A stretch of DNA of 34,352 nt from an uncultured Methanobrevibacter sp. (GTDB lineage: Archaea; Methanobacteriota; Methanobacteria; Methanobacteriales; Methanobacteriaceae): positions 1 through 34,352 of the forward strand of contig CADBHR010000004.1 of assembly GCA_902794475.1 (NCBI GenBank), in the 5' to 3' direction. How positions within the stretch are numbered: position 1 is the stretch's first letter; every line of letters begins with the position of its first letter. This document shows, in pieces, positions 1 to 34,352 of the stretch. The notes under the pieces are model-generated. The model was not told where the DNA came from. It saw only the letters and a program-made list of their open reading frames with translations, and did no database searches. The position numbers were made by a program, and so were the translations under genes.

Positions 1-459
1 TTGATGGAAAACCTGTTTCTGGAAAAACAGTTACTTTCATTGTTAATGGAAAAAAATCAACTGCAACAACCGATAATAATGGTTATGCATCAGTTAAAAT
101 TAACTTGCCTCCAAAAGCAAAGGCATATGCAGTATCTGCTACTTGTTTTGGAGTAAAGAAAACAAATAAGGTAACTGTCAAAAGCATTGTAGCTGCTAAA
201 AATATGAATGTTAAAAAATCAGCAAAAACAGTTAAGATCAAAGTAACTTTGAAAAAAGTAAATAACAAATACCTTAAAGGTAAAAAGGTTAGCTTAAAAT
301 TAAATGGCAAGACTTATAATGCCAAAACCAACAAAAAGTGTTGCAACATTCACAATCAAAAAGAATGATATTAAAAAACTTAAAGTCGGAAAAAAATACA
401 CCTACAAGGTTACTTATGGAAAAGATGTGGTGAACAAAAAAATCACAATAAAAAAATAA
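1..459 (+). pseudogene. Frameshifted 3' end of an adhesin-like surface protein gene (5' end outside window)
   Basis: The reading frame open from base 3 encodes a Big_1-like Ig module (DGKPVSGKTVTFIVNG onward) followed by a lysine-rich tail module (AAKNMNVKKSAKTVKIKV...). It matches, almost residue for residue, the C-terminus of the intact gene that follows (residues about 1730-1884 there). At about 333-340 the frame breaks: the paralogue reads KTNKKGVATF, whereas here the frame runs into nine unrelated residues and a TGA at 366-368. Switching to the next frame at about 340 restores VATFTIKK through VNKKITIKK and a TAA at 457-459. The break sits in a short A-run followed by G and is best explained by a net 2-base loss relative to the paralogue. 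No terminator separates it from the next gene. It could be a real mutation, a slippage-prone phase switch or a sequencing/assembly error. Confidence 0.8.
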
Positions 460-462
460 TCT

Positions 463-470
463 AAGGTGGT
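463..470 (+). promoter_or_regulatory. Ribosome binding site of the 479 gene
   Basis: AAGGTGGT lies 8 bases before the ATG at 479 and is complementary to the anti-SD end typical of methanogen 16S rRNA. It supports this start and lies in the 19-bp gap after the preceding stop codon, which argues for read-through transcription of the tandem genes. Confidence 0.55.
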
Positions 471-478
471 GTTTTTTC

Positions 479-3400
479 ATGAATCTTAAAAATAACTCAA
501 TTATTTTCATTTTGCTTTTATGCATAATTTTAAGCATGAGTGTTGCATCAGCAAATGAAGATGTTAATGACAATATCACAGTTACAGAAGATATTCCATC
601 TGATGATATTGAAATTCCTTGTGATGATTACTCACAGGACGAAATTTCATTAGAAAAAGATAAAAATAATACATTAACCTCAGACATCGAATCTGATGAA
701 GAACTCTCAGAATCTAATCTATTGCAAAGCGGGGATGATGAAATCGTTGTTAATGATTGGGATGAACTGCAGTATTACTGTTCTTTAACAGATAAGGATT
801 ATACGCTCAGATTAAAGGAGAATACAAATTTCTATCCTTCTGATCTTCGAGATATTAATAAACAAATCAGGGTCAACAATAATGTGAAGATTATCGGAAG
901 TGAAGGTTCATATTTCGGAGATACTCATCCTGCTGGTGAAAACTACATTGATGATGGGGATTATATCAGTTATATGCCTATTGTCGTTCCAGATGGAAGC
1001 GGAATAGGCATTACCCTAGAAAATATCACCTTCAAATGGATTTACACAATATACAATCCTGATGCTGTTTTCCTTCAAATGGGTGGAAATGCATATAATG
1101 AGATTAGGAATTGTGTTTTTGAAAACATTAACCTTGCTTTAGGACATTCCAGCATTGTATATCTTAAAAAAGGAGATGCACTTTTGGAAAACTGTTCCTT
1201 TGTCAACTGTACCACTGATTTCGGATGTGTCAGTGTATATGATCCAAATGCTTTTAGAACTGCCCGTATGGTTGTCAGGGATTGTTATTTTGAGAATAAT
1301 TATGCCAGAACAGAACCGGGCTGTATCAACAATTGCGGTGTTTTAACTGTTTACAATACTACTTTTTATAAGAACAGGGCTTCTGTTTGGGCAGGTGCAA
1401 TTCACACTCACTACAGTGCAAATACCACTATTTATGACTCTAATTTCACTGATAATGTTGCCGGCTGGAATGGTGGTGCAATATACACCTATAGTTATCT
1501 GACAATCTACAATACAATTTTTGCTGGCAATAACTGTACCACCAACAATGGTGGGGGTGCGATTGGAGCATGTAAGCATGTATCTGCACCGCATATTTAT
1601 GTTGAAAATTCATTATTTGAAAACAATGCGAATAACTGTTGGGGATTGGATGAATTGTCCACTACAGGTACTGGTCGTGGAGGTGCAATTTCCTTGATGG
1701 ATGAAGGTTCTATCGAGGTTAGAAATACAACTTTCATTGCCAACAGCGCATCTATAGGTACTGCGATTTGTGCTATTGAGGCCGGAAGTTACGGATCACC
1801 TGACATTTATATAATAAACAATACTTTCATCAATCATACACGTGCCGGTGATGTTTTAAATCTTCGTGTTGCGGGAACAGCATTAAAGGTTTCCAACAAT
1901 AAGTATCTTGGAAATTCCATTGAATTTTCAAATCTGAATCTAACCACTGTCAGTGCAGGTAATGATAAAGCAACATTGAAGATTACAGCTAAACTGTCAC
2001 ATCCTTCATTTTATGACAGGGACATTTTAGACAGGACTCTTTATGATGTTTATGTTAATGGAAATTATGTTAAAACCGTAAATTCGACTGTTTTTGATTT
2101 GGAGTTTGGTGATTTGGATATTTGTGATGTCTATGTCATTCCAACCATTTCCAATGTCAAGTCAAATGAGTTAACATTGGTAAGTACCCGTGAGTATGTA
2201 TTTGTTTCTCAAAGTTTAGGTAGCGACACCAACAATGGAAGTTCAAGAGAAAATCCTGTAAAAAGCATTAAAAGAGCTTTGGAACTTGCTTCAAGCGGTG
2301 GAAACATATTGATTATGGATGGGGAATTCAGCGAATCCCTTTCTGTTGGCTATGATATCACCATTAAAGGTGAAGGAAATTCAACATTTACCGATGGAGC
2401 TTCATTTACGGTTAATGCCAATAATTTCACTATTAAAAACATGAATATTAATAAGTTAACTGGGGATTCATTTATCAAACAAAGTAACGGAAATCTTATT
2501 ATCAACAATTGTGTTTTCACAGACAATAATGTAAATAGAATCATAGAGGCCAATAATGCAGTGATTTCCAATTCAATATTCAATAATAATGATGCAGTCC
2601 TGGTTAAAAGCAATAATTTTACAAGCATTAGAAACTCCATTCTATTGAATAATACAGGAATCATCGAAGGCATTGGCAGTTATGATTTGGATTATAATTG
2701 GTGGGGAAACACCAAAGATGATGTAGCCAAACCAAATAATCTAAATATCAATAATTGGTTGGTTTTAAATGCTACAACTAGTGTGAGTTCTTTGGAGTAT
2801 GATCAGGCAGCTTCAGTATTGTTTGAATTCTATTTAAACAATAACACCAAATATGGCTACCTGCCTGTAATCGATTTAGATTTAATCTCTTTAAATGGTA
2901 TTTCAAGTGAAAATATCACAACTCCGGGATCAAAAATTTCATTCAGATTAACTGAATTAGATAATGCCAGTTTGACTGCAAAATATAACAATATTGAAAC
3001 TACAATTAATTTTGAATTTTTAAAATCAAATCCAAACATTAACATTATAACCAAAGATATTATGGTGGGGGATAATTTAACAGTTCAGATTACTGCTCCC
3101 GGTGATGTGAAGGGCAATCTAACAGTTACTATTGGAAATCATTCTCAGACAAAAGATATTTCAAACTCAAACATTTTCACATTCAATGGTTTAAAGGCGG
3201 ATAGTTATGATGTTACTGTCACTTATTCCGGTGATGAAAAATACCTCTCACAACTTAAGAATGCTCAAGTAAGCGTTTTGAAATACAATTCAATAACTAA
3301 TCTGGAAATCGGCACAATCGAAGTTGGAGAAGATGTGATTTTAACAATAACAACTAATGGTGATGCCACAGGTAATGTAACTCTCTACATCAATAAGGAT

Positions 3401-6133
3401 GTTCACACATTGCTGCTGAATAATTCCATTGCCAATTATACCATGAAAAATGTTGTCAGGGGCGATTATGCAATAAAGGCAATCTATAATGGTGATGATA
3501 GGTATCTCACAAGCAGCATGTCCACTAAAATCGAAGTGGACAACTTAAACTCATCAATGAAGATAACTGCTGGGGATATTGTTTATGGTGAAGTTGCATT
3601 TGTTCAAGTCATCTTAAACGATAATGCGACAGGTAATGTTACAGTAACAATTGATGGTGTGTCCAATACTTCAGAAGTGATTGACGGTAAAGTCAATATT
3701 TCCTTAGCCGATTTAAATGCAGGTATTGATAAGCTAATCAATGTTTTTTATACTGGTGATGATACATACTTTAATAAAACAGCATATGCCAATTTCACTA
3801 TCAACAAGGCGAATTTAACTTTCACTATTGATTCCAGTGACATTAAAATCGGTCAGGATGCTGTTGTGCATATAAGAGTCCCTCCAAAAACTGAGGGCAC
3901 TTTTAGAATCGGAGAAGACGTAATTAATATTCCGTTATCTGGTGATGTATATTATACATTATCCGATTTGGAAATTGCCGAATATGAAATTACTGCAATT
4001 TATAACGGAAACAATTATAATACAATAGCAAATTCCACTTCATTTACTGTTAGTGAATATCCTCATCCTCAATGGGCAAATAATGGTGGAAATAGTGAAA
4101 ATACAGCTAAATCACCATATGAAAGCCAAATTAACGGAAAAATAGCAACAGTCATCAATATTGGTAGTGAAATAGTTAATGATATTGTAATTGATAGCGA
4201 AGGCAATATTTACGTTGTAACTGCTGAGGCAATATATTCTTTTGACAAATCCGGAAATCAGAGATGGTTTTATGCATCAGAAAGTATGGAAGGTAATTTT
4301 TCAGGCCTTGCAATAGGCCGTGACGTAATCGTTTCACCAAGATCAGGAGACACACTCTATTTCATTAACCAGCATGATGGAACTAAATACGGATCTTCAA
4401 ATATCTATCAGGCATCAAGTGCCTTTGCTCCAGTTATAGATAAAAATGCTAATTTATATGTTGTAAGCGAATATCAGGTTTCAACAGGCTCATATAATCT
4501 GGTAATTGTTCCATATAAATCCTGGGCCATAGGAGGTGCCATCAAACTGCTTAGTTTAGGCGGCAATAAACCTATAGCCTCACCTGTTTTGAATGATAAT
4601 ATTCTGGTTGTGTTATGTGAAAATAGATTGGTTGTTTATGATTTAAAGACTTCAAAATCCCTTTTCATAAAATCAGGTAATTATATTAATGTTCGCCCAG
4701 TTATAGGTGAAGGCAATGTTGTTTATGCTGTTTTAGGAGATTCCATTGTTGCTTATGCCAATACTGGTTCACAATTATGGAGGACAAAAGTAGCAGGCAA
4801 TGTAAACCAATTGATTTTAGATTCAGATGAAGGGTTATACGCTGTCAATGGAAATGGTAATTTGTATAAATATGGTCTTGTAGACGGTTCAGAATCTTTA
4901 ATTTCTGATTTGAATGTTTCATCCGGCGTTTTGATTGGTAATAACGGTAATCTATATTTCGCTTGCAATAATATATTCTATGAAATTGACGACCGTGGAA
5001 ATGTTTTATGGAAATGTGATGTTGGAAGTGAAATCATAGGCAATCCTGTAATGGATAGTGAAGGGATAATTTATATTCGAACTTTAGATGATAGGATTTA
5101 TGCTTTAAGTCAAGGCGATTTGAAGGATTCCAACTTGAGTGTTGAAGTTAAAGATAATGTCATGACCATAACTTTGGACTCTGAAGCTACCGGAAATGTT
5201 TCATTTAATGTTGGCGGAATTTCCTATAATGAAATAATTTCAGATGGAAAAATAGTCAAATCATTGTCTGATTTGTCACCTAAGAATTATCAAGTAAATA
5301 TTGCTTATTCCGGTGATAAGAGATTTAATGGCGGTGTTTTCGGTGCTGATTTTACCATTAAGTCTAGTGCGGGCATGGATATTGTTTCCAGTGATAAAAA
5401 TTCAGTTTCAATTAGCCTTCCAAGTGATGCAAAGGGCAATTTGGCTCTGGTAATCGGCAATCGTAATTATGTTCAAAAGTTAGTTAATGGCAAAGCATCA
5501 ATTCAGGTTTCAGGCTTGTCCGAAGGCAATTATAATGTGAGAATAATATATTCCGGTGATGACAAGTATTGTTCATTTGATAAGAATTTCACAGTGGCAT
5601 TTGTCAATCCTAAATTGACAGGCAATGCAATTAGCATGCTTTATACAAGTGGATCTTACTTTAAGGTCAGATTAACACAAAACAATTTGCCTTTAGCCGG
5701 CAAATCAGTAGTATTTACAGTCAATGGCAATAAAGTTTCTGTTAAAACCGATAATAACGGGTATGCTTCTCTTAAAATTACTTTGCCTCCTAAAACCTAC
5801 ACTGTTAGTGCAATCTATGGCAATGTCAAATTATCTAAAAAGGTTACTGTCAAAAGCATTATTGTAGCTAAAAATTTAAATGTTAAAAAGTCTGTAAAAT
5901 CCTTAAAAATTAAAGTATCCTTGAAGAAAGTTAACAATAAATATCTTAAAGGCAAAACAGTTGCTTTAAAATTCAATGGTAAAACATACAAGGTTAAAAC
6001 TAATAAAAAAGGTGTTGCGACTTTCACTATCAAGAAAAGTGTTTTAAATAAGCTTAAAGTAGGTAAGAAGTATACTTATAAAGTCACTTATCTGAAGGAT
6101 AGTGTCAATAGGAAAATCACTGTTAAAAAATAG
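479..6133 (+). CDS. Giant secreted adhesin-like protein: beta-helix, Ig repeats, PQQ-type beta-propeller, Lys-rich tail
   Basis: 1884 aa. A signal peptide (about 1-25, cleavage after ASA) is followed by an acidic stretch to about 85. A block shared with two paralogues comes next (DWDELQYYCSLTDKDYTL, about 90-125). A right-handed beta-helix follows, with GGAI/GGGAI and NTTF turns (about 150-560). A second helix entry (YVFVSQSLGSDTNNG, about 573) ends at NWWGNT (about 740). Four Ig-like repeats (about 850-1195) carry YSGDEKYL-type motifs, as in bacterial Ig-like families. Residues about 1197-1549 hold eight blade-like repeats (for example GNIYVVTAEAIYSFD, NVVYAVLGDSIVAYA) of PQQ/WD40 type. Two further Ig repeats, a Big_1-like module (about 1714-1793) and a Lys-rich tail to 1884 close the protein. 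No membrane anchor or pseudomurein-binding repeat was seen. There are many NxS/T sequons. The role is inferred to be cell-surface attachment or interaction; the ligand is unknown. Confidence 0.9.
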   Translation: MNLKNNSIIFILLLCIILSMSVASANEDVNDNITVTEDIPSDDIEIPCDDYSQDEISLEKDKNNTLTSDIESDEELSESNLLQSGDDEIVVNDWDELQYYCSLTDKDYTLRLKENTNFYPSDLRDINKQIRVNNNVKIIGSEGSYFGDTHPAGENYIDDGDYISYMPIVVPDGSGIGITLENITFKWIYTIYNPDAVFLQMGGNAYNEIRNCVFENINLALGHSSIVYLKKGDALLENCSFVNCTTDFGCVSVYDPNAFRTARMVVRDCYFENNYARTEPGCINNCGVLTVYNTTFYKNRASVWAGAIHTHYSANTTIYDSNFTDNVAGWNGGAIYTYSYLTIYNTIFAGNNCTTNNGGGAIGACKHVSAPHIYVENSLFENNANNCWGLDELSTTGTGRGGAISLMDEGSIEVRNTTFIANSASIGTAICAIEAGSYGSPDIYIINNTFINHTRAGDVLNLRVAGTALKVSNNKYLGNSIEFSNLNLTTVSAGNDKATLKITAKLSHPSFYDRDILDRTLYDVYVNGNYVKTVNSTVFDLEFGDLDICDVYVIPTISNVKSNELTLVSTREYVFVSQSLGSDTNNGSSRENPVKSIKRALELASSGGNILIMDGEFSESLSVGYDITIKGEGNSTFTDGASFTVNANNFTIKNMNINKLTGDSFIKQSNGNLIINNCVFTDNNVNRIIEANNAVISNSIFNNNDAVLVKSNNFTSIRNSILLNNTGIIEGIGSYDLDYNWWGNTKDDVAKPNNLNINNWLVLNATTSVSSLEYDQAASVLFEFYLNNNTKYGYLPVIDLDLISLNGISSENITTPGSKISFRLTELDNASLTAKYNNIETTINFEFLKSNPNINIITKDIMVGDNLTVQITAPGDVKGNLTVTIGNHSQTKDISNSNIFTFNGLKADSYDVTVTYSGDEKYLSQLKNAQVSVLKYNSITNLEIGTIEVGEDVILTITTNGDATGNVTLYINKDVHTLLLNNSIANYTMKNVVRGDYAIKAIYNGDDRYLTSSMSTKIEVDNLNSSMKITAGDIVYGEVAFVQVILNDNATGNVTVTIDGVSNTSEVIDGKVNISLADLNAGIDKLINVFYTGDDTYFNKTAYANFTINKANLTFTIDSSDIKIGQDAVVHIRVPPKTEGTFRIGEDVINIPLSGDVYYTLSDLEIAEYEITAIYNGNNYNTIANSTSFTVSEYPHPQWANNGGNSENTAKSPYESQINGKIATVINIGSEIVNDIVIDSEGNIYVVTAEAIYSFDKSGNQRWFYASESMEGNFSGLAIGRDVIVSPRSGDTLYFINQHDGTKYGSSNIYQASSAFAPVIDKNANLYVVSEYQVSTGSYNLVIVPYKSWAIGGAIKLLSLGGNKPIASPVLNDNILVVLCENRLVVYDLKTSKSLFIKSGNYINVRPVIGEGNVVYAVLGDSIVAYANTGSQLWRTKVAGNVNQLILDSDEGLYAVNGNGNLYKYGLVDGSESLISDLNVSSGVLIGNNGNLYFACNNIFYEIDDRGNVLWKCDVGSEIIGNPVMDSEGIIYIRTLDDRIYALSQGDLKDSNLSVEVKDNVMTITLDSEATGNVSFNVGGISYNEIISDGKIVKSLSDLSPKNYQVNIAYSGDKRFNGGVFGADFTIKSSAGMDIVSSDKNSVSISLPSDAKGNLALVIGNRNYVQKLVNGKASIQVSGLSEGNYNVRIIYSGDDKYCSFDKNFTVAFVNPKLTGNAISMLYTSGSYFKVRLTQNNLPLAGKSVVFTVNGNKVSVKTDNNGYASLKITLPPKTYTVSAIYGNVKLSKKVTVKSIIVAKNLNVKKSVKSLKIKVSLKKVNNKYLKGKTVALKFNGKTYKVKTNKKGVATFTIKKSVLNKLKVGKKYTYKVTYLKDSVNRKITVKK

Positions 6134-6172
6134 GGGTTGTTGTTGAGTTCCGTTTAAATGGAGATAGTAGTT

Positions 6173-9100
6173 ATGGATTTAAAATCATTGTGTTTTGTTA
6201 TCCTTTTGCTTTTATTATTGGGAGTTAACTGCGTAGATGCAGGTGAGGTTGACGATAACATTACTTTAACGCATGAAGATGTGGATTTGGAGTTGTCCGA
6301 TGATTCCTTAAAAAGTGATGTCGTCTCCAGTCTGGATGATTCAGGGGATTGTCCAGAAAGTGATGTAGTTGATGCAGTCAGCAATTTAAATGCTTCTGAT
6401 GAGTCTTTGGAAAGTGAAGTGGATGAAATCATAGTCAGCGATTGGGATGAACTGCAGTATTACTGTTCTTTAACAGATAAGGATTATACGCTCAGATTGA
6501 AGGAAAATACTGTTTTTTATCCTTCTGATTTTGATGATGTAAACAAGCAAATCAAAATCAACAATAACGTTAAAATCATTGGCAGTCAGGGTTCATATAT
6601 TGGTGATGTCGCTCCTATTGAGGGAACTTATGAAGATAATATGGACCGTTATGTCAAATACGCTCTTATTGTTGTTCCTGAAAACAACGGATGCGGCATG
6701 AGTGTTGTAAATCTTACTTTTAAATGGGTTCATACATTAAACACCAATGCCGGATTGGTCATGGATTTGGCAGGTAACCGGGAGTATGAGTTTGATAACT
6801 GTATTTTTGATGGTATTCAGTCCATGGCAGGTTCTGCATCTATTATGCATGTTAGGAAAGGCAAGGCGATTTTGAACAATTGTTCCGTCATCAATTGTAC
6901 AGTTGCCAAAGGGTGCATTAACGTTTACAGCAGGCAATCTGTGATTTTGAGGGATTGCTATTTTGCATATAATTATGGCTATGAGCATTCCACCTGTGTC
7001 ATGAACTGGGGTAAGCTTCTAATTTACAATACTAAATTTTATAAGAATCGTTCTCAGGCTTGGGCAGGGGGCATAACCACTTACGGTGAGGGCAACACAA
7101 CAATATATGATTCCAATTTCACTGATAATGTTGCAGGATGGAACGGTGGAGCATTGTATGTTTATAATATCGTAAATATCTATAATACTGTTTTTGTTGG
7201 AAATAACTGTACCACCAACAATGGTGGCGGTGCTATTGGGGCTTGCCAGTACAGTGGTATTCCGAGATTGTATGTTGACGGCTGTTTGTTTAAGGACAAT
7301 AACAATAACTGCTGGGCTTTGGATGAGCTTTCCACTACCGGTACAGGTCGTGGAGGGGCGATTTCTTTTATGGATGTCGGATCCATTGACATTAGAAATT
7401 CCCTGTTCATTGCCAACAGCGCATCTATTGGTACTGCAATCTGTGCCTGGGAAGCCGGAAGTTACGGATCACCCGATATTTATATCACAAATAACACTTT
7501 CATCAATCATACCCGTGCGGGGGACGTTTTGAATGTTAAGGTGATTGGAACTGCCTGCAAGATTTCAGGAAATCATTATATTGGAAATTCCATTGAATTT
7601 TCCTATCTGAATCTAACCACTGTCAATGTAGGTAACGATAAGGCAACATTGAAGATTACAGCTAAAATGTCACATCCTTCATTTTATGAATCAGATATTT
7701 TGGACAGGACTCTTTATGATGTTTATGTTAACGGCAGGTATGCTAAAACGGTAAATTCAACTGTTTTTGATTTGGAGTTTGGTGATTTGGACATCTGCAG
7801 TGTCTATGTCATTCCGACAATTTCCAATGTCAAGTCTAATGAATTGACATTGACAAGCACACGTGAATATGTTTTCATATCTAAAAGCAATGGGGATGAT
7901 AACAACAATGGAAGTTCAAGGTCAGCACCGGTCAGGTCTATTGGAAAGGCTATTGAACTGGCAAGGACTTGTCAAAACATCATTCTTTTGGATGGGGACT
8001 TTTCTGAAAACATTGTCCTGGACTATGATTTGACCTTGAAAGGTGAAAACGATGCCAAGCTAACTAATTTAACATTATTCAACAATAATGCAGTGTTGAG
8101 TTTGAAGAATCTGGAAATTTCCAATCTCTCCGGCAATCTGATTGTGGGAGGCAATGTTTCCCTTTCCAATTGTATTGTTCAAAATAATCAAAAAGAGGTT
8201 GTTTTCAATGCAAGTAATATTGAAATTTCGAATTCAATTATTTTAGATAATCTGAATGTTGCAGTCTGCGATTACATTAATGTAAAAGATTCTATTTTAC
8301 TGAATAACATAAATCTTGTGGATGCCAAATCCTATGATTTGAACTGCAACTGGTGGGGATCCACTTTAGAAAATTACCAAATCCAACCATATGAAGACAT
8401 TGATGCCTGGTTGGTTTTAAATGCTACAGCCAGCACTCGTGATTTGGAAATCAATCAAGTGGCATCAGTCAGTGTTGCATTTTATCTGTTTAAAAACAGT
8501 ACTTCAACCAAATATAATTTCAGGGATATTGAATTAAGTGTCATGCAGGTAAATGGCAGTTCCGTTAATTCGACCCTGTCCAATTCCAATGTCTACTTCA
8601 TGTTGACTGCATTGGGCGATGGTGAGTTGACTTTCAGTTATGAATCCGTTTCAACTTCCGTCAGGTTTAATTTCATCAAATCCAATCCGGATATTCACAT
8701 TTCAAGTGATAATATCATGTTCGGTGATGATTTAATCGTTAAAGTTAACCTGCCAGATGATTTGTCTGGAAATGTCACTGTCAAAGTCGCCAATGTCACT
8801 CAAACGCAATCTGCTAATGGAAATTTGCTTTTCAACTTCACTGATCTTAAAGCGGATGACTATGTGATAACTGTCGTTTATTCAGGTGATGAAAAGTATT
8901 TGGACAAGATAATCCAATCTCCGGTTAATGTTTCTAAGTATGAATCATTCACTCTTTTAACAATCGGGGAAATTGTAGTCGATGATGATTTGCTTTTAAC
9001 AGTCACAGCACCATCAGACTCTAAAGGCAATGTCACAATAACAGTCAACGATAATACTGTAACTTTACAGTTAAACGATTCCAAGGCAAATTACACCATT

Positions 9101-11542
9101 AAAAATATCAGACGTGGTGATTATAGAATCACTGCTGTTTATAATGGTGATGATAAGTATCTCACAAGCAGGGATTACAGATTCATTGAGGTTGATAATC
9201 TCATTTCTTCCATGAGCGTTCATGTTGAGGATATTGTTTATGGCGGTGCAGTCATTGTTGAAGTCATCCTAAATGATAATGCAACAGGCAATCTAACTGC
9301 AGTAATTGGCAAAATCGCCAATTCAAGCATTGTAAAAGACGGCAGGGCAAATATTACTCTTTTAGGCGTTGAAGCCGGATTTAAAGAAGTACATGTCTTT
9401 TACACTGGTGATGACACTTATTTCAACAGGACTGAATCTGCATCATTTACAATCAGCAAGGCTGATTTGACCTTTGAGATATCATCAGCAGATATCATGA
9501 TTGGCCAGGATGCAGTGATATTCATTAAAGTCCCGGCTAAAACCACAGGCAATTTTACAATTAATGGTGATATAATAGCAATTCCCTTATCCGGTACCAT
9601 AAGCTATATCATCCCTGATTTGGAAATCGGTGACTATGACATCACTGCAGTTTATCAGGGCAATAACTATAATATGGTTTCAAATTCCACTTCATTCAGT
9701 GTTCTGGAATATCCGAAAGACCAATGGCCGAACAGTGGCTTTGATGCAAAAAACACCGGCAAATCGCCATATGCCAGTTCAAGCAATGGGGAAATATTGT
9801 TTACAATACCTGTTAATGAAACTATTGTCGGTGATGTTTTAATCGATAATGAGGGCAATATCTACTTTTCAACAGTTGATGCAGTCTATTCTTTTACAGG
9901 TGAAGGTGTTTTGAGGTGGAATTTCACCAATAGGGATGTTATCGGTAATTTTTCAGGCATTTCCATGAGTCGTGAGGTTGTGGTTGTTCCAAAATCCGGA
10001 GACACATTGTTTTTCATCAATCAGAAAACAGGTGAAAAATACGGTTCTTCCAATTTCTATCAGGGGTCAAGTATTTTTTCACCAATAATGGATGATAAGG
10101 CAAATATCTATATTTCAAGCGAATATCAGGTTACAAGCGGTTCTTATAAACTTGTGATTATTCCGTTTAGGTTGTGGGAGTTTGGTGGAACTCCAACTAT
10201 ACTTGATTTGGGTAAAAACGCTCCTCTAACATCTCCGGTAATCGGGGAGGATATTATTGTTGTCCTGACAGATTCCAGATTGTGGGTTATTGATGCCAAG
10301 ACATTAAAAACCAGATTCATCAAATCAGGTGATTGGGGGGCTGTTCGTCCTGTTGTAAATGAAAATATTGTCTATGCGGTTTTGGGTGATTGTGTTGTTG
10401 CATATTCACTGACCGGATCTCAGTTGTGGAAAACCAAGATAATCGGCGGTGCAGGCAATCAATTATTGTTGGATTGCGAGTTCTTATACGCTACAAATTC
10501 CAGAGGCAACCTTTACAGGTATGATCTTTCAAATGGTAAGGAATATCTGGTTTCCAGTTTAAGCATCACTTCAGGTGTTTTGATTGGTTTAAATGATACT
10601 TTATACTTTGGCTGTGATAATCTGTTCTATGCAATCGATTCAAAAGGTGGTGTATTGTGGAAATCCGATTTGGGATCTAAAATCACAGGAAGTCCTGTCA
10701 TGAGCATGGACGGAACAATATATGTGACAAGCGAGGACAATAAGGTCTTCACATTAGCCCATGATGATTTAAGGGATGTGAATATGGAAGCGGAATTCAA
10801 TGACAATACATTGACAGTTACATTGGACAGTCAGGCTACTGGTCACGTTTCATTTACAGTGAATGGTTTAACCTATAATGAAACAGTAACTAACGGTAAG
10901 TTGACTAAATCAATTCCTAATTTAAATGCTGGCAGTTATAATGTCAATGTTGTCTATTCAGGTGATTTGAGGTTCAACGCTTCAATCAAAATTGTTTCAT
11001 TCACAATCAAGGCGGCCCCTCAGGTAAATGTTCCAGCATCAAGTGGAAATGACGTTACCATTTCACTTCCAAGCGATGCAACTGGAACAGTTACAGTTCA
11101 GGCTAACGGCAAGACATACACCAAGGATTTGGTCAACGGTAAGGCTACAGTTACATTGCCTGACGGCAACTACAATGCTGTCATAACCTATTCCGGTGAT
11201 GATAAGTACGATGGCTTTACAATCACCAAGAGGGTTAGTGTCAAAAAGCCTGTTGTCAAGAAGGCTTCCAAAATCACAGCCAAAAAGAAAACCTTCAAGA
11301 AATCCTTGAAAACCAAAAAGTACACTGTAACCCTGAAGTCAGGCAAAACTCCAATCAAGAAAGTTAAATTGATCATTAAGATTGGCAGGAAAACATTCAA
11401 GGCCACCACAAACGCCAAGGGTAAGGCCACCTTCAAAATCAAGAAGCTTACCAAGAAGGGCAGATACACTGCAAAGGTCACCTTCAAGGGAAACAAGTAC
11501 TACAAGGCCACAACCAAAAAAGTCAAAATAGTTTTGAAATAG
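6173..11542 (+). CDS. Giant secreted adhesin-like protein, paralogue of the 479 gene with a different C-terminal tail
   Basis: 1789 aa from the ATG at 6173. An upstream in-frame ATG at 6158 would add MEIVV, but GGAG at 6160-6163 is well spaced for 6173, and MDLKSL resembles the MN(L/F)K starts of the paralogues. The order is signal peptide (about 1-23), acidic segment, conserved DWDELQYYCSLTDKDYTL block (about 89-106), beta-helix with GGAI turns (to about 555), second helix entry (FISKSNGDDNNNG, about 567) ending at NWWGST, four Ig repeats (about 836-1180), PQQ-like propeller (about 1184-1530), two Ig repeats (to about 1691) and a Lys-rich tail (1695-1789). The N-terminal two thirds align with the upstream paralogue, partly at DNA level. 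The tail instead matches those of the 22736 and 28545 genes. A 39-bp gap without a terminator suggests cotranscription with the 479 gene. Surface adhesion is inferred from the architecture only. Confidence 0.9.
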   Translation: MDLKSLCFVILLLLLLGVNCVDAGEVDDNITLTHEDVDLELSDDSLKSDVVSSLDDSGDCPESDVVDAVSNLNASDESLESEVDEIIVSDWDELQYYCSLTDKDYTLRLKENTVFYPSDFDDVNKQIKINNNVKIIGSQGSYIGDVAPIEGTYEDNMDRYVKYALIVVPENNGCGMSVVNLTFKWVHTLNTNAGLVMDLAGNREYEFDNCIFDGIQSMAGSASIMHVRKGKAILNNCSVINCTVAKGCINVYSRQSVILRDCYFAYNYGYEHSTCVMNWGKLLIYNTKFYKNRSQAWAGGITTYGEGNTTIYDSNFTDNVAGWNGGALYVYNIVNIYNTVFVGNNCTTNNGGGAIGACQYSGIPRLYVDGCLFKDNNNNCWALDELSTTGTGRGGAISFMDVGSIDIRNSLFIANSASIGTAICAWEAGSYGSPDIYITNNTFINHTRAGDVLNVKVIGTACKISGNHYIGNSIEFSYLNLTTVNVGNDKATLKITAKMSHPSFYESDILDRTLYDVYVNGRYAKTVNSTVFDLEFGDLDICSVYVIPTISNVKSNELTLTSTREYVFISKSNGDDNNNGSSRSAPVRSIGKAIELARTCQNIILLDGDFSENIVLDYDLTLKGENDAKLTNLTLFNNNAVLSLKNLEISNLSGNLIVGGNVSLSNCIVQNNQKEVVFNASNIEISNSIILDNLNVAVCDYINVKDSILLNNINLVDAKSYDLNCNWWGSTLENYQIQPYEDIDAWLVLNATASTRDLEINQVASVSVAFYLFKNSTSTKYNFRDIELSVMQVNGSSVNSTLSNSNVYFMLTALGDGELTFSYESVSTSVRFNFIKSNPDIHISSDNIMFGDDLIVKVNLPDDLSGNVTVKVANVTQTQSANGNLLFNFTDLKADDYVITVVYSGDEKYLDKIIQSPVNVSKYESFTLLTIGEIVVDDDLLLTVTAPSDSKGNVTITVNDNTVTLQLNDSKANYTIKNIRRGDYRITAVYNGDDKYLTSRDYRFIEVDNLISSMSVHVEDIVYGGAVIVEVILNDNATGNLTAVIGKIANSSIVKDGRANITLLGVEAGFKEVHVFYTGDDTYFNRTESASFTISKADLTFEISSADIMIGQDAVIFIKVPAKTTGNFTINGDIIAIPLSGTISYIIPDLEIGDYDITAVYQGNNYNMVSNSTSFSVLEYPKDQWPNSGFDAKNTGKSPYASSSNGEILFTIPVNETIVGDVLIDNEGNIYFSTVDAVYSFTGEGVLRWNFTNRDVIGNFSGISMSREVVVVPKSGDTLFFINQKTGEKYGSSNFYQGSSIFSPIMDDKANIYISSEYQVTSGSYKLVIIPFRLWEFGGTPTILDLGKNAPLTSPVIGEDIIVVLTDSRLWVIDAKTLKTRFIKSGDWGAVRPVVNENIVYAVLGDCVVAYSLTGSQLWKTKIIGGAGNQLLLDCEFLYATNSRGNLYRYDLSNGKEYLVSSLSITSGVLIGLNDTLYFGCDNLFYAIDSKGGVLWKSDLGSKITGSPVMSMDGTIYVTSEDNKVFTLAHDDLRDVNMEAEFNDNTLTVTLDSQATGHVSFTVNGLTYNETVTNGKLTKSIPNLNAGSYNVNVVYSGDLRFNASIKIVSFTIKAAPQVNVPASSGNDVTISLPSDATGTVTVQANGKTYTKDLVNGKATVTLPDGNYNAVITYSGDDKYDGFTITKRVSVKKPVVKKASKITAKKKTFKKSLKTKKYTVTLKSGKTPIKKVKLIIKIGRKTFKATTNAKGKATFKIKKLTKKGRYTAKVTFKGNKYYKATTKKVKIVLK

Positions 11543-11576
11543 GGAAATTTTAATTTCTCTATTAATTTATTTTTTT
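11541..11576 (+). terminator. Imperfect hairpin plus T-run after the 6173 gene
   Basis: AGGGAAATT (11541-11549, starting inside the stop codon) can pair with AATTTCTCT (11552-11560) with one mismatch, and a T-run follows near 11568-11576. The counterpart after the 28545 gene is a perfect stem, so this looks like a decayed copy of the same terminator. Confidence 0.55.
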
Positions 11577-11711
11577 CAATCTACATGTCTCACATAAAAT
11601 CATGATGATTTCCCAACATCTTAAACCTATTTTATTACTCATTAATTTTAACACATATTCTCTTCAACCAATCTCATTTTAATAAAACAAATATTTCATA
11701 TTATTGAACTT
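11543..11711 (+). repeat. Intergenic copy of a duplicated downstream region (partner 33969-34135)
   Basis: This non-coding stretch is highly similar to the region after the 28545 gene. Long matched segments include CTACATGTCTCACAT, AAATCATGATGATTTCCCAA, TTAATTTTAACA and ATTCTCTTCAAC. Similarity stops after GAACTT at 11711 (34135 in the partner) and continues upstream into the coding tails, so the duplicated block crosses the stop codon. The perfect small inverted repeat AAATCA-TGA-TGATTT is kept in both copies. Confidence 0.85.
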
Positions 11712-11833
11712 GTTTGCATTGCCATTTGCTCCCTTGATTTAACATATAAAATCATTTTTAAGATATTTTTCATTTTTTTGTTAAGTATAAACAAGGTTCA
11801 TCATTTTTGTTTTTCATCAATTATATTGAAAAG

Positions 11834-11846
11834 TTTTTTATATTTT
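11834..11846 (+). promoter_or_regulatory. Likely TATA box of the 11890 gene
   Basis: TTTTTTATATTTT lies about 50 bases before the ATG at 11890. A start of transcription some 25 bases downstream would leave a leader of about 25-30 bases carrying GAGATGG just before the ATG. The surrounding DNA is very AT-rich, so the exact box is uncertain. Confidence 0.4.
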
Positions 11847-11889
11847 ATTAAATAAACTATAATTTAGAATATTTTAATGAGATGGAAAT

Positions 11890-14800
11890 ATGAATAATTT
11901 CCAAAGAATTTTCATAGTTTTCTTGGCTATAATTTGCTGCATGTCGATTTCACAGGCATGTGCAATGGATGTTGATTGCAATCGCACTTGTGGCAGTTTG
12001 GATGAGGGTGTTGTTTTAAATGATGCTGAAATTGATGTTAATGATTCATTAAACATTAACAATGATTTGATTGCTTCTTCTAATTATGATTCTCCTTCGG
12101 TTGATTATGGTGAAGGTTACTATAATCAGAGTAACTTGACTGTAATGTTAAATGTTAACGGTGCAAGTTCAGTCAGTTATAGTTGGGATAATGTCAGCTG
12201 GTTTGAATCAAACCAATCTGTTTCTTTTGTTTTAAATCAGGGGATTTATGATTTATATTATGCTGGTGATGGGGAAATATGCTGTCAGCATTATGTTGTT
12301 GACTGTGAAACTCCTGTAGTTTCAAGTAACTTTCAATCAGATTTATATTATAATCCTATTCAGGTAAGCTTATCTTCAATAGATAATTTGGATGTTAATC
12401 CAAGAATTTATTATACTGTTGATGGTTCTGATCCGTTAGAGAATGGTATTTTATATCATGGGTTAATTAATATTTCACAGACCACTAGTTTGAAGTTTTA
12501 TGCGGAAGATTTCGGAGGATTGAGAAGTCCAATTGTTCGTTATAATTATATTTTTGCACGTGTGGGGAATATAAACTCTGGAAAGGGTTTTAGAACAATA
12601 CAGGCCGCTATTGATGACAATGACACGGTTAACGGTGATGTCATATATATTGGTCCATATATATTTTATGGACCAATTTACATAACAAAATCATTGTCAT
12701 TAATTGGCAGGGGAAATCCGGTTATCACATTAAAAGACAACTATCCAACTATCAATTATCCTGGAGGTTATTATAATCAGTCTAATTTGACTATTGAATT
12801 AAGCATTCAAGAAGATGAATACCTGTGGTATAGTTGGGACAATATTGATTGGATTCAGTCATTTGATTCTATTAATTTCACGTTGACTATTGGAGTTTAT
12901 GATTTATATTATGAATGCGGAAGCGAAGTAGTTCATCAACATTATGTAATTGATGATGAACCTCCATTAGTATGGACTAATTACTATACAGATTTATATT
13001 CGTCTCCTATTTTGGTAAATTTGTCCAGTTCGGATAATTTAGATAATAATCCTAAAATCTATTATACTGTTGATGGTTCTGATCCATTGGAGAATGGTAT
13101 TTTATATCAGGGGTTAATTAATATTTCACAGACCACTAGTTTGAAGTTTTATGCTGAAGATTTGGGAGGTTTGAGAAGTTCAATCGTTTGTTATAATTAT
13201 ATTTTTGCACGTGTGGGAAATATAAACTCTGGAAAGGGCTTTAGAACAATACAGGCAGCTATTGATGACAATGATACTGTAGATGGTGATGTTATTTATA
13301 TAGGTCCGGGCATATTTTATGGACCAATCTATCTAACAAAATCCGTATCATTAATTGGCAGAGGAAACCCAATCATTACACTAAAAGAGATTTATCCTAC
13401 CATTAATCATCCTGGCGGCTGTTATAATCAGTCTAATTTGACTATTGAATTAAGCATTCAAGAAGATGAATATCTGTGGTATAGTTGGGATAATATTGAT
13501 TGGATTCAGTCATTTGATTCTATTAATTTCACATTGCCTATTGGAGTTTATGATTTATATTATGAATATGGAAGCGAAGTAATGCATCAACATTACGTAA
13601 TTGATAATAAAGCTCCATTAGCGTGGTGTAATTATTATTCAGATTTATATTCCAATCCTATTTTAGTAAACTTATCCTGTTGGGATAATTTAGATAATGA
13701 TACAAAGATTTATTATACAATTGATGGATCAAATCCTCTGACTAATAGTATTTTATATTCAAATTCAATAAATATAACCTCAACAACTTGCCTAAAGTTT
13801 TATGCAGAAGATTTCGCAGGCCTTAAAAGCAATGTCATTACTTGCAATTACATTTTTGATAATGTTGCCAACATCAATTCAGGAAAAGGATTCAATACAA
13901 TACAATCAGCCATTGATGATGTGGATACTCATGATGGAGACACAATAAAAGTAAAAGAAGGATTATATCAAGAACACGTTACCATTAATAAACATTTGAA
14001 CCTGATTGGTTACAATGCAACCCTAAAAGGTTCATCATCCGTTAATCCGGTCATTGGAGTTACAAATGCTGGAAGCAACAGTATTGTATACGGTTTTAAT
14101 ATTGTCAATTCCACTTTTGGCGTTGTCATTTTAAATGCATGCAATGTTTCAATAATGGGTAATACTTTTTTAAATCTTCACAGTTCCATTGAAACAGATG
14201 GGGATGTGAATTCATTAATTGCATACAATACAATTGATTGTGACCATTATATTGGAGGAATGTCCGGTTTCACAATTAGAAAGTCAGATAATTTAACAAT
14301 ATTCAACAATACAATTTCACTAAACTCCAATGATGATTCTGTAGGCATTATCATCACGGATGGCACTTCCGATAATATTTCAATAACCAAAAATAAAATA
14401 TTAAGTAAAAATTCTTTAAAGGGCATTGGTGTGTATGTGACCTGCTCAAATATCTCCATAGAGCATAATACCATATCTAATTTTACTGCTGCTTTAGTTA
14501 TATCCTCATCCAATTCATCAATATATAATAATTGTTTAAATGATAATGGTTATGGATTATTTTTACGTCGTTCCATAAACAATACCTATAAATCAAACAA
14601 TATCTTTAATAATCTTTATGGTGTTTTTTTACATCATGCTCTTGAGTCTCATGATGATTCATTTTATTTGAACCGTTTATGTGATAATTATTATTATGAT
14701 TTCTTCTCACAGGCAACCTGCACTTATGACATTGGCGATAATTGGTGGGGCGATAATACTCCAATGATTTCAACTAACCAGTATGTGCTTGCCAATGTGT

Positions 14801-17082
14801 TTAATGCTACTGGAAATTTAATTATGAATTCATGGATTGTGATGAATCTTTTTTCAGCATCATATACCATTGATGACAATAGTTTTGTTCAAAGAGCACA
14901 ATTCTATCTGGACATGACCTGCAATAACATAGGTGGGGATTTATCATATGAGGGTTATCTTCCGGATGGTTTGGAGGCATTGATTTACTGCTTTAATAAT
15001 GATGCAAATTACAAATATAATGTTAGTTACTTAAAACAGGGAAAAGCCTTTGTTGATTTTGAGTTAAGTGATTTATTCTGCAATTGGGAAAACATATATG
15101 TTGTTTCACATTTGGATTATGGAAACGTTACCCGCACATTCAATAAAAAAGCCACAATCGACATTACTTTATTTTCATCAGCCGAAGATGTTGATACTGA
15201 ATGGTTTGTAAACTACACCACTTCCATTGATTTTACTGATAATATTTATTGGATTACTGTTAGCTGGTCTGAAACCACACTATACTCAGGCACAATCAAT
15301 CTGATTGTCAACGGAGAAATCATCCAATCATTTAACATCACCAATCTCTTTTATCAGACTTATAAGAATAATTATAGTAGCAATGTTTTTGAAGCCATTA
15401 AGTTTTTAAATAATGTTTTTGCAAGTATGAAAGAGGGAGTATGGCAACCTAATGGATATTATGATAGTTTTGCGGAGTATGCAGGCATTGACCCTGCAGA
15501 TGATGAACTGGTTTATTCCACTTTCCTGAATTATCTTCAATTAGCATATAATTTAACTGACGATGAATTAAATTTTGTTCACACCCATAAAATGCTTTTT
15601 ATTGACATGATTGAGACACACATTGACTATCATGGTGATATTACACCTGACATCAATTTTGAATATGGTGGATGTAATGTTTTGTTGTCACCTCCGTCTG
15701 GTTATGTAGACCGTATAAGTAATATTTATTATACTGACATTGAGGATGAGAATAATGAAAGCATTGGATATGAAGGTATGCGCAGTTTTGCAATAGCTAA
15801 AAGCAATGTGACAGATGATGATTTAAGGTACTGGTTGAATCAAAAGGAATATTATGCTCCTGGTTTGATGAAAGCTGCTTATGGTACTTTTTTAACTCCT
15901 TTGCTTGTTATTTATGAAAATGATCGTGTGGCTGATGATGCGGCTGAAAAATTTAATGTGACTTGGAGTCGTATCAGTCCAGTTTGTGTTTCACTATGCA
16001 ATGACTATAATTGCTTGTATATTACAGGAGAGTCTGATCATCTTATGGGTCGTGAAGCCATAGGAAACAGTAGTAGTGTTTGGAAGTTTAACTTTGCAAC
16101 CAGTTTTAGCTTCAGTCTAGTGGAGCAGTTGGTTGGAAATAATGTCTGGAATACTACTGTGATTGGAAGTGTTACTTTAGGTTTGCTTGAAAGTTATCTG
16201 AATAATGAAACTTTAGAGATAATTACCGGCAGTGGTTATACAGTCATTAAGCGTGAAGGCGATAATGGTACTTTGTTGATTTTAGAGGATGAAACAGGCA
16301 TTGTACACGATTACTTTAGTTTTTATGGTTTATTGGGAACAATGCCATGTTACCATGATGATGTTAGTGATGATACTTGGGGTTATGGGGATAGTATTTT
16401 AGATAAATTAAGTGAGGAGTATAAAGATTTAAAGAATATTTTTAGTATCAGTATTTTGTCTTCAGTGTTTGTTGAAGGAGGAGCCGTGGTTTTAGAAGGG
16501 GTAACTGGTCTTTCATTAGGAGCTGCTGCACTCATTGCCATTCCATTATTTATTATTCTTTGCCCTGATGAGGCAAATGAACTTTGGAAAGAATTATGTT
16601 ATTTAGTAAATCCAAACTATAAGGATTATCCGAATATTACAATTTATGAAGGAATTGATTATAATACTCAAAAATTATTTGATAAACCTCCTGTAATTTT
16701 AGTATTGAATGGCCAATCATTAGATGAATATATTATTTCACATTATAAATCAAATCCAAATCCTAAAAAAGATAAGCAAACAATTAAAAATTACAATGCT
16801 AAATTAAATCATGATAAAAATATGAATTTACCACTTTATTTCACTGCGGTTGGAGGAGATTCTGATGATTCTGATCCTGGAAATTGGACTAATGTTGGAA
16901 AATATGTTAAAGATATTTTAAATGATTTTAATTCATTAGAAACAACTTCTGAAAAGGTTACATTCTTAAAATCTCATCTTCATGAATTATTAACATTATC
17001 TTTAGCTGTAGAAGCTTCTGAATCGATATTTGTTATTATTTATTCATTAATAATTTGGTTATTAAATCATATGGACGAATAG
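11890..17082 (+). CDS. Giant secreted protein with three 217-residue tandem units, NosD-like beta-helix and unrecognised C-terminal region
   Basis: 1730 aa. The signal peptide is about 1-25 (cleavage after ACA). Residues about 73-717 are three tandem units. Each has an aromatic-rich segment (YNQSNLTIEL, SWDNIDW), a CHB_HEX_C/Fn3-associated-like domain (IYYTVDGSDPLENG, LKFYAED) and a pectin-lyase-like helix entry (GKGFRTIQAAIDDND). The third unit runs into a NosD/CASH-type beta-helix ending at DNWWGDNTP (about 950). The remaining 770 residues are unlike the other proteins here. They lack Ig repeats and a Lys-rich tail, are rich in D, N, Y and aromatic residues, contain a Gly/Ala hydrophobic stretch (about 1527-1560) and end in a short hydrophobic helix (SIFVIIYSLIIWLL) that may anchor or insert in a membrane. 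I do not recognise this region. The last few hundred bases look more AT-biased than the rest of the gene. The downstream TPR gene starts 14 bases after the stop. Confidence 0.88.
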   Translation: MNNFQRIFIVFLAIICCMSISQACAMDVDCNRTCGSLDEGVVLNDAEIDVNDSLNINNDLIASSNYDSPSVDYGEGYYNQSNLTVMLNVNGASSVSYSWDNVSWFESNQSVSFVLNQGIYDLYYAGDGEICCQHYVVDCETPVVSSNFQSDLYYNPIQVSLSSIDNLDVNPRIYYTVDGSDPLENGILYHGLINISQTTSLKFYAEDFGGLRSPIVRYNYIFARVGNINSGKGFRTIQAAIDDNDTVNGDVIYIGPYIFYGPIYITKSLSLIGRGNPVITLKDNYPTINYPGGYYNQSNLTIELSIQEDEYLWYSWDNIDWIQSFDSINFTLTIGVYDLYYECGSEVVHQHYVIDDEPPLVWTNYYTDLYSSPILVNLSSSDNLDNNPKIYYTVDGSDPLENGILYQGLINISQTTSLKFYAEDLGGLRSSIVCYNYIFARVGNINSGKGFRTIQAAIDDNDTVDGDVIYIGPGIFYGPIYLTKSVSLIGRGNPIITLKEIYPTINHPGGCYNQSNLTIELSIQEDEYLWYSWDNIDWIQSFDSINFTLPIGVYDLYYEYGSEVMHQHYVIDNKAPLAWCNYYSDLYSNPILVNLSCWDNLDNDTKIYYTIDGSNPLTNSILYSNSINITSTTCLKFYAEDFAGLKSNVITCNYIFDNVANINSGKGFNTIQSAIDDVDTHDGDTIKVKEGLYQEHVTINKHLNLIGYNATLKGSSSVNPVIGVTNAGSNSIVYGFNIVNSTFGVVILNACNVSIMGNTFLNLHSSIETDGDVNSLIAYNTIDCDHYIGGMSGFTIRKSDNLTIFNNTISLNSNDDSVGIIITDGTSDNISITKNKILSKNSLKGIGVYVTCSNISIEHNTISNFTAALVISSSNSSIYNNCLNDNGYGLFLRRSINNTYKSNNIFNNLYGVFLHHALESHDDSFYLNRLCDNYYYDFFSQATCTYDIGDNWWGDNTPMISTNQYVLANVFNATGNLIMNSWIVMNLFSASYTIDDNSFVQRAQFYLDMTCNNIGGDLSYEGYLPDGLEALIYCFNNDANYKYNVSYLKQGKAFVDFELSDLFCNWENIYVVSHLDYGNVTRTFNKKATIDITLFSSAEDVDTEWFVNYTTSIDFTDNIYWITVSWSETTLYSGTINLIVNGEIIQSFNITNLFYQTYKNNYSSNVFEAIKFLNNVFASMKEGVWQPNGYYDSFAEYAGIDPADDELVYSTFLNYLQLAYNLTDDELNFVHTHKMLFIDMIETHIDYHGDITPDINFEYGGCNVLLSPPSGYVDRISNIYYTDIEDENNESIGYEGMRSFAIAKSNVTDDDLRYWLNQKEYYAPGLMKAAYGTFLTPLLVIYENDRVADDAAEKFNVTWSRISPVCVSLCNDYNCLYITGESDHLMGREAIGNSSSVWKFNFATSFSFSLVEQLVGNNVWNTTVIGSVTLGLLESYLNNETLEIITGSGYTVIKREGDNGTLLILEDETGIVHDYFSFYGLLGTMPCYHDDVSDDTWGYGDSILDKLSEEYKDLKNIFSISILSSVFVEGGAVVLEGVTGLSLGAAALIAIPLFIILCPDEANELWKELCYLVNPNYKDYPNITIYEGIDYNTQKLFDKPPVILVLNGQSLDEYIISHYKSNPNPKKDKQTIKNYNAKLNHDKNMNLPLYFTAVGGDSDDSDPGNWTNVGKYVKDILNDFNSLETTSEKVTFLKSHLHELLTLSLAVEASESIFVIIYSLIIWLLNHMDE
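12106..14040 (+). repeat. Three in-frame tandem units with a 651-bp period
   Basis: The segment beginning TCTAATTTGACTATTGAATT occurs at 12781 and 13432, and the segment GATGGTTCTGATCC at 12421 and 13072. Both pairs are exactly 651 bases (217 codons) apart. Units 2 and 3 are nearly identical over their first part (about 12769-12915 against 13423-13569). Units 1 and 2 are nearly identical over their middle (about 12405-12610 against 13056-13261). The end of unit 3 and the start of unit 1 have diverged. This mosaic suggests recent unequal crossing-over or conversion inside the gene. Confidence 0.9.
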
Positions 17083-17096
17083 GGAAGTTAAATCAA

Positions 17097-17996
17097 ATGT
17101 TTAAAAAACGTATGTCTAATAATTTACTTAAAAAAGCAGAATATTATTCTGATAGGTTTGAAAATGAAAAGGCAATTAATTATCTTGATAAACTTCTAAT
17201 CATTGATGGAAATAATATTGATGGTTGGTTGTTGAAGGGTTTGTGCCATGCATTTCTATTTCAAAAGGAAGAGTCGTTCAGATGCTTTGATAAGGCCTTA
17301 AAAATAGATTCCAATAATTTGAATGTTCATCTCAAAAAAGGGGTGGCTTGTTATCATATGGGGGAATATGAATTGGCAATCGATTCGTTCAATCAGATAA
17401 TAGAACATATTCCGGATGAAACTTTCTCATTGAATAAAATCGGATCATGTTACCTCTATTTGGAAAAGTATGATTTGGCTTTGAGCTATTTCAATAAGGT
17501 TTTGGAGATTGACAGTGAAGATTCTGACGCTTTGCTTAATATGGGATTATATTACAATGATTTGGAAATGTATGATGATGCTTTAATCTACTTGGATAAA
17601 TGTATTGAAATCCAACCGAATGACGGAGCCGCATTATTGCAGATGGCAAACATCTATAAAAACAAACAGGATTATCATAATGCATTGAGATATGTCAATC
17701 AGGCTCTTGGCCAAAATCCTAATGATTTGATGCTTCAATTAACAAAAAATCTGCTATTGTCCAATATTGGTGAATTTGAAGAATCAGTAAAGGGATTTAA
17801 AAGTATTTCACTAGAAGGCATTGATAATTATGGTTTAATAAGCATGTACTATATTTATTATGGCCAAGCTTTGCAGACAATGGGAAAGAATGATGATGCG
17901 TTAGGACTGTATGATGAGTATTTGACTGAATATGATCGGTTTCCTAAAGATGGGATTATTGCTGAAAGGGATAAGGTTTTAGGCCAAATGCATTAA
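17097..17996 (+). CDS. Cytosolic tetratricopeptide-repeat protein
   Basis: 299 aa from the ATG at 17097. AGGGAAG at 17081-17087, overlapping the stop codon of the previous gene, is a suitable ribosome binding site. An in-frame TTG at 17055 would overlap the previous gene and lacks such a site. The protein has about seven to eight consecutive TPR-like helix pairs (for example LKKGVACYHMGEYELAIDSF, LNKIGSCYLYLEKYDLALSY, LLNMGLYYNDLEMYDDALIY). There is no signal peptide and no membrane segment, so it should be cytosolic. TPR domains act as protein-protein scaffolds. The tight spacing to the 11890 gene suggests translational coupling, and a hairpin terminator follows. The partner is unknown; regulation, chaperoning or protection linked to the large upstream protein is possible but only inferred. 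Confidence 0.88.
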   Translation: MFKKRMSNNLLKKAEYYSDRFENEKAINYLDKLLIIDGNNIDGWLLKGLCHAFLFQKEESFRCFDKALKIDSNNLNVHLKKGVACYHMGEYELAIDSFNQIIEHIPDETFSLNKIGSCYLYLEKYDLALSYFNKVLEIDSEDSDALLNMGLYYNDLEMYDDALIYLDKCIEIQPNDGAALLQMANIYKNKQDYHNALRYVNQALGQNPNDLMLQLTKNLLLSNIGEFEESVKGFKSISLEGIDNYGLISMYYIYYGQALQTMGKNDDALGLYDEYLTEYDRFPKDGIIAERDKVLGQMH

Positions 17997-18007
17997 GATT
18001 TTAATTG

Positions 18008-18040
18008 GCAAGTATAACTTGCAGTTGTTATTTTATTTTT
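18008..18040 (+). terminator. Hairpin terminator after the TPR gene
   Basis: GCAAGT (18008-18013) and ACTTGC (18017-18022) form a perfect 6-bp stem with an ATA loop, followed by a T-rich run to 18040. It ends the 11890-17097 transcription unit. Confidence 0.6.
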
Positions 18041-18195
18041 AGAATAATATTGATTTCACTATATAATGTTGTATTTATTGTTTAAAATTGATTTTGCCTT
18101 ATTTTTAACTTCAAATTAAAAAATAATTAATTTTAAATACTTTAAAAATTATAATATTTATTATCTCTGCATGTGATGAAAAGAATTTGATGCAG

Positions 18196-18203
18196 TTATA
18201 TAA
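18196..18203 (+). promoter_or_regulatory. Likely TATA box of the 18239 small ORF
   Basis: TTATATAA sits about 43 bases before the ATG at 18239. A transcription start near 18226 would give a very short leader beginning around GAGGT at 18225-18229. Confidence 0.4.
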
Positions 18204-18238
18204 TCAAGATTTTTTTTCTAAAAAGAGGTTGTAATGAA

Positions 18239-18397
18239 ATGGAATGCGCTTCAACAAAAGCTTATGGATTGAATATTAATGATTTTTTAAGAGAGGAATT
18301 TCTTGACAAGCTTGGATGCGAGTTTGGAGATAAGGATGTTGATGTTGTTACATTACAGATTGCTCTTTCAGCTGACATTGCAAGGAATACGCATTAA
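18239..18397 (+). CDS. Small hypothetical protein, 52 aa
   Basis: The ORF begins MECASTKAYGLNINDF and ends ALSADIARNTH. GAGGT at 18225-18229 is spaced 9 bases from the ATG at 18239; the nearer ATG at 18234 is in another frame that closes after 12 codons. The composition is mildly acidic and helix-friendly (LREEFLDKLG, DVDVVTLQIALSADIA), with two cysteines and no signal peptide or membrane helix. I do not recognise the family. It sits immediately before the operator-like repeats of the ATPase gene, so it could be a small regulator, or a decayed fragment of a longer protein. That a clean frame, a ribosome binding site and a TATA box coincide favours a real gene. Confidence 0.45.
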   Translation: MECASTKAYGLNINDFLREEFLDKLGCEFGDKDVDVVTLQIALSADIARNTH

Positions 18398-18410
18398 ATG
18401 TGTCATTTGC

Positions 18411-18562
18411 CGATTTGATGGAACATGTCTAATCAAATAGTTATGAATAAAATTTTCGATTTGATAGAACATGTTCGATTCAATCGAACAGTTATTATTC
18501 AATAATTTTAAATATCATGTTTTATAAAATAGAATATGTTCGATATTAAGGAACATGTCCAA
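18411..18562 (+). promoter_or_regulatory. Cluster of three GAACATGT operator-like repeats upstream of the ATPase gene
   Basis: Three related boxes occur: CGATTTGATGGAACATGTCT (18411-18430), CGATTTGATAGAACATGTTC (18457-18476) and CGATATTAAGGAACATGTCC (18541-18560). The middle box contains the palindrome GAACATGTTC and runs into a perfect 9-bp inverted repeat TGTTCGATT-C-AATCGAACA (18472-18490). The first box is flanked by ATTTGAT/ATCAAAT arms (18413-18419, 18432-18438). The third follows a TATA-like element (18521-18530) and would overlap the transcription start. This arrangement is typical of repressor binding sites. The cognate protein is not known. Confidence 0.6.
18521..18530 (+). promoter_or_regulatory. 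Likely TATA box of the ATPase gene
   Basis: TTTATAAAAT matches the archaeal TATA consensus and lies between the second and third operator-like repeats, 62 bases before the ATG at 18592. A second AT-rich candidate (ATTATATG) at 18571-18578 is too close to the ATG. Confidence 0.45.
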
Positions 18563-18591
18563 TTAAAAAAATTATATGGGGTTGTTTAAAA

Positions 18592-19779
18592 ATGAAGATA
18601 ATGCCGGTTTCAATGCCGAAGGATATAGACAAATACTTTTTCAACAGGGTGAAGGATATCAACATGATAAATACTCAGCTGTCAACGGTCCGATTAGATA
18701 TTCCCCCTCAACTGTTGATTACAGGATATCGTGGTGTGGGCAAGACATTTCTTCTTAAAAAGGTATTGAATGACCAAAGCGAGGACATACTGACCTCATT
18801 CATTGACATATCCGAAATTGTCGGAAGGCAAAAGGGAAACCTCACCGAGGAGAAGGTGCTTAAGGAAATCTTGAATTCCATAAACGAAACAATGTCTAAA
18901 GACAAGAAATCATACAAAAAATGGATTGATAAGATAACCGGACATGTCAAAAGACTGCAATTGAAAAATTATGATTTTCCGGGAGATGCGAATATAATGG
19001 ACATACCGATTCCAGTAATCCATGACAATTATGACAAGCTTTCCAAATTTGTAATGGAGCTTCCCCAAAAAATCGTTGATGAGTCAAAAGACATAAAAGG
19101 ATATATAATAGTAATCGATGAGTTCCAACTATTAAAAAACGTTAAAAAACCTGATGCATTCTTTTGGCTAATCAGAAGCTTTGTTCAAAAGCAGTTCAAT
19201 GTAGGTTATGTCTTCACAGGTTCCGTTTCAAAAACTTCAGATATAATCAACATGATCAACGGTCAGGAAGGAGCATTCGGAGGAAGATTGATACAGATAA
19301 ATATCGAGCCGTTCACAGCTGACGAGACAAGAAGATACATCGAGGAAAAATCAAATAACTTAAAATTCACAAATGAGGGTTTCGAAAGATTTTACGCATG
19401 CACACGAGGAATCCCTCTGTATATAAATAGTCTCTCATCAGTTCTGCCTAACAACACAATATGTGATGAGGAAATCATCAAACAAACTCTCAAGTTTAAC
19501 ATTGACCAGGTCGCTATGATGTGGATTTATGTTTGGGGGAGGTTAAGCGAGGGAGAAAAGGATTTCATAATATATCTTCTGGAGCATGAAGGCTCAAATA
19601 GAGTTGATTTGGATAATGAGCTGGGTTATGCGAAATCCAGCATAACAAGATTCATAGATTCACTTTCCAATCAGGGAATAATCGAATTCAATCGTGAAAG
19701 GAAATTTGTCCTTGCAGACAAGATGCTTGAAAGATGGTTGAAAACCAAGTATGAAACCAATGGTTTCTATCCTTTATAA
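18592..19779 (+). CDS. Archaeal AAA-type ATPase (ATPase_2-like) with C-terminal winged-helix-like region
   Basis: 395 aa. Walker A GYRGVGKT is at 45-52 and Walker B YIIVIDEF at about 171-178. A sensor-like VFTGSVSK follows near 207 and RGIPLYIN near 272. The C-terminal part (about 320-395) looks like a winged helix (LDNELGYAKSSITRFIDSLSNQGIIEF). This layout fits the archaeal ATPase_2 group (PF01637, STAND/MNS-like ATPases). Members are widespread and often expanded in methanogens, and their function is mostly unknown. The start at 18592 is the first in-frame ATG. MPVSMPK at 18601 is an alternative, and neither has a strong ribosome binding site. Operator-like repeats lie directly upstream, so autoregulation through the C-terminal domain is possible but inferred. 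It has no signal peptide and is expected to be cytosolic. Confidence 0.88.
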   Translation: MKIMPVSMPKDIDKYFFNRVKDINMINTQLSTVRLDIPPQLLITGYRGVGKTFLLKKVLNDQSEDILTSFIDISEIVGRQKGNLTEEKVLKEILNSINETMSKDKKSYKKWIDKITGHVKRLQLKNYDFPGDANIMDIPIPVIHDNYDKLSKFVMELPQKIVDESKDIKGYIIVIDEFQLLKNVKKPDAFFWLIRSFVQKQFNVGYVFTGSVSKTSDIINMINGQEGAFGGRLIQINIEPFTADETRRYIEEKSNNLKFTNEGFERFYACTRGIPLYINSLSSVLPNNTICDEEIIKQTLKFNIDQVAMMWIYVWGRLSEGEKDFIIYLLEHEGSNRVDLDNELGYAKSSITRFIDSLSNQGIIEFNRERKFVLADKMLERWLKTKYETNGFYPL

Positions 19780-19977
19780 CTTAACTGATTTTCATTATTT
19801 ATTTTTTCAATCTATATTTGATTAGATATGAGGGGTTTTCTAAAGATGAAAAAAGTGAACTGCTGATTTTAAAGTTAGTTTAACATATGTTTTTACTAAA
19901 TCATTAGCTTAAATAACAAAACACTAAATCTTATTAAGCATTAAAAAGATAAATAATATTTGGAGGAATGAATTAAA

Positions 19978-20064
19978 ATGTTTTGCAAATGGTATTATCA
20001 TGGATACTGTCTGATCTTCGGATGTCCCTGTGACAATCTTGGAGCATGCGGCGTTAAGGAATGA
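19978..20064 (+). CDS. Cysteine-rich micropeptide, 28 aa
   Basis: The ORF reads MFCKWYYHGYCLIFGCPC and continues DNLGACGVKE before a TGA. Five cysteines (3, 11, 16, 18, 24) and one histidine (8) in 28 residues are far denser than in neighbouring proteins. GGAGG at 19962-19966 lies 11 bases before the ATG, slightly long but usable. A closer ATG at 19968 opens a frame of two codons only. A nine-T run follows at 20072-20080. The spacing of Cys and His could bind a metal or form disulfides. I do not recognise it, and chance cannot be excluded for an ORF this short. Confidence 0.4.
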   Translation: MFCKWYYHGYCLIFGCPCDNLGACGVKE

Positions 20065-20070
20065 ATGGCT

Positions 20071-20080
20071 GTTTTTTTTT
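20071..20080 (+). terminator. T-run terminator after the micropeptide ORF
   Basis: A G followed by nine consecutive Ts begins seven bases after the stop codon at 20064. Such oligo-T stretches are sufficient for intrinsic termination in archaea. Confidence 0.45.
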
Positions 20081-20204
20081 GATGGTGAATGATATCTAAG
20101 GCGTAGATCAATTTTCATAAGTCTTATTTTTGTGATGCTTCTTTTCATTTAACCAGAGATTTGGGTGAAAAATAGTGTTTTTGCCTGAGTGATGTATATG
20201 AAAG

Positions 20205-20223
20205 ATTAGGTTAATGTATCTTA
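20205..20223 (+). repeat. Left copy of a perfect 19-bp inverted repeat
   Basis: ATTAGGTTAATGTATCTTA is the exact reverse complement of 20979-20997. The two copies bound about 755 bases of non-coding DNA. Confidence 0.85.
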
Positions 20224-20978
20224 TTTCAATTTTTTGGTTTTACTGATGCAAACTTGTTTAATTTAAATAATTCGTTTTTAATATTTCTATTTTTCAATTT
20301 AACTAATGAAAAAAGTTTATATTTGATTTGAATCTGTTTTTATACTCCATTATTGATTTAAGCGTGGTTACTGTTTGGTTACTTTGATTTTTGCACTTCC
20401 TCTTCTTGACCCGAATCTGAAATAATCATCTTTAAGCATGTTTTCAGAAATTATACTGATAAAATATAGTTTAATCACTTTTTGGCAACGGTTAACAGAT
20501 TTTTTAAAAAACGGTGTTTTATGAATTTTTTAAAATCCGTTTTTTCCATCTTGGTGAGTGATTTTAAAAAGGAATCTGTGAATTTTCACCAGGATAATTC
20601 TACAGTTGAATGGATATGAATAAGAACTTGTTTTTTAAAAAAAGTGATTTTTAAATTAAAACAAATGGTTAATCTATTTAAAGTGACTTAATTATTATAG
20701 AAGTAGCTAGCCGATTTTAGATTATAGATTAAAAGTTGAATTTTCAGTGATTGATTTTTTAATTGGTTTTAAATAAGTTTTTGATTTGAAATTTTGAAAA
20801 GATCCTATAAAATATTAGAAACATTTATATTTGAATTTTTATAAATTTTAATGTAAATAAAGTTTTATTGGATTAAGTTTAAATTAGCTTAATTAAAATA
20901 ATTATTACAAATAATGATAATAACTTTATTAAAAAAAGTATGACAAAACTGGATTAAAGCTTCCTCAGCGATTTAAAG

Positions 20979-21005
20979 TAAGATACATTAACCTAATGTA
21001 TCTTA
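20979..21005. repeat. Right inverted-repeat copy, itself a 12-bp-arm palindrome
   Basis: TAAGATACATTA (20979-20990) and TAATGTATCTTA (20994-21005) are perfect reverse complements around ACC. The first 19 bases are the inverted copy of 20205-20223. It lies about 100 bases upstream of the 21108 start and could be a dimer-binding operator or activator site for that gene. Confidence 0.8.
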
Positions 21006-21107
21006 ATACGGTTAGATGTTTGGGCTTTGATTTGGTGAAAATCATGCTTTTTTGGCAAATTTTTTTAAAAAATTTGTTTTGTAAAAAAGTGATGGAGAAA
21101 TAAAAAA

Positions 21108-22694
21108 ATGCGAATAAATTCAAAGCTTTTAATACTAACTATGTTAGTTATGATGATTGCATGTGTAAGTGCAGTATCAGCAACTGACATAAATGGTACA
21201 GACGATGTTAGTGACATCATGGAAGTTGATGAAGTCACTGATGTTGTTGAAGATGTAGAAATTGATGATGTCTCTGAAGACGTCGTTGAAGAAGATGGAA
21301 GTGACATTAATGAAGAATGTGGATGTTGTCCTATCGGAGCAAACTCTGTTATCGTTAATGACACAAATTATGTAAATTATTTTGATAGCACTACTGGTTG
21401 GACAACAACCAGTAACAATTTAACATTCGTAGGAAGTTTCACACCAAAAACTTTCGGCAACTTTAAAATCGGAAGTTCAATTATAATTAATGCATGCAAT
21501 GCAACATTTACAAATGTTGGATTTGACTTAAAAGTATCTTACATAACCCTTTGCGGAGGAACATTTATCGGAGATGCAACAACAAATCTCACATCTGTAA
21601 TTTCAGCAGTAGCTGACCATGCCACAATTAAATGTGTGACAATGAACGTGACCTCACCTCAAAATAGAAATTTTTATGCAATTGACATTGAAAATTCAGA
21701 CATAACCTTAATAAAAAATAATATTTATTTGGCATGTAATTATTCAAACGCCAGAAACTATACATATGTTGTAAGAGTAAATAGTGGAAATAATCTAAAA
21801 ATGGTTAAAAATACTATAGCTGGTATTTTACCAATGAAATCTATTGATTATGAGAATTATACTGGAGTTGATCAAGATTTTGTAGCTGGAATTGCAATTT
21901 CCGGTTCACATGATATTAATTTTACAAATAATACTATAGATTTAACCGCAAATGATCGTCTTGGAAGTTACCCAACATTGGATGCCTTCTTAATTTACAC
22001 ATCCCATCGTGCAAATATTGAAAAAAATTATATTACTGTAAAAGACATTGTATCTCAAGAAGGTCAAAATAGTTATATTTATGGTATTGATGCTTTTGAA
22101 TGCGATAATTTAACAATAAATAATAATACCATAACTATGAATGCAGATCATTCTGGCGGATATATTGGTGGTAATGGTACTGGTGCTGCATACTGTCTAC
22201 AATTCACTGGACCATATGAAGGAGCAGTTATATCAAATAATGTTCTCACTACTAAAAATCATGGGCCTAATGCTGCTATCTACTCACAGAACTGGGGTGG
22301 TAAAACAAATCTAACTATTATTAATAATACTATTTCAGTCACTGGTAAAGGCACTGACCAAACATGGGATTTATTAACTGGTATTGAATTGCAAGATGAT
22401 TATGCTGTTGTAACTGGAAATACAATAACTGTTACTAATACTGGTAGTTATAGTTCTGGTTATAATGTATATGGAATAAGCTATTGTCAATACAGTCCTA
22501 GAACTCATACTTATATTATTACTAATAATACTGTTGATGTGACAAATGGACGTTATACTGTTTATATTATGGATGGTGAAGGTTGTAACATTACTGGCAA
22601 CATTTTAAGCTCACATTACCCAAGACATAGTTATTCTGGCAATCAAACTGTTTACATTACTGGAAACAACAATTATGTTGGTCCTAACCCATAG
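21108..22694 (+). CDS. Secreted right-handed beta-helix surface protein
   Basis: 528 aa. The signal peptide (MRINSKLLILTMLVMMIACVSA, cleavage near 22-25) is followed by a strongly acidic stretch (to about 64, D/E/V-rich) and a CGCC cluster (about 66-69). The rest is a parallel beta-helix of the NosD/pectate-lyase-like type with repeated NNTI, NITGNI and NTITV turns and many NxS/T sequons. It has no Ig repeats, Lys-rich tail or membrane anchor, so how it stays on the cell is unclear; it may be released or held by partners. GGAG at 21094-21097 is 10 bases before the ATG. A weak hairpin/T-run terminator follows. The helix architecture could bind or cleave polysaccharide, but I see no diagnostic catalytic signature, so adhesin-like is the safer call. 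Confidence 0.88.
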   Translation: MRINSKLLILTMLVMMIACVSAVSATDINGTDDVSDIMEVDEVTDVVEDVEIDDVSEDVVEEDGSDINEECGCCPIGANSVIVNDTNYVNYFDSTTGWTTTSNNLTFVGSFTPKTFGNFKIGSSIIINACNATFTNVGFDLKVSYITLCGGTFIGDATTNLTSVISAVADHATIKCVTMNVTSPQNRNFYAIDIENSDITLIKNNIYLACNYSNARNYTYVVRVNSGNNLKMVKNTIAGILPMKSIDYENYTGVDQDFVAGIAISGSHDINFTNNTIDLTANDRLGSYPTLDAFLIYTSHRANIEKNYITVKDIVSQEGQNSYIYGIDAFECDNLTINNNTITMNADHSGGYIGGNGTGAAYCLQFTGPYEGAVISNNVLTTKNHGPNAAIYSQNWGGKTNLTIINNTISVTGKGTDQTWDLLTGIELQDDYAVVTGNTITVTNTGSYSSGYNVYGISYCQYSPRTHTYIITNNTVDVTNGRYTVYIMDGEGCNITGNILSSHYPRHSYSGNQTVYITGNNNYVGPNP

Positions 22695-22728
22695 GAGAGC
22701 ATTTATATAAAAATTCTCTCTCTTTTTT
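22695..22728 (+). terminator. Weak hairpin with T-run after the 21108 gene
   Basis: GAGAG (22695-22699) can pair with CTCTC (22716-22720), followed by six Ts (22723-22728). The loop of this element is the TATA box of the next gene, so termination and initiation signals are superimposed. Confidence 0.5.
22702..22709 (+). promoter_or_regulatory. TATA box of the 22736 gene
   Basis: TTTATATA is a textbook archaeal TATA box. Its centre is about 30 bases before the ATG at 22736, which places the expected transcription start within a few bases of the start codon. Confidence 0.6.
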
Positions 22729-22735
22729 GATTTTT

Positions 22736-25408
22736 ATGAGTATTAAACATGTTTTTATTTTGATATTGCTAATTTCAATTATTTTTTCACTTAATTCGAT
22801 TGCAGCTACAGAATTAAATGGAACTGATAATTCAGTTGAATCAAAAATAATTTCTGATGATAATTCTTTTGAAATTTCTGAAAATAATGCATTATTAGAA
22901 AACTCATTATCTAACTCTATTTCTTCAAAAAATGATGATGTAGTTTATAATTCTTTATCTGAAGATATTTCATTGGAATCTGATGAATATACGATTCATG
23001 TTGGTAAAAATATCACAAAAGATGGTAATGGTTCTAGTGAAAATCCTTATGCAACTTTTGACTTGGCATGTAGTGATGTAAGTAGTGGAAAAGGCAACGT
23101 TATTATAAATGTTGAGGAGGGTACTTATTATTTGGATTCTCCATTAATATTCAATGTAAATAATCTTCATATAATTGGAATTAATAAAAATGTTTGTATT
23201 AAGTATAGGGAAAGTACAAAACTTCAATTTTTCAGTATTTCGTCACCAATGGGTAATTTTACAATGGATAATATTTTAATAGATGTTTCAGATAATCCCG
23301 CTGTCAATATTAATGGAAATTTTAAGTTTAATATCTATAAAGGAGATGCCAATTTAGTTACATTTAACAATTGTACTTTCAAAAATTTTTTAGAATTATT
23401 GCCTTATGAATTAGATGAATATGATATGTCCTTATTAACAGAACCCTATGAATTTAATAATTGTAATTTTATATATGATGCAGAGGTGTTGACATATTAT
23501 ATGATTGGTGTAGCCGATAGGGATGTCACATTTAATAATTGCCGATTTAATTTTGAATTCAGTTTTATATATAATCGGAAAGATCCTTCATTTTCTGCAG
23601 GGTATTCTGGTAAATTAACTGGACACAATACACTGTTCAACGATTGCTGGTTTGGTTTAAATGGATTACCTTCTGTTTTTTATGATAATGGTAAAGAAGA
23701 TGATGGTTATGATATTGGTAGGTATGCAATTTTTTCTATTTCTGAAAATTATTTAGGTAATAATGAATACGAAATTATTGGCAAATTAATATGGAATGAT
23801 GGAACTACTGATGGGATTGAGAAATTAAATCCTATGATTGTTAATTTATCATCAAATACAGGTATTTTAAATCAAAAAACAGTAACTTTAGAAAATGGTA
23901 CTTTTCAAGTATTGTATACTAGTACTTCAGCTAACAATAAAATTGTTGCATCATTAGACAATGCAGTTGAATCAGTTGAATTCAAAAGTATTAGTATCTC
24001 ATTAGATTCTCCTATTATTAAATATGGAGCAAAACAAAATATTACTGTAACTTTACCAAGTGAATATAATGGGGTCATTTATGTTACTGTTAATGGTAAA
24101 ACTTATAATAAAACTGTAGAAGCTCCTAATTTATCTACAACAATTAATATTACTGATGTTTTGCCTGTTGGAACCCATCCAGTAAATGTCACTTTCAATG
24201 ACAACAAGCAAAATGATCCAACACAGGCTATTTATGGTTTCAACACAACAACAATAACTGTTTTAGGACTCCCATATGAATTTAATGCAACAGTTCCTGA
24301 AACTCTTTATCTAGGGGATAATGCAACTGTAACTCTTAAATTACCTGAAGGAGCTACTGGAAATATAACTGTTAAAGTAGGTGAAAATGAAGCAAAAACA
24401 TTTAATATTACTGATACTATCAGTATTGGTGGATTTGTTGTTGGAGATAATATAGTTAACATTACATATAATGGTAACGAACAATATGAGTCTCAAAGCA
24501 TTGAAAAACATGTTTTCGCATCACTTAAACCAACCACACTTACAGCTGACAACGTAACTACTATTTATGGTGTTGCTAAGGATTTAGTTGTTACTTTAAC
24601 TTCCAATGGTAATGTTTTAGCTAATAAAAATATTACTATCATCGTTGGTACTATTAATAAGACTTTACCTACTGATGATAATGGTCAAGTTAGCGTGGAT
24701 ATTTCAACATTAAGTCCAAGTACTTATACTGCAACAATTTCTTTTGAAGGTGATGAATTATACAATAAATCATCTATAACTACTAAAGTTTCCGTAAAAG
24801 AAAATGCAAAAACCGAAAATATCACTCTTCCAGAAATAACAGCCGGAAAAGCAACTACAACAACAATTAAATTACCTGAAAATGCAACTGGAAACATTAC
24901 AGTAAGTATTGATGGAAGCGTTTCAAGTGTGGTTAACCTTACAAATGGTAGTGCAACAATTACTATCCCTGCATTAACTGCAGGAAAACACAACATAACT
25001 ATTGCATACTCTGGTGATGATAAATATGCTGCATTCTCACAAACTTCTACAGTAGAAGTCAAAGAGCCAGCTAAACCAACGCCAAAACCAGAACCAGTAA
25101 AACCAGCTCAAGTCAAAAAACAAGCTACAAAAATAATGGCTAAGAACAAAAAATTCAAAGCAAAAACTAAAGTTAAAAAATACACAATAACTTTGAAAAC
25201 CAAAGCTGGAAAAGCAATTAAAAAAGTGCAAGTTACCATTAAAATAGGTAAAAAAACATACAAAGCAAAAACAAATGCCAAAGGTAAAGCAACCTTTAAA
25301 ATCAAAAAACTAACCAAAAAAGGAAAATACAAAGCAACAATCAAATTTAAAGGAAACAAACTTTACAAAGCATGCAGCAAAAAAGTAAAAATAACAATTA
25401 AAAAATAG
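22736..25408 (+). CDS. Secreted adhesin-like protein: beta-helix, Ig repeats, Pro/Lys linker, Lys-rich tail
   Basis: 890 aa from the ATG at 22736. An in-frame TTG at 22727 lies inside the terminator T-run and is less likely. The signal peptide is about 1-23 (cleavage after SIA). A pectate-lyase-like entry (IHVGKNITKDGNGSSENPYA, about 87-106) leads into a beta-helix to about 330. A module around YEIIGKLIWNDGTTDGIEKL (about 345-417) is shared with the next gene. Ig-like repeats occupy about 420-595, a Big_1-like repeat with TDDNG about 595-687, and another Ig repeat with YSGDDKYA about 694-777. A Pro/Lys linker (KPTPKPEPVKPAQVKK) precedes the Lys-rich tail (about 793-890). The tail protein sequence matches those of the 6173 and 28545 genes, but its codons are AT-rich. 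No ribosome binding site is visible, which suggests a leaderless mRNA. A surface role is inferred. Confidence 0.9.
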   Translation: MSIKHVFILILLISIIFSLNSIAATELNGTDNSVESKIISDDNSFEISENNALLENSLSNSISSKNDDVVYNSLSEDISLESDEYTIHVGKNITKDGNGSSENPYATFDLACSDVSSGKGNVIINVEEGTYYLDSPLIFNVNNLHIIGINKNVCIKYRESTKLQFFSISSPMGNFTMDNILIDVSDNPAVNINGNFKFNIYKGDANLVTFNNCTFKNFLELLPYELDEYDMSLLTEPYEFNNCNFIYDAEVLTYYMIGVADRDVTFNNCRFNFEFSFIYNRKDPSFSAGYSGKLTGHNTLFNDCWFGLNGLPSVFYDNGKEDDGYDIGRYAIFSISENYLGNNEYEIIGKLIWNDGTTDGIEKLNPMIVNLSSNTGILNQKTVTLENGTFQVLYTSTSANNKIVASLDNAVESVEFKSISISLDSPIIKYGAKQNITVTLPSEYNGVIYVTVNGKTYNKTVEAPNLSTTINITDVLPVGTHPVNVTFNDNKQNDPTQAIYGFNTTTITVLGLPYEFNATVPETLYLGDNATVTLKLPEGATGNITVKVGENEAKTFNITDTISIGGFVVGDNIVNITYNGNEQYESQSIEKHVFASLKPTTLTADNVTTIYGVAKDLVVTLTSNGNVLANKNITIIVGTINKTLPTDDNGQVSVDISTLSPSTYTATISFEGDELYNKSSITTKVSVKENAKTENITLPEITAGKATTTTIKLPENATGNITVSIDGSVSSVVNLTNGSATITIPALTAGKHNITIAYSGDDKYAAFSQTSTVEVKEPAKPTPKPEPVKPAQVKKQATKIMAKNKKFKAKTKVKKYTITLKTKAGKAIKKVQVTIKIGKKTYKAKTNAKGKATFKIKKLTKKGKYKATIKFKGNKLYKACSKKVKITIKK

Positions 25409-25439
25409 AGAATTAATAACATACTCTCTATTTTTTTTT
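25404..25439 (+). terminator. Strong hairpin terminator after the 22736 gene
   Basis: AATAGAGA (25404-25411, overlapping the stop codon) and TCTCTATT (25425-25432) form a perfect 8-bp stem that runs directly into a T-run to 25439. Confidence 0.75.
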
Positions 25440-25506
25440 ATTTTTAAAATTATATCCTAATTATTTTTTTACCCAAATCAAAAAAAATGGAGGAAATTAG
25501 AGAGTT

Positions 25507-28500
25507 ATGAATTTTAAAAGAATTTTTTTTTCAATCTTATTATTATCAATATTAATTTCAATCGTTGGTGTTTCTGCATCTGATGCAAATAATACAACAG
25601 ATATTGTAACTCAATCTAATGAAATTGATTTAACAGAGATTAATGAAGAAGTTAATTTAGAAATTTCACAAGACAATCAAATATTATCTTCACAAGATGA
25701 ACCTACTCGTGTAATTTATGTGGGTCAAAATAAAACAACAGATGGGGGAAACGGAACATCCGATAATCCTTTTGAATCCTTTGAACTTGCATGTAACAAT
25801 TTATCTGGAGAAAATAAAGTAGAAATAAATGTTTACAATGGAACATATTATATAAATTCAAATTTAAAATTTGACACAAATAACCTTTTTATCAGTGGAA
25901 TTGGCAATGTATTAATTAAAAATCTAGAAAATAAAGATGGATGCTATGCCTCTTTTGGTTTAACTTCATCAACTGGAAATTTCACATTTTCTAATCTAAT
26001 ATTTGATGGATCAAACTGCACATCAATATCTTCAGTTTCCATAAATAAACCTTATTTCCATGTTTTTAAAGGAAAAGCAAATTTAGGAACTTTTTATAAT
26101 TGTACTTTCACAGGTTTCACTGATGACATGATGTTTTCCAGTCAATTTAATAGAAAATTCATCCGCTGTAATTTTTTAGATACCTCTTATATTACATTTG
26201 AGAGATGGTACAATGGGTTAATGATTGATTTTGAATATTGTATAATTACAAATTCATTATATTTTGGTCCAATACCATTAACTTATAATCCACGTCTTAA
26301 TCTTACATATAATAATGTATGGCTGGGTTCAAATAGGGTTGATAACTATGTATATTATGAAACATTCGATGCCCAAGGAAAATCTATTCAAGTTGAAGCT
26401 AATTTCGGCAGATATGCAGTTTTTTCAGCATATGAAAACTATTTGGAAAACGATACTTATGAAATCATAGGCAATTTAACATGGAATGATGGAACTGCCG
26501 ATGGAATTGAATTGTTAAATCCGATGGTTGTAACAATTGCAACTAGAACTGGTCAAACATCAAAAGAAACCATTCTAAGAAATGGAACTTTTAAAGAAAT
26601 CTATAAAAGCAATTATCAAGATAATGAAATTGAAATAGAATTAGACTCACAAGAAGTCATACTCGAATTTAAAAATGGGATCCATGTTGTAGCAAATCCG
26701 ATATATGTGGGAGATAATCAAATAATTACTGTAACATTACCTCAGGCTATTAATGCTCCAGTCAACATCACTGTGAATAATAAAACTTATGAAGTCCAGT
26801 CAAAGGGTTCATCAACATTTAATTTCACAGTTCCCGAGGAGTTACCTGCAGGCAAATATCAAGTTGACGTGAAAATAATAGATAACAAGAATCATGTATA
26901 TGGTGTCAATTCAACCAATTGGACAATATCAAAAATAAACAAAAATATAATAATCATCACTCCCGCTAAAAGTTACATTACTGATGCATCCATAAACATA
27001 ACTGTATTATTAGAAAAGGATGCTTCCGGAAACATCACAGTATTTGCCAATGATAAGAACATAACAAAAGAATGCTACGGCAGAAATATTGAAATAGATA
27101 TTTCATCATTACTAAACCCTGATGAAAACGATATCACAGTTGTTTATTCAGGAAATAAAAAATACTTAAATCAGACAAAAGAAGATAAGATATTTGTAAA
27201 TAAAATTTATCCAAATATCAATATCACAACTCCCTCAAAACCTATTATCGGTGATGAAATTAACATTAACATAACATTACCTTTAAATGCTACAGGCAGC
27301 CTAATGGTTTCTGCGGGAGATAAAAGCGTATCCCTCAATAATGTTTCAAATAAAAATACTATAAATATTTCAGATCTATTAAATACTGGTTATAATACGT
27401 TATCCATATATTATTCAGGAGATGATTTCTGGGACAGTCAAATAAAAAAAGAAACAATATATGTGGACAAAATAACTCCAGTAATGAATGTTGAAACCAG
27501 TCAGGATAGTGTTAAAGTCGGAGAAAATATAACTCTGCAAATTTATTTGCCTAAAGAAGTATCCGGCAATTTATCAGTAAATGGAAATTACTTAAATAGG
27601 ACAAATGAACTGACAATAGTTGATATTCCATGCTTGCTTGCAGGAATTACTCAGATTAATGTAACTTATGATGGAAATGACCGTTATCATGGACAATCAA
27701 AGATAATCAATATATCTGTTGAAAAATGGAATATTTCACTTAATGAAATGAAAATAACTGTAACCAATCACACCACTCCAAATTTTATAATAACACTACC
27801 TAGTGAAGTAACAGGTAACATCACCATTAAAGTCAATGACAAAAAATATACAGAATCATTGGTCAATGGCAAAGCTGGCTTGAAAATCTATGACTTAATG
27901 CCAGGCATATATGGTGCAGAGATTATTTATTTAGGAGATGGCAAATTCAATTCATTAAGTACTAATGTCAAGTTTTCCGTCCCTAAACCTGTTCTAAAAG
28001 CTAATGATGTTAATATACTTTATACAAGTGGTTTAAAATATACTGTTTATGTTACTGTCAGTGGAAGTCCAGTTGTTGGAAAAACAGTTACCATAACAAT
28101 CAACGGTAAAAAAACAACTGCAGTAACAGACAATAAAGGACGTGCAAGTGTTAAAATAGACTTGCCACCAAAATCCAGTAAATACACCATTACTGCCGAA
28201 TATCAGGGAGTAAAAATCACTAATAAAGTAAAAGTAAACAGCATTATCCAAGCTAAAAACTTGAAAGTTAAAAAATCCGCAAAGACATTGAAAATTAAAG
28301 TATCTTTAAAGAAAGTAAATGGAAAATACTTGAAAAATAAAAAAATTACTTTAAAATTCAAAGGTAAGAAATACGCTGCAAAAACCAATAAAAAAGGAAT
28401 TGCAATTTTCAAAATCAATAAAAAAGTTATTAAAAAACTTAAAGCAGGTAAAAAGTATAAATATCAAGTCAATTACTTAAAAGATACTGCCAGTAAAAAG

Positions 28501-28518
28501 GTGATTGTTAAAAAGTAA
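25507..28518 (+). CDS. Secreted adhesin-like protein: beta-helix, Ig repeats, Big_1-like module, Lys-rich tail
   Basis: 1003 aa. The signal peptide is about 1-24 (cleavage after VSA). A pectate-lyase-like entry (IYVGQNKTTDGGNGTSDNP, about 70-88) and beta-helix extend to about 310. A YEIIGNLTWNDGTADGIELL module (about 318-390) is shared with the upstream gene. About five Ig-like repeats follow (391-827; motifs YSGNKKYL, YSGDDFW, YDGNDRY, YLGDGKF). A Big_1-like module (LYTSGLKYTVYVTVSGSPVV, about 838-857; TDNKGRAS) leads to a Lys-rich tail of the AKNLKVKKSAKTLKIKV type (about 911-1003). That tail groups with the 479 gene and the fragment at the left edge. GGAGG at 25489-25493 lies 13 bases before the ATG, and AGAG at 25501-25504 is closer. 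It has no membrane anchor. The ligand is unknown. No terminator separates it from the 28545 gene. Confidence 0.9.
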   Translation: MNFKRIFFSILLLSILISIVGVSASDANNTTDIVTQSNEIDLTEINEEVNLEISQDNQILSSQDEPTRVIYVGQNKTTDGGNGTSDNPFESFELACNNLSGENKVEINVYNGTYYINSNLKFDTNNLFISGIGNVLIKNLENKDGCYASFGLTSSTGNFTFSNLIFDGSNCTSISSVSINKPYFHVFKGKANLGTFYNCTFTGFTDDMMFSSQFNRKFIRCNFLDTSYITFERWYNGLMIDFEYCIITNSLYFGPIPLTYNPRLNLTYNNVWLGSNRVDNYVYYETFDAQGKSIQVEANFGRYAVFSAYENYLENDTYEIIGNLTWNDGTADGIELLNPMVVTIATRTGQTSKETILRNGTFKEIYKSNYQDNEIEIELDSQEVILEFKNGIHVVANPIYVGDNQIITVTLPQAINAPVNITVNNKTYEVQSKGSSTFNFTVPEELPAGKYQVDVKIIDNKNHVYGVNSTNWTISKINKNIIIITPAKSYITDASINITVLLEKDASGNITVFANDKNITKECYGRNIEIDISSLLNPDENDITVVYSGNKKYLNQTKEDKIFVNKIYPNINITTPSKPIIGDEININITLPLNATGSLMVSAGDKSVSLNNVSNKNTINISDLLNTGYNTLSIYYSGDDFWDSQIKKETIYVDKITPVMNVETSQDSVKVGENITLQIYLPKEVSGNLSVNGNYLNRTNELTIVDIPCLLAGITQINVTYDGNDRYHGQSKIINISVEKWNISLNEMKITVTNHTTPNFIITLPSEVTGNITIKVNDKKYTESLVNGKAGLKIYDLMPGIYGAEIIYLGDGKFNSLSTNVKFSVPKPVLKANDVNILYTSGLKYTVYVTVSGSPVVGKTVTITINGKKTTAVTDNKGRASVKIDLPPKSSKYTITAEYQGVKITNKVKVNSIIQAKNLKVKKSAKTLKIKVSLKKVNGKYLKNKKITLKFKGKKYAAKTNKKGIAIFKINKKVIKKLKAGKKYKYQVNYLKDTASKKVIVKK

Positions 28519-28530
28519 GGAGATTATTGT

Positions 28531-28538
28531 CAAGGTGA
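28531..28538 (+). promoter_or_regulatory. Ribosome binding site of the 28545 gene
   Basis: AAGGTGAT lies 6 bases before the ATG at 28545 and matches the methanogen SD consensus closely. It lies in a 26-bp gap after the preceding stop, so the two genes probably share a transcript. Confidence 0.65.
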
Positions 28539-28544
28539 TAAAAA

Positions 28545-31500
28545 ATGAATTTCAAAACTAAATCTTTCATTTTGATATTGTTATTGCTGCTTGTGGGAGT
28601 TGGTTTCGTATCTGCTAGTGAAATTGATGATATAAATGTCACCTCACAAGAGCTATCTGCAATTGACGATAATCAAAATGAGTTAAATCCAGTTAATTTA
28701 GAAGATATCCAAGAAGAAGCAGATATTCAAAATTCTATTCTTAAATCAACTGATTCGGAGGAATCCTTAAAGGGCAGTGAATCTGATGTGATTGTTGTGA
28801 ATAACTGGGATGAATTACAGTATTATTGTTCTCTTAAGGATGATGATTATGCCTTGAAGCTAAAAGAGAATACAAGTTTTTATCCCACCAATCCCGATGA
28901 TGCTAATTATCAGATAAAAGTTTATAATAAGGTAAAAATTATTGGAAGCGAAGGTTCATATATCGGATACAATTCATCTAATGCACCTGCAATTAAGTAT
29001 GCTGCCATTATTGTTCCAGATGGTGCTAAAGCAAGTATTAATATGGAAAATGTTGAATTTAAATGGATTCGAACAAGTTATTCTCCAGACGGTGTTTTTC
29101 TTCAGATGGGTGGTAAGAGAAATAATGTTTTTAAAAATTGTCGATTTAGTTATATAACTACTACTAAAGGCCATTCTGGCATTATCTATCTAAAAAAAGG
29201 CACTGCTACATTAGATAATTGCTCATTTATTAATTGTACAACTGATTATGGTGTCGTTAGTGTTTATGATCCAAATAGTGTCAAGACTACAGACATGGTT
29301 GTTCGCAACTGTTATTTTGAAGGAAATTACGCCCGAACAGAACCAGGATGCATCAATAATTGCGGTAAACTGACAGTTTACAATACTACCTTTGTTAAAA
29401 ACAGGTCTTTTTGGTGGGCAGGAGCAATACATACACATAATTATGGTAACACTACAATTTATGATTCCAACTTTACAGACAATGTGGCTGGATGGAATGG
29501 TGGAGCATTATACACCTACAGTTACCTTCAAATCTATAATACTGTTTTCAGCGGAAATAACTGTACTACAAATAGTGGTGGGGGAGCTATAGGTGCATGT
29601 GCATTCCAGTCTAATCCTCACATTTATATTGAAAACTGTTTATTTGAAAAAAATACTAATAATTGTTGGACTGCTGATGAACTTAGTAACGATGCCGGTT
29701 ATGGTGGCGCAATTTCAATGATGGATGAAGGATCCATTGTTGTTTTAAACACTACTTTTATTTCTAATGCTGCAGCTTATGGCTGTGCTATTGCTGCTCA
29801 TGCTGCAGGAGAATATGGTTCTCCTAATGTGATTATTGCCAATAATTCATTTATTACACATACACAATCTGAAACTTTACTTGTTAGTGTCACAGGTTCT
29901 ACTGCAATTATTGAAGGCAATTATTTTTATGGAAATTATGTCAGATTTAAAGAATTAACTCTTAAAGAAATTAGTTCAGGTAAAGATTATGCAACATTGC
30001 AGGTAGATGTCAGATTAGCTAATCCTCAGTATTACGACTCTGATATATTAAACAGAATTGAATATGATGTTTATGTTGAGGGAGAATATGTTAAAACTGT
30101 TGACCGTAATGTTTTCACTGTGGATTTTGACGGATTTACAATGGGTGAGGTTTATGTGATTCCAACCATTTCCAACAGCAAATCTAATGTAGCAACAATT
30201 GCATCTGTCGGCAGTTATATCTATGTTTCAAAAAGCATTGGAAATGACAGCAATAACGGAACTTTAAGAGGTTATCCGGTTAAAACCATCAAAAGGGCAT
30301 TGGAACTTGTAGATGAGGATTATAGTATTGTTATTCTTGATGGTATTTATGATGAGGAAAATTTCCAGATTAATAAAAATCTAACAATAATCGGAACTGC
30401 CGATGCAACATTAACCAATAATACATCATTCACAGTCAATGCCAATAATTTCACTTTAAAAAATATTAAAGTATGTAATTCAATACCTGATACATTTGTA
30501 AAACAAAGTAAAGGTAATTTAGTCATTAACAATTGTATTTTTGACAACAATCAGGGTTCCAAGCTAATTGATGCAGATAATGTCAATATTGTAAAATCAG
30601 TTTTTACCAACAATAATGTTATAGTCTACAATAATGCTTTTGTAAGTATTAAGAACTCCATATTGTTAAACAATACTAAAATCATTGATAAAAATACTGA
30701 CAATGTTAATTTAAATTATAATTGGTGGGGAAACACCCTGAATAACGTGTCCAGACCTACTGCAGATTTCAATATAAATAACTGGTTAGTTTTAAATGCA
30801 ACCAGCAGTGTTAATGTTTTGGAGTATGGCAAATCGAGTGTTGTGCAGTTTAGCTGTTATCTGGTTGAAGGCAATTCTATCAGCAAATATAATGATTTGG
30901 TTAAGTTTAATCTGGAACTCAATGCTTTAAACGGTACTGTCAATAAGAATCTGGTGAATTATAATTCCAATGTTATCTATACCCAGACTGCCAGCGGCAC
31001 AGGTGTTTTAACTGCAAAATATAATGACATTTCATTCAATCTCTATTTTGATTTTGTTAAATTAACTCCTAATTTGGTTATTAAAGCTTCAGATATTATG
31101 TATGGTCAAAGTTTGGAAGTTACTATACTTGGTCCTAGCGATATTGCCCAAAGTAAAGGTTTTTATAAAGTTAGTGTTGGCGGAAAGTCAATAACTAAAA
31201 GAACTGAGTATAATTCATTTACTTTTGATGGTTTAAGTGCAGGAAATTATGAAATCACTCTTGAATTCACCGGCAATGAAAAATATGCTGGTAAAACAGT
31301 GACTTCCAAAGTCAATATAAACAAATATGCCACTACAACAAAAATCACTACAAGTGCTGTTGAAGTTGGAAATGACGTAACACTTACCATTACAACTTCC
31401 CAGAATACCGCAGGCACTGTCACATTAACTGTCAATAACATTACAGAAACTTTGACTTTAACTAATAATCAGGCCATATACACTATCAATAATATTGGCC

Positions 31501-33968
31501 GTGGAGATTATTACATAAATGCGGTTTATAACGGTAATGAAAAGTATGCAGTCAGTCAGGATTCAATCCTACTTGAAGTGGACAATTCAGAGCCAGATAT
31601 TAGTGTTTCAATTGCAAACAGCACTTATGGTGAAGCGGCCATTGTAGAGGTCACATTAAATGGTGATGCCGGTGGCAGGGTAACTGCAACTGTTGAGGGA
31701 ATCACCAATTCATCTGAAGTTGTAAACGGTCAGGCTAAAATTTCAATTTATGGAGTGAACGTTGGGGATAACCATAAAGTTTCAGTATTCTACACTGGTG
31801 ACAATAATTACTATAATAAAACCGCTACTGCAGATATGAATGTCTTCCGGGGCAATTTCACATTTGAAATGAACTCTCAGGACATTTACATTGGACATGA
31901 TGCAGTAATCACCATTATCGTTCCGGCCAAAACCAAAGGAACATTTACCATCAACGGCACTCTTTTAAATATTCCAATGTCGGGTGAGGTAACATACACT
32001 CTCAAGAATCTGGAAATAGGCAATTACACAATATCTGCAACATTCAACGGCGATAATTATAATCCTGTAACAAATACCACTTCATTTGAGGTAAAAGAGT
32101 TTGATTTGCCACAATGGGTCAGTGACGGGGCAAATACACAAAACACTCAAAAATCAGAATATATTAGCAACAGTGATGGTGACATGTTATGGATAGCAAA
32201 AATAAACAGCACAGTTGTATCCAATATTATCATTGACAGTTTAGGCAACATATATGTTGCAACAGCAGATGGAATATATTCATATGATGGTGAAGGTAAT
32301 CTGAGATGGATTTATTTATCAGACGGCCGTATGGGCAATTTCACAGGCCTTGCAGTCGGACGTGACGTAATTATCTCACCGAGAGCGGGGGATACAATAT
32401 ACTTCGTCAACCAGAGCAATGGTGAAAAATACGGTTATTCCAATATCTATCAGGCATCAAGCCTGTTTGCACCAATAATAGATTCAAATGCCAATATCTA
32501 CACAGTAAGCGAATACCAGTATGAAAGCTCAAGCTATAATCTAGTCATAACCCCTTACAGCTTATGGGAAAATGGAGGAGATCCTATTTTAGTCAGCCTG
32601 GGCAATTTCAAACCAGTTGCTTCCCCTAGCGTCAATGATGATATGTATGTGGTAATTGGTGTAAATAGCATCATGGTTATTGATGCAAATAATAGACAAC
32701 CTATTTTTGTCAAAACCGGCAACTTTAAGAATGTCCGTCCGGTAATCGGTGAAGGCAACATCATCTACACAATTTTTGAGGATTCAATTTTGTCCTACAC
32801 AAAAGAGGGCGGCCAGGTATGGAATACAATAATCACAGACGGTGCAGGAGATAAACTACTAATTGACAATGAAATAGGAGTATATGCAACCAACAGCAAA
32901 GGCAATCTATATAGGTATGATGTCTTCACTGGTGAGGAAACCCTAATCAGCGATTTAAACATTACTTCAGGAATCCTGATTGACGCCAATCATAATCTCT
33001 ACTTCGCTTCAAACAATATCTTTTATGGCATTGATTCAGATGGTAAAGTATTGTGGAAATCAGATTTGAAGTCAAACATCACCGGAACTCCTGTCATGAA
33101 TAGGGACGGTGTTATTTATGTAACAAGCAAAGACAATAATCTGTTTGCCTTAAGCGATGTTACTTTAATTGATCCGGGTTTAGAAGTTGCTGTATCAGAC
33201 ATTGTTGAAGGTGAGGATGCTGTAATAACCATCAAAATCAACAGTCAGACCACTGGAAACATTTCATTCACATTAAATGATATTGTTTATTCATTTGAAA
33301 CTTCAAATGGCACAATTGTTAAGGCAATTCCTAATTTAAGTCCTGGAACTTACAGTGTTGATGTATCCTATCCTGGCGACTTGCGCTTCAACAGCACAAG
33401 TAAAACTGCAACATTCACAGTTAAGGCAATTGCATCCTTAACCACAGAAGTGTCTGGCTCTGCAGTGACATTCACCTTACCAGGCGATGCTACAGGAACA
33501 TTAACAATCAAAGTCAATGGCCAGACATACACAAAAACCTTAACTAATGGAAAAGCCACTATTACGTTAGCTGACGGCACATACAATGCAGTTGTAACAT
33601 ACTCAGGCAACGGTAAATACGCAGGCTTTACCAAAACTGTTAAAGTAACTGTCAAAAACCCTGCCCAACCGGTTAAAACAGTTAAAAAAGCCACAAAGAT
33701 TGTTGCCAAAAAGAAAACCTTCAAGGCGAAAACAAAAACCAAAAAGTACGCCGTAACCCTGAAGTCAGGCAAAACTCCAATCAAAAAAGTTAAATTGATC
33801 ATTAAGATTGGCAAGAAAACATTCAAGGCCACCACAAACGCCAAGGGTAAGGCAACATTCAAAATCAAGAAGCTCACCAAGAAGGGCAGATACACTGCAA
33901 AGATCACCTTCAAGGGAAACAAGTACTATAAGGCCACAACCAAAAAAGTCAAAATAGTTTTGAAATAG
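28545..33968 (+). CDS. Giant secreted adhesin-like protein with PQQ-type beta-propeller, third paralogue
   Basis: 1807 aa. The signal peptide is MNFKTKSFILILLLLLVGVG onward (cleavage near 24-25). It is followed by an acidic segment, the shared NWDELQYYCSLKDDDYALKL block (about 86-105), a beta-helix with GAIHTH/GGALYTY/GGGAIGAC turns (to about 470), a second helix entry (YVSKSIGNDSNNGT, about 560) ending at NWWGNT, Ig repeats (about 840-1185), a propeller (about 1188-1537; GNIYVATADGIYSYD, NLYFASNNIFYGID), two Ig repeats (to about 1702) and a Lys-rich tail. The N-terminal helix is closest to that of the 479 gene, whereas the tail is nearly identical in DNA to that of the 6173 gene, so the gene is a mosaic. 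No membrane anchor was seen. It presumably acts in surface adhesion; the cargo of the propeller is unknown. Confidence 0.92.
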   Translation: MNFKTKSFILILLLLLVGVGFVSASEIDDINVTSQELSAIDDNQNELNPVNLEDIQEEADIQNSILKSTDSEESLKGSESDVIVVNNWDELQYYCSLKDDDYALKLKENTSFYPTNPDDANYQIKVYNKVKIIGSEGSYIGYNSSNAPAIKYAAIIVPDGAKASINMENVEFKWIRTSYSPDGVFLQMGGKRNNVFKNCRFSYITTTKGHSGIIYLKKGTATLDNCSFINCTTDYGVVSVYDPNSVKTTDMVVRNCYFEGNYARTEPGCINNCGKLTVYNTTFVKNRSFWWAGAIHTHNYGNTTIYDSNFTDNVAGWNGGALYTYSYLQIYNTVFSGNNCTTNSGGGAIGACAFQSNPHIYIENCLFEKNTNNCWTADELSNDAGYGGAISMMDEGSIVVLNTTFISNAAAYGCAIAAHAAGEYGSPNVIIANNSFITHTQSETLLVSVTGSTAIIEGNYFYGNYVRFKELTLKEISSGKDYATLQVDVRLANPQYYDSDILNRIEYDVYVEGEYVKTVDRNVFTVDFDGFTMGEVYVIPTISNSKSNVATIASVGSYIYVSKSIGNDSNNGTLRGYPVKTIKRALELVDEDYSIVILDGIYDEENFQINKNLTIIGTADATLTNNTSFTVNANNFTLKNIKVCNSIPDTFVKQSKGNLVINNCIFDNNQGSKLIDADNVNIVKSVFTNNNVIVYNNAFVSIKNSILLNNTKIIDKNTDNVNLNYNWWGNTLNNVSRPTADFNINNWLVLNATSSVNVLEYGKSSVVQFSCYLVEGNSISKYNDLVKFNLELNALNGTVNKNLVNYNSNVIYTQTASGTGVLTAKYNDISFNLYFDFVKLTPNLVIKASDIMYGQSLEVTILGPSDIAQSKGFYKVSVGGKSITKRTEYNSFTFDGLSAGNYEITLEFTGNEKYAGKTVTSKVNINKYATTTKITTSAVEVGNDVTLTITTSQNTAGTVTLTVNNITETLTLTNNQAIYTINNIGRGDYYINAVYNGNEKYAVSQDSILLEVDNSEPDISVSIANSTYGEAAIVEVTLNGDAGGRVTATVEGITNSSEVVNGQAKISIYGVNVGDNHKVSVFYTGDNNYYNKTATADMNVFRGNFTFEMNSQDIYIGHDAVITIIVPAKTKGTFTINGTLLNIPMSGEVTYTLKNLEIGNYTISATFNGDNYNPVTNTTSFEVKEFDLPQWVSDGANTQNTQKSEYISNSDGDMLWIAKINSTVVSNIIIDSLGNIYVATADGIYSYDGEGNLRWIYLSDGRMGNFTGLAVGRDVIISPRAGDTIYFVNQSNGEKYGYSNIYQASSLFAPIIDSNANIYTVSEYQYESSSYNLVITPYSLWENGGDPILVSLGNFKPVASPSVNDDMYVVIGVNSIMVIDANNRQPIFVKTGNFKNVRPVIGEGNIIYTIFEDSILSYTKEGGQVWNTIITDGAGDKLLIDNEIGVYATNSKGNLYRYDVFTGEETLISDLNITSGILIDANHNLYFASNNIFYGIDSDGKVLWKSDLKSNITGTPVMNRDGVIYVTSKDNNLFALSDVTLIDPGLEVAVSDIVEGEDAVITIKINSQTTGNISFTLNDIVYSFETSNGTIVKAIPNLSPGTYSVDVSYPGDLRFNSTSKTATFTVKAIASLTTEVSGSAVTFTLPGDATGTLTIKVNGQTYTKTLTNGKATITLADGTYNAVVTYSGNGKYAGFTKTVKVTVKNPAQPVKTVKKATKIVAKKKTFKAKTKTKKYAVTLKSGKTPIKKVKLIIKIGKKTFKATTNAKGKATFKIKKLTKKGRYTAKITFKGNKYYKATTKKVKIVLK

Positions 33969-34135
33969 GGAAATTTTAATTTCCCTTTTATTTATTTTTT
34001 TAATCTACATGTCTCACATCAAATCATGATGATTTCCCAACATCTTAAGCCTATTTCATTTCTCATTAATTTTAACATATATTCTCTTCAACATATCCTA
34101 TTTTAATAAATGAATTCTCCCATATTATGGAACTT
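33700..34135 (+). repeat. Right copy of a duplicated block covering an adhesin tail and its downstream region (partner about 11270-11711)
   Basis: From about 33745 to the stop codon the DNA differs from 11320-11542 at only about a dozen positions by eye. The similarity continues through the terminator and 167 bases of intergenic DNA, then stops after GAACTT at 34135. Codons in this block use more C and G at third positions than most of the window. Confidence 0.85.
33967..34000 (+). terminator. Hairpin terminator after the 28545 gene
   Basis: AGGGAAATT (33967-33975) and AATTTCCCT (33978-33986) form a perfect 9-bp stem starting in the stop codon, followed by a T-rich tail. Confidence 0.65.
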
Positions 34136-34188
34136 ATTTTTCATCCAAATATTCCTTTAATCAGTTAATATTCAAGTTATTCATAAAA

Positions 34189-34201
34189 CTAATATATTAG
34201 G
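34189..34201 (+). promoter_or_regulatory. Possible TATA box of the last gene
   Basis: CTAATATATTAGG lies about 60-70 bases before the ribosome binding site region of the last gene. It is palindromic at its core. The AT-rich context makes this tentative. Confidence 0.3.
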
Positions 34202-34252
34202 AAATACATAATAACATTTGAATACATTTAAAATTGTATTGATTATTATTAG

Positions 34253-34262
34253 AGGAGGTGAT
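34253..34262 (+). promoter_or_regulatory. Perfect ribosome binding site lacking a standard start codon at normal distance
   Basis: AGGAGGTGAT is a full-length SD match. At the expected distance (34267, 8 bases after GGAGG) the frame has ATC instead of ATG. The GTG at 34258-34260 lies inside the SD sequence itself. Confidence 0.75.
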
Positions 34263-34352
34263 AGGAATCAGATATAAATTAATCTTCGGATTAATTTTGT
34301 TAATGTTTACATTGTCTTTTGTTCATGCAAGCGATACTAATGCCAGTGACAT
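34258..34352 (+). CDS. 5' end of a secreted protein, probably another adhesin-like protein (cut by window end)
   Basis: The frame reads IRYKLIFGLILLMFTLSFVH followed by ASDTNASD, a clear signal peptide with likely cleavage after VHA and a start of mature sequence like the neighbours. The frame is open to the window end. The only standard start that keeps the whole signal peptide is GTG at 34258, which overlaps the SD. A TGA at 34240-34242 blocks the upstream frame. ATG at 34303 would remove the signal peptide's basic N-terminus. By analogy with its neighbours, the original start was probably an ATG at 34267, now ATC. The gene may use GTG or a rare start, or be silent. Its domain content lies outside the window. 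Confidence 0.6.
   Translation, partial: MIGIRYKLIFGLILLMFTLSFVHASDTNASD

What the first reader, a model, noticed from the sequence alone, without database searches (positions are those of the whole stretch)
11270..11711. Near-identical tail-plus-intergenic block shared with 33700-34135
The final ~230 coding bases differ at only about a dozen sites, and the similarity runs past the stop codon through the terminator and ~170 bp of non-coding DNA. The 22736 gene encodes a very similar tail with different codons, so protein selection alone does not explain the DNA identity. This points to recent segmental duplication or gene conversion over 22 kb, and gives direct repeats that could delete or amplify the genes between them.
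Basis: seen in the sequence. Interest (0 to 1): 0.6.

Follow-up and report, generated by a model that had tools for sequence, protein, structure and literature searches.

The report
Shared adhesin gene tails, recombined
Two large surface-adhesin genes of a gut methane-producing archaeon share an almost identical 0.4-kb end that runs past the stop codon; it looks like a tract copied by homologous recombination at the edge of DNA exchanged with other Methanobrevibacter species, a process well known in bacteria but little described in archaeal adhesins.

Summary
Two adhesin-like genes, A2 (6158-11542) and A3 (28545-33968), are saturated at synonymous sites along their length. Their last 78 codons are 96% identical (dS 0.15), and the identity continues for about 170 non-coding bases (88%). 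A syntenic A3 ortholog in another species (G004) has an ordinary 77%-identical tail and lacks the non-coding part, so protein or RNA constraint does not explain it. Gene conversion (ectopic homologous recombination) is the best reading; segmental duplication is not supported.

Copy A is the left end of a segment (11257-19947) mostly 98-100% identical to species G081, whose core genes are only about 74-82% identical. In G081 the same tail ends the A3 ortholog. Copies A and G081 differ at 17 sites within 11359-11669 and at 1 site in the other 808 bp (p = 7e-9); the three copies show alternating site patterns, so the tract was overwritten at least twice. A decayed third copy lies on contig C68. 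Strains and reads were not available and the key genomes are drafts; a chimeric assembly is unlikely but not excluded. Known kind (compare 3' ends of H. pylori babA/babB, homA/homB); moderate interest.

The parts
6158..11542 (+). Gene A2: adhesin-like protein (beta-helix N-part, BamB/PQQ-like part, Big_3_5 Ig repeats, lysine-rich Ig-like tail)
   Evidence: ORF, Pfam; body up to about 10637 is 93% identical to sister species G019
11309..11542 (+). Tract copy A, coding part: last 78 codons (type-Y tail, lysine-rich Ig/Big-like domain)
   Evidence: 96% DNA identity, dS 0.15 to copy B; Big_3_5 E=1e-6 and Big_1 E=0.002, both below the curated cut-off
11538..11563 (+). Terminator-like hairpin over the stop codon followed by a T-rich stretch
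   Evidence: Inverted repeat; fold -9.4 kcal/mol, z -2.9
11543..11715 (+). Tract copy A, non-coding part
   Evidence: 88% to 33969-34139 and 82% to contig C68; 97% to G081:C5, and no full match in the other 65 genus genomes
11257..19947 (+). Segment nearly identical to species G081: A2 tail, non-coding tract, Q, T, ATPase
   Evidence: Sharp ends at 11257 and 19947; mostly 98-100% identity outside the Q repeats, against core genes at 74-82%
11890..17082 (+). Gene Q: large secreted repeat protein (CHB_HEX_C_1, NosD-like repeats)
   Evidence: G081 ortholog lacks one 651-base repeat unit
17055..17996 (+). Gene T: TPR protein, 97-99% identical copies in G081 and G082
18592..19779 (+). Archaeal ATPase_2 (PF01637) gene
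28545..33968 (+). Gene A3: adhesin-like paralog of A2; orthologs in G081 and G004 at about 75-77%
33735..33968 (+). Tract copy B, coding part (last 78 codons)
33969..34139 (+). Tract copy B, non-coding part; absent from the syntenic A3-P spacer in G004
34256..34352 (+). Start of gene P, cut by the contig end; this stretch is identical to gene P of G081:C16

Best explanation
The block is a homologous-recombination (gene conversion) tract of about 0.4 kb that covers the 3' end of adhesin-like genes: the last 78 codons of the cell-surface tail, the terminator hairpin and about 170 non-coding bases. The tail type is common to many adhesin genes and supplies homology, so strand exchange by the ordinary recombination machinery can copy one 3' end onto another gene, or join foreign DNA to a resident gene there. 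Here this happened on top of transfer between species. The A2 tail (copy A) is the left end of an 8.7-kb segment shared almost identically with species G081, where the same tail belongs to the A3 ortholog. Copy B is a tract-length replacement at the end of the resident A3. At least one of the copies was overwritten again later. Shown: tract limits, dS contrast, the unconverted ortholog in G004, the near-identity with G081, the mosaic site pattern. Inferred: the recombination machinery, the direction of copying, and the transfer route.
For: dS 0.15 in the last 78 codons against about 0.8 to saturation elsewhere in the same pair. Identity runs through the stop codon into 170 non-coding bases and stops sharply. 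G004 has the same gene order with A3 followed by P, but its tail is 77% identical to both copies and its spacer lacks the block. Full-length non-coding matches occur only in this genome (3) and G081 (1) among 67 genus genomes, with 12 candidates scored per genome. Copy A continues into 11257-19947 at mostly 98-100% to G081, core genes 74-82%. A versus G081: 17 of 18 mismatches lie in 11340-11670, Fisher p = 7e-9; B versus G081 is 93-100% per 30 bases over 33761-34090 and about 57-87% outside. Alternating site patterns A/B/G081: 7 runs against 17.8 expected, 3 of 100,000 shuffles.
Against: No strain-level genomes or reads: the direction and number of events are unresolved. Only one pair of about 30 tails in this genome shows this, so it is not a general homogenisation. 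The alleles special to copy A in 11359-11669 have no clear source among the other copies. All genomes involved are draft assemblies.
Confidence: 0.72

Rival explanations
1. Recent segmental duplication: a larger unit ending in this block was duplicated, and the rest diverged or was lost.
For: A1, A2 and A3 are true paralogs over their full length, and the gene upstream of A3 shares its tail type with A1.
Against: Synonymous sites are saturated right up to the tract; downstream genes Q and P are unrelated; G004 shows A3-P without the block.
Confidence: 0.04
2. Nucleotide-level constraint: the tail codons, terminator and spacer are conserved because of a regulatory RNA or codon requirement.
For: A terminator-like hairpin is present; tail codons are unusually G/C-ending in both genes (GC3 0.58-0.62 against 0.30-0.38 for the whole genes).
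Against: Ortholog tail in G004 77%, 22727 tail 71%; block absent from nearly all of the genus; no Rfam match.
Confidence: 0.03
3. Integration of a circular or mobile element at the 3' end of A2 (single crossover), with the blocks as the resulting direct repeats around 22 kb.
For: In sister G019 the A2 ortholog is followed directly by a P-like gene, without the 22 kb; G081 carries a recombinase-like gene (by eye) between its second A3-like gene and P.
Against: Repeats differ by 4-12%; A3 followed by P is also found in G004, so that adjacency is older than the block; the G019 A2 ends in a different tail type; no integrase gene among the window ORFs examined.
Confidence: 0.1
4. Assembly artefact: the contig is a chimera of two species joined in the repeated tail.
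For: 210-contig, 85%-complete genome; 11257-19947 and the end of the contig are nearly identical to G081 while the rest is not.
Against: Identity to G081 is interrupted by a 17-mismatch patch, most of whose alleles are not those of B, G081 or C68, so two switches would be needed; reading frame intact; copies A and B themselves are distinct; a third decayed copy exists on C68.
Confidence: 0.11

Closest known systems
Concerted evolution of the 3' segments of H. pylori babA/babB and homA/homB (PMC2795765, which cites Pride and Blaser 2002)
   Same: Surface adhesin paralogs with divergent 5' or middle parts and 3' segments homogenised by gene conversion; the conserved 3' part is presumed structural.
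   Different: Here the organism is an archaeon, the tract runs through the terminator into the spacer, the same tract is shared with another species, and only one pair of about 30 tails is affected.
Adhesin-like proteins of Methanobrevibacter with the conserved C-terminal M1-C domain (PMC2812497)
   Same: Large secreted proteins with a conserved C-terminal Big_1-like domain thought to attach to the cell wall.
   Different: That paper lists the genes and domain; exchange of the tails by recombination was not found described there or in the papers searched.
Intermolecular gene conversion in polyploid archaea such as Haloferax volcanii (PMC11276520, abstract only)
   Same: Gene conversion works in archaea.
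   Different: That is equalisation of copies of the same locus; here the copies sit at different genes.

Membership tests
3'-end concerted evolution of adhesin paralogs (babA/babB kind) | Divergent bodies with a nearly identical 3' segment at synonymous sites | tested here: met
3'-end concerted evolution of adhesin paralogs (babA/babB kind) | Paralogous ends within a genome more alike than orthologous ends between genomes | tested here: inconclusive
   Met against the G004 ortholog (96% vs 77%), not against G081 (B to G081 97%)
3'-end concerted evolution of adhesin paralogs (babA/babB kind) | Conversion seen to occur among strains or in culture | not testable with these tools
   No strains of the species or reads available
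Methanobrevibacter adhesin-like proteins | Large protein with signal-like N-terminus and Ig/Big repeats | tested here: met
   (signal judged by eye)
M1-C type C-terminal domain | Conserved C-terminal region with weak Big_1 similarity | tested here: inconclusive
   Big_1 E=0.002, below the curated cut-off; no alignment to the published M1-C consensus
Integrative element with target-site repeats | Recombinase gene and near-exact repeats at both ends of the insert | tested here: not met
   Repeats differ by 4-12%; no recombinase seen among the window ORFs

The most novel reading that the evidence does not exclude
The conserved tail-plus-terminator tract acts as a preferred crossover point through which whole cassettes of adhesin genes are swapped between loci and between Methanobrevibacter species, so that bodies, tails and downstream genes are reshuffled as modules.
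Probability: 0.22. Interest if true: 0.62.

Novelty: new member of a known kind. Interest (0 to 1): 0.4.

Why it matters
Adhesin-like proteins are an abundant and variable class of surface proteins of gut methanogens and have been considered as vaccine targets against ruminant methane (PMC2812497). If their 3' ends serve as points of exchange within and between species, their diversity arises by recombination as well as by mutation, and gene trees or vaccine designs based on the conserved tail could be misled. It also gives a simple testable example of ectopic gene conversion in an archaeal surface-protein family.

Tried and rejected
Searched the block in IMG/VR (no exact match), in Rfam and for tRNAs (none). 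Looked for general homogenisation of all tails in the genome: not found. Looked at a similar pair in G010: 87% over 452 bases, but its body is also 76% similar, less striking. Tested whether copy A's private alleles come from another tail of the genome: no clear source. Tried a baseline from contig C1, a glycan cluster with no matches; used contigs C3 and C6 instead. One genome search failed on query length and one family search on frame; both were repeated correctly.

Full report
What is there. The window is a whole contig (C4) of a draft Methanobrevibacter-type genome: 2.27 Mb in 210 contigs, 85% complete. Named relatives from the public scan are uncultured Methanobrevibacter. It carries several large adhesin-like genes. 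Labels used here: A1 479-6133, A2 6158-11542, Q 11890-17082, T 17055-17996, an ATPase gene 18592-19779, S 21108-22694, B-gene 22727-25408, C-gene 25507-28518, A3 28545-33968, and P, which starts near the contig end. A1, A2 and A3 are full-length paralogs. Their tails come in two types: X (A1, C-gene) and Y (A2, B-gene, A3).

Check of the observation. The repeat search gives 11309-11575 against 33735-34001 at 95% and 11571-11715 against 33995-34139 at 88%; the alignment is. Along A2 versus A3, dS is about 0.8 to saturation in every 234-base window except the last, where it is 0.15.

Constraint does not explain it. The B-gene tail is 71% identical to either copy with saturated dS. Species G004 has the syntenic order S, B-gene, C-gene, A3, P. 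Its A3 tail is 77% identical to both copies, the same as its body (77.5%). Its spacer between A3 and P has a different hairpin-like sequence and none of the block. A genus-wide search of 67 genomes (12 candidates scored per genome) finds the non-coding part full-length only in this genome (copies A, B and contig C68) and once in G081.

Relation to other species. The A1-A2 region is 93% identical to species G019 up to about 10637, while core genes are 71-79% identical. In G019 the A2 ortholog continues with an X-type tail and a P-like gene. From 11257 to 19947 the window matches G081 at mostly 98-100%, with dips in the repeats of Q; core genes are 74-82%. In G081 the tail and block end the A3 ortholog, followed by Q and T. 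The ATPase lies on another G081 contig next to a further T copy, then a second, 69-72% similar S-B-C-A3 set, a recombinase-like gene and P. The start of P in the window is identical to G081 over about 95 bases. The window is thus a mosaic of segments with different nearest relatives, and copies A and B lie at two of the joints.

Mosaic within the tract. Copy A and the G081 copy differ at 17 sites in 11340-11670 and at 1 site in the other 808 compared bases (Fisher p = 7e-9). In the same tract copy B is 93-100% identical per 30 bases to the G081 copy, falling to about 57-87% on both sides. Site patterns switch between 'A differs' and 'B differs' in 7 runs against 17.8 expected, 3 of 100,000 shuffles. 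The tract therefore has a history of its own, and at least two replacements are needed: one to put it at the end of A3 in this genome, one to make A and G081 differ only there. Coding-part identities are A-B 96%, B-G081 97%, A-G081 95%.

Third copy. Contig C68 holds the last 30 coding bases and the non-coding part, followed within about 20 bases by remnants of 18293-18530 and 19542-19818. It looks like a decayed copy of the same segment with internal deletions, next to a RhuM-family gene that is 92% identical to one in the G081 cluster.

Mechanism. The most likely reading is homologous recombination between conserved 3' ends of adhesin-like genes, partly as gene conversion and partly as the entry joint of foreign DNA. 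Tract limits, dS contrast, distribution and mosaicism are shown. The recombination enzymes, the direction and the vehicle of transfer are inferred. A mobile element with the repeats as attachment sites is possible but less likely, because the repeats differ by 4-12% and A3-P adjacency without the block exists in G004.

Comparison with the known. Gene conversion of the 3' segments of adhesin paralogs is known from H. pylori babA/babB and homA/homB (PMC2795765). The conserved C-terminal domain of methanogen adhesin-like proteins is known (PMC2812497). No paper on gene conversion of Methanobrevibacter adhesin-like proteins was found in the library searched, which holds open-licence papers only. 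I file this as a new member of a known kind.

Limits. All assemblies are drafts, only one genome per species is held, and no reads were available. Naming of the organism rests on relatives.

Noticed in passing
17084-17978 (gene T): The TPR gene is 97-99% identical in G081 (two copies) and G082 although core genes differ by about 20-25%; it seems to move on its own between species.
   Followed up: partly
1856-2089 and 7529-7762: A1 and A2 have a patch with dS 0.39 inside otherwise strongly diverged genes, perhaps an older conversion tract.
   Followed up: no
12382-13983 (gene Q): Internal repeat with 651-base spacing; the G081 ortholog is 217 aa (651 bases) shorter, consistent with one unit fewer.
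   Followed up: partly
1-10637: 93% identical to species G019 (97-99% at about 5500-7500) although core genes are 71-79%, so A1-A2 also look recently exchanged between species.
   Followed up: partly
L061 (contig C68) 863-2765: Decayed copy of the tail block joined to ATPase-region remnants, beside a RhuM-family gene also present in the G081 adhesin cluster.
   Followed up: partly
L177 11993-13075: In G081 a gene that looks by eye like a tyrosine recombinase lies between an adhesin gene and P; Pfam gave no integrase match.
   Followed up: no
L173 12274-13479: Transposase-like gene (weak IS66 match) in the G081 cluster just beyond the point where identity to the window ends (19947).
   Followed up: no

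Follow-up and report, generated by a model that had tools for sequence, protein, structure and literature searches.

Behind an adhesin-like stalk, a very large protein encoded on the 34,352-nucleotide stretch of DNA analysed here (the window, from an uncultured Methanobrevibacter sp.) carries a long C-terminal region, and the locus raises the question of whether this region is one more structural part of a surface protein or an effector. In the rumen and the human gut, methane is made mainly by Methanobrevibacter and its relatives, and little is known of how their strains exclude one another. An earlier note on this DNA had hypothesized that the stalk, a hydrophobic pre-terminal segment, and a distinct C-terminal domain together form the layout of a secreted effector. 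That hypothesis is supported by the sequence comparisons described below, with toxicity itself as a prediction. Homologues with the same stalk and swapped ends, which the note had suggested seeking, were found; their C-termini differ instead of being invariant, the ends switch together with the adjoining gene and also occur as stalk-less cassettes, and searches of the C-terminal region turned up no ordinary structural or adhesive domain. The protein is read here as the probable effector of a polymorphic toxin system, with a rough probability of 0.85.

Architecture of the Protein and Its Surroundings

The gene (11890..17082, + strand) is an intact open reading frame of 1730 amino acids with Pfam domains, and its full-length homologue in genome G098 is 99% identical over residues 968–1730. 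A probable Sec signal peptide, recognized by inspection of the sequence, covers residues 1–25 (11890..11964, +) and ends in ...SISQACA. It is followed by a stalk (11965..14790, +) of three CHB_HEX_C_1/Fn3_assoc-type domains and a NosD-type parallel beta-helix, as identified by Pfam (PF13290, E = 1.1e-42, in three stretches; PF13287, E = 6.7e-36; PF05048, E = 1.3e-10). The NosD stretch finishes at about residue 967, so the region of interest does begin after the NWWG end of the helix, as had been described; the start given for it, 14790, lay one base out of frame, and the in-frame region is 14791–17079, which encodes residues 968–1730 (763 amino acids). Sequence searches of Pfam, NCBIfam, and PDB returned nothing for these residues, and the C-terminal region had no match in a phage collection, a plasmid collection, or viral contigs. 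A single AlphaFold2 model, built on an alignment of three sequences, was uninformative (pLDDT 36).

Several properties that the note had read from the region hold, and one does not. Ig repeats are lacking (no Ig, NosD, or other domain was detected in residues 968–1730), and so is the Lys-rich tail of the large neighbours, which are adhesin-like proteins of very large size with Big_3_5/PQQ_2 domains, clustered on both sides of the toxin-like gene (479–6133, 6158–11542, 22727–25408, 25507–28518, and 28545–33968). A Gly/Ala-rich hydrophobic stretch, placed by the note at residues 1527–1560, was located at about 1530–1559 (16477..16566, +; mean Kyte-Doolittle value 1.92, 33% G+A), and a terminal hydrophobic helix-like segment was recovered at residues ~1703–1721 (16996..17052, +) by hydropathy and in the tail alignment described below. 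Enrichment in Cys, Tyr, and Asp is not a distinguishing mark, since the region contains 1.3, 6.9, and 7.7% of these residues vs. 2.2, 7.9, and 8.0% in its own stalk; Tyr and Asp are above the level of the neighbouring proteins.

A Conserved Core and an Exchanged Tail

The ~770 residues had been taken as one unit, but residues 968–1502 are kept in relatives and only the last ~228 residues (~1503–1730) are swapped. Residues 968–1296 (14791..15777, +) contain no known domain and are 50–90% identical across most blocks to near homologues (L034 and L036–L040, L037 among them). The core, a predicted pre-toxin domain of ~206 residues (1297–1502; 15778..16395, +), was delimited by alignment A2, which covers the conserved part, and is marked by the motif MKAAYGTFL...D..AD.AA...NVTWSR.SP ... 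TGIV.D ... PCY. It has no detectable PDB relative and belongs to no Pfam or NCBIfam family. A sequence search found relatives in 49 of 139 genomes of the same family, and a scan of genome contigs gave two related loci from Methanobrevibacter MAGs; the core profile matches 85 of these 139 genomes and, at phylum level, 96 of 152 from Methanobacteriota, and reaches compact-genome relatives within the same order. In another genus of the family (G114, with L120 and L121; G124, with L122; G112, with L123), up to eight core copies occur per genome, in proteins of up to ~3000 amino acids and with additional tail types (9 and 10). The core was also considered as a cysteine protease, a reading that was dropped because its sole near-invariant Cys, that of PCY, sits at the junction with the tail and no His is invariant.

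The near homologues L034, L036–L040, and L043 align with the protein over both the stalk and the C-terminal region, and identity to most of them drops sharply at residue ~1500, after the PCY motif, from mostly 40–90% before to mostly ~0–40% after. The values against homologues with a type 4 tail are similar; only the near-identical L035 lacks the drop, and L037, which has the window's own tail type, retains 26–50% identity in most tail blocks. The tail of the window (type 1a, residues 1503–1730; 16396..17079, +), a predicted toxin, is delimited by this drop in identity, also put at 60–90% falling to ~15–40%, by its GC content (0.271 vs. 0.367 in the core), and by a profile limited to 8 of the 139 genomes. 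The Gly/Ala-rich segment lies at its start, and most tail types have a comparable hydrophobic segment close to theirs; the alignment of type 1a tails shows a conserved amphipathic or hydrophobic end. As the note had reported, no known toxin motif is evident: 17 tails of 12 types had no convincing match in Pfam, NCBIfam likewise gave none, and the tail-1a profile found nothing credible in the PDB.

The tail is exchanged while the core stays, and tails switch between close cores. In a maximum likelihood tree of 52 cores, tail types 1 and 4 fall inside one strongly supported clade, and 18 changes of tail label are required vs. a minimum of 11, the types having been defined by single-linkage clustering of all tails and of each following gene, which lumps subtypes, in genomes that are mostly drafts. 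Compact-genome relatives likewise carry almost identical cores with tails of either type 0 (followed by a small TM protein) or type 3, the latter with a TPR gene wherever the downstream gene is close.

Tail-Specific Downstream Genes

The ATG of the next gene lies 14 nt past the stop of the toxin-like gene; this gene (17097..17996, +) encodes a TPR protein of 299 amino acids (TPR_1, E = 9.5e-32) with neither a signal peptide nor a TM segment, predicted to be the cognate immunity protein. Tails have type-specific genes immediately downstream, whose predicted immunity role rests on genetic linkage. The type of the tail all but determines the class of its partner, and partner genes usually overlap the stop of the tail gene or begin within ~50 nt of it. 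Tails of types 1 (by clustering), 3 (403–421 amino acids), 5, and 6 have TPR partners, while TM proteins accompany type 2 (up to 5–6 TM segments), type 4 (256–272 amino acids, 4–6 TM), type 7 (107–114 amino acids), and type 8 (239–252 amino acids, 6–7 TM). Where a type 0 tail has a close downstream gene, this nearly always encodes a TM protein of 63–129 amino acids, mostly with 2–5 TM segments, and the partner of most type 0 tails is 63–100 amino acids long with 2–3 TM segments.

Because TPR repeats match one another in general, clustering alone was judged too loose for this class, and the pair formed by tail 1a and its partner (TPR-1a) was tested specifically with bit-score gaps and a profile. 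At 143–601 bits, the TPR protein of the window matched only those beside a type 1a tail and one extra, orphan TPR protein in L036/L033 (60% identity), all remaining TPR proteins scoring ≤94 bits. Tail 1a occurs in 8 and TPR-1a in 8 of the 139 genomes, with both in five (P = 7e-6, a value that ignores relatedness). All seven tail-1a copies whose C-terminal end is complete have TPR-1a directly downstream, the pair in G086 and that on contig C33 of G041 having damaged reading frames; of the three copies that lack it, those in G040 and G047 are truncated and the one in G066 sits at a contig edge. For type 4, the partner membrane protein gene (TM-4, 242–272 amino acids) is immediately downstream on the same strand of 8/8 strong tail matches.

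Type 0 tails, of which many Methanobrevibacter genomes have about one copy, look less polymorphic than types 1–11. A type 0 subfamily of ~1000 amino acids (L160, 5977–8739, on contig C61 of the source genome G000, and L058–L073) is widespread in Methanobrevibacter, usually as one copy per genome and mostly with an adjoining small gene for a protein of 2–5 TM segments, and is possibly a fixed toxin pair that is not polymorphic.

Stalk-Less Cassettes and Arrays of Partner Genes

Tails and partners also occur apart from the surface protein. In L105, L107, L051, L055, L074, and L037, short open reading frames encode the end of the core and a tail, without a signal peptide or stalk, and are followed by the matching partner gene. 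For example, L105 and L107 each have a type 3 frame of 306 amino acids and then a TPR gene; L051 has frames of 317 and 520 amino acids, each followed by a TPR gene; L037 has a tail-1a fragment and a second TPR-1a gene; and L074 has tail 1a and TPR-1a, then a tail-4 fragment and TM-4. Other loci consist of partner genes alone, resembling orphan immunity genes (L155 in G098, L156 in G099, L157 in G100, and L158 in G041), and some of these arrays reach contig ends. The G100 array contains four tandem TPR-1a genes, that of G098 contains TPR-1a, a small TM protein, TM-4 (two copies, one broken), two other TPR genes, and a further TPR-1a, and that of G099 contains TPR-1a, TM-4, and other TPR genes in a genome without a core match. 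The source genome of the window similarly carries a TM-4 gene (contig C70) with no tail 4 detected. Orphan partners are under purifying constraint, with between-genome dN/dS values of 0.21–0.37 for array genes, some of them from very few substitutions.

In G098, an identical 127-base piece of a TPR-1a gene closes both the contig with the toxin gene and the contig with the array; from TPR-1a to the following ATPase gene, the window matches one end of the G098 array at 99% identity. Read most simply, the window is the G098 locus minus the array, which would have dropped out between two TPR-1a copies or been collapsed there during assembly. The ATPase in question is an archaeal AAA protein of the ATPase_2 family, found after the TPR gene in the window (18592–19779) and after the array in L155 (3200–4429); a similar-looking protein of 398 amino acids follows orphan TM-4 genes in L159 (8482–9678), L163, L164, and L162, and a functional link of the ATPase_2 protein with partner genes is possible.

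Proposed Mechanism and Alternative Readings

A sharp junction, tail-partner linkage, tail swapping, cassettes, and arrays together form the genetic pattern expected of a polymorphic toxin-immunity system. In such a system, the protein would probably be exported by Sec and displayed on its beta-helix stalk, and residues 968–1502 would form a conserved pre-toxin or entry region that presents or passes on the ~228-residue tail, with the Gly/Ala hydrophobic segment at the tail start probably aiding membrane entry or crossing. The tail would then harm a neighbouring methanogen on contact, most likely a close relative, and the producer and its kin would be shielded by the TPR protein predicted to neutralize it in the cytosol. 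New variants would arise when recombination replaces the tail and its immunity gene jointly, with orphan cassettes as the source.

Two readings without a toxin were weighed. TPR proteins are frequently chaperones, the tails are hydrophobic, and the stalk is adhesin-like, so the tail could be a membrane or wall anchor or a secretion tag of an adhesin, with the adjoining gene encoding its chaperone (TPR) or membrane assembly partner (TM). Such a display module would leave the many unrelated tail-partner pairs unexplained; orphan tails lacking a signal peptide and stalk could not be displayed, and partners persist under purifying constraint in arrays, including in a genome with no detectable core and hence no client, which makes this reading improbable. 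It is less probable still that the tip diversifies against phages, protists, or host immunity while downstream genes hitch-hike: big adhesin-like surface proteins would be expected targets of phages and hosts, but such variation gives no account of strict one-to-one pairing with non-surface proteins, of partner-only arrays, or of orphan cassettes.

A further alternative is a variant of the toxin reading and differs from it in the target only. The window tail would be a membrane-damaging, ionophore-like toxin with no intracellular enzymatic target, blocked by the TPR protein from the cytosolic face. Its hydrophobic Gly/Ala segment, its C-terminal hydrophobic helix, and the lack of a catalytic motif fit this reading, and the partners of sister tail types are TM proteins, as are those of the ionophores of contact-dependent inhibition (CDI) in E. 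coli (PMC11630599). On the other side, the type 1a partner has no TM segment, and GxxxG or glycine-zipper spacing, a signature like that of the E. coli CDI ionophores, is not enriched over shuffles; we give this variant somewhat less than even odds. Since the TPR partner is cytosolic by sequence, the type 1a tail of the predicted toxin probably has its site of action within the cell or at the inner face of the membrane, and action inside the cell is proposed with moderate confidence. For part of the tail family a membrane target is plausible by analogy, because type 0 partners resemble the two-helix immunity proteins of the E. coli CDI ionophores.

Tails with their partner genes make many "adhesin-like" proteins of unassigned function testable as weapons. 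They would also be a source of new toxin and immunity families, and orphan immunity arrays could serve as markers of strain compatibility.

Comparison With Known Systems

CDI by CdiA-CT/CdiI, above all in its ionophore family, is similar in that a large stalked surface protein has a variable C-terminal region with entry and toxin parts (PMC11630599). E. coli CDI ionophores as a rule pair with membrane immunity proteins of 72–100 amino acids and two helices (PMC11630599), to which the small, hydrophobic type 0 partners are comparable. The present protein differs in having no two-partner secretion domain or CdiB (its Pfam scan gave CHB_HEX_C_1/NosD only) and no VENN in its 1730-residue translation, in an unrelated sequence, and in its host, a one-membrane archaeon. 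Unlike RHS/YD-repeat toxins, it contains no YD/RHS repeats detectable by Pfam. The VARTIG proteins of Thermococcales are archaeal hypervariable surface proteins with variable downstream genes, compared by their authors with polymorphic toxins (PMC8416519); these are Ig-domain proteins with variable downstream Ig genes, whereas the protein described here has no Ig domain in its Pfam scan and belongs to one-to-one tail-partner pairs.

Bacterial polymorphic toxins, in the sections of the survey considered here, combine a constant presenting part, a swapped C-terminal toxin, a 3' immunity gene, cassettes, and polyimmunity loci (Zhang et al., 2012; PMC3482391). The present family matches this outline with its constant stalk part, swapped tail, immediate 3' partner gene, stalk-less cassettes, and multi-gene partner loci. 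It differs in its archaeal host and beta-helix/CHB_HEX stalk, in a core outside Pfam and NCBIfam, in having no known trafficking, protease (no known processing domain was detected), or toxin domain, and in TPR as its main predicted immunity fold; the same sections show TPR only within toxin proteins, in the form of repeats, or in fusion with other immunity domains (Zhang et al., 2012).

For archaea, these sections name Methanosarcina as a host of RHS toxins, a few methanoarchaea as hosts of barnase-like systems, and haloarchaea as carriers of toxins delivered by PVC (Zhang et al., 2012), and a full-text literature search for "polymorphic toxin" and Methanobrevibacter found RHS proteins mentioned for one Methanococcus strain. 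The existence of polymorphic toxins in archaea was predicted by Makarova et al. (2019; mBio e00715-19), as represented in works citing that paper, and the present system would be of the same kind. No description of this core or of its tail-partner pairs was found in the literature compared; the paper of Makarova et al. (2019) stands outside that comparison and may already include the family. Methanobacteriales may have a polymorphic-toxin lineage of their own that descends from no known bacterial delivery family, with a new core that carries about a dozen uncharacterized tail types across the envelope and with immunity by TPR and membrane proteins; we place this close to an even chance, just short of it, and if true, a system of strain discrimination of this sort would be present in many methanogens of the gut and rumen.
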